Shown here: one piece after another, positions 1 to 64,000 of the stretch
Layout: each line of letters begins with the position of its first letter
Position numbering within the stretch: the first letter of the stretch is position 1
Assembly (NCBI GenBank): GCA_902826815.1
Contig: CADEGF010000006.1
Coordinates: forward strand, 111,359 to 175,358
Source: an uncultured Mycobacteriaceae bacterium
GTDB lineage: Bacteria > Actinomycetota > Actinomycetes > Mycobacteriales > Mycobacteriaceae
DNA: 64,000 nt
Reading direction: 5' to 3'
The notes under the pieces: generated by a model
Seen by the model: the letters and a program-made list of their open reading frames with translations, nothing else
Database searches by the model: none
Told to the model about the DNA's origin: nothing
Translations under genes and position numbers: made by a program

Positions 1-1095
1 TCACTGCGCCAGATCGGCTGGGGCGGGCCGCAGCGGCAGGTTCAGGGCCTTCTGCGCACGCCACAGCGGCACAAGGTCGACGTAGTCGTGCCAGTTGGTG
101 CCCGGCGGGACGACCTTCAGGTCCATCTGCTCGTTGATGAACTGATCCATGTCCTTGACATCGAAGCCCCCGTCGCCGGTGTGATAGTTGGCGTTCTGCT
201 CATCGGCGTACGCATCGCGGTACGGCTGTGGAAGCTCGAAGCCCTTCGCGGCCATCAGGTCGAGAACCGCATCCTTGTTGTTGATGTCGTTGATGAACTG
301 GCGGGCCTTGAGCGTCGCCGTCAGGAAGGCCGCCGCGGTTTCCGGGCTCTCGGTCAGGATCTTGTTGGCGGCCCAGCCGTTCTGCGGCGCCCGTCCCAGC
401 TCCTGGAACAAGAACTTGCCGCCCTCGGCCTCCAACAGTGACTTGTGCCGAATCTGAAGGCTCGCACCGTCGACCGTGCCCGCGATCACCGACTGCAGGC
501 GCTGGTTGGACTGGCCCCCCGTGCTGACCAGTTTGACGTCAGTGTCGGGATTGATTCCGTTGTCGGTGAGGAGCTTTCGAATCAGGAAGTCGTTGCGACT
601 GCCGAACTGTCCTCCGGTGATCGTCTTGCCCTTGAGATCCTCGGCCGTATTGATGCCCTTGCGCACACCGAGGATGTTCGCCTCGCCGCCGAGATAGACC
701 GACAGATACCGCACCCCCGAGTTCGACTTCTTCGCCGCCGCGATAGAGGTATCGGTGTCGTACAGGGCGAAGTCCACCGACCCTCCGATCAGCGCAGGCA
801 GCGGATCCTCGACGGTCACGATCTCGACATTGTCGATCCCGACTTCCTTGAAGTAGCCCTTGTCCTGCGCCACCAGGATGTCGTGATGGAACAGGTAATA
901 GGGGTTGTCCACGGCCACCGTGATGTTCTTCTTCACCTGCGACGTGTCGATCGTGGCGTCGATCTCGTCGGCATTGGCCGGGAGGCTGGCCGCTCCCTCC
1001 GTGGGTGCGGCGTCGTCGCCTCCGCAGGCCGTCAGCACCGTCGCGAACGCCAAACTCGCGCTCACCAAGGCGAGCAATCGTTTGCTTCTCCTCAT
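1..1095 (-). CDS. ABC transporter substrate-binding lipoprotein (NMT1/SsuA type)
   Basis: A 364-aa extracytoplasmic binding protein of an aliphatic-sulfonate/nitrate/taurine-type ABC importer. A basic N-terminus and hydrophobic stretch end in lipobox LTAC with the acylated Cys at residue 24, so it should be a membrane-anchored lipoprotein. The NMT1-like fold follows: ligand-lobe start around VAVDNPYYLFHHDI, then GGSVDFALYDTD and a GKTITGGQFGSRNDFLIRKL stretch typical of the family. It is the last gene of a minus-strand operon after the ATPase and permease, 45 bp downstream of the permease. The LacI-type operator at 2891-2904 probably controls it. The substrate is unknown; the family also covers pyrimidine-precursor and phthalate importers. 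Confidence 0.85.
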   Translation of the reverse strand: MRRSKRLLALVSASLAFATVLTACGGDDAAPTEGAASLPANADEIDATIDTSQVKKNITVAVDNPYYLFHHDILVAQDKGYFKEVGIDNVEIVTVEDPLPALIGGSVDFALYDTDTSIAAAKKSNSGVRYLSVYLGGEANILGVRKGINTAEDLKGKTITGGQFGSRNDFLIRKLLTDNGINPDTDVKLVSTGGQSNQRLQSVIAGTVDGASLQIRHKSLLEAEGGKFLFQELGRAPQNGWAANKILTESPETAAAFLTATLKARQFINDINNKDAVLDLMAAKGFELPQPYRDAYADEQNANYHTGDGGFDVKDMDQFINEQMDLKVVPPGTNWHDYVDLVPLWRAQKALNLPLRPAPADLAQ

Positions 1096-1140
1096 GCACT
1101 TCTCCTTGTTGTGTGAATCTTCGGGGTGACTCCTTCGTGC

Positions 1141-1986
1141 CTATGCGCGCGCGAAGTCCCGCCAGGGCGCGGCGCGGCGTTCGACCCAGCGCATTCCCTG
1201 CACGAGCCCCACCGAAATGACCGCGAGCAGCAGCAAGGTGGCATACATCATCGGCGCATCGAACTGGTCGCCCGCCCGGTCCAGCAGGAACCCGAGTCCC
1301 TTTCCACCTCCGCCGAGCAGCTCCCCGATCAGCATCCCGACCAGCCCACGGGCGATGCCCTGGTTGATGCCGCTGATCACGAACGGCAGCGTGAACGGCA
1401 AAATCACCTTGGCGTAGAGCTGCGCCTCGTTCGCACCGAAGATCCGGCCGGCCCGCACCAGCGACGGGTCGACGGTCTTCACGCCCTCCATGCAGTTCAC
1501 CATCATCGGGAAAACCGCCGAAAGCACAATGATCGTGAGCTGCATGGAATTACCGAAGCCCAGGATCAGGATCAGCAACGGGATGAGGGCGACACGCGGC
1601 AACGACGTCATCGCCCACACATAGGGGGACAGGATCAGGTCGATGATCCGCACTCCGCCCATCAAAAGGCCGAGCGGGATGCCGATCACCGCAGCGATCA
1701 GCAGTCCGATGGTGAAGTTCTGCACGCTGTGGAGCAGTTGCGGGCCGATGATGCCGTCGACGAATCCGTGATACATCGCCGAGAACATGTCCGTGGCCTT
1801 GGGGAAGAACAGCGGGTTGATGATTTCGGAAAGGGCGAGCAGCTGCCAGCCCACGAAGAACAGCGTCAAGTTGATCACCGTGATGATGAGGGTCCGGAAG
1901 GGCGCCCATTTGCTGCGCGTGATCGTCTCGGTGACGGCAGCGGAGTCGGCGGTCGCGTCCGCCGTCGGCAGCGTGCTGGTACTCAT
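1141..1986 (-). CDS. ABC transporter permease (SsuC/TauC type)
   Basis: A 281-aa inner-membrane permease of the BPD_transp_1 family. A cytoplasmic N-terminus (residues 1-30) leads into about six hydrophobic segments. The EAA coupling loop that contacts the ATPase is visible as GANEAQLYAKVILP followed by the conserved glycine region GISGINQ-like and GLVGMLIGELLGGG. The ATG at 1986 was chosen because it forms a 4-base ATGA overlap with the stop of the ATPase gene, implying translational coupling. It works with the ATPase (1983-2852) and lipoprotein (1-1095) as one importer. Confidence 0.85.
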   Translation of the reverse strand: MSTSTLPTADATADSAAVTETITRSKWAPFRTLIITVINLTLFFVGWQLLALSEIINPLFFPKATDMFSAMYHGFVDGIIGPQLLHSVQNFTIGLLIAAVIGIPLGLLMGGVRIIDLILSPYVWAMTSLPRVALIPLLILILGFGNSMQLTIIVLSAVFPMMVNCMEGVKTVDPSLVRAGRIFGANEAQLYAKVILPFTLPFVISGINQGIARGLVGMLIGELLGGGGKGLGFLLDRAGDQFDAPMMYATLLLLAVISVGLVQGMRWVERRAAPWRDFARA

Positions 1987-2852
1987 CGGTCCCCTCCGGT
2001 CTTGGCTCCCAGTGCCTCGGCCTGGAGCTGGCTCCAGATGTGCTGGCGCAACTCGCCGAACCGGTCGCTGCGCCTGACGCCTTCGTCGAAGCGGGATCTG
2101 GGCAGGTCGACGTCGATGATTTCCTTGACGCGGCCCGGCCTGTTCGAGACCATGACCACTCGGTCCGCGAGCGTCAGCGCCTCGTCGATCGAGTGGGTGA
2201 TGAAGAAGACGGTCTGGCCCGTTTCGGCGATGATCTTCTCGAACTCGGCCTGCATGGCCTCGCGCGTCATGGCATCGACCGCCCCGAAGGGCTCGTCCAT
2301 CAACAGGATCTCCGGTTCCGACACCAGGGCACGTGCGATCCCGACCCGTTGGCGCATTCCGCCCGAGAGCTCGTACGGATAGGACTTCTCGAAGCCGGTG
2401 AGACCGACGAGCTCGAGCGCATCGCCGATGCGCTCCCGCATCACGGACTTCGAGGGGCGGGGGCGCCTGTTCTCCAGAGCGAACCTGACGTTGTTGTAGA
2501 CCGTGCGCCATGGCAGAACCGCGTAGTCCTGGAACACCATGGTCCGGTCCGGACCCGGCCCGTCGACGATCCGCCCACCGACTCGGATCGTCCCTTCCAG
2601 CGGCTTCATGAACCCGGCGATCATGTTGATCAGCGTGGTCTTACCGCAACCGGACGGGCCGACGATGGCGACGAACTCTCCCTCGTACACGTCGAGGAAC
2701 ACGTCCCTCAGTGCGATGAGCCGAGTCTTTTGCCGCTTGTTCTCGTATCCGGCACTCACGCCGCGAATCTCGATCAGCGGCGTCCGGGTCGCAGGCTCGT
2801 CGCCGATGTCAGACCGTGGTTGGCGGGTCACCGAGGGAACAGCCTGACTCAT
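1983..2852 (-). CDS. ABC transporter ATPase (SsuB/TauB type)
   Basis: A 289-aa nucleotide-binding subunit energising the nitrate/sulfonate/taurine-type importer. Walker A GPSGCGKT lies at residues 65-72, the signature is LSGGMRQRVGIARAL, Walker B is ILLMDEPF followed by the D-loop GAVDAMT, and the switch His is in FFITHSIDEAL. An in-frame extension back to 3014 exists, but the ATG at 2852 is preferred because the extension lacks family similarity and runs over the operator at 2891-2904. It is the first gene of the operon and overlaps the permease start by 4 bp. Confidence 0.88.
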   Translation of the reverse strand: MSQAVPSVTRQPRSDIGDEPATRTPLIEIRGVSAGYENKRQKTRLIALRDVFLDVYEGEFVAIVGPSGCGKTTLINMIAGFMKPLEGTIRVGGRIVDGPGPDRTMVFQDYAVLPWRTVYNNVRFALENRRPRPSKSVMRERIGDALELVGLTGFEKSYPYELSGGMRQRVGIARALVSEPEILLMDEPFGAVDAMTREAMQAEFEKIIAETGQTVFFITHSIDEALTLADRVVMVSNRPGRVKEIIDVDLPRSRFDEGVRRSDRFGELRQHIWSQLQAEALGAKTGGDR

Positions 2853-2890
2853 GAACTCCCAACCTCTGCTTCTACCCGAACAACAACCAT

Positions 2891-2904
2891 TGCAATCGTT
2901 TGCT
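2891..2904. promoter_or_regulatory. LacI-type operator 1 (ABC operon)
   Basis: TGCAATCGTTTGCT matches the palindrome TGCAA-N-CG-N-TTGCA in all but the last base. It lies 39 bp upstream of the ATPase start. The central CG and dyad are typical of LacI-family sites. It is one of six such sites around the LacI-family gene at 4094. Confidence 0.75.
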
Positions 2905-2999
2905 CCATCCTGCGATGTGACCTGGGCCATGTCAATGGGCGCTCCAAAGAAAAGTTGGCAGCCAACCAAACTGGCAGGTGAACGCCCAGCCAGGGGCTC

Positions 3000-3013
3000 C
3001 ACAAACGATTGCA
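3000..3013. promoter_or_regulatory. LacI-type operator 2 (NMT1-like gene)
   Basis: CACAAACGATTGCA keeps one full half-site and four bases of the other, with the central CG. It lies 20 bp before the ATG at 3033. Its centre is 109 bp from operator 1, close to a whole number of helical turns, so looping across the divergent promoter is possible. Confidence 0.7.
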
Positions 3014-3032
3014 CCTATGGCACCATGTGGTC

Positions 3033-3959
3033 ATGACACGCGCGCGACTACGCATCGGGACGTTCACGCCGTCACTGTTGATCGATCTCGCGCGCTCGAC
3101 CGGACGACTGGACCGCGCCGACCTCGAAGTCGTCGAGTCAGGGGTGCCCTCCTCACCGGCTCAATTCCGCTCGCTCGAAACCGGCGAGTTCGACGTGGTG
3201 ATGACGAGCCCGGACAACGTTCTTGCGTATCGGTTCCTCAGTTCGAATCCGCTTCAACGCAACATGCCGGTGGAGATCCTCGCCGGAATCGATAGGGGCC
3301 TTGGGCTGTCGTTGTGTCTCGCACCATCGGTGGCGAGCATCGCCGGTGTCCGCGATCAGGTGGTCGGGGTCGACGTGCCGGGGTCAGGCTTTGCGTTCGT
3401 GGCCTTCGCACTGTTGGAGCGCGCAGGCCTCGACCAAGACGACTACAGGGTCGAGTCCCTTGGATCGACGCCACGACGCGCTGTTGCACTGACAGAGGGA
3501 ACGTGCGCGGCCACCGTCCTCAATGCAGGCAACGAGTTGAGGGCGACGGCAGCCGGGTGCCGTGTCGTGAGCACGGTCGCGGACATCGGTCCCTACCTCG
3601 GTACGGTCATGGCAGCTTTGACAGACGATGACCCCGCCATCACCGGTCCGCGAAATCGGTTGGCAGAGGTGGTGATCGACACCGCGAAGGAGATCGCCAG
3701 CGGTCGTCTGCGCGCGGAGACCGTCGAAGCCGCGGGACGCCTGCTCGGGTTGGCGGAACCCGAAGCGCTGGCACATCTCGAGTGTCTGGTCGATCCCACC
3801 CACGGCCTCATCACCGACGGGCATGTGGACGGCGCGTCGATCGACACCCTGATCGAACTGAGGCGGCGGCACAGTCCGAGTCCGGATCTCGACGTGGTGG
3901 CGGCGCAGTGGCCGTCGATGCTTACGGCAGCTGCCAGCAGAACAGGCCGTCTCGCGTGA
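3033..3959 (+). CDS. NMT1/THI5-like periplasmic-binding-fold protein without signal peptide
   Basis: A 308-aa protein with a weak NMT1-like substrate-binding fold: N-terminal beta strand RLRIGTFTPS, then GEFDVVMTSPDNVLAY, which resembles the ligand-loop region of SsuA/THI5 proteins. There is no signal sequence or lipobox from the ATG at 3033, so it appears cytosolic, unlike the lipoprotein at 1-1095. It is divergent from the ABC operon and has its own LacI-type operator 20 bp upstream. It could be a cytosolic ligand-binding or enzymatic NMT1-fold protein acting on the imported compound. Function is not established; the fold assignment is moderate. Confidence 0.6.
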   Translation: MTRARLRIGTFTPSLLIDLARSTGRLDRADLEVVESGVPSSPAQFRSLETGEFDVVMTSPDNVLAYRFLSSNPLQRNMPVEILAGIDRGLGLSLCLAPSVASIAGVRDQVVGVDVPGSGFAFVAFALLERAGLDQDDYRVESLGSTPRRAVALTEGTCAATVLNAGNELRATAAGCRVVSTVADIGPYLGTVMAALTDDDPAITGPRNRLAEVVIDTAKEIASGRLRAETVEAAGRLLGLAEPEALAHLECLVDPTHGLITDGHVDGASIDTLIELRRRHSPSPDLDVVAAQWPSMLTAAASRTGRLA

Positions 3960-4060
3960 GCGGCCGCGTCGGCGAATTGTTCGCCAGCCGACCGCGTGAT
4001 GACGGGAATGGACGGATATATTGCACGTGCCCAGGGGGAACTCCATCATTGACGAGAGGC

Positions 4061-4074
4061 TGCATCCGTTTGCA
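4061..4074. promoter_or_regulatory. LacI-type operator 3 (autoregulatory)
   Basis: TGCATCCGTTTGCA is a near-perfect dyad 20 bp upstream of the GTG start of the LacI-family gene at 4094. Its position suggests autorepression. Confidence 0.75.
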
Positions 4075-4093
4075 GTAGAGGAGGGAGTGGGCT

Positions 4094-5128
4094 GTGCACA
4101 GGGCCACGTTGCGTGAGGTCGCGGTGATGGCCGGTGTCCATCCGGCCACCGCGTCACGCGCCTTGAACCAACAGACCGAGAGTTTGGTCAATACCGAGAC
4201 GGCCGCCCGCATCAAGAAGATCGCCACCGAGATGGGCTACTCGCCGAACCCGATTGCGCGCAGCCTCAAGACATCTCGATCGGCCAGCATCGGCCTGGTG
4301 ATCCCGGATCTGACCAATCCCCTGTTCCCGCCCATCGTGCGAGGGGTCGAGGACGTGCTACGCCCGATCGGCTACAACGCCTGGATCGTCAATACCGACA
4401 GCAGGCCCGACGTGGAGAAGGCGGCGGTCGAGTCGTTCCGCCAGCGCAACGTCGAGGGCTTCGTGTTCGCGACCGCGCATTTGAATTACCCCCTGTTCGA
4501 CGAACTTGCCGCGGCGTCCACGCCGATGGTCTTGGTCAACCGTCGCAGCTCCAGTGCCGACATCCCGTCGGTCACCCCCGATGACGCGGCAGGCGTCGCG
4601 ATGGCCATGCAGCATCTCGTCGACCTTGGGCACACCCACATCGTGCATCTCGCGGGACCGCAGGATCTGTCGACCGGCGTCAACAGGCGGCGCGCGTTCG
4701 CCTCCAGCCTGGAGGACCTCCATCTCCCTGCCGAGAGCTCGCGGACGGTGGTCTGCGAGGAATGGTCAGAGCAGGCAGGCGCGAAGGGCATGCGAACACT
4801 GCTGGACGCCGGTCCGGAGTTCACCGCGGTATTGGCGGGTAACGACCTGCTCGCCCTCGGCGTGTACGACGCTCTGTCCGAGCGGGGTATGCGCTGCCCG
4901 GATGACATCAGCGTCGTCGGTTTCAACGACATTCCGTTCATGGACAAGGTCTCACCGCCGATGACGACGGTGCGCATCCCCCACTACGAGATCGGCGCAG
5001 AAGCGGCCCGATTGTTGCTCGAAGTGCTCCACGACCCGGACCGCCATCCGCGTTCGCTGTTGCTCCCGCTGACGATGGCCATCCGGGCCTCGACCGGCCC
5101 CGTGCCCGCACATCGCGTCAACGGCTGA
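4094..5128 (+). CDS. LacI-family transcriptional regulator
   Basis: A 344-aa repressor with an N-terminal LacI helix-turn-helix (TLREVAVMAGVHPATASRAL, residues 5-24), a hinge helix NPIARSLKTSRS around residues 53-64 whose Leu side chain usually intercalates at a central CG, and a periplasmic-binding-like effector domain (IGLVIPDLTNPLFPPIVRG onward). The GTG start is preceded by a strong ribosome site (GAGGAGGGAG, 4079-4088). The same palindrome occurs at its own promoter and at five others nearby, so it is the obvious local regulator of the 1-13.3 kb catabolic locus. The effector is unknown, presumably the transported compound or a metabolite. Confidence 0.9.
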   Translation: MHRATLREVAVMAGVHPATASRALNQQTESLVNTETAARIKKIATEMGYSPNPIARSLKTSRSASIGLVIPDLTNPLFPPIVRGVEDVLRPIGYNAWIVNTDSRPDVEKAAVESFRQRNVEGFVFATAHLNYPLFDELAAASTPMVLVNRRSSSADIPSVTPDDAAGVAMAMQHLVDLGHTHIVHLAGPQDLSTGVNRRRAFASSLEDLHLPAESSRTVVCEEWSEQAGAKGMRTLLDAGPEFTAVLAGNDLLALGVYDALSERGMRCPDDISVVGFNDIPFMDKVSPPMTTVRIPHYEIGAEAARLLLEVLHDPDRHPRSLLLPLTMAIRASTGPVPAHRVNG

Positions 5129-5174
5129 GGGGCCATGCTGCGGTATTGACTTGGGTAGGGCTGCACGGCAGTAT

Positions 5175-5188
5175 TGCAACCGATTGCA
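5175..5188. promoter_or_regulatory. LacI-type operator 4 (dehydrogenase/M24 operon)
   Basis: TGCAACCGATTGCA is a perfect TGCAA-N-CG-N-TTGCA match, 18 bp before the ATG at 5207. Confidence 0.8.
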
Positions 5189-5206
5189 GTCGAATGGGGA
5201 GAGTGA

Positions 5207-6154
5207 ATGGCAGACAACGAGAACACGACCAGCGTCGGCTGGATCGGGGCCGGTCGGATGGGCTACGCGATGATCGAACGCCTGCTGGACGCCGGTCATG
5301 ACGTGTCGGTCTACAACCGGACCCGGTCCAAGGCGGAGCCGCTGGCCGAGCGGGGCGCCAAACTCGTCGACACCCCCGCCCAGTTGGCCGATCGCGAGGT
5401 CGTCTTCGTCATGGTCGCGGCCTCCGACGACCTCGAGGCCGTCACTGTCGGCGAGGACGGGCTTCTGACCGCCGACGTTTCGCCCCAGATCGTCGTCGAC
5501 TGCTCTACCGTCTCGGCTGCCGTCTCGGCGAAGATCCGGGTTCTTGCAGCCGAGCGCGGGACCGCGCTTCTGGCCGCTCCTGTCAGCGGCAATCCGAAGG
5601 TCGTCCGGTCGGGCAAGCTCACGCTGGCGATCTCGGGGCCGCGGGAGTCCTACGACCGCGCCGAGCACCTCCTTCGCCCCCTTGGCCGGGGCGTCACCTA
5701 CGTCGGTGAGGACGAGGTCGCTCGCCTCGTCAAGATCTGCCACAACGTATTCCTCGGCGTGGTCGCGCAGTCCCTCGCCGAGATCACCGTGCTCGCTGAA
5801 CAGGGCGGCACGAGCCGTCAAGCGTTCCTGGAGTTCCTCAACAACTCGGTCATGGGGTCGGTGTTCACCCGGTACAAGTCGCCGGCGTTGGTGAACCTCG
5901 ACTTCTCGCCAACGTTCACCAACGTGTTGTTGCGCAAGGACTTCGACCTCGGACTTGAAGCCGCCCGCGAGCACGGTGTGCCGATGCCCGTAGCGGCGTT
6001 GGCCGCCGAGATGGTGTCCGCCGCGGTCGGTGCTGGCCACACCAGCGAGGACTTCGCCACCTTGCTGCTCGAACAGGCCCGGCGGTCCGGAGTCGAGCTC
6101 GTCTCCGAAAATGCTGTCGTCGACGACGGTCTGGGGACCGACTCGAATGGGTGA
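5207..6154 (+). CDS. NAD(P)-dependent beta-hydroxyacid dehydrogenase (3-HIBDH family)
   Basis: A 315-aa member of the 3-hydroxyisobutyrate/6-phosphogluconate dehydrogenase family, oxidising a beta-hydroxyacid or reducing a semialdehyde in the cytosol. The Rossmann motif GAGRMG is at residues 14-19 and VYNRTRSKAE follows with an Arg suited to NADP. CSTVSA is the substrate-loop serine region, PVSGNPKVVRSGKL the family signature, and the catalytic Lys is in LVKICHN (KxxxN). It is the first gene of a two-gene operon with the M24 protein (8-bp overlap), under operator 4. The exact substrate is unknown (3-hydroxyisobutyrate, tartronate semialdehyde or another). Confidence 0.85.
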   Translation: MADNENTTSVGWIGAGRMGYAMIERLLDAGHDVSVYNRTRSKAEPLAERGAKLVDTPAQLADREVVFVMVAASDDLEAVTVGEDGLLTADVSPQIVVDCSTVSAAVSAKIRVLAAERGTALLAAPVSGNPKVVRSGKLTLAISGPRESYDRAEHLLRPLGRGVTYVGEDEVARLVKICHNVFLGVVAQSLAEITVLAEQGGTSRQAFLEFLNNSVMGSVFTRYKSPALVNLDFSPTFTNVLLRKDFDLGLEAAREHGVPMPVAALAAEMVSAAVGAGHTSEDFATLLLEQARRSGVELVSENAVVDDGLGTDSNG

Positions 6155-7394
6155 GCCGCGGCCCCTTCCGGCTCCGGGGCACATGGGTGTCGACTACGAA
6201 GAACGCGTCGACTTCGCCCGGCTCCGCGACTACCGGCTGGGTCGCGCGAAGGCGGCGCTCGAGTCGAGTGAGTGCGGCGCCTTTCTGCTGTTCGACTTTT
6301 ACAACATCCGCTACACGACGCAGACGTGGATCGGTGGCGCCCTCGGCGACAAGATGACGCGCTACGCGCTGCTTACCCGCACCGCTGACGACCCATGGCT
6401 GTGGGACTTCGGTTCGGCCGTGCGCCACCACCAGATCTACTCGAACTGGCTGCCCGACGAGAACTGCCGCCCCGGCATGCTCGGGATGCGCGGCGCCGTT
6501 GCGCCGTCGGCCGGCCTGATGGTGTCGGCCATCCGCGAGCTCAAGGGCATCCTCTCCGACGCCGGCCTGGCCGACGCCCCGGTGGGCGTCGACATCGTCG
6601 AGCCCCCGTTCCTGTTCGAGATGCAGCGGCAGGGACTGACGGTTGTGGACTGCCAGCAGCGCATGCTCGACGCGCGGGAGATCAAATCCGCCGACGAGAT
6701 CATGCTGCTCACCCAGGCGGCGGCGATGGTCGACGGTGTCTATCAGGACATCGTCGAGGTCCTCAAGCCCGGTATCCGCGAGAACGAGATCGTGGCGCTG
6801 GTGAATCAACGGCTCTACGCGATGGGCTCCGACCAGGTCGAGGCCGTGAACGCGATCAGCGGCGAACGGTGCAATCCCCATCCGCACAATTTCACCGACC
6901 GCTTGATCCGGCCGGGCGACCAGGCCTTCTTCGACATCATCCACAGCTTCAACGGCTATCGCACGTGCTACTACCGGACGTTCAACGTCGGCAGCGCGAC
7001 CCCGAGTCAGCACGACGCCTACACCAAGGCTCGCGAGTGGATGGACGCCTCCATTGCGATGGTCCGGCCCGGCGTCGGCACCGACGAAGTGGCGGCGGTC
7101 TGGCCGAAGGCAACCGAGTTCGGCTTCGACAATGAGCTCGCCGCCTTCGGGCTGCAGTTCGGCCACGGCCTCGGCCTCGGCCTGCACGAACGCCCGATCA
7201 TCTCGCGGCTGAACTCGATGATCGAACCGATCGAGTTGAAGGAGGGCATGGTCTTCGCCCTCGAGACATACTGTCCGGCCTCCGACGGCTACTCGGCCGC
7301 GCGCATCGAGGAAGAGGTGGTGGTGACGGCGGACGGACCCCGGATCCTCACCCTGTTCCCCGCGCAGGACCTCGTCATCGCCAACAAGTACTGA
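6147..7394 (+). CDS. M24 (creatinase/aminopeptidase P-fold) hydrolase with a substituted metal ligand
   Basis: About 415 aa: an N-terminal creatinase-type domain followed by a pita-bread M24 domain. Ligand-type residues visible are Asp263 (FFDIIH), His340 (FGHGLGLGLHE), Glu373 (FALETY) and a C-terminal Glu in RIEEEVVV. The second Asp, expected 11 residues after the first, is Cys274 (GYRTCYYRT), so the classical two-metal site is incomplete. This argues against an ordinary Xaa-Pro peptidase and leaves creatinase-like C-N hydrolysis or a DddP-like lyase activity open. The ATG at 6147 overlaps the upstream gene by 8 bp; ATG 6183 is an alternative. It is co-transcribed with the dehydrogenase. Confidence 0.8.
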   Translation: MGEPRPLPAPGHMGVDYEERVDFARLRDYRLGRAKAALESSECGAFLLFDFYNIRYTTQTWIGGALGDKMTRYALLTRTADDPWLWDFGSAVRHHQIYSNWLPDENCRPGMLGMRGAVAPSAGLMVSAIRELKGILSDAGLADAPVGVDIVEPPFLFEMQRQGLTVVDCQQRMLDAREIKSADEIMLLTQAAAMVDGVYQDIVEVLKPGIRENEIVALVNQRLYAMGSDQVEAVNAISGERCNPHPHNFTDRLIRPGDQAFFDIIHSFNGYRTCYYRTFNVGSATPSQHDAYTKAREWMDASIAMVRPGVGTDEVAAVWPKATEFGFDNELAAFGLQFGHGLGLGLHERPIISRLNSMIEPIELKEGMVFALETYCPASDGYSAARIEEEVVVTADGPRILTLFPAQDLVIANKY

Positions 7395-7415
7395 CCACTA
7401 CCCACCCGGGCGCGG

Positions 7416-8135
7416 TCAGCCCTTCACGCCACCGCCGAAGTACATCTGGCCCAGGTTCGGGTCGGCCAGGATGTCGGCAGCGGGACGCTGGGTGACGACC
7501 CGACCGCTTTCCATCACGATGCCGTCGGTCGCCATCCGCATCCCGAACTTCACATTCTGCTCGACAACCAGGATGGTCTTGCCTGCGTCGCGCATCACCG
7601 TCACGGAGTCGTACACGATGCGCAGTGCTTTCGGGTCGAGACCCAACGACGGCTCGTCCAGCAGGAGTAGCACAGGGTCCAGCATCAGGCAGCGGGCGAA
7701 CTCGACCATCCGGCGCTGGCCGCCGGACAGGTTGCCCGCCGTCTCGCGTGGTCGTTCGGCGACGATCGGGAAAAGTTCGGCGACCTGGGCGTAGCGTTTA
7801 CGCACCAGTGCCCGGTCCCGTCGGACGATGTACGCGCCGAGCAGCACGTTCTCGCGCACCGTCAGGTTCGCGAACAGGGCATCTGACTGGGGGATCTGGG
7901 CCACCCCCAGGCGCAGGATATCGGCAGGCGAGCACCGGTGGATCGGCTCGCCAGCCAACGTGATCTCACCCTCCCGTGGCTTGAGCAGTCCGCTGATGGT
8001 CCGCAGGACCGTGGACTTGCCCGCGCCGTTGGGGCCGACGATGCACGCGATGCCGCCCTCGGCGACGTCGATGTCCACGCCCTGCAGGACGTCGCCGCCG
8101 CCGTAACCCGCCACCACACCACGCAGCGTCAGCAT
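7416..8135 (-). CDS. Branched-chain amino-acid-type ABC transporter ATPase (LivF type)
   Basis: A 239-aa ATPase of the HAAT (Liv) importer family. Walker A GPNGAGKS is at residues 34-41, the signature is [13 protein letters not shown], and Walker [17 protein letters not shown] is a LivF hallmark. It directly abuts the fused LivM-LivG gene (no spacer) and is the last gene of a four-gene operon led by the lipoprotein at 10855-12081. It is convergent with the M24 gene. It supplies the second ATPase beside the LivG-type domain of the fusion. Confidence 0.9.
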
Positions 8136-9974
8136 CTACAGCGCCTTCTCTGGCTCGGGCTCGAGGTCGAAGTTGTCGCCAAGGTAGGCGTCGATCACCG
8201 CGGGGTTGGCCTTGATCTCCCGCGGCGTGCCCGACGCCATCGTCGACCCTCGGCTCAGCACGTGCACCCGTGGGCACAGGTCGAGCACGAAGGGCATGTT
8301 GTGCTCGACGATCAGGAACGTCTTGCCCAGCGCGTTGAGCTCCCGGATCATCGCGGCCATCCGTTCGATCAGCACCGGGTTGATCCCGCCTGCGGGCTCG
8401 TCCAGCAAGATGAGCTTCGGGTCGAGCATCAGGATCTGGGCGAGCTCGACGAGCTTGCGCTGGCCGTACGACAGCTCGCGTGCCGGCTGGTCGCGGAAGT
8501 CTCGCATGCCTACAAATTGCAGGAGTTCCTCGGCATCGCGAGCCTCTTTGCCGCTCACCGCGATGTGGGTGAGCTGCGACCACGAGAAGCTGCGCTGCGG
8601 GGCCACGACGTTCTCCAGCACGGTCATGTCGCCGAAAAGGCGGGTGATCTGGAAGGTGCGTCCGAGCCCGCGGTGTGCACGCGACCACGACGGCAGTCGG
8701 TCGATCCGCTGGCCGTCGAACCAGATCTCACCGGCGTCAGGGGCGATCGTATTGTCGATCAGGTTGAACACGGTGGTCTTGCCCGAGCCGTTCGGGCCGA
8801 TGAGCCCGGTGATCGAACCGTCCGGCACCTCGAACGAGCAGCCGTCTACCGCGACGATGCCGCCGAATCTCTTGGTCAGGCCACTGATCCGGAGCAAGGG
8901 GCGGTCCTGGTCGACCGCACGCTGCTCCCGGGACCCGATCGACAGCTTCGCGAGCGTCGCGCCGTCCGCGATCCGGGCGCCCACCAGCCCGGCCCTTCCC
9001 GCGGTCCGTCGACGCTGCCACGCCTGCTCGACAGTCGGCAGGATGCCCCGCGGCAACCACATCACGATCGCCATCAGCAGGCCGCCGAACAAATACAACC
9101 GCACGTTTCCGCCGCCGAAATTGTTGTTGGCAACCTCGTTCAACGGTTCGATGAGGAACGCGCCCAACACCGGTCCCCACAACGTCCCGCTGCCGCCGAT
9201 GAGCACCGACAACACGACCTGAACGCTCAGCAGGATGCCGAACATGCCCCGTGGATCGACGAACGTGAGGTAGTAGCCGTAGACGGCGCCCGCCATACCG
9301 ACGAACACACTGCTCGCGACGAAACCGATGATCTTGTTGACCGGAAGGTTGATCCCGATGGTCGCGGCCTTGGTCTCGTCGCCACGGATGGCCATCAGCC
9401 CCATGCCGAGCTTGGTGCGACGAATCCACCACGACAGCACCAGCTGAAGCGCGAGCAACAAAACCAAGGAGTAGTAGAACGGCCAGTTCATGATGTCGCG
9501 GTCCCACGACGGCAGCGGCAGGGTGATTCCGCTCGTGCCGTTGGTCACCCCGACCCAGTTGATCGCGATGACGTTGATCAGGAATAGGAACGCGACGGTG
9601 ATGATGACGAAGGCCGCACCGCTCGAGCGCAGCGACACCAGCCCCAGCCCTATCGCTACGAGAGCGGTGACCAGCCCGGCGACGGGCACCCACAGCCACG
9701 GCGACGGCCCCTCGATCTTGGCTGCGAGCACCCCGATCGTGTAACCGCCGAGCCCGATGAAGGCGCCTTGACCCAGCGACACGTAGCCGGCGTATCCCAT
9801 GATGATGTTCAGGCCGCTCGCGCCGATCGCGAACACCAGCGACAAGATGATCATGTTCTCGTAGTACGCGTCGTCGGAAACGACGGGAAACGCCAGCAGG
9901 AATGCGGCAGCCACCACCAAGACCACGCGGCCCAGCTGGCGCGGCTCGGCCAGCGAACGTAGGAAATCAGTCAC
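8136..9974 (-). CDS. Fused Liv-type permease-ATPase (LivM-LivG)
   Basis: A 612-aa fusion. Residues about 1-330 form a LivM-like permease with multiple hydrophobic segments and the motif GYAGYVSLGQGAFIGLGGY. After a linker, residues about 360-612 form a LivG-like ATPase with Walker A GPNGSGKT near 392, signature LSYGQRKLVELAQ and Walker B LILLDEPAGGINP. The GTG start at 9974 overlaps the stop of the LivH gene (GTGA, 9971-9974); a longer in-frame reading to 10256 would intrude deep into livH and is rejected. M-G fusions occur in actinobacteria, so this is a natural architecture rather than an error. Confidence 0.9.
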   Translation of the reverse strand: MTDFLRSLAEPRQLGRVVLVVAAAFLLAFPVVSDDAYYENMIILSLVFAIGASGLNIIMGYAGYVSLGQGAFIGLGGYTIGVLAAKIEGPSPWLWVPVAGLVTALVAIGLGLVSLRSSGAAFVIITVAFLFLINVIAINWVGVTNGTSGITLPLPSWDRDIMNWPFYYSLVLLLALQLVLSWWIRRTKLGMGLMAIRGDETKAATIGINLPVNKIIGFVASSVFVGMAGAVYGYYLTFVDPRGMFGILLSVQVVLSVLIGGSGTLWGPVLGAFLIEPLNEVANNNFGGGNVRLYLFGGLLMAIVMWLPRGILPTVEQAWQRRRTAGRAGLVGARIADGATLAKLSIGSREQRAVDQDRPLLRISGLTKRFGGIVAVDGCSFEVPDGSITGLIGPNGSGKTTVFNLIDNTIAPDAGEIWFDGQRIDRLPSWSRAHRGLGRTFQITRLFGDMTVLENVVAPQRSFSWSQLTHIAVSGKEARDAEELLQFVGMRDFRDQPARELSYGQRKLVELAQILMLDPKLILLDEPAGGINPVLIERMAAMIRELNALGKTFLIVEHNMPFVLDLCPRVHVLSRGSTMASGTPREIKANPAVIDAYLGDNFDLEPEPEKAL

Positions 9975-10855
9975 AGCGCGCTCGCGTCCTCGCGGCGTCG
10001 AGCGCCCATCAATCCCTGTGGGCGCAGCAGCAGCACGGCGAACACGATGAGGTAGGGAAAGGCGGTCGCCCACGCCGACGAGACGTAGGCCGACGTGAAC
10101 GTCTCGGCCAGCCCGAACAACACCGCGCCGGCAATGGCGCCGTTCAGGCTGCCCAGCCCGCCGAGCACCACGATGGCCAGCAGTCGCGCGATCCACATGT
10201 AGTGCGTCCCAGGGACGAACGTGTACAACACCCCGACGATCGCTCCGCCGGTGCATGCGGCCGCAACACCGAGACCGAATACCACCGCGCTGACCGAGGC
10301 GACCTTGATGCCGACCAGCTCAGCACCGGTCGGGTTGGCTGCCGCCGCCCGGATCGCGCGCCCAAGCCAGGTGCGCGTGAGGATCAGGCCGAGCAGCGCC
10401 AGCACCACGATGGCGACAACCCCGCCGAAGACCTGAGCCTTCGGAATGTAGAAGCTGCCGATGCGAAGCGACTCGGTGCCGTAAGCCGGCTCGATCGAGG
10501 TGGCGTTGTTACCCCAGATCACCCCCATCGTGGCCTCGAGCACCAGCGCGAGGCCGAAGGTCAGCAGCACGGTCGAGGCCATCGGCGCCGTTCGGACAGG
10601 CCCGATGGCGACCTTGTAGATGACCCAGCCCAGCGCGAACGACACCGGGACGATGAGGACTATCGCGAGCATGGGGTCGATCCCCAGCCTCGACCACACC
10701 GTGAACGCCAGGAACGCGCCAAGGATCAGGAACGCGCCGTGGGCGATGTTGATGATCCGCATCACGCCGAAGACGAGTGTCAAGCCGCTCGCGGCCAGCG
10801 CGTATACCCCGCCGACCAGCAGACCCAGTACCAGGTACTGCAGGAAGTCCAGCAT
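9971..10855 (-). CDS. Branched-chain amino-acid-type ABC permease (LivH type)
   Basis: A 294-aa integral membrane permease starting MLDFLQYLVLGLLVGGVYAL, the classic LivH N-terminus. GLTLVFGVMRIINIAHGAF is the family signature in the first third, and VLGGLGSLNGAIAGAVLFGL the conserved C-terminal loop region. It forms the translocation channel with the LivM half of the fusion. Its ATG shares one base with the stop of the upstream binding-protein gene (10855), so translation is coupled. Confidence 0.9.
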   Translation of the reverse strand: MLDFLQYLVLGLLVGGVYALAASGLTLVFGVMRIINIAHGAFLILGAFLAFTVWSRLGIDPMLAIVLIVPVSFALGWVIYKVAIGPVRTAPMASTVLLTFGLALVLEATMGVIWGNNATSIEPAYGTESLRIGSFYIPKAQVFGGVVAIVVLALLGLILTRTWLGRAIRAAAANPTGAELVGIKVASVSAVVFGLGVAAACTGGAIVGVLYTFVPGTHYMWIARLLAIVVLGGLGSLNGAIAGAVLFGLAETFTSAYVSSAWATAFPYLIVFAVLLLRPQGLMGARRREDASAL

Positions 10856-12081
10856 CAGACCTTCCCTGGCTCCCATCCCATGACGATGTGGTCGGTGGTA
10901 GCGAACTCCTTCGGCAAGATGTACTCGACCTTTCCGTCCTGCCACTGTCCGGTGAGGAACTCGCCTTGCGGGCGTCCGGCGTCGTCCCAGCTCAAGTCGC
11001 CGAGGATGGTCGAGACGGTGTTGGCGCGCAGCCAGTCGGCCATGGCCAGCTGATCGTCGATGTTGCCGACCTTCTCCACGGCGGCCTGCAGTACCTGGGC
11101 GGCACCGTAGGCGTCAGCCGCATCCTCGGGCGGCAGCCCGCCGAACATCTCCTCGTACTTCTTGACGAACTCCGCGTTGCCCGGCGTCTGTGCCTGGGGG
11201 GCGTGGCTGATCGCGAAGATGATGCCTTCGGTGTTCTCGGGGCCGATTGCCTTGGCGTACTCGTCGCCAAGGCTCGGGGCCGTCGTCTGGTACAGCCACC
11301 TCGGCTTGAAGTCGGCCTTGAGCATCGACCGGACGAACCCGACGCCGTCGTCGAAGAACGCGCCGTGCACGACGAGATCGGGATTGGCCGACCGCACCTT
11401 GCTCACGATCGTGTCGAAGTTGTTCAGATCCGATTGGTATGTCTCGGCGAACACCGTTGCGACGCCTGCGCCCTCAAGCACCTTGCGGATGCCTTCGACG
11501 TTCGGCGTCACGAACGGATCATCGATCGTCGGGTACGCGGCGGTCTTGGGCCGGTCGGTCTCGGGAAGAGCCGATATCCACTTGGCGAACCCCTCGCCTT
11601 GCTTGTCGGCGGTGGCCTGCTGGGAGAAGAAGAGGTACTTCATCCCGCGCTCGAAGATCTCGGGAGCACCGCCTGCAGGCTCGATGTAGAGCATCTGGTT
11701 CTTCTCCGCGACCGTCGACGCGGGCAGGTTCAGCAGTGAGGAGTAGGTGCCGATGAGAAGGTCGACCTTGTCCTTGCTGATCAACGCGTTGTAGTCGGCG
11801 ACGACGGTGTTCTGGTTCGACGCGTCGTCCTTGATCACCAACTCGACCTGGCGGCCCAGCAGCCCGCCCTTGGCGTTGACCATCTCCGCCCAGACCTCGT
11901 AGCCCTCCTTGGCGGCCTTGCCTTGCTGGGAGAACTGGCCCGTCAGCGGGATCGAGGCGCCGATCTTGATCGGATCCGCGGTGTCCCCGCCGTCACCTCC
12001 GCTGCATGCCGCAGAGCCCGCAATCAAGAGGCCCGCCATCGCCACCAGCCCAGCCCGGCGCCATCCTGCACGTCCGTTCAC
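10855..12081 (-). CDS. Liv-type ABC substrate-binding lipoprotein
   Basis: A 408-aa periplasmic-binding protein of the Peripla_BP_6 (amide/branched-chain amino-acid) family, with a lipoprotein signal ending GSAAC (Cys26). The mature part opens DPIKIGASIPLTGQFSQQGKAAKEGYE, characteristic of the family, and the second lobe includes GPENTEGIIFAISHAP. The GTG start at 12081 is preceded by GGAAGGAG; an extension to 12156 would cover operator 5 and is rejected. As leader of the importer operon under the LacI-type operator at 12101-12114, it probably binds the inducing compound or a relative. Peripla_BP_6 proteins also bind amides, urea and aromatic acids. Confidence 0.88.
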   Translation of the reverse strand: MNGRAGWRRAGLVAMAGLLIAGSAACSGGDGGDTADPIKIGASIPLTGQFSQQGKAAKEGYEVWAEMVNAKGGLLGRQVELVIKDDASNQNTVVADYNALISKDKVDLLIGTYSSLLNLPASTVAEKNQMLYIEPAGGAPEIFERGMKYLFFSQQATADKQGEGFAKWISALPETDRPKTAAYPTIDDPFVTPNVEGIRKVLEGAGVATVFAETYQSDLNNFDTIVSKVRSANPDLVVHGAFFDDGVGFVRSMLKADFKPRWLYQTTAPSLGDEYAKAIGPENTEGIIFAISHAPQAQTPGNAEFVKKYEEMFGGLPPEDAADAYGAAQVLQAAVEKVGNIDDQLAMADWLRANTVSTILGDLSWDDAGRPQGEFLTGQWQDGKVEYILPKEFATTDHIVMGWEPGKV

Positions 12082-12100
12082 GGCACTTCTCCTTCCGATC

Positions 12101-12114
12101 CGCAATCGATTGCG
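12101..12114. promoter_or_regulatory. LacI-type operator 5 (Liv-type ABC operon)
   Basis: CGCAATCGATTGCG is a perfect 14-bp palindrome of the same class, 19 bp upstream of the GTG start at 12081. Confidence 0.78.
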
Positions 12115-12187
12115 GTACACCGAACTATTGTGATCCGCGCCATATCTGTCAAGCATGTGGTCCTGTTCGCCTTGGCGACGGCCTGGC

Positions 12188-13273
12188 TCAGCCGTCGACC
12201 CCCCCGCCGTTCCCGATCGCTCGCTGGTGGCTGGGCTCGATAGCCGCCGACTGCTGGTCGTCCTGCGCCACCGCGGGCGACTCGCCCCAGCCGCTCGGCG
12301 CCGCGTTCACGACACCGAACATCTGCGGCGCCTTGGCGTTGACCGTGACCGAAAAGATGTCCGGGCGGTTGTAGTGGCCGGCGAAGTCGTGCCGGAGCTT
12401 CATTCTCACGCCGATGTCCAGGTCCAGATCGGCGTACAGGATCGCCTCCTCGTTGCCCAGTGGGCCCGCGATGATCCTGCTGTCGGGAGCCACGATGACC
12501 GAGCCGCCGCAAAAATCGGGATCGCGGATGACCGCCTCGTCCTTGGCGGACAGCCCCAGCCTCGCGATCGAGTCGTCGTCGATCGTGCCGCACGCGCTGA
12601 TCACGAACGCCTTGGACATCTGTGCGAAGGCTCGTGAGTCCACCGCGACCCGGTCACGCATGGGTGTCCCAACGGCCGGGAAGTGGTTGGGCCAGCTCAT
12701 CACGTGAACGCGGGAGTACTGCGCGGTCACGGCGAATATCGCCAGCGGGTTGGAGTTCTCGCCGCAGATCAGTGCGCTCGCCGGACCGAACCGGGTGTTG
12801 AAGGCGGCGAGGCTGTCGCCGTCGCCCCCGGTGTGCACCAGCCGCTCACCCACGGTCGGCATGAGCTTGCGCCGCTTCCCGAGCAAGGCGCCATCGGGCC
12901 CAAGGAACACCTGGCTGTTGTACAAGGTGCCCGTCGTGTTCGGGATCTTCTCGCACACCCCCACCACGACGTAGGCCTGCGCATCGGCCGCCGCCTGGGC
13001 AAGCTCGCTGATCTCCGGGCCAGGGATCTCGACGGCATTCTTGAACAGGTCGACAGACAGCCGGGTGCTGACCTCGCCCGTCCCGGGATGGAAGTGGAAC
13101 CACACCGGATGCGCGGGGATGAAGCCTTCGGGGAAGGCGATGATGTCGGCCCCACCCGCCCCGGCCTCGCGGATCAGGGCGCACGCCTTCGCCGTGGACT
13201 TCTCGCGGTCGAGGAACACCGAGCTCGCCTGGACGGCGGCCGCCCTGACCCTCGGGAACTCATCACCACTCAT
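12188..13273 (-). CDS. Nitrilase-family carbon-nitrogen hydrolase
   Basis: A 361-aa nitrilase-superfamily enzyme hydrolysing a nitrile (or amide) to acid and ammonia. The triad is visible: Glu49 in IIAFPEGFIPAHP, Lys136 in GKRRKLMPTVGERL and Cys170 in ALICGENSNPLAIFA. The CGEN-N-PLA pattern after the Cys and the length match true nitrilases of the aliphatic/aryl-acetonitrile branch rather than short amidases. The ATG at 13273 fits the family N-terminus (VRAAAVQAS); the upstream extension overlaps operator 6 and is rejected. It is a single-gene unit under that operator, downstream of and codirectional with nothing else in the regulon. Confidence 0.88.
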   Translation of the reverse strand: MSGDEFPRVRAAAVQASSVFLDREKSTAKACALIREAGAGGADIIAFPEGFIPAHPVWFHFHPGTGEVSTRLSVDLFKNAVEIPGPEISELAQAAADAQAYVVVGVCEKIPNTTGTLYNSQVFLGPDGALLGKRRKLMPTVGERLVHTGGDGDSLAAFNTRFGPASALICGENSNPLAIFAVTAQYSRVHVMSWPNHFPAVGTPMRDRVAVDSRAFAQMSKAFVISACGTIDDDSIARLGLSAKDEAVIRDPDFCGGSVIVAPDSRIIAGPLGNEEAILYADLDLDIGVRMKLRHDFAGHYNRPDIFSVTVNAKAPQMFGVVNAAPSGWGESPAVAQDDQQSAAIEPSHQRAIGNGGGVDG

Positions 13274-13312
13274 CGTGGCCAACCTCCAGTCGGGACGCAC
13301 CTGTAAGAAAGT

Positions 13313-13326
13313 GGCAAACGTTTGCA
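13313..13326. promoter_or_regulatory. LacI-type operator 6 (nitrilase)
   Basis: GGCAAACGTTTGCA differs from the consensus only in the first base. It lies 39 bp upstream of the nitrilase start at 13273. Confidence 0.75.
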
Positions 13327-13434
13327 AGGCGCCGGATTGTCAAACCGTACGCGCGGACGAAGCTCGGGGTCAAGGGTCGACCCCGGACAGCCGGCACTGC
13401 GTCCCGAATATGCTGTGCGACAATACATCCCGCG

Positions 13435-14676
13435 TCAAATCAGCATCGCCAATGGATTCTCGATGCGACGGACGAAAGCAGACATCCAAGCAGCGGCGAC
13501 CGTACCGTCGATGACCCGATGGTCGGCCGAAAGGGTGACCGTCATGACGGTGCCCACCGTTAGTTCGCCGTCTTCGACAACGGGCCGCTGGACGGCGCCG
13601 CCGACAGCCAGCATGCCGGACTGTGGCGGGTTGAGAATCGCGGAAAACGCTGTGACGCCGAACATCCCGAGGTTGGACACCGCGAAGCTGCCGCCCTCCA
13701 ACTCGTGCTGCCGTAGTCGCCCGTCCCTGCCCCGCTGCGCGAGGTCGGCGGCTTGAGCAGCGAGCACGGACAGCGGTGTGGCGTCCACACCTCGCAGCAC
13801 CGGTGTGAGCAGACCGCCGTCCACCGCCACAGCCATCGCGATATCGGCACGGTCGTAGCGGCGGATGGACTCGCCGTTCCAGATCGCGTTGGCGTCGGGT
13901 ACGTCGATCAGAGCACCGGCCACCGCTTTCAGGACGAAGTCGTTGAGCGACACTTTGCCCGCGGCGACCGCGTTGACGTTGCGCCGCAACGCGATCAGGT
14001 CGTCGACCCGGCAGTCCGCGCTGAGATAGAAGTGCGGCACCGTCGTCTTGCTCTCGGTGAGGCGGCGCGCGATGGCCTTACGCATTCCAGTCAGCGGGAT
14101 ATCAATGAAACCTGTTGCCGGTTCCCTTGATTCGGTGGCCGGCGCGGGTGTGTGCTCAGTCTGCGGAACGCTGACGGGTTCCGCGGATGACAGCCGATCC
14201 AGATCACGCCGCACGATGCGCCCGGCGGGGCCGGTGCCGTTGACGGTCTCCAGCTCGATCCCCCGTTCCCGCGCGATCCTTCGGACCAGTGGGGTGGCGA
14301 ACAGTCGCCGCCCGTTGGCCGCGGTGACCGGTTCGGCGGCACTCACGGCCGCGAGATCGGCCGGCGGTGCGGCCGAAACGGCGACATCGTCTCGAACGGC
14401 GGAATCAACGGCGGAATCGATGTCGGCCTCGGTTTCCCCTGGCGCCAGCACCACCGCGATCGGCTCGCCGACCGCAATCGCCGCACCCGGTGCCACGATC
14501 AGCCTTGCCACGGTCCCTGCCACCTCGGCGAGGTATTCGACGACAGCCTTCTCGGTTTCGATCTCGGCGAGCGGATCACCGACGGCGACCTGCTGCCCTT
14601 CGGAAACGAGCCAAGATGCGATCACACCCTCGCCCGCGTTGGCAAGCACCTCTGGCATCCGCACGACGGTGGGCAT
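13435..14676 (-). CDS. Dihydrolipoamide acyltransferase, E2 of a 2-oxoacid dehydrogenase complex
   Basis: A 413-aa E2 component that transfers the acyl group from lipoamide to CoA. One N-terminal lipoyl domain carries the lipoylated Lys43 in IETEKAVVEY. A peripheral-subunit-binding domain follows an Ala-rich linker (TPLVRRIARERGIELETVNGTG, about residues 107-128), and a catalytic domain ends in SADHRVIDGTVAAAW with the HxxxDG motif. Its start shares one base with the stop of the fused E1 gene. No E3 gene is adjacent, so the housekeeping Lpd probably serves. The 2-oxoacid (pyruvate, acetoin or branched-chain) is not decidable here. Confidence 0.9.
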   Translation of the reverse strand: MPTVVRMPEVLANAGEGVIASWLVSEGQQVAVGDPLAEIETEKAVVEYLAEVAGTVARLIVAPGAAIAVGEPIAVVLAPGETEADIDSAVDSAVRDDVAVSAAPPADLAAVSAAEPVTAANGRRLFATPLVRRIARERGIELETVNGTGPAGRIVRRDLDRLSSAEPVSVPQTEHTPAPATESREPATGFIDIPLTGMRKAIARRLTESKTTVPHFYLSADCRVDDLIALRRNVNAVAAGKVSLNDFVLKAVAGALIDVPDANAIWNGESIRRYDRADIAMAVAVDGGLLTPVLRGVDATPLSVLAAQAADLAQRGRDGRLRQHELEGGSFAVSNLGMFGVTAFSAILNPPQSGMLAVGGAVQRPVVEDGELTVGTVMTVTLSADHRVIDGTVAAAWMSAFVRRIENPLAMLI

Positions 14677-16892
14677 CAGCGCACATCCCCCGTCGCTTCG
14701 CTCGCCAAACGTTGCCCCATTCCTATCCGGATCTTCTCCAGACCGGCAACGACGTCGTCGACGCCGGCGATCGCCGCGCGTTCGAGCACCTTGGAGATGC
14801 TCGGCGACGCCTCACCACCGGAGACTCGTTCGACAGGCTGGTCGAGCCAGTCGAAGAGCCTGCGACCAATCTCATCGGAGAGCCAGCCACCGTAGGAGAC
14901 GCCGCGGGCACCCTGCTCAACTATCAGCACTGCGTTGGTTTTTCGCACGCTGGCGGTGATGGTGTCCCAGTCGATCGACGCGCGGTCCAACCAGCGCAGG
15001 TCGATCAGTTCGGCGTCGACGTCGGTCTGTTCGATCGCCTTCAGGCTCTGCCCAACCATCGACAGGTAGCTGATCACGGTGACCTCGGAGCCGACCCGCC
15101 GAATCGCGGCGCGGCCCGGCGGGATGACATAGTCGAGATCGCCATCGGGAACTGTGTCGGCCACACCGTATAGGTCAACGTGCTCGATCACGAGCACTGG
15201 ATCATGAAGAGCCAAAGCGGCATTCATCACTCCGACGTAATCGGCAGCGGTTGACGGCGCGGCGATCCGCCATCCCGGGCTTGTCGCGAAGATGCCTGCA
15301 GGGTCCATCAGGTGCTGCGAACCGTATCCGGAGCCCATTGCCACCTTCGTCCGCAACACCAACGGCACCGGGTTGTCACCGCCGAACATGTGCCGTGCTT
15401 TGCCGATCTGGTTGAAGACCTGATCGGCGGCCACCCACATGAAGTCCGGATACATGAACTCGACCACCGGACGGAACCGGCCGTCGAGTGCCAGTCCACC
15501 GCCGATCCCGGTGAAGGCGTTCTCGCTGATAGGAGTTCCCACCAACCGGTTCTCGCCGTACTTGGCGAGCCCCTTGGTGGCGCCGTTGGTGCCGCCGCCA
15601 AGACGGTGCACATCTTCACCGAAAACCACAATGCGATCGTCGGTAGCCATCCGGCGGTCCATCACGGCGGAGACCGCCTCGACGAATTTCACTGAGCGCC
15701 AAGGACCCTGGTGCTCTGTCGGTTCCAGGGTGGGCAGTGTTGTGAGCTCGCTCGCGTCACCGCGCACCCCGACGTCGACAAAGGAAGGATCGGGCCACAG
15801 CTGCGGCTGGATGCGACGCTTGCCCGCCTTGTCGGGGTCCGCCTCCACCAACTCCGCAAGGACGGCCGCCATCGCGTCCTGCGCCTGCCTGCGCACCGAC
15901 GCCACTCGGGTCTCGTCGATCAGGCCGAGCGCGATCATCTCGCTCGCGACCCGGTCCAGTGGGTCGCGGGTGCGCCAGTGCGCTTCTTCGTCCTTGTCGC
16001 GGTATCCGAAGGCGCTGCCCGGGTATGGCCCGTTCTGGTGGAAGTACCGATACACCTCGGCCTCGATGACGGCAGGCCCCGCGCCGCTGCGCATCCGTTC
16101 GGCCGCTCGCTCGGTCGCCAGGTGGACGGCCAGCGGGTCCATCCCGTCGACGCGCCAACCAGGTATGCCGAACCCTTGGCCGCGCACCGACAACCGGGTA
16201 TCCGCGGTGATCTCTTCAACTCGGGTGGCCACCGCATACAGGTTGTTCTCGATGAAGAAGCAGAACGGCAGTTTCCATGCCGCAGCGAGGTTCATCGTCT
16301 CGAGCACCGAGCCGATCTGGCTGGCCCCGTCGCCGAAGTAGCTGATTGTGAGGTCGGTGGTATTGCTGTGCTTCTGGGCCCACGCATTCCCCGCACCCAT
16401 CGGCACACCGCCGCCGACGATCGCGTTGGTGCCCAACGCGCCAGCCTCGAACCATTGCAGGTGCATGGATCCGCCGCGCCCCCGGCAGAAGCCCTGAGCC
16501 AGGCCGAGGATCTCGGCAAGGGCCCGCTGCAGCACCCGCTGGATCTTGGGTGTCACCACCGAGCCCGGGTCGATGACACCACCCGAGACGTGCGTCAACG
16601 CCTTGGCAAGAAACTGGTGATGCCCGCGGTGGCTTCCGTTGACGGCATCTGTGGAGCGCAGGCCGACGATGGAGCCAACCGCGCCGCCTTCCTGCCCGAT
16701 GCTCGAATGCGCGGGCCCGTGCACAAGACCTTCGCCTGCCAGCTCGAGCACCGTTTCTTCGAACGCGCGAATGAGGTGCAGTTCGGCGAGCATGGTGGCA
16801 AGAAGTTGCGGGGAAGCGGCTCTCCAATCGGCCTCCGTGGTCGACAGTTCGATCCAGTCGGACCCGGTTTCGAGGTGTTGTTCGCGTGGCAT
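14676..16892 (-). CDS. Fused E1-alpha/E1-beta thiamine-diphosphate 2-oxoacid dehydrogenase
   Basis: About 738 aa: an E1-alpha half with the TPP motif GDGASQIGS...ENN and phosphorylation-loop region GYRDKDEEAHW, then an E1-beta half (from SVKFVEAVSAVMDRRMATDDRI) with GEDVHRLGG and the transketolase C-terminal domain. It decarboxylates a 2-oxoacid and acylates E2 lipoamide. Separate alpha and beta genes are usual for acetoin and branched-chain complexes; here one chain carries both. The ATG at 16892 is chosen for the GAGATGAGGGAC ribosome site just upstream; ATG 16907 and GTG 16934 are possible. It forms an operon with E2 and is divergent from the VOC-GntR-aldehyde dehydrogenase genes. Confidence 0.87.
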   Translation of the reverse strand: MPREQHLETGSDWIELSTTEADWRAASPQLLATMLAELHLIRAFEETVLELAGEGLVHGPAHSSIGQEGGAVGSIVGLRSTDAVNGSHRGHHQFLAKALTHVSGGVIDPGSVVTPKIQRVLQRALAEILGLAQGFCRGRGGSMHLQWFEAGALGTNAIVGGGVPMGAGNAWAQKHSNTTDLTISYFGDGASQIGSVLETMNLAAAWKLPFCFFIENNLYAVATRVEEITADTRLSVRGQGFGIPGWRVDGMDPLAVHLATERAAERMRSGAGPAVIEAEVYRYFHQNGPYPGSAFGYRDKDEEAHWRTRDPLDRVASEMIALGLIDETRVASVRRQAQDAMAAVLAELVEADPDKAGKRRIQPQLWPDPSFVDVGVRGDASELTTLPTLEPTEHQGPWRSVKFVEAVSAVMDRRMATDDRIVVFGEDVHRLGGGTNGATKGLAKYGENRLVGTPISENAFTGIGGGLALDGRFRPVVEFMYPDFMWVAADQVFNQIGKARHMFGGDNPVPLVLRTKVAMGSGYGSQHLMDPAGIFATSPGWRIAAPSTAADYVGVMNAALALHDPVLVIEHVDLYGVADTVPDGDLDYVIPPGRAAIRRVGSEVTVISYLSMVGQSLKAIEQTDVDAELIDLRWLDRASIDWDTITASVRKTNAVLIVEQGARGVSYGGWLSDEIGRRLFDWLDQPVERVSGGEASPSISKVLERAAIAGVDDVVAGLEKIRIGMGQRLASEATGDVR

Positions 16893-16923
16893 GTCCCTCA
16901 TCTCCATGACCGCAGGTAGCCCG

Positions 16924-16996
16924 ATTGGATCCACTTTAGGCAGATCACGTCGAGAAATCTAGGCCGCTAGCGGCTAATGTGGCAGTATTGGATCCA
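16924..16996. promoter_or_regulatory. Paired ATTGGATCCA sites in the divergent E1/VOC promoter
   Basis: The 10-mer ATTGGATCCA occurs at 16924-16933 and again at 16987-16996, exactly 63 bp apart (about six helical turns). The core TTGGATCCA is a near palindrome. The pair lies between the E1 gene and the VOC-GntR genes, so it is a candidate operator for the GntR regulator at 17560. This is inference from position and repetition. Confidence 0.5.
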
Positions 16997-17009
16997 TTCA
17001 GGAGGGCAG

Positions 17010-17534
17010 ATGGGGTTACCGGGATTGGTCGGCACGGATCACATCGGGTTCACCGTGCCCGACCTGGAAGAGGCCCACGACTTCTTCGTTCGGGTGCTCG
17101 GCTGTACACACGTCTACACACTCGGGCCCTTCCAACACGACGATGACTGGATGCGTGAGCACCTCAATGTCCACCCGCGCACCGTCATGCGGGAACTGCG
17201 CTTCTACCGGTGTGGCACCGGGGCGAATTTCGAGGTGTTCTCCTACGAGCCCGCCGACGGCCAAGCGCCCATCCCCCGCAACAGCGATATCGGCGGCCAT
17301 CACCTGGCGTTCTACGTCGATGACATGGACGAGGCCGTGGATTACCTTCGCGCCGAGGGCATTCGGGTGCTTGGTGACCCGACGGCCAGTCGCAACGCCA
17401 GCGAGGGTCAGCGATGGGTGTACTTTCTCAGCCCATGGGGCATGCAGTTCGAGCTGGTGAGCTTCCCCCACGGCAAAGCGTACGAAAAGGATGCCGAGGT
17501 GCTGTTGTGGAACCCCAACGACCCGGCGCAGTGA
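17010..17534 (+). CDS. VOC (glyoxalase/bleomycin-resistance fold) protein
   Basis: A 174-aa single-subunit vicinal-oxygen-chelate protein: GTDHIGFTVPDLEEAHDFFVRVLG opens module 1 with a potential metal His, and GGHHLAFYVDDMDEAVDYL opens module 2, followed by WVYFLSPWGMQFELVSFP with the usual terminal Glu. It is probably a metal-dependent isomerase, lyase or dioxygenase. The ATG at 17010 follows AGGAGGGCAG. It is the first gene of a plus-strand unit with a GntR regulator (25 bp later) and an aldehyde dehydrogenase, and opposes the E1/E2 operon. Its substrate is unknown. Confidence 0.82.
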   Translation: MGLPGLVGTDHIGFTVPDLEEAHDFFVRVLGCTHVYTLGPFQHDDDWMREHLNVHPRTVMRELRFYRCGTGANFEVFSYEPADGQAPIPRNSDIGGHHLAFYVDDMDEAVDYLRAEGIRVLGDPTASRNASEGQRWVYFLSPWGMQFELVSFPHGKAYEKDAEVLLWNPNDPAQ

Positions 17535-17559
17535 AGCCGTAACGGGGATCGGAGGCAGC

Positions 17560-18225
17560 ATGGCGCAACCCCAGGTGCGTGACGGCGTCACCGGCTCACG
17601 GGTTGCCGACGAACTGCGCGAGGCGATCCTGCGCGGTGCCTATCCACCCGGCACTCGTCTGCGCCAGGAGGAACTCGCCACCCAGTACGGCGCCAGCCGC
17701 GTGCCGATACGCGAGGCATTGCGGATGCTGGAAGCCGAAGGCCTCATCACCACGGTCGCCAATGCAGGCGCGTGGATCGCCATGCTGAGTCTCGAAGAGT
17801 GCGCCGAGCTGTATCAGGTGCGAGAGCGCATCGAGCCACTTCTGTTGCGCTACAGCCTGCCCCATCTGACGGCGGCCGAGGTGGACCGCCTCGGCGAGCT
17901 CGCCGAGGAGATGCGCAACACCCGCGACATCGAGCGGTTCCTGGAATTGGATCGTGAGTTCCATCTCGGCAGCTATCACGGCGCCGAGACGACGTTTCTC
18001 GGCGCTACCATCGCACGGCTGTGGAACAACACCCAGCACTATCGCCGCGCCTTCACCCGCCTGCTTGACGTCGAGAGCAACCGGATTGTGCACGATGAAC
18101 ACCACATGCTCGTGGCGGCGATTCGCGAGAACGACCCCGACGAGGCGGAGCGCGTGCTGTTCGGCCACATCCGCCGTACCCGGTTGCAGCTCGCGCGTCA
18201 TCCCGAGGTCTTCCCCAGCCAGTGA
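17560..18225 (+). CDS. GntR/FCD-family transcriptional regulator
   Basis: A 221-aa FadR-subfamily regulator. The winged helix-turn-helix occupies residues about 12-75 (VADELREAILRGAYPPGTRL, SRVPIREALRMLEAEGLI) and the all-helical FCD effector domain follows, with metal/ligand residues in DREFHLGSYHGA and HDEHHMLVAAI. The ATG at 17560 lies 4 bp after GGAGG. Located between the VOC and aldehyde dehydrogenase genes and opposite E1/E2, it probably regulates that divergent region. The repeated ATTGGATCCA boxes are candidate sites. The FCD ligand is usually a small organic acid. Confidence 0.88.
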   Translation: MAQPQVRDGVTGSRVADELREAILRGAYPPGTRLRQEELATQYGASRVPIREALRMLEAEGLITTVANAGAWIAMLSLEECAELYQVRERIEPLLLRYSLPHLTAAEVDRLGELAEEMRNTRDIERFLELDREFHLGSYHGAETTFLGATIARLWNNTQHYRRAFTRLLDVESNRIVHDEHHMLVAAIRENDPDEAERVLFGHIRRTRLQLARHPEVFPSQ

Positions 18226-18265
18226 AACCGTTGATCGAATCGAACCGCACGACGAAGGAACACGA

Positions 18266-19642
18266 ATGGCAATCGCAACCGTCAACCCCACCACCGGCGA
18301 GACCGTCAAGAGCTTCGAACCCCACGACGATGCCGAAGTGCAACGCCGTATCGCAGAGGCTGCTGATGCCGCTGCGACGTTGCGTGACACCACATTTGCG
18401 CAACGCGCCGAGTGGATGAACGCGACCGCGGACATCATCGAAGCCGATGTCGAGCAGGCCGCCCGGATGCTCACCCTCGAAATGGGCAAGCCGGTCGGCC
18501 AGGCCCGCGCCGAAGTCCTCAAGTGTGCGAAGAACATGCGGTTCTACGCCGAGCACGCGGAGTCCTTCCTCGCCGACGAGCCGCTCGCGGACCCGTCCAC
18601 TGTGTCGGCGTCGCAGGCATGGACGGTGTGGCAGCCACTCGGCGTGGTGCTTGCTGTCATGCCGTGGAATTACCCTCTGTGGCAGGTCATTCGGTTCGCG
18701 GCGCCGGCCCTGATGGCAGGCAACACCGGACTGCTCAAGCACGCGTCCAACGTTCCGCAGTCTGCGCTGTACCTCGACGGCCTGTTCGAAAAGGGCGGCT
18801 TCCCTGCCGGGTCGTTCCGCACGCTGCTGATCGGTTCGGCGGAGGTGGCCGCCGTCATCGAGGACAACAGCGTCAAGGCCGTCACCCTGACCGGCTCGGA
18901 ACCGGCGGGCCGCTCCGTCGCCTCGACCGCGGGCGGGCAGGTCAAGAAGGCTGTCCTGGAACTCGGCGGCTCCGACCCCTTCATCGTGCTGCCCAGCGCT
19001 GACCTCGATGCCGCTGCCACCACCGCAGTCAAGGCCAGGATCTCGAACAACGGCCAATCCTGTATCGCCGGAAAGCGTTTCATCGTGCACACCGATATCT
19101 ACGACGAGTTCTCCGCCCTTTTCGTCGCCAAGATGAACGCCCTTGTCGTCGGCGACCCGATGGACGACGCCACCGATGTCGGACCGCTGGCCACCGCATC
19201 CGGGCGCGACGACCTCGCCGAGCTGGTCGATGATGCCGTCGCCAAGGGCGCCCAGGTACTCACCGGCGGCGGCGCTCCCGCCGGGCCCGGCTGGTTCTAC
19301 TCCCCGACGGTGCTGGCCGGACTCACCGACGATATGCGAATCGTGATGGAGGAGGCGTTCGGACCGGTCGCCTCGGTGTACCGCGTCGCCGATCGCGACG
19401 AGGCTGCTCGGGTGGCGAACCAGACCACCTTCGGTCTGAGCTCCGCGGTTTGGAGCAACGACGTGGCCGAACAGGACTGGTTCATCCGTCATCTCGACGC
19501 GGGAGCAGTCTTCCTGAACGGTATGACTGTGTCGTATCCGGAGTTGCCGTTCGGCGGAGTCAAGGACTCCGGCTACGGCCGCGAGCTTGCCGCCGCGGGC
19601 ATCCGTGAGTTCTGCAACCTCAAAACGGTCTGGAAGGCCTGA
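18266..19642 (+). CDS. NAD(P)-dependent aldehyde (succinate-semialdehyde-type) dehydrogenase
   Basis: A 458-aa aldehyde dehydrogenase with NP...TGE N-terminus typical of GabD/Sad-type enzymes. The general base is Glu232 (LELGGSDPF), the nucleophile Cys266 (GQSCIAGKRF), and NAD-site motif PWNYPLWQVIRFAAPALMAGN is present. It oxidises a short-chain aldehyde or semialdehyde to the acid. The ATG at 18266, preceded by AAGGAA, is preferred over a 312-bp longer in-frame reading that lies within the regulator gene. It is third in the VOC-GntR-ALDH unit, with a hairpin element (19651-19714) just downstream. Substrate assignment is by family only. Confidence 0.87.
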   Translation: MAIATVNPTTGETVKSFEPHDDAEVQRRIAEAADAAATLRDTTFAQRAEWMNATADIIEADVEQAARMLTLEMGKPVGQARAEVLKCAKNMRFYAEHAESFLADEPLADPSTVSASQAWTVWQPLGVVLAVMPWNYPLWQVIRFAAPALMAGNTGLLKHASNVPQSALYLDGLFEKGGFPAGSFRTLLIGSAEVAAVIEDNSVKAVTLTGSEPAGRSVASTAGGQVKKAVLELGGSDPFIVLPSADLDAAATTAVKARISNNGQSCIAGKRFIVHTDIYDEFSALFVAKMNALVVGDPMDDATDVGPLATASGRDDLAELVDDAVAKGAQVLTGGGAPAGPGWFYSPTVLAGLTDDMRIVMEEAFGPVASVYRVADRDEAARVANQTTFGLSSAVWSNDVAEQDWFIRHLDAGAVFLNGMTVSYPELPFGGVKDSGYGRELAAAGIREFCNLKTVWKA

Positions 19643-19650
19643 GTTTTCCT

Positions 19651-19714
19651 CCGCGAGCAGGCGCGAAATCCCCCAATTGACCGCGAAAATGGGGGCTTTC
19701 GCGTCTGCTCGCGG
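19651..19714. repeat. Intergenic long hairpin element, possible terminator
   Basis: A 64-bp near-perfect inverted repeat: arms CCGCGAGCAG, CGCGAAA and CCCCCA (19651-19675) pair with TGGGGG, TTTCGCG and CTGCTCGCGG (19690-19714) with two single mismatches. It separates convergent genes ending at 19642 and 19722. It could terminate both, but it lacks a U-tract and resembles a dispersed palindromic element. Confidence 0.7.
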
Positions 19715-19721
19715 ACACTAA

Positions 19722-22586
19722 CTACGGGTGTAGCGCGTCGGCGAGCAGCTGGGCCAGGTGCACGGCCCGCCGCTGCGTGCCGTGCGCGATCTGAGTTCGG
19801 CAGCTGAACCCGTCGGCGACGACGGCGGTGTCCGGGTCTGCGGCCCGCACGGCCGGCAGCAGCACCCGCTCGCCGACCGCCTTCGACACGTCGTAGTGTC
19901 CGCGTTCGAAGCCGAAATTGCCTGCCAGACCGCAGCATCCGGAGTCCGGGATGCTCGCGCGAATACCTGCGTCGGCCATCAGCGCGCGATCGGCGTCGAA
20001 ACCGAGGACTGCGTGCTGGTGGCAGTGCGTCTGCACCAGCGCCTCCTTCGACACCTGTGGCGGCCGCCATCCCGACCGGGTGAGGAACTCCGCGAAGGTG
20101 ACCGTCGACGAGGCGAGCACCGCGGCGCGCGGGTCGTCGTGCAACAGTTCGGCCGCATCCCGTCGCAATACGGCGGTGCAACTAGGCTCGAGACCGACGA
20201 TCGGGATGCCCGTCTCCAACTCGGGCGCCAGCGTCGCCAACGAACGCCTGATGCGCTTCTTGGCGGCCTTCAACTGCCCGGTGGAGATCAGGGTCAAGCC
20301 GCAGCACACCGAACCGCCCGGCAGCACCACCTCATAGCCTGCGGCCTCCAGCACCGCGACCGCGGCGCGGCCCACTTGCGGTGCAAGGTAATTGGTGAAG
20401 CTGTCGGGCCACAGCAGGACCTTGCCGCGGGTCTCTGCGGACGCAGGGGCAGCACGCCGCGCGAACCACGACGTGAACGTCTGATCGGCGAATGCCGGTA
20501 CGTCGCGCTCCGGGGCGATCCCGCCGAGGCGTTTGGCCAGCGCCGTGCCCGCCATCCGGTTGACCAATCCCGGCGCCTTGGACGCGATACGCGACATCTG
20601 CGGCAGCCAACCCATCGACCAGTGCGACAGCGGTCTGGCCCACGGCCTGCCCCGGTAATGGTGGTGGGTGAATTCGGCCTTGTAGGTCGCCATGTCGACG
20701 TTGACCGGGCAGTCCGAAAGGCAGCCCTTGCACGACAGGCACAGGTCGAGCGCGTCACGCACCTCGGTCGATCGCCAACCGTCGGTCACCACATCACCCT
20801 GCAACATCTCCCAAAGCAGATGCGCGCGACCGCGCGTCGAATGCATCTCGTCGTGTGTCGCCTGATAGCTCGGGCACATCACGCCGCCGCTGGACTGCCT
20901 GCACTTGCCGATCCCGACACAGCGCCGCTGGGCCTGCGCGAAATCGTCGTTGTCGTCGGGATAGCTGAACAGCGTCAACAACTTTCGGTCCTTGGCTGGA
21001 CCGAGGTGGCGGATCGCCGTGTCGAGTGCGGGCGGTTCGACGATGACCCCTGGGTTCATCAGCTCGCGCGGATCCCAGATGCGTTTCATCTCCGAAAGCA
21101 GCGCGAGCCCGTCGGATCCGTACATGCGGCCGAGCAGTTCCGAGCGCGCCCTTCCGTCGCCGTGCTCGCCGGACACCGATCCGCCGAGGGCGACGACGAG
21201 ATCGGTGGCCTCCTCGACGAACGACCGGTAGGCGGCAACGCCGTCCGCGGTGAACAGATCGAAGTCGATCCGCATGTGCATGCAGCCCTCACCGAAGTGG
21301 CCGTACGACGCACCGGACAGACCGTATCGGCCCATCAACTCGTCGAGGCCGCGCAGGTAGTCGGCGAGGCGGTCCGGCGGCACGGCAGCGTCCTCCCAGC
21401 CGCCCCAGGCCTCTGCGCCGTCGGCCCGACGCGTCGCCAGCCCGGCCGCATCCGTACGGCACCGCCACAGCACCGCCTGGGCCGCGGGGTCGGCGACCAG
21501 GGAGGCCGACGCGGGTGAGCCCGAATCGCGCAGTGCGGCAAGCATCTTCTCCGCCGACAGCTCGGCGGCGACGCGGTCCTCGCCGCCCATTTCGACAAGC
21601 AGCCAGGCGCGTCCGGCGGGAAGTCCGGCCTCGGCCGCCGCCCTGCGCACCTCCCCCGGCAGCCGGTCGACGAGGTCGACGTTGATCGACTCCATCGTCA
21701 GCGGGCGCTGCGTCAGTACCACCGGGACACATTCGGCGGAGGTGACGGAGTCGGAGAAGCCGAGCACGCACAACACCCGCGCGCTCGGAAGCTGCGTGAG
21801 CGCGACCGTCGCCCGAAGCGTTGCCGCAAAGCCGCCTTCGCTGCCGCACAACAACCCGGCTGTGTCGTAGCCGTGCTCAGGCAACAGCCGGTGCAATGCG
21901 TAGCCCGAGATCTGCCGGGTGAACCGTCCGAACCGCCGCCGGATCGCCATTTCGTTCGCGTCGGCGAACGCCTGCAGCGAGCGGTGCAGTTCGCCTTCGC
22001 GTCCGGATCTGGCGGCGAGTTCGTCTCTGTCCCCGCATGATTCGACGGTGCAGCGCGTGCCGTCGGCGAGGATCACGTCGAGCGCGCGCACGTTGTCGGC
22101 GGTGGTGCCCCATGCGACCGAATGCGCACCGCATGCGTTGTTGGCGATCATGCCGCCGAGCGTCGCCCTGCTCGCCGAAGAAGGATCGGCGCCGAACGTG
22201 AGGCCGAGTGGCCGCGTCGCTGCGAGCAGGTCGGTGAGCACCAGCCCCGGCTCGACGATCGCGGTTCTTCCATTCACGTCGATGTCCAGGATGCGGTTCA
22301 CATGCCGCGATGCGTCGATGACCACGCCTCCGATGGCATTGCCTGCCATCGACGTCCCGCCTCCGCGCAGCGTCACCGGCGCGCCTGCCTCGGCGGTGAG
22401 GGTCACCGCAGCAGCCAGGTCGTCCACATCCGCCGGCACCACCACGAGGTCGGGTACGACCCGGTAATTCGACGCGTCCACCGCATACAGCCCCCGGCTG
22501 GCGGCGTCGTCGCCAACCGTTCCGCGGATCGCGGATCTGAGCACTCGGCCGAGCTTGCTCGCGTCGTACGTTTCCCGGGTTAGCAT
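19722..22586 (-). CDS. FAD/Fe-S D-2-hydroxyacid dehydrogenase (GlcD-GlpC-type fusion)
   Basis: A 954-aa flavo-iron-sulfur enzyme. The N-terminal PCMH FAD domain has VTLRGGGTSMAGNAIGG and DPSSASRATLGGMIANNACG; an FAD-linked oxidase C-terminal domain follows with YGHFGEGCMHMRIDFD and SGEHGDGRARSELL. A 4Fe-4S region then has CLSCKGCLSDCP, and there are two CCG heterodisulfide-type motifs (CCGLTLIS and CCGLAGNFGFERGHYD). This architecture oxidises D-lactate, D-2-hydroxyglutarate or related acids into the respiratory chain. The ATG at 22586 is used; an ATTGT-NN-ACAAT operator abuts it, and TAGATT lies seven bases upstream, consistent with a leaderless, directly repressed transcript. Confidence 0.88.
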   Translation of the reverse strand: MLTRETYDASKLGRVLRSAIRGTVGDDAASRGLYAVDASNYRVVPDLVVVPADVDDLAAAVTLTAEAGAPVTLRGGGTSMAGNAIGGVVIDASRHVNRILDIDVNGRTAIVEPGLVLTDLLAATRPLGLTFGADPSSASRATLGGMIANNACGAHSVAWGTTADNVRALDVILADGTRCTVESCGDRDELAARSGREGELHRSLQAFADANEMAIRRRFGRFTRQISGYALHRLLPEHGYDTAGLLCGSEGGFAATLRATVALTQLPSARVLCVLGFSDSVTSAECVPVVLTQRPLTMESINVDLVDRLPGEVRRAAAEAGLPAGRAWLLVEMGGEDRVAAELSAEKMLAALRDSGSPASASLVADPAAQAVLWRCRTDAAGLATRRADGAEAWGGWEDAAVPPDRLADYLRGLDELMGRYGLSGASYGHFGEGCMHMRIDFDLFTADGVAAYRSFVEEATDLVVALGGSVSGEHGDGRARSELLGRMYGSDGLALLSEMKRIWDPRELMNPGVIVEPPALDTAIRHLGPAKDRKLLTLFSYPDDNDDFAQAQRRCVGIGKCRQSSGGVMCPSYQATHDEMHSTRGRAHLLWEMLQGDVVTDGWRSTEVRDALDLCLSCKGCLSDCPVNVDMATYKAEFTHHHYRGRPWARPLSHWSMGWLPQMSRIASKAPGLVNRMAGTALAKRLGGIAPERDVPAFADQTFTSWFARRAAPASAETRGKVLLWPDSFTNYLAPQVGRAAVAVLEAAGYEVVLPGGSVCCGLTLISTGQLKAAKKRIRRSLATLAPELETGIPIVGLEPSCTAVLRRDAAELLHDDPRAAVLASSTVTFAEFLTRSGWRPPQVSKEALVQTHCHQHAVLGFDADRALMADAGIRASIPDSGCCGLAGNFGFERGHYDVSKAVGERVLLPAVRAADPDTAVVADGFSCRTQIAHGTQRRAVHLAQLLADALHP

Positions 22587-22596
22587 TGTCAACAAT
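22585..22596. promoter_or_regulatory. GntR/FCD-type operator A (hydroxyacid dehydrogenase)
   Basis: ATTGTCAACAAT is a perfect dyad (ATTGT-NN-ACAAT) touching the start codon of the dehydrogenase and lying 37 bp before the racemase-like gene. On the minus strand it partly overlaps a TAGATT -10-like hexamer. Confidence 0.75.
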
Positions 22597-22633
22597 CTAC
22601 CTATTTCTGCCAGCTTGATCCAAGGGAGATGAC

Positions 22634-23353
22634 ATGCCAACGGTGGGGCTGCTCTACCCCGGACACAGCGCCGAGGACGACTTTCCTGCGCTCGAGGCGC
22701 GCATCGGGGGTGCGGTGCGGCTGCCGGTGGCGATCACCTCGGTCGGCGAGGACGCCCATCGCGTCGACGCCCTGCTCGATCTCGGTAGCGACGCACGGCT
22801 CGCCGACGGGGCGGCACAGCTGGCGGACGAGAAACCCGACGCGGTGATGTGGGCGTGCACCTCGGGCAGCTTCGTATTCGGACCGCAGGGTGCCCGCGAC
22901 CAGGTGTCGGCGGTCGCCGCCGCCGCGGGCGTCCCCGCGTCGTCGACATCGATCGCCTTCGTCGACGCGCTGCGACACCTCGGTATCCGCCGTGTCGCGG
23001 TCGCGGCGTCCTACCCCGACGATGTGGCACGGCATTTCGTCGCCTTCCTGACCGCGGGCGGTGTTGAGGTCGTCTCGATGGGCAGCCATGGGATCTACAC
23101 CGCGGCCGAGGTGGGCACGCTGCAACCCGAGCAGGTCGTCGCCATGGTCGCGGCCGCCGACCATCGCGACGCCGAGGCGGTGCTCGTCCCGGATACGGCG
23201 ATGCACACGCTGTCGATCGTCGACAAGCTCGAAGCCGCCGTCGGCAAGCCCGTGCTCACCGCGAACCAGGTGACGGTGTGGAAGGGCCTGGAACTCCTCG
23301 GCCCTGTGCCTGCACTGCCCGGACTCGGAGCGCTGTTCGAGGCACGACCGTGA
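22634..23353 (+). CDS. Maleate isomerase / Asp-racemase-fold protein (AMDase-like)
   Basis: A 239-aa protein of the maleate cis-trans isomerase, arylmalonate decarboxylase and Asp/Glu racemase group. PTVGLLYPGHSAEDDFP and the first catalytic-loop Cys in MWACTSGSFVFG (about residue 77) are present. The second catalytic position, normally CT or CTN, reads VPDTAMHTL, so the two-cysteine racemase/isomerase pair is incomplete. It may therefore be a one-cysteine decarboxylase, isomerase or EutA-like protein. The ATG at 22634 follows AAGGGAG. Its stop overlaps the GntR start (GTGA). Confidence 0.78.
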   Translation: MPTVGLLYPGHSAEDDFPALEARIGGAVRLPVAITSVGEDAHRVDALLDLGSDARLADGAAQLADEKPDAVMWACTSGSFVFGPQGARDQVSAVAAAAGVPASSTSIAFVDALRHLGIRRVAVAASYPDDVARHFVAFLTAGGVEVVSMGSHGIYTAAEVGTLQPEQVVAMVAAADHRDAEAVLVPDTAMHTLSIVDKLEAAVGKPVLTANQVTVWKGLELLGPVPALPGLGALFEARP

Positions 23354-24027
23354 GCGGCTTCATCGGGCCGCTGGTCCAGGCGTCGACGCCGAGCATCATC
23401 GCGGACAAACTGCGCCAGGCCATCGCCCACGGCGAGCTCAGGCCCGGCGCCCAACTGGGCGAGGCCGAGTTGGCCCGCCAACTGGGGGTGAGCCGCGGCC
23501 CGCTGCGGGAGGGGATGCAGCGCCTGACTCAGGAAGGGCTGCTCGTGTCGATCCGCAACCGCGGGCTGTTCGTGATCGACATGACCCCCGACGACGTCCG
23601 CGATATGTACAGCGCGCGCGAGGCGATCGAGCAGGCGGCCGCCCGCAGGATCCTCGATGGCGACCACCGCGCCGCGGGTAAGGAACTGCTCGGCATCGTC
23701 GAGCAGATGGCCGCGGCGGACACTCCGGCCGAAGTCAGCGAGCTCGACATCGCCTTCCACGAGCGGCTTCTCAAGCTCGCCAGCAGCCCGCGGCTGTCCC
23801 GCATGCACCAGACCTTCATCACCGAAACGCGGATGTGCATCCACGCACTCGACGAGACCTACGCCAAATCCGAAGTGCGCGACAAGGAACATCGAGCGCT
23901 GGCCAACGCGATCCGCAAGGGCGACCGTGCCCTCACCGACCGGTTGCTGACCGCCCATATGGACGACGCCATCAACAGGCTCGTGCGCGAAAACGCCGTC
24001 GACGCTGCCGAATCCACCGGCACATAG
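23350..24027 (+). CDS. GntR/FCD-family transcriptional regulator of the 19.7-28.2 kb locus
   Basis: A 225-aa FadR-subfamily regulator. The N-terminal wHTH reads IIADKLRQAIAHGELRPGAQL then SRGPLREGMQRLTQEGLL; the C-terminal FCD domain includes MYSAREAIEQAAARRIL and DIAFHERLLKLASS. The GTG start at 23350 overlaps the stop of the racemase-like gene. Three copies of ATTGT-NN-ACAAT, a plausible FCD-regulator operator, stand before the flanking transcription units (22585, 25550, 28316), and this is the only regulator inside that block. The effector is unknown, probably a carboxylic acid of the pathway. Confidence 0.88.
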   Translation: MSGFIGPLVQASTPSIIADKLRQAIAHGELRPGAQLGEAELARQLGVSRGPLREGMQRLTQEGLLVSIRNRGLFVIDMTPDDVRDMYSAREAIEQAAARRILDGDHRAAGKELLGIVEQMAAADTPAEVSELDIAFHERLLKLASSPRLSRMHQTFITETRMCIHALDETYAKSEVRDKEHRALANAIRKGDRALTDRLLTAHMDDAINRLVRENAVDAAESTGT

Positions 24028-24032
24028 GGGTA

Positions 24033-25499
24033 TCAGCGCATCGCGATGCCGATGTACTTCGTCTCCAGGAACTCGTCGATGCCCACCGAGCCGCCTTCGC
24101 GGCCAAGACCTGACTCCTTGATGCCGCCGAACGGTGCCGCCGGGTTGGACACGACGCCCTGGTTGAGCCCGACCATGCCGCTCTCCATGGCCTCCGCGAC
24201 CCGCAGTGCGCGCCTCAGGTCATTGGTGAAAACGTAAGAGATGAGCCCATATTCAGTGTCGTTGGCGGCCGCGATCGCGTCGGCCTCCGTGTCGAACGGC
24301 GTCAGCGGCGCCACCGGGCCGAAGATCTCCTGACTGCACATGGCGGCGTCGCGCGGCACCCCACTCAGCACCGTCGGCGGGTAGAAGTAGCCGTCGCCGC
24401 CGGCGGCCGCGCCGCCGGTGAGCACCTTGGCTCCGTGGTCGACGGCGTCAGCGACCAGCGACTCCACCTTGAGCAGCGCCGCCTCGTCGATCAGCGGCCC
24501 CACCTTCACGTCCGCCTGTGTGCCACGCCCGACCGGCAGCGACTGCATGCGGGCGGCCAGCAGGCTTCCGAACTCGTCGATCACGCCTGACTGGACGTAG
24601 ATCCGGTTGGCGGCGGTGCAGGCCTCGCCCATGTTGCGCATCTTCGCGGCGATGACCCCGTCGACGGCCTCGTCGATGTCGGCGTCTTCGAACACGATGA
24701 ACGGCGCGTTGCCGCCGAGCTCCATCGACGTCCTCAGCACCTTTTCCGCGCACTGCTCCAGCAGAAGCTTGCCGACCTTCGTGGACCCCGTGAAGGACAG
24801 TTTCCTGGCCAGGCCCGACCGGATCAGCGGTTCGATCACCGGACCCGCGTCGGTGACGGTGATGCAGTTGACCACGCCCGCGGGCAGACCCGCCTCCGAC
24901 AGGATGCCCATCAGCGCCAGCATCGAAAGCGGCGTCTGCGGTGCGGGTTTGATCACGCTGGTGCATCCGGCGGCGATCGCAGGCCCGAGCTTGCGGGTAC
25001 CCATCGCCATCGGGAAGTTCCACGGGGTGATCAGCAGGCACGGGCCGACGGGTTGGCGGGTGACCAGGAAGCGCGATCCACCCGTAGGTGCTGTCTGGTA
25101 ACCACCGTCGATCCGCACCGCCTCTTCTGCGAAATGGCGGAAAAACTCGGCAGCGTAGGCGATTTCGCCTCGCGCCTCGGCCAACGGCTTGCCCATCTCC
25201 AACGTCATCAACAGGGCGAGATCGTCGATCCGCTCGTGCAGAAGCTGATAGGAGCGAGTCAGGATGTCGGCGCGCTCGCGTGGCGGGACGGCGGCGAACT
25301 CCGGCGCAGCCGCGACGGCGGCATCGAGTGCGGCCTTCCCGTCCGCGGGTGACGCGTCGGCGACCGGGCACAGGGCGCCACCGGTGGCGGGATCGGTTAC
25401 CTCGAACGTCCGTCCGTCGGACGCCTCAACCCATTTGCCGTCGATGAACAACCGCTTCTCGACAGCCTGCACGACTCTCTTCTCGTCTTTTTCGCTCAC
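24033..25499 (-). CDS. NAD(P)-dependent succinate/glutarate-semialdehyde dehydrogenase
   Basis: A 488-aa aldehyde dehydrogenase of the GabD type. Features are FIDGKWVEASDGRTFEVTDPATGG at the N-terminus, the cofactor motif TPWNFPMAMGTRKLGPAIAAG, general-base Glu in MELGGNAPFIVF, nucleophile Cys in MGEACTAANRIYV, and C-terminal PFGGIKESGLGREGG, a GabD signature. The GTG start at 25499 was chosen because sequence beyond it (to 25730) lacks family similarity and crosses the operator at 25550-25561. It is divergent from the omega-aminotransferase, its natural partner: transamination gives a semialdehyde that this enzyme oxidises to a dicarboxylate. Confidence 0.88.
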   Translation of the reverse strand: MSEKDEKRVVQAVEKRLFIDGKWVEASDGRTFEVTDPATGGALCPVADASPADGKAALDAAVAAAPEFAAVPPRERADILTRSYQLLHERIDDLALLMTLEMGKPLAEARGEIAYAAEFFRHFAEEAVRIDGGYQTAPTGGSRFLVTRQPVGPCLLITPWNFPMAMGTRKLGPAIAAGCTSVIKPAPQTPLSMLALMGILSEAGLPAGVVNCITVTDAGPVIEPLIRSGLARKLSFTGSTKVGKLLLEQCAEKVLRTSMELGGNAPFIVFEDADIDEAVDGVIAAKMRNMGEACTAANRIYVQSGVIDEFGSLLAARMQSLPVGRGTQADVKVGPLIDEAALLKVESLVADAVDHGAKVLTGGAAAGGDGYFYPPTVLSGVPRDAAMCSQEIFGPVAPLTPFDTEADAIAAANDTEYGLISYVFTNDLRRALRVAEAMESGMVGLNQGVVSNPAAPFGGIKESGLGREGGSVGIDEFLETKYIGIAMR

Positions 25500-25549
25500 G
25501 TCTACCCCTTCGTTGTCGATGGGCCTGGCTGGACAGATCCGATACTCTG

Positions 25550-25561
25550 ATTGTTGACAAT
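25550..25561. promoter_or_regulatory. GntR/FCD-type operator B (semialdehyde dehydrogenase/aminotransferase)
   Basis: ATTGTTGACAAT, a perfect ATTGT-NN-ACAAT dyad, lies in the divergent promoter between starts at 25499 and 25591. On the minus strand TAGATT overlaps it exactly as at operator A. Confidence 0.78.
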
Positions 25562-25590
25562 CTAACCATCTACAGGCAAGGGGAGGGATC

Positions 25591-26853
25591 GTGGCTGCGT
25601 CCGCACAGCTCTCTGAGGTTCTCAAACAAGCGACCGGTGTGCTGGCCGCCCGAGGAGAGGGCGTGCTGCTGTACGACGAAGACGACCGCCGATACCTCGA
25701 CTTCACCGCAGGCATCGGGGTGACCAGCACCGGACACTGTCACCCCCGGGTGGTGGAGGCGGCCCAGCGCCAGGTCGGGACGCTGATCCATGCGCAGTAC
25801 ACGACGGTGATGCACCGGCCGCTGCTGACGCTCGTCGAGCGGATGGGCGAGGTACTCCCGCAAGGCCTCGATCGGATGTTCTTCGCGAATTCGGGCAGCG
25901 AGGCCATCGAGGCGGCGCTTCGTCTCAGCAGGCAGGCGACCGGACGGCCCAACATCGTGGTGTTCCACGGCGGCTTTCACGGCCGAACGGTGGCGGCGGG
26001 ATCCATGACGACATCCGGCACGAAGTTCCGCTCCGGCTTCTCGCCGTTGATGGCGGGCGTGCACGTCTCACCGTTCCCCGATCCTTCGCACTTCGGCTGG
26101 CCGGTGGAACAGGCCACCGACTTCGCGCTCTCCCAGCTCGACTACATCCTGCAGACACTGACGTCGCCCGCCGACACCGCGGCATTCTTCGTTGAACCGG
26201 TGCTTGGCGAGGGCGGTTATGTGCCTGCCAACGCGCGGTTCTTCGCCGGGCTGCGGGAACGCGCAGACTCCTACGGCATCCTGCTGGTGGTCGACGAGGT
26301 GCAGACCGGCTTCGGACGAACCGGAAAGTTTTGGGGCGGGCAGCATTTCGATGCCAAACCCGATATCGTGGTCACGGCGAAGGGCCTGGCGTCGGGGTTC
26401 CCGCTGTCCGGCATCGCCGCTTCGGCGGAGCTGATGGACAAGGCGTGGCCCGGCTCGCAGGGCGGCACCTACGGCGCCAACGCGGTGGCCTGCGCGGCCG
26501 CAATTGCGACCCTCGACGTGATCCGTGACGAGGCTCTGGTCGAGAACTCCGCACAGCGCGGCGCGCAGCTGAAGGAGGCGCTGCAGCTGGTCGCCGACAA
26601 GCACGAGGCGATCACCGATGTGCGCGGGCTCGGCCTGATGATCGGCAACGAGTTCCGCGACGCCGATGGCAAGCCCGATCCGGCCACCGCCGCAGCCGCA
26701 CAGCAGGAGGCGGCCAGGCGCGGCCTGTTGTTGCTGACGTGCGGCGCGTGGAGTCAGGTCGTGCGGTTCATCCCGGCGCTGGTGGTGTCCAGCGACCAGG
26801 TCGACGAAGCGGCAGGCATCTGGGCCGACGTCGTCGACGCCGTCGTCGGCTGA
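25591..26853 (+). CDS. Class III omega-aminotransferase (4-aminobutyrate aminotransferase-like)
   Basis: A 420-aa PLP-dependent aminotransferase. The PLP phosphate site is SGSEAIEAALRLSR, the ring-stacking region FHGGFHGRT, the cofactor Asp lies in LLVVDEVQTGFGRTG, and the Schiff-base Lys in TAKGLASGFPLSG. It moves the terminal amino group of GABA, 5-aminovalerate, beta-alanine or a similar omega-amino acid to a keto acid. The GTG start at 25591 follows AAGGGGAGGG. It shares the operator-B promoter region with the divergent semialdehyde dehydrogenase. Confidence 0.88.
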   Translation: MAASAQLSEVLKQATGVLAARGEGVLLYDEDDRRYLDFTAGIGVTSTGHCHPRVVEAAQRQVGTLIHAQYTTVMHRPLLTLVERMGEVLPQGLDRMFFANSGSEAIEAALRLSRQATGRPNIVVFHGGFHGRTVAAGSMTTSGTKFRSGFSPLMAGVHVSPFPDPSHFGWPVEQATDFALSQLDYILQTLTSPADTAAFFVEPVLGEGGYVPANARFFAGLRERADSYGILLVVDEVQTGFGRTGKFWGGQHFDAKPDIVVTAKGLASGFPLSGIAASAELMDKAWPGSQGGTYGANAVACAAAIATLDVIRDEALVENSAQRGAQLKEALQLVADKHEAITDVRGLGLMIGNEFRDADGKPDPATAAAAQQEAARRGLLLLTCGAWSQVVRFIPALVVSSDQVDEAAGIWADVVDAVVG

Positions 26854-26856
26854 GCC

Positions 26857-28242
26857 TCAGACCCCGCTGGGCTGCTTTTCATACTCGAGCTGCGGCGGGG
26901 CCTCGGGGGTGCCGGGGATCTCCGTGCCGTCCATCGGGCAGCGGGCGGTCTCGGGGACCTTGATCATGGCGATCGCGCCGACGACGCAGGCCGCCATCAT
27001 GTAGTACGCGGGCACCAGATTGTCACCGGTCGCATTGACGAGCCAGTCGTTCACCGCTGGTGCGGTACCACCGAAGATCGACGTCGATACGTTGTACGCA
27101 ATGGCGAATCCGGCGAAGCGCACATGGGTCGGGAACATGGCGGGGAACGTCGCCGAGATCGTCGCGAGCTGCGGCACGTACAGCAGGCCGAGGACGGCGA
27201 ACCCGACCAATGCACCGGCGGCGTTCGTGCCCATCAGCATGAACATCGGCACGCCTGCGATGAACAGGCCGATCAGCGAGAACCACCACAACGGTTTGCG
27301 CCCAACTCGATCCGACATGCTTCCGGCGATCGGTAGGAAGACCATCATCGCGAGCATGCCGATGATCGGCACCATCAACGACATGTTGGAGGACAGGCCG
27401 ATCGACTGCTCGAGGTATGTCGGCATATAAGTCAGCAGCGTGTAGTTGACGACGTTGAGCGCGACGACCACGCCACCCAGCCGCAGGATCGGTCCCCAGT
27501 ACTGGCTGATCAGGTCCTTGAACTGGGAAGTCGTACGCTCCTCTTTCTCACCGGTCTCCTCGAGTTCGCGGAAGATCGGGGTGTCCTCGAGCTTCGACCG
27601 CAGATAGATACCAACCAGGCCGAGCGGTGCCGCAACCAGGAAGGGCAGCCGCCAGCCCCAGCTGTGCATCTGATCGTCGTTGAGCACCAACGAGAACCCG
27701 AGCATCAGCAGGGCACCGAGCGAGAAGCCGGCCAGCGTGCCGAACTCCAGGAAGCTGCCGAAGAAGCCGCGCCTGCGGCATGGCGCGTACTCCGCCATGA
27801 AGGTCGCGGCGCCGCCGTACTCGCCGCCGGTCGAGAAGCCCTGGACCATCCGCAGCAGCACCATCAGCACCGGCGCCCAGAACCCGATGGCGGCGTAGGA
27901 CGGCACGAGGCCGACGCACAGTGTGGCGCCGGACATCATCAGGATGGTGATGGCCAGCACCGACCGACGCCCGATCCGGTCGCCTAGCGGCCCCCACACC
28001 AGCCCGCCGAGGGGCCTGACCAGGAATGACACCGCGAACGTCATCAAGGCCAGCAGGGTGGCCGTCCCGGCATCCCCTGGGAAGATGGCGGCCGAAATAT
28101 AGGTGACGCCGTACGCGTAGATGCCGTAGTCGAACCATTCCGTCGCGTTACCGATCGCCGAGGCCGCAACAGCCTTTCTCAGTACCGCGGGGGGCACGTT
28201 TTCGGTAGTAAGCGGCTGCGCGGGCTGGTCGGGGGTGCCCAT
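26857..28242 (-). CDS. MFS transporter, metabolite:H+ symporter family
   Basis: A 461-aa, 12-segment major-facilitator permease of the MHS group (relatives import proline/betaine, alpha-ketoglutarate, shikimate or citrate). Hallmarks are GNATEWFDYGIYAYG at the first membrane segment and motif A as GDRIGRRSVL after segment 2, plus GFSTGGEYGGAATFMAEYAP in segment 4. The ATG at 28242 gives a standard N-terminus. Operator C lies 73 bp upstream, placing it in the GntR regulon as the likely uptake system for the amino or dicarboxylic acid. It is convergent with the aminotransferase, 3 bp apart. Confidence 0.88.
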   Translation of the reverse strand: MGTPDQPAQPLTTENVPPAVLRKAVAASAIGNATEWFDYGIYAYGVTYISAAIFPGDAGTATLLALMTFAVSFLVRPLGGLVWGPLGDRIGRRSVLAITILMMSGATLCVGLVPSYAAIGFWAPVLMVLLRMVQGFSTGGEYGGAATFMAEYAPCRRRGFFGSFLEFGTLAGFSLGALLMLGFSLVLNDDQMHSWGWRLPFLVAAPLGLVGIYLRSKLEDTPIFRELEETGEKEERTTSQFKDLISQYWGPILRLGGVVVALNVVNYTLLTYMPTYLEQSIGLSSNMSLMVPIIGMLAMMVFLPIAGSMSDRVGRKPLWWFSLIGLFIAGVPMFMLMGTNAAGALVGFAVLGLLYVPQLATISATFPAMFPTHVRFAGFAIAYNVSTSIFGGTAPAVNDWLVNATGDNLVPAYYMMAACVVGAIAMIKVPETARCPMDGTEIPGTPEAPPQLEYEKQPSGV

Positions 28243-28315
28243 TGAATGCTCCTCGTGTCATTGACACTGTCGGACGCTGGCCTCCGGCCGGATCCAACCT
28301 GGGTCAGGTCGTAGT

Positions 28316-28327
28316 TTTGTTGACAAT
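28316..28327. promoter_or_regulatory. GntR/FCD-type operator C (MFS transporter)
   Basis: TTTGTTGACAAT matches ATTGT-NN-ACAAT at 11 of 12 bases, 73 bp upstream of the MFS start at 28242. Confidence 0.65.
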
Positions 28328-28379
28328 CCGACATTAGCCAACCCAAACGACCAACATCAAGAGTTGACGCACAGGAGAT

Positions 28380-28415
28380 ACCCGGCTCAGCGGACAGGCA
28401 AACGTCGAGCCGGGT
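28380..28415. terminator. Inverted repeat after sppA, possible terminator
   Basis: ACCCGGCTC (28380-28388) pairs perfectly with GAGCCGGGT (28407-28415), 8 bp beyond the sppA stop. No U-tract follows, so intrinsic termination is uncertain. Confidence 0.4.
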
Positions 28416-28423
28416 CAGGCGTC

Positions 28424-30220
28424 CTAGAAGCGGTAGTCACCCAGCCAGAGTGCGGAAACGCCGGTCAACGACCGTTCGGCCTGACCGAGCATCTCCCCCA
28501 CCGACTGGCCCATCAGCGCCGCGACCGCCTGAGGCAGCGATGCCGCTGCCGGTTGTGACGACGGCTTCGGGCGTAGGAAGTCCAGGAACGACGAGCCGGG
28601 GAAGCTGACGATGCGGACGTCGTCGTCCTCGTCGTGGCCCGCCAGCACCTTGGCCTTGTGGATCGCGGTGCGCAGTCCGCCGAGCTCGTCGACCAACCCC
28701 CGCTCGTGAGCGTCTGCGCCGGTCCACACCCGGCCGCGGGCGATGGCGTCGACGGCCTCGACAGCGAGTTTGCGCCCCTGCGCGACGCGTTCGATGAAGT
28801 CCGTGTAGAAGAGGTCGGCCTCCGCCTCGACATGGGCGTGCTGTTCGTCGGTGAACGGCTTGTTGACCGACCATGCGTCGGCGTTCTCGTTGGTGCGCAC
28901 CGAATCCGAGCCGACGCCCAGCCGATCCTTGAGTTCGCGGGCGACGAGTTTGCCGGTCACCACGCCGATGGAGCCGGTGATGGTGCCCGCGTTGGCGACG
29001 ATCGCGTCTGCGCCCATCGAGACGTAGTAGCCGCCGGATGCGGCCACCGCACCCATGGATGCGACGACCGGTTTGCCGCCCTCGCGGATCCGATTCACTT
29101 CTCGCCAAATGGTCTCCGATCCGGTCACCGAACCGCCGGGGCTGTCGACCCGCAGCACGATCGCCGAAACGGAATCGTCGGCGGCCGCCTCACGCAGCGA
29201 GGCTGCGATCGTGTCGCCGCCTGCGCTGGAGTTGCCGAACGGGAGGCCCTGCGGGCCGCCTTTGCCGCTGACGATCGGGCCGTGCAGCGTGACGACGGCG
29301 ACGGCCGGCTTGGCCTTGCGACCGGGAATCGGCGGCATCTGCGGCCCCGGCTTGTCCGCGGCCACCTTGGCATAGCGCGATAGGTACAGCCGCGGCGGTG
29401 CGTCGGGATCGCTGTCGGCGTCACCGGTCTCGGGTGAAATACCAGGAGCGCCAACGAGTTCGCTGATTCGGGCGTATGCCTCGTCGCGGAAGCCGATGCG
29501 GTCGACCAGTCGCCCGGTGACGGCGTCGTCACGCAGCAGCGGCGCCTTGTTTGCCAGTTCGTCGACGGCGGCAGGGTCGATGTGGCGGGATTCGGCGACG
29601 GCCTTCCACACCTGGCCGTGCAGGCTGTCGAGCAGTCGGCTGTCCGCTTCGCGATGGGCGTCGGTGTAGCGGTCCTGCGTGAAAAGGTTTGCGGCCGACT
29701 TATATTCACCGCGCGCAACGAACTGCGCCTCGATGCCCGCCTTGTCGAGCGCGTCACGCAGGAAGAGCGCGCTTGTCGCAAACCCGACCAGCCCGACCGT
29801 GCCAGACGGTTGCATCCAGACCTCGCGGAATGCCGAGGCCAGGAAGTAGGACAGCGTGCCCGGATAGGTTTCCGCCCATGCGAGCGACGGCTTGACGTCG
29901 CTGAATGCGGAGATCGCGTCGCGCAGTTCCTGTACCGGTCCTGCCGCTGCCGCCGGGATCTGCACGCGGGCGATGAGCCCGGCGACACGATCGTCTTCGG
30001 CGGCCCGATGGATGGCCGCGACGGCGTCGCGCAGCACCAGCGGCCTGCCGCCGCTGATGATCGCCATCGGGTCGAACCCCGTCGTTTCGGGAGGTGCAGC
30101 CAGCAGATCCAACTCGATCACGCAGTTGTTGGGTACGCCGTGGTGGCGCGCGGTATCCACCTTGCGGGCCAGTGATCGCAGGTCGTCGGCGCCGGGGAGG
30201 CCGGGTAGGAAGCTGAACAT
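28424..30220 (-). CDS. sppA: Signal peptide peptidase SppA, 67-kDa type
   Basis: A 598-aa tandem-domain serine protease that cleaves residual signal peptides in the membrane. The general-base Lys lies in the N-terminal half (RGEYKSAANLF) and the nucleophile Ser in the C-terminal half (AVAASGGYYVSMGADAIVANAG), the split Ser/Lys arrangement of long SppA. VDSPGGSVTGSETIWREV is also conserved. No obvious N-terminal membrane anchor is seen. The ATG at 30220 is used; a GTG three bases upstream is possible. Its place just beyond the spc ribosomal cluster matches the conserved mycobacterial order (rplO then sppA in M. tuberculosis), although two genes intervene here. Confidence 0.92.
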   Translation of the reverse strand: MFSFLPGLPGADDLRSLARKVDTARHHGVPNNCVIELDLLAAPPETTGFDPMAIISGGRPLVLRDAVAAIHRAAEDDRVAGLIARVQIPAAAAGPVQELRDAISAFSDVKPSLAWAETYPGTLSYFLASAFREVWMQPSGTVGLVGFATSALFLRDALDKAGIEAQFVARGEYKSAANLFTQDRYTDAHREADSRLLDSLHGQVWKAVAESRHIDPAAVDELANKAPLLRDDAVTGRLVDRIGFRDEAYARISELVGAPGISPETGDADSDPDAPPRLYLSRYAKVAADKPGPQMPPIPGRKAKPAVAVVTLHGPIVSGKGGPQGLPFGNSSAGGDTIAASLREAAADDSVSAIVLRVDSPGGSVTGSETIWREVNRIREGGKPVVASMGAVAASGGYYVSMGADAIVANAGTITGSIGVVTGKLVARELKDRLGVGSDSVRTNENADAWSVNKPFTDEQHAHVEAEADLFYTDFIERVAQGRKLAVEAVDAIARGRVWTGADAHERGLVDELGGLRTAIHKAKVLAGHDEDDDVRIVSFPGSSFLDFLRPKPSSQPAAASLPQAVAALMGQSVGEMLGQAERSLTGVSALWLGDYRF

Positions 30221-30262
30221 CACCCGAGCCTACCGACGCGGCGATGACACCGATGTGACGCC

Positions 30263-30275
30263 TAACGTGGATGTG
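30263..30275 (+). promoter_or_regulatory. Candidate leaderless promoter of the LLM oxidoreductase
   Basis: TAACGT (30263-30268) lies six bases before the GTG at 30275 with no ribosome site, the spacing expected if transcription starts at the initiation codon. Confidence 0.4.
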
Positions 30276-31204
30276 TGAGGTTCTCGATCTCGATCCCCCA
30301 GCTGGATTACGACCGCTTCGACGATGCGGGCGTGAAGTCCTATCTCGCGCGTGCCGAGGAACTCGGCTTCGAGGGCGCATGGACGATGGAGCAGGTCGTC
30401 GGCGGCTCGCCGCAGATCGCGCCGTTGCAGATGCTCGCATACGCCGCCGCCTGTACCACGCGGCTGCGGTTGGGCGTCGCGGTGCTGATCACCACGCTGC
30501 ACGACCCGCTGCAGCTGGCGTGGGCCACGACCGCCGTGGACCGCCTCAGCCACGGCAGGTTGGACCTCGGCGTCGGCCACGGCGGAAAGCAGCGACCGTT
30601 TTCGGCGTTCGGCGTGCAGAAGGAGACGTTTGTCAGCTACTTCACCGAGAGTGTCGAGTTGATGAAGGCGGCATGGTCCGACGAGCCGACTGTGACGTTT
30701 CACGGCCGGTTCCGCGACGTCGACGGGCTGGCGATCCAGCCCAAGCCGGTGCAGCGTCCACACCCGCCGCTGTGGATCGGCGGCACCGCACCCAAGGCAC
30801 TGGCCCGCGCGGTGCGGATCGGGGACGCCTTCCTCGGCGCGGGTTCCTCGACGACGTCGACCTTCGTCGAGTCGGTCAAGACGATCCGTCGCGAGCTCGA
30901 CGAACAAGGCAAGGACGCAACGGGATTCACGATCGCCAAGCGCGTCTACCTCACGATTGACGACGATCCGAGGCGAGCCCGTGAGCGCGTCGTCGCGGGG
31001 CTGCACCGCATCTACGGGACGGGTATGCGTGGAATCGAGGACGTGCCCGTTTCGGGTACTCCTGACGACGTTGCGCGCGGCGTCCGCGACGTCATCGACG
31101 CAGGCGCAGATATGGTGCTGTTGAACCCGATCGGCCCCACCGCGGCCGAAGACCGCGAGCAGATGGAACGGCTTGCCGCGGAGGTCATCCCGCAATTGAC
31201 GTAA
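30275..31204 (+). CDS. LLM-class (luciferase-like, probably F420-dependent) oxidoreductase
   Basis: A 309-aa luciferase-like monooxygenase-fold protein: MRFSISIPQLDYDRFD start, LGVAVLITTLHDPLQLA, the core DRLSHGRLDLGVGHGG and PKPVQRPHPPLWIGGTAPKAL are family landmarks. In mycobacteria most such proteins bind F420 rather than FMN, but the cofactor is not proven here. The start GTG at 30275 has no ribosome site and appears leaderless. It is divergent from sppA with a 54-bp gap and is followed 32 bp later by an amidase gene. The substrate is unknown. Confidence 0.82.
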   Translation: MRFSISIPQLDYDRFDDAGVKSYLARAEELGFEGAWTMEQVVGGSPQIAPLQMLAYAAACTTRLRLGVAVLITTLHDPLQLAWATTAVDRLSHGRLDLGVGHGGKQRPFSAFGVQKETFVSYFTESVELMKAAWSDEPTVTFHGRFRDVDGLAIQPKPVQRPHPPLWIGGTAPKALARAVRIGDAFLGAGSSTTSTFVESVKTIRRELDEQGKDATGFTIAKRVYLTIDDDPRRARERVVAGLHRIYGTGMRGIEDVPVSGTPDDVARGVRDVIDAGADMVLLNPIGPTAAEDREQMERLAAEVIPQLT

Positions 31205-31236
31205 GCACGCGCCTCCTGGTTACGTATCGTGACCGC

Positions 31237-31935
31237 ATGGACGCGTCCATCAGCCGCCGCCGACTGCTGCGCCTGACTGGCATCGCCGGCCTGGCTGTCA
31301 CCACGACCAATGCCCGCACAATTCCCAACGCGGTCGCTGCAACCGCAGGGCAGATCTTGTGCCGCGACGCCTGGGGCGCTGCTCCGGCTCGCCCTGGCGG
31401 CACGCGTCACACCCCGAACAGCATGACGATCCACCACACCGAAGTGGTGCTCGGCGACAACGCAAACGCGCCCACCCGCCTTCGACAACACCAGCGATAT
31501 CACCAGGATTCGCAGGGTTGGATCGACATCGCGTACCACCTCAGCGTCGACCGCAACGGAAACATCTATCAGCTGAGGGATCCGGCGCTCGTCGGCGACA
31601 CCGCGACAGACTACGACCCCACCGGCCATTTCCTCGTCGTGTGTGAAGGCGACTTCGACAAGGAAACGGTGACGCAGGAGCAACTCGACGGCACCGCGCT
31701 CGCATTCGCCTGGGCTGCCCGGCGGTTCGGCATCTCGACCGACACTCTTTCAGGTCACAGGGACGAGAGCGCGGGAACCACATGCCCCGGCGCCGACCTC
31801 TACGCGCACGTCACGTCCGGCGACCTGAAACAGCGCGTCGATGACATCTTGGCGGCCGGTCCCGTCGACCTTCCGATCGTTTGTGGGCCGGAGGCCGACG
31901 CGGTGGTCGCCGAGATATCTGCGGGTAACCGGTAA
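31237..31935 (+). CDS. Tat-exported PGRP/Amidase_2-type N-acetylmuramoyl-L-alanine amidase
   Basis: A 232-aa exported peptidoglycan amidase. The N-terminus SRRRLLRLTG followed by a hydrophobic stretch is a twin-arginine signal. The Amidase_2/PGRP domain follows: WGAAPARPGG, first zinc His in MTIHHTEVV, and the second His and Cys in LSGHRDESAGTTCPG. YHLSVDRNGNIYQLRD holds the family Tyr region. It should cleave the MurNAc-L-Ala bond in the cell wall. It is 32 bp downstream of the LLM gene; the terminator at 31973-32010 separates it from the spc operon end. Confidence 0.87.
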   Translation: MDASISRRRLLRLTGIAGLAVTTTNARTIPNAVAATAGQILCRDAWGAAPARPGGTRHTPNSMTIHHTEVVLGDNANAPTRLRQHQRYHQDSQGWIDIAYHLSVDRNGNIYQLRDPALVGDTATDYDPTGHFLVVCEGDFDKETVTQEQLDGTALAFAWAARRFGISTDTLSGHRDESAGTTCPGADLYAHVTSGDLKQRVDDILAAGPVDLPIVCGPEADAVVAEISAGNR

Positions 31936-31972
31936 CGCCGAGCAGTCCCCCGCAAGCGGGTGGCGCCCCCAG

Positions 31973-32010
31973 CAAAAGGCCCCGACACGCCGAGCGTGCG
32001 GGACCTTTTG
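31973..32010. terminator. Bidirectional terminator after the spc cluster
   Basis: CAAAAGG, then CCCG, pairs with CGGG then CCTTTTG across 31973-32010 with an inner CACGC/GCGTG stem. It lies between rplO (stop 32027, minus) and the amidase gene (stop 31935, plus) and can serve both. Confidence 0.7.
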
Positions 32011-32026
32011 CGTCTTTTCGCGGAGG

Positions 32027-32470
32027 TTAGGAAGCCTCGGTCACGGAACCGCCTGCGGCCGTGATCTTTTCCTTCGCGCTGCCGCTGAACTTGTGCGCGG
32101 TGACGTTGACCTTGACGGTCAGCTTTCCGTCGCCGAGCACCTTCACCAGAGACTTCTTCCGGACCGCGCCCGCGGCCACCAATTCTTCGACACCGACGTC
32201 GCCGCCCTTGGGGAACAGCCTGTTCAGGTCGCCGACGTTGACGACCTCGTAGGAGGTGCGGAATCGGTTGCGGAAGCCCTTCAGCTTCGGCAACCGCATG
32301 TGAATCGGCATCTGGCCACCCTCGAACGTCGCCGGGACGTTCTTGCGTGCCTTCGTACCCTTCGTACCGCGACCGGCGGTCTTGCCCTTGGAGCCCTCGC
32401 CGCGACCAACGCGGGTCTTCGCGGTCTTCGAGCCGGGAGCCGGCTTCAGGTCGTGAAGTTTGATCGCCAT
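32027..32470 (-). CDS. rplO: 50S ribosomal protein L15
   Basis: A 147-aa late-assembly large-subunit protein. The N-terminus [20 protein letters not shown] and the [21 protein letters not shown] glycine/basic tract are diagnostic, as is the C-terminal [19 protein letters not shown]. It is the last gene of the spc cluster, just after rpmD (2-bp gap) and before the terminator at 31973-32010. secY, which often follows rplO in other bacteria, is absent, as in mycobacteria. Confidence 0.98.
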
Positions 32471-32472
32471 TG

Positions 32473-32652
32473 CTATACCTCTTCCACCTCTATGAGGTGA
32501 TGCACGGTCTTGATGAGCCCGCGGGTCTGATCGTTGTCCTCACGGACGACCGACTGGCGGATCTTGCGCAGTCCCAACGACCGAAGGCTCTCTTTCTGCC
32601 GCCACCGCGCACCGATGGTGCTGCGTACCTGGGTGATCTTCAGCTCTGCCAT
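32473..32652 (-). CDS. rpmD: 50S ribosomal protein L30
   Basis: A 59-aa protein beginning [20 protein letters not shown] and ending HHLIEVEEV, read directly from the minus strand between rpsE and rplO. The short bacterial L30 fold with [16 protein letters not shown] in the middle is unmistakable. It binds 23S rRNA near the 5S region. The start at 32652 is 2 bp after the rpsE stop. The gene is easy to miss because of its length. Confidence 0.97.
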
Positions 32653-32654
32653 GG

Positions 32655-33338
32655 CTATGCCGATCCTTCACGTGCGGAACCTGCACTGGCTGCCGCGGCC
32701 GCCTCGGCCTCGCGGCGCGCCCGCAGCATGGCAGGGGGCGCCACGTCCTCGATGGGCAGGCCACGACGTGCGGCCACCTCTTCGGGACGCTGCAGCAGCT
32801 TCAGCGCGGCAACGGTGGCATGGACCACGTTGATCGCATTGTCACTGCCCAGCGACTTGGCCAGGATGTCATGCACGCCAGCACATTCCAGCACCGCACG
32901 GGCGGCGCCGCCGGCGATCACACCGGTACCGGGACTGGCCGGGCGCAGCATGACCACGCCCGCGGCCGCCTCACCCTGCACCGGATGCACGATGGTGCCG
33001 CCGATCAGCGGAACACGGAAGAAGCCCTTGCGTGCCTCCTCGACGCCCTTGGCGATAGCGGCCGGAACTTCCTTGGCCTTGCCGTAACCGACACCGACCA
33101 TGCCGTTGCCGTCCCCGACGATGACAAGCGCGGTGAAGCTGAAGCGCCGACCACCCTTGACCACCTTGGAAACGCGGTTGATCGACACGACGCGCTCGAG
33201 ATAGTTGCTCTTCTCGCCACCGTCGCGGTCGCGGCGACCGCCACGATCGTCACGACGGCCACGGCCTTCGCGGTCACCCCGCGGCGGCCTGCCGTCCGAA
33301 GTCGAAGGCCCGGCGGCTCCTGCTGCCTGCTCGGCCAT
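32655..33338 (-). CDS. rpsE: 30S ribosomal protein S5
   Basis: A 227-aa small-subunit protein important for decoding accuracy. An Arg/Asp/Gly-rich N-terminal extension of about 45 residues ([20 protein letters not shown]), typical of mycobacterial S5, precedes the dsRBD-like S5 core ([20 protein letters not shown]) and the C-terminal domain ([21 protein letters not shown]). It lies between rplR and rpmD in standard spc order. Confidence 0.98.
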
Positions 33339-33375
33339 TACGCAATCCTTCCAATTATTTTCAGGTCGTTCGTCA

Positions 33376-33783
33376 TCAGAACTTCAGCCCACCTTCGCGC
33401 GCCGCATCGGCCAGCGCCGCGAGCCGTCCGCCGTAGGTGTAGCCACCCCGGTCGAAGACAACGCTCTCGATGCCTGCGGCCTTCGCGCGCTCGGCGATGA
33501 GCTGACCGACCCGCTTGCTGTGGGCCTTCTTGTCGCCGTCCACCCCGCGCACATCGGCTTCGATCGACGACGCCGCGGCCAGCGTGGTGCCGTTCAGATC
33601 GTTGACCAGCTGCACGTGGATGTGCCGGGCAGAGCGGTTGACCACCAGGCGCGGCCGATCGGCCGTGCCTTCGATCTTCTTGCGGAGCCGGCCATGCCTG
33701 CGCAGCCGCGAGGTGCGGCGCGACGCCGACACGCTCTGCCCGCTTGCCTTCTTCGCGCCGGTTTCTTTCTGGGCTTGAGCCAT
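33376..33783 (-). CDS. rplR: 50S ribosomal protein L18
   Basis: A 135-aa 5S-rRNA-binding protein. A basic N-terminal tail precedes [24 protein letters not shown], and the C-terminus is the conserved [26 protein letters not shown] (core residues seen). It delivers 5S rRNA to the central protuberance together with L5. It sits 2 bp after rplF and 37 bp before rpsE. Confidence 0.98.
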
Positions 33784-33785
33784 TG

Positions 33786-34325
33786 CTACTTACCTGTCTT
33801 TCCGACCTTGCGGCGGATCTGCTCACCTTCGTAGCGGATGCCCTTGCCCTTATAGGGGTCGCTCTTCCGCAGGCGACGGATGTTGGCCGCGATCTGGCCG
33901 ACCTTCTGCTTGTCGATACCGGAGATCGAGAACTTCGTCGGTGTCTCCACCGCGAAGGTGACGCCCTCCGGAGCGGTGATCAGCACCGGGTGGCTGTAAC
34001 CGAGGGCGAACTCGAGGTTGCTGCCCTTGGCCACCACGCGGTAACCGACGCCGAAGATCTCCATCTTGATGTTGTAACCCTCGGTGACGCCGGTGACGAT
34101 GTTGGCGACCAGGGTGCGCGACAGGCCGTGCAGCGAGCGGTTGCGCCGCTCGTCGTCGGGCCGGCTCACCACAATGGCGCCGTCGTCATCGCGGCCCACC
34201 GTGATCGGCTCAGCCACCGCCAGGTCCAGGGTGCCCTTGGGCCCCTTGACCGAGACGTTCTGGCCGTCGATCGTCACGTCGACTCCGGTGGGTACCGGAA
34301 CCGGCTGCTTACCAATGCGCGACAT
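33786..34325 (-). CDS. rplF: 50S ribosomal protein L6
   Basis: A 179-aa protein beginning [20 protein letters not shown] with the duplicated L6 fold: first repeat through [13 protein letters not shown], second repeat with the signature [20 protein letters not shown] at the C-terminus. It binds near the sarcin-ricin loop. It follows rpsH by 15 bp. Confidence 0.98.
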
Positions 34326-34340
34326 GGCTAGTTCCTCCCC

Positions 34341-34739
34341 TCACCACACGTACGCGAGGACTTCGCCGCCCACGCCCTGACGGGACGCCTGGCGGTCGGT
34401 GAGCAGGCCACCGGACGTGGAGATGATCGCCACGCCGAGGCCGCCGAGCACTCGCGGCAGGTTGGTCGATTTCGCGTACACCCGCAGACCGGGCTTGGAC
34501 ACCCGGCGCAGTCCGGCGATGCTTCGCTCGCGGCTCGGGCCGTACTTCAGCTCGACGACCAGCGACTTGCCCACCCGAGCATCCTCGGTGTGGTAGTCGG
34601 TGATGTAGCCCTCTTTCTTGAGGATCTCGGCGATGTTCGCCTTGATCTTCGAGTGGGGCAGCGTCACCTCGTCGTGGTACGCCGAATTGGCGTTGCGCAG
34701 ACGTGTCAAGAAGTCTGCGATCGGATCCGTCATGGTCAT
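34341..34739 (-). CDS. rpsH: 30S ribosomal protein S8
   Basis: A 132-aa primary 16S-rRNA-binding protein: [20 protein letters not shown] at the start and the C-terminal [20 protein letters not shown] signature. ATG codons at 34739 and 34733 are both possible. In E. coli S8 represses its own operon through an mRNA site at rplE; no equivalent structure was identified here. An 80-bp gap precedes it. Confidence 0.98.
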
Positions 34740-34819
34740 GACAGCCGGTTCACCTTCCTCGCGGCGGTTCCCCTCTCAGGGCCTACCGCAACTTTCTTCA
34801 ATGGGTCGTGGACTCGCTG

Positions 34820-35005
34820 TTACCAGCTGGATTTCTGAACGCCTGGGAGCTCGCCGGCATGCGCCATCTCGCGAAGGCAGATGCGGCAGAGCCCGAACTT
34901 GCGGTAAACCGCGTGCGGACGACCGCACCTGTTGCAGCGCGTGTAACCCCGCACCTTGAACTTGGGCTTCTTGTTGGCCTTGTTGACCAGAGCCTTCTTT
35001 GCCAT
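34820..35005 (-). CDS. rpsZ: 30S ribosomal protein S14, zinc-binding type Z
   Basis: A 61-aa S14 of the C+ form, with two CxxC pairs (CNRC and CRIC) that coordinate zinc, and the C-terminal [17 protein letters not shown]. Mycobacteria also carry a cysteine-free paralogue used under zinc limitation, outside this window. It lies 4 bp after rplE. Confidence 0.97.
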
Positions 35006-35009
35006 CTAC

Positions 35010-35582
35010 TCAGTTCTCCTTGAACGGAAAGCCGAGGGCCCGCAGAAGCGCTCGTCCCTCGTCGTCGTTCGTCGCCGTGGTGACGACGGTGATGTCCATA
35101 CCGCGGGGCCGGTCGATGGAGTCCACGTCGATCTCGTGGAACACCGACTGCTCGGTCAGCCCGAAGGTGTAGTTGCCTCGGCCGTCGAACTGCTTGGGGC
35201 CCAACCCGCGGAAGTCGCGGATACGCGGCAGCGAGATCGAGATCAGCCGGTCCAGGAACTCCCACATCCGGTCGCCACGCAGCGTGACGCGCGCGCCGAT
35301 CGGCATGCCCTCGCGGAGCTTGAACTGTGCGATCGACTTGGTCGCCTTGCGCACCTCGGGCTTCTGGCCGGTGATCAGCGCCAGGTCGTTGACCGCGCCG
35401 TTGATCAGCTTGGCGTCGCGAGCGGCGTCGCCGACGCCCATGTTCACCACGACCTTGACCACGCCGGGGATCTGCATGACGTTGTCGATGCCGAATTCCT
35501 TCTGGAGCGCCTCGCGAATCTCTTCGCGGTAGCGCTGCTTCAACCGAGGAATGGTCTTCTCTGTCGTCTCAGCAGTAGTCAT
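35010..35582 (-). CDS. rplE: 50S ribosomal protein L5
   Basis: A 190-aa 5S-rRNA-binding protein of the central protuberance. The core runs from [20 protein letters not shown] through [17 protein letters not shown] and ends [10 protein letters not shown]. It abuts rplX with a one-base gap and precedes rpsZ. Confidence 0.98.
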
Positions 35583-35583
35583 C

Positions 35584-35901
35584 TCAGATGTCCTTGCCGT
35601 TGGTCTTGGCGATGCGGACCTTCTTGCCGGTCTCGTCGTCTCTGCGGTACGCGATGCGCGTCGGCTTGCCGTCGGAGTCGACCACCATCACGTTGGATAC
35701 GTGAATCGCGGCCTCCTGGGTGACGATCCCGCCCGACTGCGCGCCGCGCTCATTGCGCGAGACCGCCGTGTGTTTCTTGATGCGATTGACGCCCTCGACG
35801 AGGATCTTGTTGCGGGTCGGGAAGGCCTGCAGCACCTTGCCTTTGGCGCCCTTGTCCTTGCCGGAGACAACCAGCACGGTGTCGCCCTTGTGGACCTTCA
35901 T
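35584..35901 (-). CDS. rplX: 50S ribosomal protein L24
   Basis: A 105-aa KOW-domain protein that nucleates large-subunit assembly. [20 protein letters not shown] is the KOW motif, followed by [11 protein letters not shown]. It starts immediately after the rplN stop (no spacer), so translation is tightly coupled. Confidence 0.98.
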
Positions 35902-36270
35902 TTACAACACCTCCGGGGCGAGCGAAACGATCTTCATGAAGCGCTTTTCGCGCAGTTCGCGGCCGACCGGACCGAAGATGCGGGTGCCGCGGGGGTCGTT
36001 GTCCGGCTTGATGATCACTGCCGCGTTCTCGTCGAATTTGATGTAGCTGCCGTCGGCCCGCCTGCGCTCCTTGACGGTGCGGACGATGACGGCCTTGACG
36101 ATCTCGCCGCGCTTGACGTTGCCGCCGGGGATGGCTTCCTTGACAGTCGCCACGATGATGTCGCCGATGCCGGCATAGCGCCGCGCCGAGCCGCCGAGCA
36201 CCCGGATGCACAAGATTTCCTTGGCGCCCGTGTTGTCGGCAACCTTCACCCGCGATTCCTGCTGAATCAC
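35902..36270 (-). CDS. rplN: 50S ribosomal protein L14
   Basis: A 122-aa L14 beginning [20 protein letters not shown], with the signature [21 protein letters not shown]. It sits at the subunit interface beside L19. It is the first gene of the spc cluster here; a promoter with TTGGTT-17-TAGAAT lies about 130 bp upstream. In many bacteria rplN is co-transcribed with rpsQ, but 7.8 kb of other genes separates them here, as in M. tuberculosis, where atsA intervenes. Confidence 0.98.
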
Positions 36271-36352
36271 TCGATCTCCTCAGACCTGGTTATGTGTGCA
36301 CGGCAGACACCGACCTGACGTGCGCGGTCTTGCGTTTCCTAAAGGCACGCAG

Positions 36353-36376
36353 GGCTTTCTTCGTGAGAAGAGAGCC
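36353..36376 (-). promoter_or_regulatory. Leader hairpin upstream of rplN
   Basis: GGCTTTCTTC (36353-36362) and GAAGAGAGCC (36367-36376) can form a 10-bp hairpin with a four-base loop inside the predicted rplN leader. It could be a ribosomal-protein feedback site or a structural element. Confidence 0.4.
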
Positions 36377-36401
36377 GAGGTCTGCCCAAGGCAACCAGTG
36401 A

Positions 36402-36430
36402 ATTCTAGGTGACGACCAGCGCAGAACCAA
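36402..36430 (-). promoter_or_regulatory. Candidate promoter of the spc (rplN) cluster
   Basis: On the minus strand TTGGTT (36430-36425) and TAGAAT (36407-36402) are separated by 17 bases. The predicted start near 36395 leaves a leader of about 125 nt before rplN. Confidence 0.5.
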
Positions 36431-36533
36431 ATCGGCGCTGGTCACGCTTGCTTGGCTGCGTGCACGTGGGCTACCGGCACGCCCATCGTCAGTCAAACGT
36501 GCCTCAAGCCCACACTCGCCGTGCTGGTGCAGG

Positions 36534-36546
36534 TACCATAACCTTA
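36534..36546 (+). promoter_or_regulatory. Candidate leaderless promoter of vapB
   Basis: TACCAT (36534-36539) lies six bases before the vapB ATG at 36546, with no ribosome site, consistent with a leaderless transcript. Confidence 0.4.
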
Positions 36547-36794
36547 TGCCTTTGAAGAAAACAACCGTGATGGTCGACGAAGATGACCTCAAGGCGGTCA
36601 AGGAGGCCGCTGCCCGCGAGGGACGGCCGGAGTCGGAGTACTTCCGGGAGGCGTTTCACATCGTCGCGCTGCGGGCTCGTCGCTGGTCCGACGACTGGGA
36701 TATCCCGGAGTTCGGCTTCGGCGGTCCCGTCAGCGACAAAGCGATAACGGAAGCGACGGAGGAAGCGGCACCCCGCAAGTCCGGCACTGCGTGA
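36546..36794 (+). CDS. VapB-like ribbon-helix-helix antitoxin
   Basis: An 82-aa antitoxin. Residues 1-45 fit a CopG/RHH DNA-binding fold (KKTTVMVDEDDLKAVKEAA then GRPESEYFREAFHI), and the C-terminal half (RWSDDWDIPEFGF and beyond) is the usual toxin-wrapping tail. Its stop overlaps the toxin start by four bases (GTGA, 36791-36794), the normal coupling in VapBC operons. It should neutralise the PIN toxin and autorepress the operon. The pair sits in the gap between the spc promoter and the AbiEi-like gene. Confidence 0.82.
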   Translation: MPLKKTTVMVDEDDLKAVKEAAAREGRPESEYFREAFHIVALRARRWSDDWDIPEFGFGGPVSDKAITEATEEAAPRKSGTA

Positions 36795-37225
36795 TCGTCA
36801 TCGGGGACACGTCCGGTCTGGTTTCCGCGCTCAATGCCGACGATCCAGGCCAAGCCGCTGCGCGCAGCGCGTTGAAACAGGCGTCGGCAACCGTTGTTTC
36901 GCCTCTGGTGATCGCCGAGATCGAGCACATCATGACCCGCAACATCGGTCGCAATGCCGCGCATGACGCGATCGACTGGTTACTCGCTCAAGAACGGAGT
37001 ACCCGGATATTGGTGCCGGAGTCGGGAGCGCGAATTCTGCGCCGCGCTCGGATCATTCAGGGAAGGTACGCCCCACTACGCCTGGATCTGGCCGACTCGG
37101 TCAACGTCGTACTGGCCGCGGATTACGAGACCGACTGCATTCTCACGCTCGACAGGCGAGATTTCCGTGCCATTCGACCGCTGACGCATCACCCGGCGTT
37201 CCGGCTCCTGCCAGACGATTTGTGA
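36791..37225 (+). CDS. VapC-like PIN-domain ribonuclease toxin
   Basis: A 144-aa PIN nuclease. The acidic residues expected to bind Mg are Asp6 (IGDTSGLVSAL), Glu in IAEIEHIM (about residue 43), Asp in LDLADSVNVVLA (about 100) and Asp in LTLDRRDF (about 118). VapC toxins cleave tRNA or rRNA to stop growth. The GTG start overlaps the antitoxin stop. A C-terminal RPLTHHPAFRLLPDD completes the fold. The active site looks intact. Confidence 0.85.
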   Translation: MIVIGDTSGLVSALNADDPGQAAARSALKQASATVVSPLVIAEIEHIMTRNIGRNAAHDAIDWLLAQERSTRILVPESGARILRRARIIQGRYAPLRLDLADSVNVVLAADYETDCILTLDRRDFRAIRPLTHHPAFRLLPDDL

Positions 37226-37285
37226 CGACGGGCCACCACACTGCGACACCTCGTCGACGCCGTTCTTGGCATCCGAGTGCAGAAA

Positions 37286-37340
37286 TTGCACTGAGGGCTG
37301 TGGAAGTTCGGTTATCCACAGCCCTGGATGCAATCTCCGG
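37286..37340. repeat. 55-bp repeat/hairpin element, left copy
   Basis: It begins TTGCACTGAGGGCTGTG and ends TGCAATCTCC, and forms a hairpin (AGGGCTGTGGA pairing with TCCACAGCCCT, outer TTGCA with TGCAA). A second 55-bp copy with the same ends lies at 38230-38284, so the two bracket the AbiEi-like gene. Confidence 0.75.
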
Positions 37341-37383
37341 GAACGCAAGCACAATTGTCAGTTCGACTGGACAGCATCGCAGC

Positions 37384-38238
37384 ATGCGCGAGGTATTCGT
37401 AGGAAGTGATGCCTTGGCTTGCGGCGGCCTCACCCGCGCACGTCTGCGTTGGAACTACCGAGCGATGTTTCCTGACATCTACATGACCAAGCAGCTAGTT
37501 CCGTCGCTCAGTCAGCGAACCGCAGGCGCGTGGCTGTGGTCCGGCCGAAACGGCGTCATAGCGGGCCGCGCGGCGGCTGCGATGCACGGTGCACTCTGGG
37601 TCCGAGCAGACACACCCATCGAAATGATCTGGCGTTGCGGCCGTCCGCCACCAGGAATACACGTGCGCAATGAGCGCCTCGACGCCCTGGAGGTTGTCAC
37701 AATCGGCGGACTCGCGGTGACGACTCCCGAACGTACTGCCTTCGATCTTGCGCGCCATCTTCCGCGAGACCTGGCGGTAACCCATCTCGACGCGCTTGCC
37801 CGGGCGACAGGGATCGACGCAATGCAGGTGCTCCTGCTTGCCGACCGCTACCCGAGAGCTCGTGGTCTACCCCGGGCCCGAATTGCGTTGCCTCTGATGG
37901 ACGGCGGAGCGCAGTCGCCTCAAGAGACACGTATTCGTCTGATTCTCATCGACGACGGGCTGCCTGCTCCGCGGACTCAAATCATGGTGACCGACGGGAC
38001 GAATCGGGCGGTCATCGATATGGGCTACGACGAGCCGCGCGTCGGATTCGACTACGAGGGCGCACACCACAGCGAGGTTCGCGACCAATACGTGCACGAC
38101 ATCGGCCGAGCTGAGCTGATCGACGGCCAGGGGTGGATCGACATCCGGGTGGTCGCCGAGCACAGCAAGCGATTCATCCTCCATCGCGCGTACAAGGCCT
38201 TCGAACGACGCGGTTGGACGCCACCAAGATTGCACTGA
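37384..38238 (+). CDS. AbiEi-antitoxin/DUF559-like protein (mycobacterial family)
   Basis: A 284-aa protein with an N-terminal AbiEi-type winged-helix region (GLTRARLRWNYRAMFPDIYM, AAAAMHGALWV, GLAVTTPERTAFDLAR) and a C-terminal Vsr/DUF559-like nuclease-fold part (ETRIRLILIDDGLPAPRTQ, DMGYDEPRVGFDYEGAHH, QGWIDIRVVAEH). Such genes are multicopy in mycobacteria and their role is unclear: a type IV antitoxin relative or a degenerate nuclease. No cognate AbiEii toxin is next to it. The ATG at 37384 gives the family N-terminus. The gene is bracketed by 55-bp repeats, the right one overlapping its stop codon, suggesting a mobile cassette. Confidence 0.72.
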   Translation: MREVFVGSDALACGGLTRARLRWNYRAMFPDIYMTKQLVPSLSQRTAGAWLWSGRNGVIAGRAAAAMHGALWVRADTPIEMIWRCGRPPPGIHVRNERLDALEVVTIGGLAVTTPERTAFDLARHLPRDLAVTHLDALARATGIDAMQVLLLADRYPRARGLPRARIALPLMDGGAQSPQETRIRLILIDDGLPAPRTQIMVTDGTNRAVIDMGYDEPRVGFDYEGAHHSEVRDQYVHDIGRAELIDGQGWIDIRVVAEHSKRFILHRAYKAFERRGWTPPRLH

Positions 38239-38284
38239 GGGCTGTGAATTTCGGGGCGCCCGCAACCGTGAGTGCAATCTCCAG
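38230..38284. repeat. 55-bp repeat/hairpin element, right copy
   Basis: It starts TTGCACTGAGGGCTGTG, identical to the left copy, and ends TGCAATCTCC. The interior is diverged and the outer TTGCACT/AGTGCAA arms are inverted repeats. It overlaps the last codons of the AbiEi-like gene and runs to 3 bp before the FGE stop. Confidence 0.75.
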
Positions 38285-38286
38285 CG

Positions 38287-39168
38287 CTAAACGTCTGCCA
38301 CGCAGCGGAACCCGATGTGCGTGGTCGCGCTGTCCTGCGTCTGCGGCGACCGCGCCGCAGGCCGATAGCGGTGGCAGTACTCCGGCGCGCACAGGTGTGA
38401 GCCGCCCTTGAGCGCCTGGCTCACCGACGGGTCGGCCTGATCGGTTGCCGGACAACACCCTTGGGACGCCGCATCCATCCGGTGGTGTCCGACGAACTCA
38501 GTCGTCGTCCACTCCCAGACGTTCCCGATCATGTCGACAAGCCCGTAGCCGTTCGACGGGAACGCCCCGACCGGCGACGTACCCGTCCACCCGAGCGCCC
38601 CGTCGTTCCGATACGGGAAATGCCCTTGCCACGTGTTGGCCATCAGCTGACCGTCGGGCACCGCGTCGTCGCCCCACGCATACGCCGCTGTGCTGCCGCC
38701 GCGCGCCGCATACTCCCACTCGGCCTCGCTCGGCAGTCGCCGTCCTGCCCATCGCGCGTAGGCGGCCGCGTCTGGATACGCGACCTGCACCACGGGATGA
38801 TCGAGCCGGTCGTCGATCGCACTGTCCGGCCCGAACGGATGCCGCCAGCTCGCGCCGGGTTGCCAGTGCCACCACTGCCGCCAGTCCCGCAGGTCCACCG
38901 GGCCTGACGTCGGCCGGAACACCAGCCCGCCCGGCACCAGGTCCGCCGGGTCCGCGCCAGGGAACAACGCCGGGTCCATCTCCCGCTCGGCCACGGTGAG
39001 GTATCCGCTCTCGCCGACGAATTCGGCGAACTGCGCATTGGTGACCGGATGCCGTTCGATCGCGAACGCGGCCACCGCCACGGTGTGGATCGGCGCCTCT
39101 TCCGGATAGAAGCTCGTCGATCCCATCCGAAACGACCCGCCGGGCAACTCGGCGAGTTCAGTGGGCAT
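38287..39168 (-). CDS. Formylglycine-generating enzyme (sulfatase-modifying factor)
   Basis: A 293-aa FGE that oxidises the active-site Cys of sulfatases to formylglycine. Landmarks are PGGSFRMGSTSFYPEEAP, RRLPSEAEWEYAARGG, NVWEWTTTEF and the C-terminal GGSHLCAPEYCHRYRPAARS. Cys260 and Cys265, five residues apart, match the redox pair of actinobacterial FGEs. It should act on the AtsA-type sulfatase two genes upstream, whose CSPTR motif is its substrate. The same atsA-FGE neighbourhood lies between rpsQ and rplN in M. tuberculosis (Rv0711-Rv0712). Stop-to-start gap with the lipoprotein gene is 4 bp. Confidence 0.92.
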   Translation of the reverse strand: MPTELAELPGGSFRMGSTSFYPEEAPIHTVAVAAFAIERHPVTNAQFAEFVGESGYLTVAEREMDPALFPGADPADLVPGGLVFRPTSGPVDLRDWRQWWHWQPGASWRHPFGPDSAIDDRLDHPVVQVAYPDAAAYARWAGRRLPSEAEWEYAARGGSTAAYAWGDDAVPDGQLMANTWQGHFPYRNDGALGWTGTSPVGAFPSNGYGLVDMIGNVWEWTTTEFVGHHRMDAASQGCCPATDQADPSVSQALKGGSHLCAPEYCHRYRPAARSPQTQDSATTHIGFRCVADV

Positions 39169-39172
39169 GGCC

Positions 39173-39871
39173 TCAGGGTAATTCGACGGCGAAGTCCGCG
39201 ATGAGCACCGCCCCGGCGGCGTCGAATCCGTCCGTTCCCGTGGGCGCCTCGACGTGGACGGCGACCAGGTAGTTGTTCGTGTTCGTCCAGATGTGCACGA
39301 TGCGATCGAGGAACTCCACCGATTGCTGCGGGGTGTCCGACCATGCCCCCATCAGCTTCTGACCGCTGTAGGCGCAGAGGCCGGCGGGTAGCACGCTGAC
39401 ACTGGACACTGCGGACACCGCCATCACCTTGTCGGCGTACTCGGTGAACGCTTCGGCGGGATCCAGCTTCGTCTGCGCGATGGTGACCGTCGCGAACATG
39501 CCGTTGGGGCCTTCGATGCGCGCGGCGACATCGCCGGATCCAGGTGAGGCCGTCCAGCCGTCAGGGGGTAGCCCGACAGTGATCCTCGGCGCCTGCGGGT
39601 CCGCTACCAGTGCGGTGGTCCGAGGGACCGGCGGGGCGGGTTGGGCACAGGTGACGGTGTCCGCTGGTATCGGCGCTCGCGTGGTGGCGAGGATGCCCGG
39701 CGCCGCAGGCCCCGCATCGTCCGTCGACTGCGCCGGTCGTGGAGGCACGCTGGTGGGTGTCGCGAAGTCCTCGCTGCGGATCGCCACGCCCTCGTCGGTC
39801 CGAACGCATCCCGCGGCCAGCGGCGCTATCAGGCCCAGCACGGCCACCGCCGTCCAACCGAACCGCTTCAC
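39173..39871 (-). CDS. Putative lipoprotein (LpqN/LpqT-like)
   Basis: A 232-aa secreted lipoprotein: a short signal ends LAAGC (acylated Cys22) and the mature region is Pro/Thr-rich, followed by a compact domain (RITVGLPPDGWTASPG, AAGAVLIADFAVELP) resembling the LpqN family of mycobacterial envelope lipoproteins. The GTG start at 39871 is chosen because upstream sequence runs into the sulfatase gene and lacks a signal peptide. It lies between atsA (10-bp gap) and FGE (4-bp gap) and is probably co-transcribed. Function unknown. Confidence 0.72.
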   Translation of the reverse strand: MKRFGWTAVAVLGLIAPLAAGCVRTDEGVAIRSEDFATPTSVPPRPAQSTDDAGPAAPGILATTRAPIPADTVTCAQPAPPVPRTTALVADPQAPRITVGLPPDGWTASPGSGDVAARIEGPNGMFATVTIAQTKLDPAEAFTEYADKVMAVSAVSSVSVLPAGLCAYSGQKLMGAWSDTPQQSVEFLDRIVHIWTNTNNYLVAVHVEAPTGTDGFDAAGAVLIADFAVELP

Positions 39872-39881
39872 CGTTCCATCA

Positions 39882-42233
39882 TCAGTCTTTGGAGAAGGCC
39901 AGTGCGAGTTCTTTCTCCACATCCACATAGGGCGTCCCCGACAGATCGACGTTGACCTGCGCGATGGTGCCGCCGGTGAAGTCATAGGGAGCCTTGAACG
40001 TACTCGACACCGCCGACCCCGTGTTGCGGCCGACGCTGATGGTGGCGCCTGCCAGGCCGAAGGTCCCCGGATGCGCTTTCACATTCGCCAGGGATCCGAC
40101 GGCCTCGCCGTCGATGTAGAGGGTGACGTCGCCGAGCGGCGTGTGGCTGTTTTCCACGGTGCCGGTGCGGACATAGCTGACACCGAAGATGTGGCTGCCC
40201 AACGGAACCGCCTCGGCGGACGACACCTTCTGCTCCTCGTCGCCCATGAAGTTGTAGACGTAGTGCAGTCGACCGTCCTGGATGAACAGCACATGTCCGC
40301 CGTGCCCGCCGCCCTGCTTGAACAGCACGCCTTCCGCCCCCGTCGTATCGACGACGACCTCAGCGAGCACCGATATGGACTGGCCGCGCGGTTCGGCGGC
40401 GGCGCCCATTCCGACTTCCGCCGCGTTCGGGTAATAGGTGAAGGTCTTCCGGTCCCCCGTCAGGTACGGGCGGAACCGCATCATGGTCTCCAGAATGTTC
40501 AGATCCGCGAGCGGCAGGCCGTTGTACTTAGCGGCCTCGGTGAACCACAGCTTCTTCATCTCCTCGACCTTGTCGGGATTGTCGGCGGCCAGGTCGTGGC
40601 ACTGACTGCGGTCCGCCTCGATGTGGTAGAGCTCCCAGCGGTCCTTGTCGAAGTTCGACCACCCGGCCGGCGTCGCCGCATGCACGGTATTGGCGAACCA
40701 GCCCTTGTGCCAGATGCCGCGGGTTCCGAGCATCGCGTAATACTGCGTGTCCTTGCCGGTGTCGGCAGACGGATCATCCAGCGCGGCTTTGAAACTCACA
40801 CCGTCGAGCGGCTTCTGCGCGATACCCGCGACCTCGTCTGGCGGAGTGATCCCCAACAGGTCGTAGACCGTCGGCGTGATATCGCTGACGTTGACGTAGT
40901 TGTCGCGCACCTCGCCGTGTGCCTTGATTCCGTTGGGCCAGCTGATGATTGCGGTGTCGGCAATCCCGCCCTCGTGCGACGCGTAGCGCTTGTACAGCTT
41001 GTAGGGCGTGTTGAACGCCATCGCCCAGCCGATTGCGTAGTGCGGGTAGGTGTCGGGCCCGCCGAGATGGTCGATGTAGCGCATGCTCTCTTCGACGGTG
41101 TCGATGTAGCCGTTGAAGAACTTCACCTCGTTGACCGACCCGTTCGGGCCGCCCTCGCCGCTGGCGCCGTTGTCGGAGATGACCACGATGATCGTGTTGT
41201 CCAATTGCCCGGTGTCCTCGAGATAGTCGAGGATGCGGCCGATCTGCTCGTCGGTGTAGGACAGGAACCCGGCGAACACCTCGGCCATCCTGCTGAACAG
41301 ACGCTTCTCTTCGTCGTTCAGCGACTCCCACGGCCGCACCGTGTCCTGCGGTGGCCACGGCTCGCCATTGGGGCCCTTGATGTCGAGATACGGGTTGATC
41401 GGCGACAATTCGGTGTCCGGCGGCACGATGCCGAGCTTCTTCTGCCTCTCAAGCACGATCTCGCGGTAGCGCTCGTAGCCCATGTCGAACTTGCCCGCGT
41501 ACTTGCCCACCCACTCCTCGAAGACGTGGTGCGGCGCATGTCCCGCTCCAGGGCACACGTAGGAGAACCACGGCTTGTCCGGCGCGATCACCTTGGCGTC
41601 GCGGATGAACTCAATCGTCTTGTCCGCGAGATCCTTCGAGAGGTGATAGCCCTCCTCCGGCGTCGCAGGGGGCGAAACCTGGTGGTTGTCGTAGACCAGG
41701 TCGGGATACCACTGGTCGGTTTCGCCGCCCATGAAGCCGTAGAACCGTTCGAACCCGCGCGAGAGTGGCCAGTGGCGCCTTGTGGCAGCGAGATTCGACT
41801 CCTCCAGCGGCGTCAGATGCCATTTGCCGACGCAGTAGGTGTTCCATCCGCGCTCGTTCAACACCTCCGACAGCAACGCGGTGTCCGCAGGGATGCGGCC
41901 GTTACAGTTCGGGAACCCGTCGGTGAACTCCTCGATGGTGGCCATCCCGACGGTGGTCGCGTTGCGTCCGGTCAACAGCGAGGCGCGGGTCGGCGAGCAC
42001 AGCGCCGTCGTGTGGAACTGGGACAGCCGCACCCCGCGTTCTGCGATACGGCTCATCGTCGGCATCTCCACCAGACCGCCGAAGCAGTCCCACGTCGCGA
42101 TGCCGGTGTCGTCCCAGACGAGATAGAGGACGTTGGGCGCGCCTTCGGGGGCAGTGGGTGCGGCGTAGGGACCCCAGTCTGGCTCGGAATCACGGATGTC
42201 CAGCTCGATCTTGCCGTTGAATTCGGTTGCCAT
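39882..42233 (-). CDS. atsA: Arylsulfatase AtsA
   Basis: A 783-aa type I sulfatase. The nucleophile motif LCSPTRASLLTGRN carries Cys79, to be converted to formylglycine. Metal-site residues appear in VWDDTG, and in VISDNGASGEGGPNG for the second Asp/Asn pair. A C-terminal beta-sandwich domain (PYDFTGGTIAQVNVDLSG) extends it to the long AtsA length. It hydrolyses sulfate esters for sulfur scavenging. No signal peptide is evident. Downstream genes encode a lipoprotein and FGE, its maturation enzyme. Confidence 0.93.
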   Translation of the reverse strand: MATEFNGKIELDIRDSEPDWGPYAAPTAPEGAPNVLYLVWDDTGIATWDCFGGLVEMPTMSRIAERGVRLSQFHTTALCSPTRASLLTGRNATTVGMATIEEFTDGFPNCNGRIPADTALLSEVLNERGWNTYCVGKWHLTPLEESNLAATRRHWPLSRGFERFYGFMGGETDQWYPDLVYDNHQVSPPATPEEGYHLSKDLADKTIEFIRDAKVIAPDKPWFSYVCPGAGHAPHHVFEEWVGKYAGKFDMGYERYREIVLERQKKLGIVPPDTELSPINPYLDIKGPNGEPWPPQDTVRPWESLNDEEKRLFSRMAEVFAGFLSYTDEQIGRILDYLEDTGQLDNTIIVVISDNGASGEGGPNGSVNEVKFFNGYIDTVEESMRYIDHLGGPDTYPHYAIGWAMAFNTPYKLYKRYASHEGGIADTAIISWPNGIKAHGEVRDNYVNVSDITPTVYDLLGITPPDEVAGIAQKPLDGVSFKAALDDPSADTGKDTQYYAMLGTRGIWHKGWFANTVHAATPAGWSNFDKDRWELYHIEADRSQCHDLAADNPDKVEEMKKLWFTEAAKYNGLPLADLNILETMMRFRPYLTGDRKTFTYYPNAAEVGMGAAAEPRGQSISVLAEVVVDTTGAEGVLFKQGGGHGGHVLFIQDGRLHYVYNFMGDEEQKVSSAEAVPLGSHIFGVSYVRTGTVENSHTPLGDVTLYIDGEAVGSLANVKAHPGTFGLAGATISVGRNTGSAVSSTFKAPYDFTGGTIAQVNVDLSGTPYVDVEKELALAFSKD

Positions 42234-42401
42234 GGCCCGCCTCGTCTGAGTAGGTGTGTCGCCGCGTGGTCCCCAACCGCCCGGAGATTACACCGCAGAT
42301 GTATTCGTTTGCTGAGAAATTGACGACGGTGTCGCCGTCCCGACCAGCGCCGGGATGGCGAAGGGCGGGAAGTCGTGCGCGAAGAATCCGGCGATGGAAA
42401 T

Positions 42402-43907
42402 ATGCCGGAGGTGACGTCAAGTAAACCGCAGACGATCTCCTATCCGGCCCCGAGCGCGCGCCCGCATCGTCACGACGACTTCTCGGTCGCCCCGCATGTC
42501 GTCGTGCTGTTCGGGGCGACGGGCGACCTGGCCAGGCGCAAGTTGATACCGGGCCTGGCCTATCTTGACCAGTCCGAACTCGCCCCCCACATCGAGATCG
42601 TCGCGACGTCGTTGGAAGACATCTCTCGCGATGAGTTCCTCAAGCTTGCCAAGGAAGCCATCGACGACTTCGGAACTCACAGCCTCACCAAGAAACAGTG
42701 GGAGGGCTTCGCCGAGACGGTCACCTACGTCCCGCAGAGTGACGGCCCGGAGGCGCTGGCAGCCGCTGTCGAGGCGGCCGAGAAAAAGCTGGGACCCGAC
42801 GTGCGCCGGCTGCACTATCTGTCGGTGCCGCCGAAGGCCGCCCGCGCGGTGATCACCATGCTGCGTGACGCGAAGCTGGTGGAACGGTCGCGGGTGGTGA
42901 TGGAGAAGCCGTTCGGCACCGACCTGGCCAGCGCGGTCGAACTCAACGCCTTCGTGCACGAGACGTTCGACGAGAAACAGATCTTCCGGATCGACCACTT
43001 CCTCGGCAAGGAAGCCGCGCAGAACATCCTGGCGTTCAGGTTCGCCAACGGTCTTTTCGAGCCGATCTGGAATCGAAACTTCATCGACCACATCCAGATC
43101 GACATCCCCGAAACGCTCGGCCTGGACGAGCGGGCCAACTTCTACGAGAGCACCGGCGCCTACAAGGACATGGTGGTGACCCACCTGTTCCAGGTGATGG
43201 CGTTCGTCGTGATGGAGCCGCCGACGGCGTTGGAGCCGCGCGCCATCAGCGAAGAGAAGAACAAGGTGTTCCGGTCGATGCTGCCGGTCAAGTGCTCCGA
43301 CGTGGTGCGTGGCCAGTTCGCCGGCTACCGCGAACTAGAAGGTGTGGCAAAGGATTCCGATACCGAGACGTTCATCGCGCTGAAGGTCGGCATCGACAAC
43401 TGGCGCTGGGCGGGCGTGCCGGTCTATCTGCGCACGGGCAAGCGGATGGCCGAGGGTATGCGGATCATCTCGATCGCGTTCAAGGAGGCGCCGCGGTCGA
43501 TGTTCCCGTCGGGCTCGGGCGTCGGCTCGCAAGGCCCCGACCACCTGACCTTCGACTTGGCTGACAACTCGAAGGTGTCGCTGTCGTTCTACGGCAAACG
43601 GCCCGGGCCCGGCATGAAACTCGACAAGCTGTCGATGCAGTTCTCGACGCAGGAGATCGAGTCGTCGAACGATGTGCTCGAAGCCTACGAGCGGTTGATC
43701 CTCGATGCGATGCGTGGCGACCACACACTGTTCACCACGGCGGAGGGCATCGAATCGTTGTGGGAGCGTTCGGTGAACCTGTTGAACGACCCGCCGCCCG
43801 CGAAGGTCTACCAACCAGGCACGTGGGGCCCCAACGCGATCCACCAATTGGTCGCACCCAACGCCTGGCGGCTGCCGTTCGAGCGAGCCTGGCGCGAGAA
43901 GAAGTAA
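42402..43907 (+). CDS. zwf: Glucose-6-phosphate 1-dehydrogenase
   Basis: A 501-aa NADP-linked enzyme of the oxidative pentose-phosphate pathway. The dinucleotide motif is VLFGATGDLARRKLIPGL, the active site reads FRIDHFLGKEAAQNILAFRF, and the C-terminal LDKLSMQF/RLILDAMRGDHTLFT region is typical. The ATG at 42402 is used; a GTG at 42375 would add nine residues. It is divergent from atsA and convergent with the S10 cluster. It is a single-gene unit and probably one of several zwf paralogues common in mycobacteria. Confidence 0.92.
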   Translation: MPEVTSSKPQTISYPAPSARPHRHDDFSVAPHVVVLFGATGDLARRKLIPGLAYLDQSELAPHIEIVATSLEDISRDEFLKLAKEAIDDFGTHSLTKKQWEGFAETVTYVPQSDGPEALAAAVEAAEKKLGPDVRRLHYLSVPPKAARAVITMLRDAKLVERSRVVMEKPFGTDLASAVELNAFVHETFDEKQIFRIDHFLGKEAAQNILAFRFANGLFEPIWNRNFIDHIQIDIPETLGLDERANFYESTGAYKDMVVTHLFQVMAFVVMEPPTALEPRAISEEKNKVFRSMLPVKCSDVVRGQFAGYRELEGVAKDSDTETFIALKVGIDNWRWAGVPVYLRTGKRMAEGMRIISIAFKEAPRSMFPSGSGVGSQGPDHLTFDLADNSKVSLSFYGKRPGPGMKLDKLSMQFSTQEIESSNDVLEAYERLILDAMRGDHTLFTTAEGIESLWERSVNLLNDPPPAKVYQPGTWGPNAIHQLVAPNAWRLPFERAWREKK

Positions 43908-43942
43908 GCGGCTCTCAGTACTCCTGCAGACGCGGTGATCGC

Positions 43943-43998
43943 CGAACGTGAGGCCACTGCGAAATTCATGGACGGATTTCGCAGTACGTTCACGCTCG
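43943..43998. repeat. Palindromic intergenic element after zwf
   Basis: ACTGCGAAAT (43956-43965) pairs perfectly with ATTTCGCAGT (43976-43985); outer CGTGA pairs with TCACG. It looks like a dispersed hairpin element and could also help terminate zwf. Confidence 0.65.
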
Positions 43999-44044
43999 GT
44001 GGCTAGGCAGGCTCATCGCGTCGGTAGAGCCACGCACAGACAAC

Positions 44045-44076
44045 AATCCCCCGCACGCCTGGCGTGACGGGGGATT
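44045..44076. terminator. Terminator between zwf and the S10 cluster
   Basis: AATCCCCCG (44045-44053) pairs with CGGGGGATT (44068-44076), with an inner CACGC/GCGTG stem. It lies 23 bp beyond the rpsQ stop and can end both the S10 transcript and zwf. Confidence 0.72.
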
Positions 44077-44098
44077 TTGCCTGCTTACGCAGTGACTC

Positions 44099-44401
44099 CT
44101 ACTTGGCCTTCTCGAGGATCTCGACGAGCCGCCAGCGCTTGGTGGCCGACAGCGGACGGGTCTCCATCAGAGACACCCGGTCGCCGATGCCAGCGATGCC
44201 GTTCTCGTCGTGCGCTTTCACCTTGGTGGTGGTGCGGATGATCTTGCCGTAGAGGGGGTGCTTAACCCGGTCCTCCAGCTCGACCACGATGGTCTTCTGC
44301 ATCTTGTCGCTCACCACGTAGCCGATGCGGGTCTTGCGACGGTTGCGCGGCTTCTCGGTGGGCGGGGTGTACGCGGGACCCTTTGTTGCCTTCTCTGCCA
44401 T
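44099..44401 (-). CDS. rpsQ: 30S ribosomal protein S17
   Basis: A 100-aa OB-fold protein with the S17 core [20 protein letters not shown] and [19 protein letters not shown]. An N-terminal extension of about 18 residues is common in actinobacteria. It is the last gene of the S10 cluster; its ATG shares one base with the rpmC stop, and a terminator follows at 44045-44076. Confidence 0.98.
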
Positions 44402-44634
44402 TACGATTCCTCACCAACGGGTCCGGTGGCCAGACCCAATTCACGTTCGCGCAGCACGGTGTACACGCGCGCAATCTCCGACCGCACGACGCGCAGCCTG
44501 CGGTTGTTGGCCAGCTGACCCGTCGCCATCTGGAAGCGCAGATTGAACAGCTCTTCCTTGGACTCGCGCAGCTTGTCGGCCAACTCGTCGTCGGTCAGCT
44601 CGCGCAGCTCGCCCGGCGTCACTCCCACTGCCAT
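44401..44634 (-). CDS. rpmC: 50S ribosomal protein L29
   Basis: A 77-aa protein at the peptide-tunnel exit, a docking site for SRP and trigger factor. The core [20 protein letters not shown] and [20 protein letters not shown] is diagnostic. The ATG at 44634 shares one base with the rplP stop; longer in-frame readings run into rplP and are rejected. Confidence 0.97.
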
Positions 44635-45050
44635 CAGAAGTGCTCCTCTCGGGTAACGATGCGTGCCTTGATCGGCAGCTTGTGAATCGCGCGGGTCAGT
44701 GCGTCCCGCGCGGTCTTCTCGTCGGGGTAGCTCAGCTCGAACAGGATGCGGCCCGGCTTGACGTTGGCCACCCACCACTCGGGCGAGCCCTTGCCGGAAC
44801 CCATGCGGGTTTCGGCCGGCTTCTTGGTCAGCGGGCGGTCCGGGAAGATGTTGATCCACACCTTGCCGCCACGCTTGATGTGCCGGTTGATGGCGATACG
44901 AGCGGACTCGATCTGCCGGTTGGTGACGTAGGCGTGCTCCAGTGCCTGGATGCCGTAGTCACCGAAGCTCACCGACGTACCGCCGCTTGCGATACCACGC
45001 TGCCTCGGGTGGTGCTGCTTGCGGTGCTTGACCTTGCGGGGAATCAACAT
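44634..45050 (-). CDS. rplP: 50S ribosomal protein L16
   Basis: A 138-aa protein near the peptidyl-transferase centre, helping position the A-site tRNA. The N-terminus [19 protein letters not shown] and the signature [20 protein letters not shown] are clear. It is 3 bp after rpsC and overlaps rpmC by one base. Confidence 0.98.
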
Positions 45051-45053
45051 GAT

Positions 45054-46584
<1,531 letters not shown>

Positions 46585-46588
<4 letters not shown>

Positions 46589-46866
46589 CGCCGTTTGGCC
46601 TTCCGGTCATCCTTGATGTGACCCTTGAACGTGCGGGTGGGTGCGAACTCGCCGAGCTTGTGTCCGACCATCGCCTCGGTGACGAACACCGGGACGTGCT
46701 TGCGGCCGTCGTGCACCGCGAAGGTGTGCCCGATGAAGTCGGGGATAATGGTCGATCGGCGCGACCAGGTCTTGATGACCTGCTTGCTGTTCTTCTCGTT
46801 CTGGACGTCGACCTTCTTGAGCAGATGGTCGTCGACGAACGGACCTTTTTTGAGGCTACGTGGCAT
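46585..46866 (-). CDS. rpsS: 30S ribosomal protein S19
   Basis: A 93-aa head protein: [20 protein letters not shown] start and the signature [17 protein letters not shown] near the C-terminus. It contacts S13 and the A-site finger. It follows rplB by 22 bp and overlaps the rplV start by 4 bp. Confidence 0.98.
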
Positions 46867-46888
46867 ATTCCTAGTCCCTGGCTAACTC

Positions 46889-47731
46889 TTACCGGTGGTG
46901 CTTCTTGCCGGTACGCCGGCGTCGGACGATGAGCTTGTCGCTTGGCTTGTTCCGCTTGCGGGTTCGGCCCTCGGGCTTACCCCACGGGCTGACCGGGTGA
47001 CGACCGCCGGAAGTCTTACCCTCGCCGCCGCCGTGCGGGTGGTCGACCGGGTTCATCACGACACCGCGGACGGTCGGGCGCTTGCCCTTCCACCGCATAC
47101 GGCCTGCCTTGCCCCAGTTGATGTTCGCCTGCTCGGCATTGCCGACCTCGCCGACGGTGGCGCGGCAGCGCACGTCGACGCGGCGGATCTCACCGCTGGG
47201 CATACGCAGCGAGGCGTAGGTGCCTTCCTTACCGAGCAGCTGGATGCCCGCTCCCGCGGACCGTGCCAGCTTGGCGCCGCCACCGGGCCGCAGCTCGACG
47301 GCGTGCACGACGGTGCCGGCGGGGATGTTGCGCAGCGGCAGGTTGTTACCGGGCTTGATGTCGGCGTTGGCGCCGGACTCGACCACATGTCCCTGCTTGA
47401 GACCCTCGGGCGCGATGATGTAGCGCTTCTCGCCGTCGAGGTAGTGCAGCAGCGCGATGTTGGCGGTGCGGTTGGGGTCGTACTCGATGTGAGCGACCTT
47501 GGCGTCGACGCCGTCCTTGTCGTGCCGACGGAAGTCGATCACGCGGTACGCGCGCTTGTGACCGCCACCCTTGTGACGAGTCGTGATGCGACCGTGCGCA
47601 TTACGACCGCCCTTGCCGTGCAGCGGCTTGATAAGCGACTTCTCCGGAGTCGAACGAGTGATCTCGGCGAAATCGGAGACGCTTGCACCGCGGCGACCGG
47701 GGGTCGTCGGCTTGTACTTGCGAATAGCCAT
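46889..47731 (-). CDS. rplB: 50S ribosomal protein L2
   Basis: A 280-aa protein needed for subunit association and peptidyl transfer. [20 protein letters not shown] opens the chain, and the C-terminal [21 protein letters not shown] holds the conserved His at the catalytic-centre-proximal loop. It sits between rplW (21-bp gap) and rpsS. Confidence 0.98.
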
Positions 47732-47752
47732 TCTTCTAAATCTCCCTGCCGG

Positions 47753-48055
47753 CTACGCCGGCGCTCCGAACAGATCGATGGGCTTGCTGCCCGCGGCGAG
47801 CGTGACGATCGCGCGCTTGGTGCTCTTGCGCGTGCCGTAGCCGGCGCGGGTGCGCTTGCGCTTGCCCTGGCGGTTGGCGGTGTTCACCGAGGAGACCTTG
47901 ACCTTGAAGATCTTCTCGATCGCGATCTTGATCTGGGTCTTGTTCGAGTCTGGGTGAACGATGAACGTGTAGACGTTGTCCTCGATCAGCCCGTAGGACT
48001 TCTCGGAGATGACCGGCGACAAGATGATGTCGCGGGGATCGGTGTGGGTCGCCAT
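47753..48055 (-). CDS. rplW: 50S ribosomal protein L23
   Basis: A 100-aa exit-tunnel protein, docking site for trigger factor and [23 protein letters not shown] and [17 protein letters not shown] are diagnostic. Its ATG shares one base with the rplD stop (48055). Confidence 0.98.
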
Positions 48056-48717
48056 CAGGCCGACACCTCCTCGTCAGTCTTGGTGCCCGCGCTGATGTAG
48101 GAATCCAGCGCCTCGACGCTGAACACCACATCGTCGGCGTGCAGCACGTCGTAGGTGTTGAGCTGATCCGGCGAAATCACATGCACGCCGGGCAGATTCC
48201 GCACGCTCAGGGCGCCGGTCTCGTCGCTGCGGCCGATCACGATCAGCACCTGCTTGCCCTCGACCAGCGTGGCCAGGAACGCCTTGGCGCTCTTCGTGGA
48301 CGGTGTCTGGCCTTCGACCAGCTCGGTCACCGCGTGGATGCGGCCGTTGCGGGCCCGGTCGGACAACGCACCGAGCAGTGCGGCACGGATCATCTTCTTC
48401 GGGGTGCGCTCGCTGTAGTCACGCGGCTTCGGACCGTGCACGACGCCACCGCCGGTGAACTGGGGCGCACGCGTCGAACCCTGGCGGGCGCGTCCGGTGC
48501 CCTTCTGCCGGTACGGTTTCCGGCCACCGCCGCGGACGGCGCCGCGGGTCTTGGTGGAGTGCGTGCCCTGGCGGGCGGCCGCGAGTTGCGCGGTCACCAC
48601 CTGGTGCATCAGCGCAATGTTCGGCTCGACGTCGAACAGCTCGGCGGGCAGCTCGACGGAGCCGTCCTTCTTGCCTGCCGGCGTGTGGACGTCGATCTTG
48701 ACGGACTTGGTAGCCAT
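48055..48717 (-). CDS. rplD: 50S ribosomal protein L4
   Basis: A 220-aa protein whose long loop lines the exit tunnel (macrolide-relevant region [20 protein letters not shown]). In gamma-proteobacteria L4 represses its own S10 operon through the leader; whether that applies here is unknown. The ATG shares one base with the rplC stop. Confidence 0.98.
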
Positions 48718-49370
48718 TACTTCTCGCCTCGCTTGATCGCGCTCCGGACCATCACCAGGCCACCGGTGCGGCCCGGGATGGCGCCCTTGATCAGCAACAC
48801 GCCGTTTTCGGCATCGACCTTGTGCACCAACAGATTCTGTGTGGTCACGCGATCGCTACCCATGCGGCCCGACATCCGGGTGCCCTTGAAAACGCGGCCC
48901 GGGGTGGCGCAGCCACCGATCGAGCCGGGGCGACGGTGCACGGCCTGCGCACCGTGGCTTGCGCCCTGGCCGGAAAAGCCGTGGCGCTTCATCGTGCCCG
49001 CGAAGCCCTTGCCCTTGGAGGTGCCTGTCACGTCGACATAGCTTCCGTCGGCGAAGATTTCGGCGGTCAACTCCTGGCCGACCTCGAATTCGCCTGCAGC
49101 GGCCTCATCGTCGAGCCGCAGCTCGGCCAAATGCCTGCGCGGGTTGACGCCTGCAGCGGCGTACTGCCCGGTGACGGGCTTGTTCACCTTGCGCGGGCTG
49201 ATCTCGCCGTACGCCAACTGAACGGCGCTGTAGCCGTCGCGCTCCGGGGTGCGGATGCGCGTCACGACGTTTGGACCGGCCTTGACGACCGTGACCGGTA
49301 CGACCTTGTTGTTCTCGTCGAACACCTGCGTCATACCCATCTTGGTGCCCAAAATGCCTTTTCTAGCCAT
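48717..49370 (-). CDS. rplC: 50S ribosomal protein L3
   Basis: A 217-aa early-assembly protein starting [20 protein letters not shown], with the signature [18 protein letters not shown] and the loop reaching the peptidyl-transferase centre (linezolid-relevant region). It is 14 bp after rpsJ. Confidence 0.98.
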
Positions 49371-49384
49371 TTTTCTCGGGTCTC

Positions 49385-49690
49385 CTACTGGATGTTGACG
49401 TCGACGCTTGCCGGCAGATCGATGCGCATGAGGGCGTCAACGGTCTTCGGCGTCGGGTCGAGAATGTCGATGAGTCGCTTGTGCGTGCGCATCTCGAAGT
49501 GCTCCCGCGAGTCCTTGTACTTATGCGGGGACCGGATGACGCAATACACGTTCTTCTCGGTCGGCAGCGGCACTGGACCCACCACACTTGCGCCGGTACG
49601 GGTGACCGTCTCAACGATCTTGCGCGCAGAGGCGTCAATCGCCTCGTGGTCGTAGGCCTTCAGCCTGATGCGGATCTTTTGTCCCGCCAC
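49385..49690 (-). CDS. rpsJ: 30S ribosomal protein S10 (NusE)
   Basis: A 101-aa protein of the small-subunit head that also acts as NusE in antitermination. [20 protein letters not shown], the signature [16 protein letters not shown]-like (here [14 protein letters not shown]) and the C-terminal [12 protein letters not shown] identify it. The GTG at 49690 is the start; a longer in-frame reading lacks similarity. It leads the S10 cluster with a promoter about 250 bp upstream. Confidence 0.98.
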
Positions 49691-49930
49691 GCTTCTCCTA
49701 CCTCGCTCCTGCTTCGTACTTCGGCCGGCCCGTTTCCGGACCTGGTCCCAGCGCGTTGCGCTGGTGTTGCCGCCGCTGTTTACCTGTCTGAAGTTCACCG
49801 GTCCCCGCGGTCGGGTGTGTCGCCCGCACGCACACTCCGATTCGACGGAAATCCGCCATACTCGAAGTTGGCACCGGATGCGCCCGTTTGGGCGCCGGTT
49901 GTGTGCCCGGCCAGGCGCAAACCCGGCTCA

Positions 49931-49972
49931 GAGCAACCCGACCAGTATGCCTTATCTCTCGGGTTGCTCCAA
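49931..49972 (-). promoter_or_regulatory. Candidate S10 promoter inside an inverted repeat
   Basis: On the minus strand TTGGAG (49972-49967), 17 bases, then CATACT (49949-49944) form a plausible promoter. GAGCAACCCGA (49931-49941) and TCGGGTTGCTC (49959-49969) are perfect 11-bp inverted arms that cover the -35 and the likely start site. Confidence 0.5.
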
Positions 49973-49988
49973 ATCACTGACCAACAAC

Positions 49989-50050
49989 GCCCAAACTCAC
50001 GAACGGGCGGGAAAGTGCGAGTAGATCGCACCATTTCGTCGATCGCGGCG
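49989..50050. repeat. 62-bp imperfect direct repeat, left copy
   Basis: It begins GCCCAAAC and ends CGTCGATCGCGGCG. An ungapped partner of equal length lies at 50575-50636, about three quarters identical by hand count. The two flank the thioesterase-like gene. Confidence 0.6.
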
Positions 50051-50070
50051 GGTGCGTCCAGAGCCGATAA

Positions 50071-50086
50071 CTTACTCTAGAGTAAG
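50071..50086. promoter_or_regulatory. Perfect 16-bp palindrome upstream of the thioesterase-like gene
   Basis: CTTACTCTAGAGTAAG is a perfect palindrome ending 10 bp before the ATG at 50097. The form suits a TetR-type operator; the cognate regulator is not identified. Confidence 0.6.
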
Positions 50087-50096
50087 GTAGCTCGGC

Positions 50097-50573
50097 ATGG
50101 CCGGTCAGACCACGACTTATCAGATGTGGAAGCGCCTCGCGGGGCGTCCCGGCGGCACCCGGCTGTTCTCGACGGCGGCGATGGTGCGGGTGCCCTATTT
50201 CGCGTCGATCGTCCCGCACGTCGTTCGGATGGAGCCGGGAGTCGCCGAGGTCACAGTGCCCAAATGGTTCTTCGTCTACAACCATCTGCACACCGTGCAC
50301 GCGATCGCCTCGTGCAACGCCGCCGAGATCGCGATGGGGATGCTGATGGAAGCCACGGTGCCCACCAGTCATCGGTGGATTCCCAAGGCGATGACGGTGC
50401 AGTACCTGGAGAAGGCGACGTCGTCACTGCGGGCGACTGCACGTGTCGATCCGCCGGACTTCTCGACGATCACCGAGGGCGTCGAGTTGACGGTCCCGGT
50501 CAACGTGACCGACAAGGCGGGCGCCGAGGTCGTCCACGCCGACATCACCTGCTGGATCACCCCCGCTCACTGA
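50097..50573 (+). CDS. DUF4442/PaaI-like hotdog-fold thioesterase-like protein
   Basis: A 158-aa protein of the DUF4442 hotdog family, relatives of PaaI-type acyl-CoA thioesterases. FVYNHLHTVHAIASCNAAEIAMG carries the His/Asn and Glu positions usual in the active helix region, with VQYLEKATSSLRATARVDPP and VNVTDKAGAEVVHADITCWI as later strands. It may hydrolyse an acyl-CoA. A perfect palindrome sits 10 bp upstream and imperfect 62-bp repeats flank the gene. It is divergent from the S10 cluster. Substrate and physiological role are not known. Confidence 0.75.
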   Translation: MAGQTTTYQMWKRLAGRPGGTRLFSTAAMVRVPYFASIVPHVVRMEPGVAEVTVPKWFFVYNHLHTVHAIASCNAAEIAMGMLMEATVPTSHRWIPKAMTVQYLEKATSSLRATARVDPPDFSTITEGVELTVPVNVTDKAGAEVVHADITCWITPAH

Positions 50574-50574
50574 C

Positions 50575-50636
50575 GCCCAAACCAACGTTTGGGCGGGGAA
50601 TTGCGAGCAGATCTCTGCAAAACGTCGATCTCGGCG
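50575..50636. repeat. 62-bp imperfect direct repeat, right copy
   Basis: It begins GCCCAAAC one base after the thioesterase-like stop and ends CGTCGATCTCGGCG. It aligns without gaps to 49989-50050. Confidence 0.6.
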
Positions 50637-50658
50637 AGCCTCGTCGCGGTCTCGGCGA

Positions 50659-50719
50659 GTTGACTCTGCGTCGTTGGCGGTGGCCTCTCGATCTTTGTCG
50701 CCGAAACCGCAGAGTCAAC
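50659..50719. repeat. Inverted repeat with 12-bp arms
   Basis: GTTGACTCTGCG (50659-50670) pairs perfectly with CGCAGAGTCAAC (50708-50719), with a 37-bp spacer. It lies between convergent genes and may be a dispersed element or a terminator. Confidence 0.6.
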
Positions 50720-50726
50720 GAAAGCG

Positions 50727-51080
50727 TCAGCCCAGATACGTGCCGTGCCCCTCTGCCACCAGGTCGCCGTCGAACGTCAGCACCTCGTTCACCAGTTCAC
50801 CGCGGTGATTTCGATAGTTGATCACCAGCGTCGACTCGCCGCGGTACACCCCGACCACGTCGAAGTGCAGGTCAGGAAGTAGCGCCAAAGCTGTTGTCCA
50901 GTAGTGCCGCAACGCGTCCTTGCCGCGCACCACCCCGTTGGAGTCGGGTAGCACCCGCGCGGCTACCGGCGAGGTGAACACGACATCGTCGTGGAAGTGC
51001 GCGAGCACCGCCTCGACATCGTGGGCGTTCCATGCCCGCACCCAATCGTCGGCGAACCTCTGCGGTTCCGGCGTCGGCAT
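50727..51080 (-). CDS. SnoaL-like/NTF2-fold protein
   Basis: A 117-aa NTF2-like protein: FADDWVRAWNAHDVEAVLAHFHDDVVFTSP is the SnoaL-domain opening, and LTFDGDLVAEGHGTYL closes it. Members act as isomerases, cyclases, hydrolases or ligand-binding proteins; there is not enough to choose. It follows the carboxylesterase gene by 4 bp on the same strand and is probably co-transcribed. Confidence 0.75.
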   Translation of the reverse strand: MPTPEPQRFADDWVRAWNAHDVEAVLAHFHDDVVFTSPVAARVLPDSNGVVRGKDALRHYWTTALALLPDLHFDVVGVYRGESTLVINYRNHRGELVNEVLTFDGDLVAEGHGTYLG

Positions 51081-51084
51081 CCCG

Positions 51085-52740
51085 TCAGCCTAGGCTCGAC
51101 CAGAACAGACACTGGTGGGTCTCGTCGAAGTCGGTGACGATGCGACTGCCGTCGGGCTGCAACGACATCCACGGTTGAGCCGTGACGTCGGCGCCGAGCG
51201 CAGGCCAGCCCGGCTGACCGGCGACGTCCGGCGCCCCGTCGAGGACGAAGCGGCTCCAGTAGTCGAGCATCTGATCCGACAGTTTCTGTTGCTCGGCATT
51301 CATCGGCTCCGCCCCGCCGGCCTCGAAGATGAAGCGAAGCTCCAGGGAATGGCTGGCGCCGACGGGAAACGGCAGGGTGCGCATCGCCGCAGGCGCCGGA
51401 GCGTTGCGGTCGTTGAACTCATAGGCGTAGACCGGCCCCTCCCTGGCCAGATCGTCGCTCATCCGTTCGCCGACACACGAGAACACCCCGTCGGTGACCG
51501 CCGCCGAGTAGGCGGAGGCCACGTTGCCGGCGTAGTTGCTCGGCGGATACCGCTCACCCACCGCAGCGGCGTTGGCGCCGAATGTATCTCGCAAAAGCTG
51601 GGGATACTGCTCGGCGGTGTAGACCACGCCAAACCGCAGATACTGCAGCGCGACGAAGAGTGTGAACTCGTCGCGGTTGGTCCCGATCAGAACCGGAACG
51701 CGGGCCGCTTCGTTCTTCGCCATCGCGGTGACGGGGTCGACGGGAAGCACCGCGCTGCCGGTCACGGGGCCTGGCAGTTTGTCCTCCCCGATGTTGTAGA
51801 ACGTCACAGGTTTGCGAAGTTTGTCGACCGGCAGCGCGCGCAGGCACTCTCCTGCCGTTCTCGGGTCGCCGCACCCGGCTTCGGCCGCGTATTCGACGCT
51901 GCGCCGTTCCGCAGTCGGCAGGTCCGATTGAGCGCCACATGGCGCGCTCTGAATGATCGCGGCGCGGAACAGTCCCTTCGAGCCGGGCGCGACGAGATGG
52001 TCGCACACCGACATGCCGCCCGCTGATTCGCCTGCGACGGTGACCTTTTCGGGGTCCCCGCCGAAGTTGGCGATGTTGTCCCTGACCCAGCGAAGCGCGG
52101 CCTGTTGGTCCTGCAGTCCGTAGTTGCCGACGTCACCGGGCGGACCCAGCGCCGGATCCGCGAGGAACCCGAGCGTGCCGAGTCGGTAATTGATGGTGAC
52201 GACGATGATGTCGCGCGTCACCAACCATCGGCCGTCGTAGATCTTGCCGCTGCCGCCGGTGAACGCACCACCGTGAATCCACACCATGACCGGACGCGGC
52301 GTCCCGGTCAGCTCGGGCGTCCACACGTTGAGGCTCAGGCAGTCTTCGTCGCTCTGCTTCCCGAACTCGGGGTCGGCGCTGGGGTCCTGAATGCATCGCG
52401 GGCCGGGTTCGGTGGCGTCCCGGATGCCGGTCCACGGCAGCGCGGGTGCCGGTGCACGGAAGCGCAGCGGGCCGACAGGTGGTGCGGCGTAAGGGATACC
52501 GGCGAACATCCGGTGATCGGACTCCACGATGCCGCGGACCATGCCCGTGTTCGTCCGCACCAATGAGGTATCGGTCCGAGGTGACGGCGGCGTCGGGATC
52601 ACCGGCGACGGCGGCTCGAGGATCTGCGGGACGGCCGCCCGCGGCGATGCTCCGACGAGCCGTCCAAGCGCGACCACCAGCACCGTCGCCATCACGACGA
52701 GCAGGACTACCCGCAGGCTTCGAGCCGTCCCTGGCTGCAC
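51085..52740 (-). CDS. Secreted/membrane-anchored type B carboxylesterase
   Basis: A 551-aa alpha/beta-hydrolase. Residues 9-30 form a hydrophobic signal-anchor, followed by a Pro-rich linker (40-55). The esterase domain has the type B marks EDCLSLNVW (residues 132-140), oxyanion-hole HGGAF (156-160) and nucleophile Ser239 in AGESAGG; the His lies in GASHSLELRF. It would hydrolyse carboxylic esters or lipids at the cell surface. No lipobox Cys is seen. It shares a divergent promoter region with the P450 gene and is followed by the SnoaL-like gene. Confidence 0.88.
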   Translation of the reverse strand: MQPGTARSLRVVLLVVMATVLVVALGRLVGASPRAAVPQILEPPSPVIPTPPSPRTDTSLVRTNTGMVRGIVESDHRMFAGIPYAAPPVGPLRFRAPAPALPWTGIRDATEPGPRCIQDPSADPEFGKQSDEDCLSLNVWTPELTGTPRPVMVWIHGGAFTGGSGKIYDGRWLVTRDIIVVTINYRLGTLGFLADPALGPPGDVGNYGLQDQQAALRWVRDNIANFGGDPEKVTVAGESAGGMSVCDHLVAPGSKGLFRAAIIQSAPCGAQSDLPTAERRSVEYAAEAGCGDPRTAGECLRALPVDKLRKPVTFYNIGEDKLPGPVTGSAVLPVDPVTAMAKNEAARVPVLIGTNRDEFTLFVALQYLRFGVVYTAEQYPQLLRDTFGANAAAVGERYPPSNYAGNVASAYSAAVTDGVFSCVGERMSDDLAREGPVYAYEFNDRNAPAPAAMRTLPFPVGASHSLELRFIFEAGGAEPMNAEQQKLSDQMLDYWSRFVLDGAPDVAGQPGWPALGADVTAQPWMSLQPDGSRIVTDFDETHQCLFWSSLG

Positions 52741-52810
52741 GGAGTCCGAGCCTACGCAGGCTTTCAGTCAAAACCCTGGATCAGGGGTGTGGCGATCCCC
52801 TAGACTACGA

Positions 52811-52828
52811 ACTTGACACCCGTCAAGT
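52811..52828. promoter_or_regulatory. Inverted-repeat operator upstream of the P450 gene
   Basis: ACTTGAC-ACCC-GTCAAGT has perfect 7-bp arms. It lies 28 bp before the P450 start, just beyond a TAGACT hexamer (52801-52806), so a bound repressor would cover the likely transcription start. Confidence 0.6.
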
Positions 52829-52856
52829 TTTCCCCAGCCACACCTCAGGAGACTCG

Positions 52857-54107
52857 ATGAGCTCGCGCACGATGGATGAGGCGGCCAAGGTACTGGCCGA
52901 CCCGACCGCGTATGCCGACGACAACCGGCTGCACACCGCGCTCACTGAGCTGCGGGCCAACAATCCGGTGGCGTGGGTCGACAACCCGCCGTACCGGCCG
53001 TTCTGGGCCATCACCAAGCACGAGGACATCATGGCCATCGAGCGGGCCAACGACCTGTTCCTGTCGGAGCCGCGACCGCTGCTGGCCACCGCCGAGGCCG
53101 ACGACACCTTCAAGGCCCAGATCGAGGCAGGCATCGGCATCCGCACCTTGGTGCACATGGACGATCCGCACCACCGCAAGGTGCGCGCCATCGGCGCCGA
53201 CTGGTTCCGGCCCAAGGCCATGCGCGACCTCAAGACCAGGGTGGACGAACTGGCCAAACGCTACGTCGACCGGATGGCGGAGATCGGACCGGAATGCGAC
53301 TTCGTCACCGACGTTGCGCTGAATTTCCCTCTCTACGTGATTCTTTCGCTACTCGGCCTGCCCGAGGAAGACTTCCCGCGGATGCTCAAGCTGACCCAGG
53401 AGATGTTCGGCGGCGACGACGCCGAACATCAGCGCGGCGGCTCGATGGAAGACCTGCTGGCTGTGCTGGCCGACTACTTCGCCTACTTCACCAAGCTGAC
53501 GGCGTCACGGCGCGAGCATCCGACCGACGACCTGGCGTCGGCCATTGCCAACGGTCTCGTCGACGGCGAGCACCTGTCCGATATGGACACCGTCTCCTAC
53601 TACGTCATCATCGCCAGCGCAGGCCATGACACCACCTCCGATGCGATCTCCGGCGGGCTGCACGCGCTCATCGACAATCCCGGTGAGCTCGCGCGGTTGC
53701 GCGACGACATGGAGCTGATGCCGACGGCGGTCGAGGAGATGATCCGCTGGACCACGCCGGTGAAGGAGTTCATGCGCACCGCCGCGGAGGACACCACCGT
53801 TCGCGGCGTGCCGATTGCCAAGGGCGAATCCGTCTACCTGACTTATATTTCGGGTAACCGCGACGAAGACGTCTTCAAGGATCCGTTCCGGTTCGACGTC
53901 GGCCGCGATCCGAACAAGCACCTGGCCTTCGGCTATGGCGTGCACTTCTGCCTCGGCGCCGCGCTGGCGCGAATGGAGATGAACAGCCTCTACAGCGAGC
54001 TGATCCCACGGCTGCAGTCCATCGAATTGGCAGGCACGCCCGAGTTGTCGGCCACCACGTTCGTCGGCGGCCTCAAGCATCTGCCTATTCGTTACTCGCT
54101 GCGCTGA
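52857..54107 (+). CDS. Cytochrome P450 (CYP108-like)
   Basis: A 416-aa soluble P450 monooxygenase. The I-helix oxygen-activation motif is ASAGHDTTSD, the K-helix ExxR is EMIR in VEEMIRWTTPVKEFMRTA, and the heme-binding loop is FGYGVHFCLGAALAR with Cys365 as iron ligand. The RWTTPVK-FMRTA region and the C-terminal ATTFVGGLKHLPIR closely recall the terpene P450 CYP108 (P450terp) as remembered; a terpenoid, steroid or alkyl substrate is only a guess. The ATG at 52857 follows CAGGAGACTCG. It overlaps the convergent TetR gene by 23 bp. No ferredoxin gene is adjacent. Confidence 0.88.
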   Translation: MSSRTMDEAAKVLADPTAYADDNRLHTALTELRANNPVAWVDNPPYRPFWAITKHEDIMAIERANDLFLSEPRPLLATAEADDTFKAQIEAGIGIRTLVHMDDPHHRKVRAIGADWFRPKAMRDLKTRVDELAKRYVDRMAEIGPECDFVTDVALNFPLYVILSLLGLPEEDFPRMLKLTQEMFGGDDAEHQRGGSMEDLLAVLADYFAYFTKLTASRREHPTDDLASAIANGLVDGEHLSDMDTVSYYVIIASAGHDTTSDAISGGLHALIDNPGELARLRDDMELMPTAVEEMIRWTTPVKEFMRTAAEDTTVRGVPIAKGESVYLTYISGNRDEDVFKDPFRFDVGRDPNKHLAFGYGVHFCLGAALARMEMNSLYSELIPRLQSIELAGTPELSATTFVGGLKHLPIRYSLR

Positions 54108-54735
54108 GCCCCTTGGCCTTCTTGCTGTGGGTGGCCAGGAAGCCGTCGACGGCGCAGACCGCGATCTCGCGATAGTCGAAGTCAGGCAGCGTCGACAGCT
54201 TGCCCAACGCGATCGGGCCGAGCAGCAGCGCCGCCGCCTTGGCGCGGTCGACGTGGCCGATCTCCGCGACCGCCTGCGGGCTGCTCAGGATCACCTCGAA
54301 CGGCGCCGCGTACTGTTCGGCGACTCGCTCACGAAGCGTCTGGACCTCGGGGCTGTCGGGCGAACTGCGATGCGGCGCGCCGGGCAGCCTCTCGAGGTCA
54401 CCGCCCAGCGTCAACCACGACATCGCGGTCAGGGTCACCGGCGCCTCGGCGATCAAATCCGCCTGCGCCTGTACCAACGCGATCAGCCGGTCCCGCAGGG
54501 AACCTTCCGCGGGCGGCGTCGGCGCAGGCGGGATCAGCGCGTGAAAAGCCGCTGCCAGCAGATCATTTCCGCTCGGGAAATGCCGATACAACGTGGCCCG
54601 GGCCACGTTGGCCGCGCGGGTGACCGCATCGACGGTCACCGCGCTCGGACCTCCAGAGCGCAGCAGCGCAGTCGCTGCATCCAGTAACCGGGCCCGCGAC
54701 CGCGCCGGCCGCGGGTCGTTACGCCCGCCGGTCAT
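54085..54735 (-). CDS. TetR-family transcriptional regulator
   Basis: A 216-aa regulator with an N-terminal TetR HTH: RARLLDAATALLRSGGPSAV, then VTRAANVARATLYRHFPSGNDLL (residues about 20-65), and a divergent C-terminal ligand domain. The ATG at 54735 is used; the reading can extend to 54759. It converges on the P450 gene, the two coding ends overlapping by 23 bp. A GCAAGAC-N6-GTCTTGC dyad 20 bp upstream is a likely autoregulatory site. Control of the P450 is possible but its own operator has a different sequence. Confidence 0.85.
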   Translation of the reverse strand: MTGGRNDPRPARSRARLLDAATALLRSGGPSAVTVDAVTRAANVARATLYRHFPSGNDLLAAAFHALIPPAPTPPAEGSLRDRLIALVQAQADLIAEAPVTLTAMSWLTLGGDLERLPGAPHRSSPDSPEVQTLRERVAEQYAAPFEVILSSPQAVAEIGHVDRAKAAALLLGPIALGKLSTLPDFDYREIAVCAVDGFLATHSKKAKGLSAASNE

Positions 54736-54755
54736 GGTTGCCCCTTCCAGACGAC

Positions 54756-54775
54756 GCAAGACTGTCCGGTCTTGC
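54756..54775. promoter_or_regulatory. Candidate autoregulatory operator of the TetR gene
   Basis: GCAAGAC-TGTCCG-GTCTTGC, with perfect 7-bp arms, begins 21 bp upstream of the TetR start at 54735. The size and position suit a TetR dimer site. Confidence 0.55.
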
Positions 54776-54889
54776 TACGAGACTATTAGCATCACAATTC
54801 GTCGATCGGAAGAGAGCAACGGTTGTGGCTGGTCGACACCCTCCCCTGGTCGCCAGCTCAAGTACGTCACCCGGTTGGTGGCGGGTTCG

Positions 54890-56365
54890 TCAGGCGACGA
54901 CGAACTCGGCGGCGCGATGCCCGAGCATCACGATCGTGGCGTGGGGGCCCCGGCCGGTGACGGACGGCAAGACCGACCCGTCGACGACCCATAGCCGATC
55001 AGCACCACGCACTCTGCACCGCTCGTCGACGACTGCGGACGGATCATTGTCGGGGCCCATCGGCGCGGTTGCGCACAGGTGCTGCGATGTCGACCACGCC
55101 GCCTCTCCCACTTGCGTTGAGGAAGAGGCTAATTCGCGGGCGAGTTCGGCGCCCGCACTCAAGGCCGCCACATCGTGCGGATCGCTGTCGTAGCGATGCT
55201 CGATGAGCGGAGCCACCACGGGGTCATCGGACACCACCCGCAGCCTGCCTCTGGATCGAGGATGCATGAGCGCGACACCGATGTGCGGTCGATCGGCAGG
55301 GTCTTCACCGGCACCCTCCACCATGGCGCCGAAGCCTCGGGTATACGGCCGGATCTCGAGACCGTTGGGTGTGGTGAGTACCGCCTCGAGCGGAGGCAGA
55401 TCGCGCGTCGGCGTCCAGTCCACCGGCAGCACCCATTCGGGGTGGTCGCTGGTCCGCTGCCCGACCGGGGAGTCCAGGATCGTCGGGATTCCGGCGGCGC
55501 TCAGCACGTCCCCCGGTCCGACACCAGACACCATCAACAGCTGCGCTGATCCGATTGCCCCGGCGCACAACACGATTCGATCCGACGTCAGTATCTTCGG
55601 GCCGTCGGGTGTGATGCACTCAGCGGCCATCGCCCGCTGACGATCAAACCGGATGCGCGAGACGCGGGTGTCGGCCATCAGCATCACGTTGGGACGTTCG
55701 AGGGCCGGCTGCAGAAAGGCGCCGCCGGGCCCGATCCTGATTCCACCGTTGATGTTCAACGGTACGGCGCCGACGCCCGCAGGCAGGACCCTGCCTGCGC
55801 CCGCACCGTTGAGATCCGCCACCCACGGATATCCCATCTCGGTAGCGGCATCGACGAAAGACGCTGTGCATCCGTCGAATTCAGCAACCCGCCGGACGAG
55901 TATCGGACCGTCAGAACCGTGCAACGGTCCGATAAAGTCAAGATCGTTCTCGACCGCCAGGAAGTGTGGCAGCACGTCTACCCAGGACCAGCCTGAAAGG
56001 GCCCATCGGTCGAAGTCCTCCGGAAGTGCCCGACAGAAGTATCCGCCGTTGACCGCCCCGGACCCACCGACCACCGCACCTCGCATGATGTGCCCGGTCC
56101 GCGTCGGCTGGTCGGTGAGTGTCGTCGCAAAGTGCCGCACCACGGAGCTCGCGGCACCGATCGGCAATCGCAACGCGTCGGTGATCTGGTCGCTGACCTT
56201 GGAGTCTGACGGTGCGGGACCAGCCTCCACGATCGTCACGCCGCAAGACGGATCGGCTGAAATACGTTCTGCTAGAACGGATCCAGCACTGCCCGCGCCG
56301 ATGATCAATACGTCGCTGTGCAATGCGTCGTCAGGTCCGGATCTGCGGCTTGAGGGCGCCGACAT
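54890..56365 (-). CDS. mftG: Mycofactocin-associated GMC oxidoreductase MftG
   Basis: About 491 aa; a glucose-methanol-choline family flavoprotein associated with reoxidation of reduced mycofactocin and electron transfer to respiration. The FAD motif [37 protein letters not shown] and the C-terminal [30 protein letters not shown] are GMC hallmarks. The ATG at 56365 overlaps mftF by 35 bp; a TTG at 56323, just before [10 protein letters not shown], would remove the overlap and matches the usual MftG N-terminus. It is the last gene of the mft cluster. Confidence 0.9.
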
Positions 56366-57743
56366 GCCGTTCCCGGACCACACCGGTCCACAGGCCGGTC
56401 CCGTAGGCGATGTCATCGAGACGCTTCAGCAGCAGGTAGCTGATCAGGCCGACCGGTTTCGTGTCATCGTCGCCATTACCGTGCCGCCTCGCCCAGTCCA
56501 CCACACCGTCGACGATCGCAGCGACCAGGACGACGTTTCTACAGCGGCGGGACAACAGCGCGAGGATCAGGGCGATGGGCCAGTAGTGCCGACAGATCGC
56601 CGCCGCGAGCCCAAGGGCCCCGGACCAGAGGCCGTGTGCGGCGACGACCGCGACCTCCTTTGGTTCGGTATCCACCGAGCCGAGCGAGCTCGCAATCCGG
56701 CGGCCGGTGATCGTTGCCACCACCATGGATGCGAGGTATCCGATGGCTGAGCCCATCGTGAGCAGAATCCACACCACAAGCGTCCACCCGGAAATCACCA
56801 GCGGTGCGGTCTTGCCGGGATGCCGAACCGAAAGTGGTGCAGCCGATTCACCGTAGAAAGCCCTGCGCGCGAACCATTCTCGCAGTTGAGTGCGGTGCTC
56901 GTGGGCGACCATTGCGATGGGTTCGTACCGCAACCTCGCGCCTTCTTCGACGAACCGCCAACACAGGTCGACGTCCTCGCCGGACTTCAGCGTCTCGTCG
57001 AATCCGCCGACCTGGCTCAGCATCGAGCGGCGGCAGATGATCGCGGCGCTTGGCACGTAGGAGACGGTGCCGTACGGCACGACGGGGGCTTCGCGCTGGC
57101 CCAGGTCCAGCGATGAGCGGACCGCCTCGTACCGGGCCACCAAGCTGTCCGGCTGGGCCAGATTGACGATGCGCGGTGCCACCAAAGCCACTGCGGGATC
57201 GCAGAAGTGGCCGAGAAGCGCCTCGAGCCAGCCACGCCGCGGCACCACATCGGAGTCGAGAAATGCGACGAAGTCGGTGGTGCAGACGGACAGGCCGGTG
57301 TTACGTGCGGCCGCAGGCCCCTTGCTGCGGGGATGGCGCATCACCTGCACGTCGCAGTGCGTGCCATCGAAGTCCGAATGCTGGATCGGCGTCGCCGAGC
57401 CGTCGTCCACCACGACCACGCGCATGCCGCGCAGTGCCGATACCAATCGGTGCACACCAGAAGCGTTGTTGCGCACGGGAATAACGACGGTGACGTCGCG
57501 GTGGGACGGTCCGCTCGCCGGCCTCGGGTGGGCCACGGTCGCGTCAAGCAGCGTGCGGGCCACCTGTGCGCTGAGCGCGTCGTGCACCTCGAGGCGGCCG
57601 CCGTTGAGCATGGTCTGTGCGGCGGGCGCCAATCGCAGCAGCCGCGTGGGCGAACCGCCGAGCAGGGCCGAGCCCTCCCCGAGCACCTTGACTCGGCGAT
57701 CGACCTGCACGGCGAACCCGTCGGGCAGCCGCGGCTGGCTCAC
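56331..57743 (-). CDS. mftF: Mycofactocin glycosyltransferase MftF
   Basis: A 470-aa family-2 glycosyltransferase that adds beta-1,4-glucose units to premycofactocin. The GT-A domain has [21 protein letters not shown], the metal/nucleotide Asp motifs VVVVDDGSA and [18 protein letters not shown], and [17 protein letters not shown] as the acceptor region. Hydrophobic segments near the C-terminus ([21 protein letters not shown]) suggest membrane association. The GTG at 57743 overlaps the mftE stop (GTGA) and gives the length of the M. tuberculosis homologue. Confidence 0.93.
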
Positions 57744-58486
57744 GTGAGCATCCCGTCGCGGTCCGGCTTCCATTGGGTGATCCGCCGGACGCATCCGTCG
57801 ACCATTTCGGCAAACAGGCGTTCACCGTCTGCGGCGGTGGCGGTCGTGGGATCCCCGAGAACGCCCAGCTCGCTCACCGCTGCCACGCCGCCGCTGCGCA
57901 TCGCAGGCAGCAGCTCGGCCAGCGGTGCTCGGTTGCCAGGCACCATCTCGTCGAGCCGCACGACCTCCGGCGAAATATGTAGCAATACAGACGTTTCGGT
58001 GTGTCCGGCGTGGGCGTCGGCGTTCTGCACACCGCACGAGCACCATGCGACGTCTCGCCCCTCGTACCTGAGCAATGCCGTCGCGGCAGCCATGGCCTCG
58101 ACGTTTCCGCCATGCCCGTTGACGAAAACCAGCCGGCTCGCCCAGCTAGCGGCCGACCTGCCGAACTCGACAAGCAGGAGGCGCAGGGCAGCGGTGCCGA
58201 TCGACACGGTGCCGGGAAAGCTCTCGTGTTCGCCACTGGATCCGTAGCCGATCGGGGGCGCAACCATCCATCCGGTGTCCCGATCGGCGTCAGCCAGTCG
58301 GTCAGCAATGCTGCGGGCCGCGGCCGCGGCGATCCTGGTGTCGGTGTCCAGCGGCAGGTGCGGTCCATGCTGTTCGGTGGAACCTACCGGGATAACCAAC
58401 GCGGGTGATGTGCCGTGCAGCTGTCTCGACGTTGAGTTCCCAAGCTCGTTGGGGAAAGCCACGAGCCGATGGTAGGACGAATTCAC
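57740..58486 (-). CDS. mftE: Mycofactocin precursor peptidase MftE (creatininase family)
   Basis: A 248-aa metallopeptidase that releases the C-terminal Val-Tyr-derived dipeptide from modified MftA. Metal ligands fit [19 protein letters not shown] (Glu, His, Asp) and the glycine-rich [12 protein letters not shown]. The GTG at 58486 overlaps the stop of a possible 26-codon ORF. A 137-bp gap separates it from mftD, larger than elsewhere in the cluster. Confidence 0.93.
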
Positions 58487-58563
58487 CTGCTATGCGCCGG
58501 TTGTTCGCGCATGCGCAGATTTCTTTTTCCACAGATTTGCCGCAGCCGCTGTCGGCTAATCAC
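58483..58563 (-). CDS. Possible small ORF (26 codons) coupled to mftE
   Basis: A GTG at 58563 preceded by GGGGAGGCGGAC reads 26 codons to a TGA that overlaps the mftE GTG as GTGA. The product is very basic (ISRQRLRQICGKRNLRMREQ within it) and resembles nothing recognised. It could be a leader peptide coupling mftE translation, a real microprotein, or chance. Confidence 0.35.
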   Translation of the reverse strand: MISRQRLRQICGKRNLRMREQPAHSR

Positions 58564-58623
58564 GTCCGCCTCCCCTGCCACGCATGTTTCAACCGCAATC
58601 GTGCTGGTAGCAGAGTCGGTGCC

Positions 58624-59814
58624 TCAGCCGACGGGCCCGGGCGGGACGCCGAGCGCCCTCACGAAGTCCCGCGGCACCACCACGTCGTCGGCGACAAGGT
58701 CATGAATCGACGCGCGGCCGAGCCCCATCATCGCCGAGTCGATACCACCACGGAGGACGTCGAGGACGTTCTCTACACCCGCCTGCCCGTTGGCCGCAAG
58801 CCCCCAGAGGTAGGCCCGGCCGATCATCACGGCGCGTGCGCCGAGCGCGACGGCCTTGATGACGTCGCTGCCCCGCCGGACGCCGCCGTCGAGCAGCACC
58901 TCGACCTGGTCACCGACGGCATCGGCGATCGCGGGAAGGGCCCGGATCGACGCGGGGGTGCCGTCGAGGTTGTTGCCACCGTGGTTGGACACCGATATTG
59001 CCGAAACACCAGCGTCCACAGCACGTTTGGCGTCATCGACGCGGATGACGCCCTTCAGCATGAAGGGCCCACCCCACAGTTCCCGTAGCCAGGCGATGTC
59101 CTCCCATGTGGGCGGCGGGGTAGCCATCCACTCGCCGTACGCCTGGAAGAACGGCGGGCCGAGCTCCCCGCGCGGCGCCTGGTTGGGCACGCGGAGATTC
59201 GGCGGGCGGAACGTTTTGGCCCATTGCGCGAACCAGCGCGGCCGGGTCAGGCCCTCCGGGAGCATCCGCACGGTCGTGCGCAGGTCCATCTGCTCGGGGA
59301 TCTTGGGGCTGCCCCAGTCGCGACCGTGCGAGAAGCTCCAGTCGGTCGTGACGATCAGGCCGACGGCGCCCGCCGCGCGGGCGCGCTCCACCCTGGCCGC
59401 GATCGCGTCCCTGCCGCCCAGCCAGTACACCTGGAAGAAGGTCTTCGGGTTGGCGGCGACGACGTCTTCGACCGGCTTGCTCGCGAACGACGACAGCCCC
59501 ATCGCCGTACCCCGCGCCGCCGCTGCGCGGGCGACTGCGAGCTCCCCATCGGGATGAACTGCCTGAACCCCCGTCGGCGATATCACGACAGGGAGCGAAA
59601 TATCCTGTCCCATAACCGTTGTCGCTAGATCGCGCTTCTCGCTCGCCCCGACGACATGGGGTGCGAAGCCCAGCTCACCGAAGGCCTCGACGTTGCCGCT
59701 GACGGTCTGGCCCTTCTCGCTGCCGGCGACCAGCGCGCTGTAGACGGACTTGGGCAGCCGCTTCTTCGCGCGCTCCTGCGCGATGGATACAGTCTCGAAC
59801 CAGGCGTCGGCCAC
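58624..59814 (-). CDS. mftD: Mycofactocin system FMN-dependent dehydrogenase MftD
   Basis: A 396-aa FMN enzyme of the lactate/glycolate oxidase superfamily that oxidatively deaminates the cleaved dipeptide AHDP to pre-mycofactocin. The FMN-barrel marks are GLIVTTDWSFSHGRDWGSP, then ISVSNHGGNNLDGTPASI with the catalytic His, and VLLDGGVRRGSDVIKAVALGARAVMIGR for phosphate binding. The GTG start at 59814 lies 3 bp after the mftC stop. Confidence 0.94.
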   Translation of the reverse strand: MADAWFETVSIAQERAKKRLPKSVYSALVAGSEKGQTVSGNVEAFGELGFAPHVVGASEKRDLATTVMGQDISLPVVISPTGVQAVHPDGELAVARAAAARGTAMGLSSFASKPVEDVVAANPKTFFQVYWLGGRDAIAARVERARAAGAVGLIVTTDWSFSHGRDWGSPKIPEQMDLRTTVRMLPEGLTRPRWFAQWAKTFRPPNLRVPNQAPRGELGPPFFQAYGEWMATPPPTWEDIAWLRELWGGPFMLKGVIRVDDAKRAVDAGVSAISVSNHGGNNLDGTPASIRALPAIADAVGDQVEVLLDGGVRRGSDVIKAVALGARAVMIGRAYLWGLAANGQAGVENVLDVLRGGIDSAMMGLGRASIHDLVADDVVVPRDFVRALGVPPGPVG

Positions 59815-59817
59815 GAC

Positions 59818-61020
59818 TTACACCGGACTTTCATTGCAGAGGCGAGCGGGCGGTGTCGTCAGCAGCTTCAGCGGGATCGGTCCCTGTTTCGTTCCACGGG
59901 AATGATCTCCGCTGGGCCTCGGCTTGACCCGTTCCTTCTCCAGTGCCGGAACACCGTATCCCTCAACGCATTCGGGGTCTGGGCCGTCGAGTGGAAGGCC
60001 GGTGAAGAACTTGGCCGCCATGCAGCCACCCCGGCAACTGTCGTAGTGGCCGCAGCTTCCGCATGCACCGGCCGACTGCGGCTCCCGCAACTCGCGGAAC
60101 AACGGAGCGTTCTTCCACACGTTGTCGAATCCACCGTCGGACAAGATGTTTCCAGCCAGGAAACGATCGTGAATGGCGAAAGGACAGGCGTAGACATCAC
60201 CGACCGGATCGATGAGACAGACCACGCGGCCGGCGCCGCACAGGTTGAGTCCGGCGAGCGCGCCAGGCGCACCCAACCCGGACAGGTGGAAGAACGAATC
60301 GCCCGTCAGCACGCCGTCACCACGTTCGACGAGCCAGTCGTAGAGCTGTACCTGCTGCGCCGGGGTCGGGTGCAGTTCGTCCCACACGTCGGCGCCGCGG
60401 CCGGACGGGCGAAGGCGGGTGATGCGAAGGGTTGCACCGTAACGCGCTGCCAGAGCGGCGAATTCGTCCAGCTGGTCGACGTTGTGGCGGGTCACGACGA
60501 CGGAGATCTTGGCGTCGGAGAAGCCGGCATCGGCGAGGTTCTCCAGCGCACGGACAGCCATCGCGAACGAACCCTTGCCGCGCACGGCGTCGTTGATCTC
60601 CGCGGTGGCACCGTCGAGCGAGATCTGCACGTCGACGTAGTCGCTGGCGGCCAGCTTCGTCGCCACCTCGGGCGTGATGCGCACCCCGTTGGTGGAGAAC
60701 TTCACCCCGACATGGTGAGCGGTGGCGTAATCGACCAGCTCCCAAAAGTCGGGCCGCACAGTCGGTTCACCGCCACCGATGTTGACGTAGAACACCTGCA
60801 TGCGCTCGAGCTCGTCGATGATGTCCTTGCACTGCGCAGTGGACAGCTCGCGCGGATCGCGCTTACCCGACGACGACAGGCAGTGCACGCACGCCAGGTT
60901 GCACGCGTAGGTCAGCTCCCACGTCAGACAGATCGGCGCATCGAGGCCGTGCTCGAACTGCTCGACAAGCCGAGGCACCGGTTGGACTTCCGGCGCGGGC
61001 GCCGAATCCATGATCGTCAT
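59818..61020 (-). CDS. mftC: Mycofactocin radical SAM maturase MftC
   Basis: A 400-aa radical SAM/SPASM enzyme that decarboxylates and cross-links the C-terminal Val-Tyr of MftA. The SAM cluster is CNLACVHC (Cys40, Cys44, Cys47), the GGE motif IGGGEPTV follows, and the auxiliary clusters use cysteines in LCGAGRVVCLIDPVGDVYACP and CGSCGHYDSCRGGC. The ATG at 61020 overlaps the mftB stop (ATGA), replacing an extended reading to 61119 that lies within mftB. Confidence 0.96.
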   Translation of the reverse strand: MTIMDSAPAPEVQPVPRLVEQFEHGLDAPICLTWELTYACNLACVHCLSSSGKRDPRELSTAQCKDIIDELERMQVFYVNIGGGEPTVRPDFWELVDYATAHHVGVKFSTNGVRITPEVATKLAASDYVDVQISLDGATAEINDAVRGKGSFAMAVRALENLADAGFSDAKISVVVTRHNVDQLDEFAALAARYGATLRITRLRPSGRGADVWDELHPTPAQQVQLYDWLVERGDGVLTGDSFFHLSGLGAPGALAGLNLCGAGRVVCLIDPVGDVYACPFAIHDRFLAGNILSDGGFDNVWKNAPLFRELREPQSAGACGSCGHYDSCRGGCMAAKFFTGLPLDGPDPECVEGYGVPALEKERVKPRPSGDHSRGTKQGPIPLKLLTTPPARLCNESPV

Positions 61021-61292
61021 GCTTTCTCTCCTGTTACAAGCATCTTCGACTCGGCCAGCACGCCGAGCGCGTGCAGATACGGACCCTGCTGTGCGTCGTC
61101 GACCCCTGCCGCCCGGCACGCGGACCTCACGTCGGGGTGATCACCGAGCGAGTTGATCACCTCGACGATGGTCCGGTTCTTCAGGAACGACAGCTTGCGC
61201 GTGCCGAAGTGGTACAGCAGCGCGCCGAACGGCTCGGGCCGCACCGCCACCTGGTGGTGCAGCCGCCAACTGGCGTCCGGGTCGAACGGCAT
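61017..61292 (-). CDS. mftB: Mycofactocin RiPP chaperone MftB (PqqD-like)
   Basis: A 91-aa RiPP-recognition-element protein that binds the MftA leader and presents it to MftC. The PqqD-like fold is seen in WRLHHQVAVRPEPFGALLYH, then NRTIVEVINSLGDHPDVRSA and the C-terminal YLHALGVLAESKMLVTG. The ATG at 61292 follows the mftA stop by two bases; upstream in-frame readings cross mftA and are rejected. Confidence 0.93.
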   Translation of the reverse strand: MPFDPDASWRLHHQVAVRPEPFGALLYHFGTRKLSFLKNRTIVEVINSLGDHPDVRSACRAAGVDDAQQGPYLHALGVLAESKMLVTGEKA

Positions 61293-61294
61293 GG

Positions 61295-61387
61295 TCAGTA
61301 GACCCCGCACATCCCGTCGATCGACACCTCTTCGACCAGCGTCTCCGCGACGAGGTCTTCGTTCTCCACCTGCTGATTCGGCTCCAT
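61295..61387 (-). CDS. mftA: Mycofactocin precursor peptide MftA
   Basis: A 30-residue ribosomal precursor read from the minus strand. It begins MEPNQQVENEDLV, has an acidic leader with ETLVEEVS, and ends in the invariant IDGMCGVY. The terminal Val-Tyr is decarboxylated and cross-linked by MftC to form the redox core. The ATG at 61387 is preceded by AAAGGTGG at good spacing. The stop lies two bases before mftB. Its size makes it prone to be missed in gene calling. Confidence 0.97.
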   Translation of the reverse strand: MEPNQQVENEDLVAETLVEEVSIDGMCGVY

Positions 61388-61437
61388 GATTGCCACCTTT
61401 CTTCAACCGGGTCTCGACAAATGTGACCGAGATCGCA

Positions 61438-61466
61438 AGAATATGGCATCGAGTGCCAGAATGGAA
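61438..61466 (-). promoter_or_regulatory. Candidate mftA promoter with embedded MftR operator
   Basis: On the minus strand TTCCAT (61466-61461), 17 bases, then TATTCT (61443-61438) form a plausible promoter. TGGCA-TCGAG-TGCCA (61444-61458) fills the spacer exactly, where a TetR dimer would block RNA polymerase. It lies 51 bp before mftA and also just upstream of divergent mftR. Confidence 0.6.
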
Positions 61467-61479
61467 GAGCGGGGTGGCG

Positions 61480-62079
61480 ATGCGGCCGAATTCCGAGCAC
61501 AGGGTGGGTCGGCGTCGTTCCACGACCACCGACCACCTGAGCAACGTCGCCATCGATCTCTTCGTCTCGCACGGCTTCGACGAGGTCAGTGTCGACGACG
61601 TCGCACACGCCGCGGGGATCGCGCGCCGCACGCTCTTCCGCTACTACCCGTCCAAGAACGCACTGCCATGGGGCGACTTCGACGCCCACCTCGAGCGCAT
61701 GCGCGATCAACTCGCCGAACTCGATCCGAGCGTGCCGATCGGCGATGCACTGCGCACGGCGTTGTTGGCGTTCAACACTTTTGACGAGTCGGAGACGCCG
61801 AGGCACCGACAGCGGATGCGGGTCATCCTGCAGACGGCCGAACTGCAGGCGTATTCCATGACGATGTATGCGGGGTGGCGCGCGGTGGTCGCCACGTTCG
61901 TCGCGCGGCGGCTTGGCGTCGAGGCAGGCGATCTTGTTCCGCAGACGGTGGCCTGGACGATGCTCGGAGTGGCGCTCTCGGCCTACGAGCACTGGCTGGG
62001 CGACGAATCTGCCTCGTTGATGCAGGAGCTGAACGACGCGTTCGACACGGTCAGCGACGGCCTGGGCACGCTGACGTGA
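61480..62079 (+). CDS. mftR: Mycofactocin cluster TetR-family regulator MftR
   Basis: A 199-aa TetR repressor. The HTH covers [20 protein letters not shown] and [20 protein letters not shown], with WGDF directly after, an MftR-like pattern. The C-terminal ligand domain is helical and, per published work on this family, senses long-chain acyl-CoA. The ATG at 61480 is chosen; GTG 61474 six bases earlier follows AAGAGCGGG and is equally plausible. It is divergent from mftA with the TGGCA-N5-TGCCA dyad between them. Confidence 0.92.
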
Positions 62080-62144
62080 AAGCGATCTGAAAAAGATTCC
62101 GATTGGGGCGTCGGAGTTCGGGCCTCTGCGGCGACGATAAGGGT

Positions 62145-62669
62145 GTGAGCGCCGAACCAGAGCAGGGCGACGCTCCGCGGGCGCTGTTAGCGCTGTACGA
62201 CGAGGCACTGCCAACGGTGTTCGGATACTTCATCCGACGCTGCGGTGACCGCGGAGCCGCCGAGGACCTGACGTCGGAGACCTTTCTGGCGGCGATGGAC
62301 GCCGCGCGCAAAGACGTTCCGCCGCCGATCACGGTGCCCTGGCTCATCGGTGTCGCACGACACAAACTCGCCGACCACTATCGGCGTCGGTCAGACAGGT
62401 TCACCGTCCCGGTGGCCGAGCTGCCCGAACCGATCGACCCGGCCGACGAGTGGGACACCCAGCTGGACCGGATAGTCGCCGAGAGCGTGCTGGCCAAACT
62501 GCCCGACCAGCACCGCACCGTGCTCGCACTGCGCTATATGGACGACTGCAGCGTGCCCGAATGCGCCGAGTTGATCGGTCGCACCGTGCACGCCACGGAA
62601 GCCCTGTTGGTGCGGGCCCGTCGCGCCTTCAGATCGCACTACCCAGCACCGGAAGGAGGACGGCCGTGA
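62145..62669 (+). CDS. ECF sigma factor (RpoE-type)
   Basis: A 174-aa extracytoplasmic-function sigma factor. Region 2 is ALYDEALPTVFGYFIRRCGD through AEDLTSETFLAAM with WLIGVARHKLADHYRRR as region 2.4; region 4 is LPDQHRTVLALRYMDDCSVPEC then LIGRTVHATEALLVRARRAF. The GTG start at 62145 is chosen because region 2 needs no further upstream sequence. Its stop overlaps the start of the VOC gene (GTGA), so the two are coupled. The regulatory input is not visible. Confidence 0.9.
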   Translation: MSAEPEQGDAPRALLALYDEALPTVFGYFIRRCGDRGAAEDLTSETFLAAMDAARKDVPPPITVPWLIGVARHKLADHYRRRSDRFTVPVAELPEPIDPADEWDTQLDRIVAESVLAKLPDQHRTVLALRYMDDCSVPECAELIGRTVHATEALLVRARRAFRSHYPAPEGGRP

Positions 62670-63967
62670 ACAACAACACAGATCCGTTGACCGTGCTGCA
62701 CGGCGACGAGCTTCCGGTGCAGCCCGACCCGGCGTTCGCTGCCCGACTCCGCGCACGCCTGGAATCTGCGCTGAATTTCTTTGAGGCTCAGCCCAATCGA
62801 ACAGGAGAAGTCGACATGAGCGGCACCGAAACCGCCATCGCGGAACTGAACGAGCCCACCACCGGGGCCGGGGCCGCCGCGCCGCCGCGATCCGCGGCAC
62901 TGCCCTACCTGGCCGTCGCGAATGCCCGCGAAGCCATCGCCTGGTACATCGACGCCCTCGGCGCGACGCCCGTCGGCGAGATGTACGAGATGGACGACGG
63001 CCGCATCGGCCACGCCGAGCTGCAAATCGGCGACGGCGTGCTCTATCTGGCCGACGAGTATCCCGAGCTCGGCCTGAAAGCGCCTGACCCCCAAGTAAGT
63101 TCGGTGAGCCTGATGCTGCATGTGGCTGACACCGACGCCACCCTGGAACGGGCGCGCGAACGTGGCGCCGTGGTGCAGCGGGAGGCATATGAGAACTACG
63201 GCGCCCGCAGCGCCACGGTTATCGACCCGTTCGGACATCGCTGGATGCTCAGCGGACCGGTCACCGGCGCGCCGATCCAGATCCAGCACGGTGACGTCGG
63301 CTATGTCTCCGTGTGGACTCCGGATGCCGACCGCGCCGCCGCCTTCTACGGCCATGTCCTCGGCTGGGTCTACGACCCGGACACCCACAAGGTCACCAAC
63401 ACCAGAGAGCACATCGGCCTCTACAGCGTCGACGCGCCGCCCACACTGTTCTGCTGCTACGCGGTGGCCGACCTCGACGGCGCAAGGCAGGCGATCGTGG
63501 CCGGCGGCGGCACGGTCGACGAGATCGAGAACTTCGACTTCGGCACCTTGAGCGGGGCAACCGATTCGCATGGAACGTCGTTCGGCGTCTTCCAACCGAA
63601 TCCTGGCCAGCCGCGACCCGCACTCAACGGTACTGGGCCAGGCGAACTTTCGTACATCACATACGAGGTCCCCGACTCGACCGCGTTTCGGGCCTTCTAC
63701 AGCCGCGTGCTGTTCTGGACCTTCGAACCGGGACGTATCGACGACGGTTGGGCTGTGCAGCAGACCCACCCGATGGCGGGCGTCGCCGGTGGCAGCACGC
63801 AGCAGACGACCGTGCCGATGTGGACCGTCGAGGACATCGAGGCCGCGGTGGCCCGGGTGCGCGAGGCGGGCGGGACCGTCATCGACGAACCGTCGCAGCA
63901 GGCCTATGGCAAGTCGGCCCAGTGCACCGACGACCAGGGCAGCCGCTTCTACCTAGGCGAGCTCTGA
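62666..63967 (+). CDS. Three-module VOC protein coupled to the ECF sigma factor
   Basis: A 433-aa protein: a 50-residue N-terminal stretch (DPAFAARLRARLESALNFF) resembling the start of small sigma-associated proteins, then VOC modules at about residues 77-205 (PYLAVANAREAIAWYIDALGA, PhnB-like), 210-325 (GYVSVWTPDADRAAAFYGHVLGW) and 335-433 (SYITYEVPDSTAFRAFYSRVL). The GTG at 62666 overlaps the sigma-factor stop. An internal in-frame ATG at 62817 has a strong AGGAGA ribosome site and would make a separate VOC-only product. It may be an enzyme or a small-molecule-binding partner of the sigma factor. Confidence 0.82.
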   Translation: MNNNTDPLTVLHGDELPVQPDPAFAARLRARLESALNFFEAQPNRTGEVDMSGTETAIAELNEPTTGAGAAAPPRSAALPYLAVANAREAIAWYIDALGATPVGEMYEMDDGRIGHAELQIGDGVLYLADEYPELGLKAPDPQVSSVSLMLHVADTDATLERARERGAVVQREAYENYGARSATVIDPFGHRWMLSGPVTGAPIQIQHGDVGYVSVWTPDADRAAAFYGHVLGWVYDPDTHKVTNTREHIGLYSVDAPPTLFCCYAVADLDGARQAIVAGGGTVDEIENFDFGTLSGATDSHGTSFGVFQPNPGQPRPALNGTGPGELSYITYEVPDSTAFRAFYSRVLFWTFEPGRIDDGWAVQQTHPMAGVAGGSTQQTTVPMWTVEDIEAAVARVREAGGTVIDEPSQQAYGKSAQCTDDQGSRFYLGEL

Positions 63968-64000
63968 CTGCGATTTCGGCGCGCTGGCGCACCGTCAGCG

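Follow-up and report, generated by a model that had tools for sequence, protein, structure and literature searches.

In the survey of Ravcheev et al. 2014 (PMC4052901), 176 of the 182 LacI groups with an assigned pathway control carbohydrates, and 93% of the LacI regulons contain 20 genes or fewer. The local catabolic regulons described there combine an even palindrome with a central CG, operators upstream of the targets and autoregulation, the regulator gene itself being a target. The same features recur at the Mycobacteriaceae locus analyzed here, which differs in having no recognised sugar-catabolic enzyme and, with about 21 genes in about 10 units, in lying above that 93% in size. The non-sugar LacI groups named in the same survey are PurR, CytR, UriR, AdeR and HpxR (PMC4052901). 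Their effectors are not carbohydrates, as we infer also for the regulator of our cluster, but these groups act on nucleobases or nucleosides and in this the cluster is unlike them, no purine- or pyrimidine-type enzyme having been recognised in it except a two-subunit molybdenum hydroxylase. The cluster sites share the PurR-type core GCAAACGTTTGC.

The window, that is, the whole stretch of 64,000 nucleotides that was analyzed, contains near its left end the genes and operator-like sites given below. Homologue counts here and later refer to the comparison set, the best 80 of 219 loci with a gene for the M24 enzyme of the cluster (1.5 Mb).

1..1095, minus strand: SsuA/NMT1-type substrate-binding lipoprotein, third gene of the ssuBCA-like operon (PF09084, 2.9e-21; lipobox-type N-terminus)
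1073..1086, unstranded: operator-like AGCAATCGTTTGCT, 2 mismatches, inside the SsuA-like gene and starting 6 bp past its start codon
1141..1986, minus strand: ABC permease, SsuC/TauC type (PF00528, 1.4e-24)
1983..2852, minus strand: ABC ATPase, SsuB/TauB type, first gene of the operon (PF00005, 1.3e-32)
2891..2904, unstranded: putative operator TGCAATCGTTTGCT of the ssuBCA-like operon, preceded by TTGACA on the operon strand; kept in 9/9 aligned sequences
3000..3013, unstranded: putative operator CACAAACGATTGCA of the NMT1-like gene; kept in 6/6 aligned sequences
3033..3959, plus strand: NMT1-like solute-binding-fold protein (weak TIGR02122; N-termini)
4061..4074, unstranded: putative operator TGCATCCGTTTGCA, autoregulatory site of lacI; recognisable in most, not all, of 12 aligned sequences
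4094..5128, plus strand: LacI-family regulator, 344 aa (PF00356, PF13377; recognition helix GVHPATASRAL, hinge RSLKT)
5175..5188, unstranded: putative operator TGCAACCGATTGCA of the beta-hydroxyacid dehydrogenase/M24 operon, preceded by TTGACT; kept in 7/9 aligned sequences
5207..6154, plus strand: beta-hydroxyacid dehydrogenase, HIBADH/tartronate-semialdehyde reductase superfamily (PF03446, 3.5e-38)
6150..7394, plus strand: M24-family enzyme (PF00557, 4.4e-37), with Cys262 in the column where the second metal Asp canonically stands
7416..8135, minus strand: LivF-type ATPase (profile match)
8136..9977, minus strand: fused LivM-type permease and LivG-type ATPase (PF02653 plus PF00005)
9974..10858, minus strand: LivH-type permease (position; homologues in 44 of the best 80 of 219 loci)
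10855..12081, minus strand: LivK-type binding lipoprotein, first gene of the liv operon (PF13458, 4.1e-57; N-terminus)
12101..12114, unstranded: putative operator CGCAATCGATTGCG of the liv operon (pattern match; recurs in related loci)
12188..13273, minus strand: nitrilase/cyanide-dihydratase-type carbon-nitrogen hydrolase (PF00795, 1.1e-37; NitA chain 6zby, 4e-52)
13313..13326, unstranded: putative operator GGCAAACGTTTGCA of the nitrilase gene (pattern match; genome-wide core scan)

The initial annotation had linked six units through sites at 2891, 3000, 4061, 5175, 12101 and 13313, each 18-39 bp upstream of a start codon. All six are present, with gaps of 38, 19, 19, 18, 19 and 39 bp, respectively, and the link between the six units is supported, although the list was too small: ten sites and about 10 transcription units reach about 10 kb beyond the left edge of the window. 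The statement that the motif occurs nowhere else in the window was not quite right either, since AGCAATCGTTTGCT at 1073 had been overlooked and one further match with 2 mismatches, lacking the central CG, lies at 60423. Together with 1073 and the six noted sites, three more to the left of the window make up the ten near-identical sites, which span 23.5 kb. Of 9 aligned sequences, 8 share the position of the site at 1073 (in one of the 8 a base differs), but protein coding may also constrain the codons there. At 5175, the two remaining aligned sequences have a different gene order. The ssuBCA-like operon appears to continue past the left edge of the window with two LVIVD propeller-type genes, one of which has an LVIVD profile match. 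The NMT1-like protein has a weak TIGR02122 match, shows no evident signal peptide at the N-terminus and is probably cytosolic; it gave no Pfam match and no PDB match at E up to 1. The nitrilase, counted as a member from the start, does have its own putative operator, but it is a narrow addition, with a homologue in 1 of the best 80 of 219 other M24 loci.

The product of the gene at 4094-5128 matches PF00356 with 42.7 bits (cut-off 27) and PF13377 at 8.5e-35. Its residues 4-333 align to a CcpA chain, the best-scoring solved relative, and this alignment places RSLKT at the hinge, where in LacI-family proteins a Leu reads the central CG of the palindrome. On the sequence evidence, the sites are very probably operators of this LacI protein, acting as the local repressor of an inducible regulon for uptake and catabolism; we infer that it binds them, represses and responds to a non-sugar, probably nitrogen-containing effector. 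Promoter placement fits this reading. Of 150 site-gene pairs, 71 have TTGAC at a distance of 22-38 bp upstream from the site (9 for the control GTCAA), among them 21 of 25 livK, 28 of 40 HIBADH, 15 of 20 frsA and 5 of 6 ssuB pairs. The box is absent from the NMT1 (0/30), lacI (0/15), E1 (0/4), AmOx (0/4), Glx (0/3) and Nit (0/1) pairs, and no promoter turned up between 2840 and 5260 in a strict sigma-70 scan. The regulator probably acts by repression at the promoter. Without inducer, a LacI dimer would sit on the central-CG palindrome TGCAAWCGWTTGCA, which in many units follows the first base of a TTGAC-type -35 box at some 27-35 bp and thus lies over the -10/start region, so that binding would block initiation, while the copy inside ssuA (1073) would serve either as a roadblock or to protect an internal promoter. 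A compound of the pathway would free the repressor, and its release would turn on two ABC importers, the cytosolic binding-protein-like factor, the enzymes and lacI.

An activator, or a PurR-like repressor that needs a co-repressor instead of being released by an inducer, is unlikely. In its favour, the best-scoring solved relative, CcpA, regulates with both signs, and the cluster core resembles the PurR/CcpA operator type. The operators stand behind TTGAC boxes near the predicted start, which is a repressor position, and the gene set looks catabolic. In addition, most LacI-family regulators bind DNA without ligand (PMC4052901), and these three points argue against such a mode of action.

The genome contains 11 LacI-HTH matches above the cut-off, and one paralogue, in C58, is 43% identical to the cluster LacI and has similar sites (TGCAAACGTATGCA and TACAAACGTTTGCT) and SsuABC-type genes close by, so that cross-talk is possible. 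That the sites are those of this or another LacI-family protein, alone or in common with the cluster LacI, is nevertheless improbable. The C58 recognition helix is QLDISTVSRAL against GVHPATASRAL in the cluster protein, the strict W-W core was not found outside C6, and the genomes rich in strict cores are mostly those with a LacI of the cluster type: 7 of 396 genus genomes have at least five copies of GCAAWCGWTTGC, six of them with a LacI of at least 86% identity (own genome included) and the seventh with a 47% relative. Only 3 strict cores each were found in three of nine ortholog genomes (G093, G165 and G252). The helix pattern VHx[AGS]T[AV]S[RK] fits 66 of 83 LacI rows, whereas the 7 other LacI rows recovered from the own genome all lack it; in the LacI tree, the node joining 70 locus LacI rows is weakly supported (83/72).

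The specificity of the motif in the genome depends on how strictly it is defined. At up to 3 mismatches the window has 34 matches against 24.9 (sd 5.2) in shuffles, 6 of 100 of which reached 34; the window is hardly enriched at this level and, therefore, the case was built on strict sites together with genome-wide and cross-species controls. The exact core GCAANCGNTTGC occurs at 15 places in the 6.87-Mb genome, 7 of them within C6:101217-124683 (reversed pattern, 13), and the 14-mer at up to 1 mismatch at 16, 6 of them in the cluster. Confinement to the locus, which the initial annotation had named as support for its reading, holds fully for GCAAWCGWTTGC, with all 6 genomic places in the cluster and none for the reversed pattern, and fails for the loose pattern, which at up to 2 mismatches is unspecific because its reverse is commoner (414 places against 202). 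Ten of these 202 lie within the 23.5-kb cluster, where about 0.7 would be expected from the rate elsewhere, and the evidence was limited to strict cores and local clustering, the loose pattern being set aside. No ORF start follows any of the 8 off-cluster exact cores within 250 bp, and 5 of the 8 are inside long ORFs (crude ORF calls, filtered by third-position G+C), and the search of these 8 cores found no further regulon members.

The enzymes hint at a nitrogen-containing substrate. No sugar transporter or sugar-catabolic enzyme was found among the cluster proteins scanned with profiles (all except LivH and one LVIVD protein). On the other hand, M24 relatives on Phaeobacter and Pacificitalea plasmids adjoin genes whose annotations name sugar ABC transporters and ThuA, which counts against a non-sugar effector. 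These are two of four plasmids examined (with Paenarthrobacter and Streptomyces) among 49 plasmid records that carry such relatives; in three of the four, not in Paenarthrobacter, the neighbours of the relative include genes annotated for 2-oxoacid dehydrogenase and succinate-semialdehyde dehydrogenase, and the four neighbourhoods do not name the substrate. A beta-hydroxyacid dehydrogenase homologue accompanies the M24 gene in 78 of the best 80 of 219 loci. The M24 enzyme retains D251, H328, E361 and E377 and is far below every NCBIfam M24 cut-off shown. It lacks the full D-D-H-E-E dinuclear metal site of a canonical M24 metallopeptidase: Cys262, which all 46 aligned sequences share (ours among them), stands where the own-genome sequences L173, L174 and L180 have Asp; L181 and L183 of the same genome likewise lack the second metal Asp. 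DddP, PepQ, ectoine hydrolase and creatinase belong to the same family, the cluster enzyme differing by Cys262, and a Cys in the metal site may mean new chemistry.

Catabolism of nicotine or of DMSP is very improbable as the pathway. The nicotine-plasmid cluster shares with ours an FrsA-like hydrolase, a molybdenum hydroxylase, a flavin amine-oxidase-like protein and a semialdehyde-dehydrogenase-like family (on the cluster side, in relatives), and our FrsA-like protein, encoded to the left of the window, matches 2,6-dihydroxypseudooxynicotine hydrolase 2jbw at 3.1e-43. This protein is, however, only 33.5% identical to the enzymes annotated with that function on the nicotine plasmids, with 36.5% as the highest value across the plasmid collection, and was not taken as their ortholog. 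As for DMSP, the lyase DddP is the best NCBIfam match of the M24 enzyme, but with 87 bits against a cut-off of 600. The metal ligands of DddP are Asp295, Asp297, Asp307, His371, Glu406 and Glu421 (PMC4108388), whereas the M24 enzyme has Cys at the second-Asp column, in an alignment made without DddP itself.

Across the best 80 of 219 M24 loci, the pattern has 132 matches with no more than one mismatch; its reverse has 5, and 3.0 would be expected (first-order Markov, 3 simulations per locus). Of the 132 sites, 123 lie at -60 to 350 bp from the start of a gene of one of the cluster's families, and all 132 have the central CG, although a mismatch was permitted there. A LacI relative of at least 40% identity is encoded in 55 of the 80 loci, 11 of which had no site at up to 1 mismatch; the other 25 had no such LacI in the stretch examined, and 19 of them have sites nonetheless. 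The locus also occurs outside the mycobacteria, for instance in Paractinoplanes rishiriensis, where lacI, sites and the liv, HIBADH and M24 genes are all present. In aligned orthologous regions the flanks diverge and the sites are kept, and in our genome sites of the strict form stand before several units and before lacI itself (4061). Chance or compositional palindromes, which the abundance of the pattern at 2-3 mismatches, not above the reversed control, might suggest, are practically dismissed by the count of 132. The recurrence of the same sites beside the same genes in relatives points to a real shared switch. The original grouping as one regulon, with LacI as its proposed repressor, is thus supported by the confined strict core, its recurrence in other Actinomycetota, the sites kept in diverged flanks and LacI relatives that have a recognition helix in common and group together, if with weak support, and the set of genes looks like one pathway. 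No account of this regulon was found in the open-licence literature (titles and abstract openings), which is not proof of its absence.

It is tentatively proposed that a widespread actinobacterial LacI group with a GVHPATASRAL-type helix might sense a new class of non-sugar effector, nitrogen-containing and perhaps N-heterocyclic, and control an undescribed catabolic pathway around an M24-fold enzyme with a metal-site Cys. A cytosolic partner resembling a binding protein, whose gene often adjoins lacI, might then deliver or buffer the inducer. LacI-family proteins are mostly sugar sensors, and a conserved group acting on an enzyme set without recognised sugar catabolism is unusual. The operators mark genes that belong together, so that the motif provides a directly testable gene list for a pathway spread over many Actinomycetota, in which the strongly conserved M24 enzyme, with its altered metal-site residue, is the first target.

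All six TGCAA-N-CG-N-TTGCA-type sites of the initial annotation (2891, 3000, 4061, 5175, 12101 and 13313) are present at their positions, and their spacing of 18-39 bp from a start codon is borne out with the start codons used here, but the statement that none occurs elsewhere in the window does not hold: AGCAATCGTTTGCT, with the same core, is found at 1073, 6 bp inside an SsuA-like gene. The window corresponds to G000:C6:111359-175358, in a genome of 6.87 Mb and 141 contigs, and three further sites lie to its left (C6:101216, C6:102999 and C6:107329), giving ten sites within 23.5 kb. The putative regulon comprises some 21 genes, organised in roughly ten units, which are listed here by site in C6 coordinates, with families from Pfam and operon limits from gene spacing:

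C6:101216, a gene taken as an alpha/beta hydrolase, and TauE
C6:102999, CMD, then the 2Fe-2S and molybdopterin subunits of an Xdh-type hydroxylase
C6:107329, divergent pair: FrsA-like hydrolase and CrtI/amine-oxidase-like FAD enzyme
C6:114249 and C6:112431, ssuB-ssuC-ssuA, then two LVIVD-type genes
C6:114358, NMT1-like gene
C6:115419, lacI
C6:116533, HIBADH-M24 (beta-hydroxyacid dehydrogenase and M24-family enzyme)
C6:123459, livK-H-MG-F
C6:124671, nitrilase

The gene taken as an alpha/beta hydrolase has no Pfam family, and its best PDB match has an E value of 0.19. Genes for E2, a fused E1 and VOC (window 13435-17534) adjoin the nitrilase gene, and no operator of their own was found at up to 2 mismatches in this genome. 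Just left of the regulon, L016:2527-6158 (C6:97527-101158) carries a second M24-type gene, an aminotransferase and an M20 peptidase, with no operator of the regulon type found.

Whether the sites are confined to this locus depends on the pattern used. GCAAWCGWTTGC occurs six times in the genome, always in the 23.5-kb stretch (reversed pattern, 0), and the exact core GCAANCGNTTGC occurs in 15 places, seven of them in the stretch (reversed pattern, 13). The loose pattern, at up to 2 mismatches, is not confined and is unspecific, with 202 places in the genome against 414 for the reversed one, although the ten in 23.5 kb represent, by arithmetic on the counts, about fifteen times the density elsewhere; at 3 mismatches the count in the window is close to ordinary. 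According to crude ORF calls, five of the eight exact cores elsewhere in the genome lie inside long ORFs, and none of the eight has an ORF start within 250 bp downstream.

Among the 396 genomes of the genus, LacI orthologs with at least 86% identity are present in nine, this one included, and in two more the identity reaches 55%. At least five strict cores are found in seven genomes (G000, G014, G167, G202, G241, G314 and G319), six of which contain the ortholog, G202 having a 47% relative; the ortholog genomes G093, G165 and G252 carry three strict cores each. The G314 LacI is identical to that of L058 (Mycobacterium sp. AZCC_0083). Two strict cores separated by 142-166 bp, a few kb away from a LacI relative with 48-49% identity, form a recurrent two-operator arrangement in G290, G119, G368, G208 and G248.

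A scan of genome contigs with two peptide patterns retrieved 219 loci with M24 relatives, of which the best 80 (1.50 Mb) were kept. With up to 1 mismatch allowed, these contain 132 sites; the reversed pattern gives 5, and the Markov expectation is 3.0. Of the 132, 123 lie -60 to 350 bp from the start of a cluster-family gene, which upholds the proposed grouping of the sites as one putative regulon. At least one site is present in 63 of these 80 loci and at least two in 44. Family counts, which are lower bounds because many loci end at contig ends, were HIBADH 78, LacI 56 (55 at 40% identity or more), Glx 47, LivK 45, NMT1 41, E1 39, E2 32, FrsA 29, XdhS 21, CMD 15, AmOx 13, SsuA 5 and nitrilase 1; E2, E1 and VOC genes are found close to the M24 gene in 32, 39 and 47 of the 80. 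Sites are present in 44 of 55 loci with LacI and in 19 of 25 without it, so LacI in the fetched stretch is by itself not discriminating.

The sites are kept while their flanks diverge upstream of ssuB (9/9 aligned sequences), NMT1 (6/6), CMD (6/6), frsA (4/4) and the alpha/beta-hydrolase gene (4/4, one with a changed base). The HIBADH site is kept in 7/9, the exceptions being G014 and G167, in which HIBADH is behind the liv genes; of the 12 lacI sites aligned, those of L061 and L077 are degraded and several more are altered. The ssuA-internal site, kept in 8/9 (with a change in G014) and absent in L077, is coding, and protein constraint may act on its bases. Of 150 site-gene pairs, 71 have a TTGAC box that starts 22-38 bp ahead of the site, against 9 with the control GTCAA, and in 67 of the 71 the distance is 27-35 bp; by unit, the box is present for livK in 21/25, HIBADH in 28/40, frsA in 15/20 and ssuB in 5/6, and for NMT1 and lacI in 0/30 and 0/15. 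Given the usual -35/-10 spacing, this distance places the operator at the predicted transcription start. A strict sigma-70 scan of window 2840-5260 returned no promoters.

The regulator (344 aa) contains LacI HTH and core domains, and its best-scoring solved relative is a CcpA chain. Tetrameric LacI has an extra C-terminal length that this protein lacks, so it is probably a dimer, in which case the ssuA-internal site would act as a roadblock rather than as a loop partner. In 66 of 83 LacI rows the recognition helix fits VHx[AGS]T[AV]S[RK]; among those that do not are five uncultured-actinobacterium MAGs with a GVN variant and all seven other own-genome LacIs recovered by a crude extraction, which left out three more over the cut-off and two below it. 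A weakly supported grouping in the tree (83/72) holds 70 rows, including this regulator, and leaves out the genome's other LacIs. A 43% paralogue (G000:C58:3873-4931) is close to a further set of SsuABC-type genes, and palindromes of similar form occur there at 3782, 13799 and 13971, a possible sister regulon.

The NMT1-like gene (window 3033-3959) is often next to lacI. The 12 N-termini printed begin at a conserved strand, without a lipobox, and a crude hydropathy test was passed by 17 of 47 NMT1 rows, 51 of 51 LivK and 11 of 11 SsuA (a few duplicates included). This protein is thus likely cytosolic, although not proved so for every homologue, and it and its homologues appear to have no signal peptide, which would make it a cytosolic binding-protein-like factor.

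The M24 enzyme shares 80-97% identity with 45 relatives (42 from the 80 loci and 3 genomes), and relatives of about 65% are found on alphaproteobacterial plasmids, including those of Phaeobacter. Its Cys262, invariant in 46/46 aligned sequences, aligns with the second metal Asp of the own-genome M24 proteins L173, L174 and L180; L181 and L183, the others of five usable M24 proteins compared, likewise lack this Asp. An aldehyde-dehydrogenase family is present, by loose clustering, in 43 of the best 80 of 219 loci, and the one member scanned, which directly follows the M24 gene of L061, resembles SSADH; no member turned up among the own-locus proteins that were scanned. The M24 gene also has annotated E1/E2 and SSADH genes as neighbours on plasmids of Phaeobacter, Pacificitalea and Streptomyces. 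These genes, together with the FrsA-like hydrolase, the Xdh-type hydroxylase and the nitrilase, suggest, as a low-confidence reading with less than an even chance, a nitrogen-containing substrate converging on a C4 semialdehyde, but the sugar-annotated transporters and ThuA beside the Phaeobacter and Pacificitalea M24 copies count against it.

According to PMC4052901, carbohydrates are controlled by 176 of the 182 LacI groups that have a pathway assigned to them, autoregulation applies to 72% of regulators, and at most 20 genes belong to 93% of regulons; 'mycobacteri', 'streptomyces' and 'nitrilase' do not occur in its main text. The cluster proteins scanned include no recognised sugar-catabolic enzyme. 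The predicted LacI regulon is judged to be real, with a mechanism that is probably ordinary and a content that is unusual.
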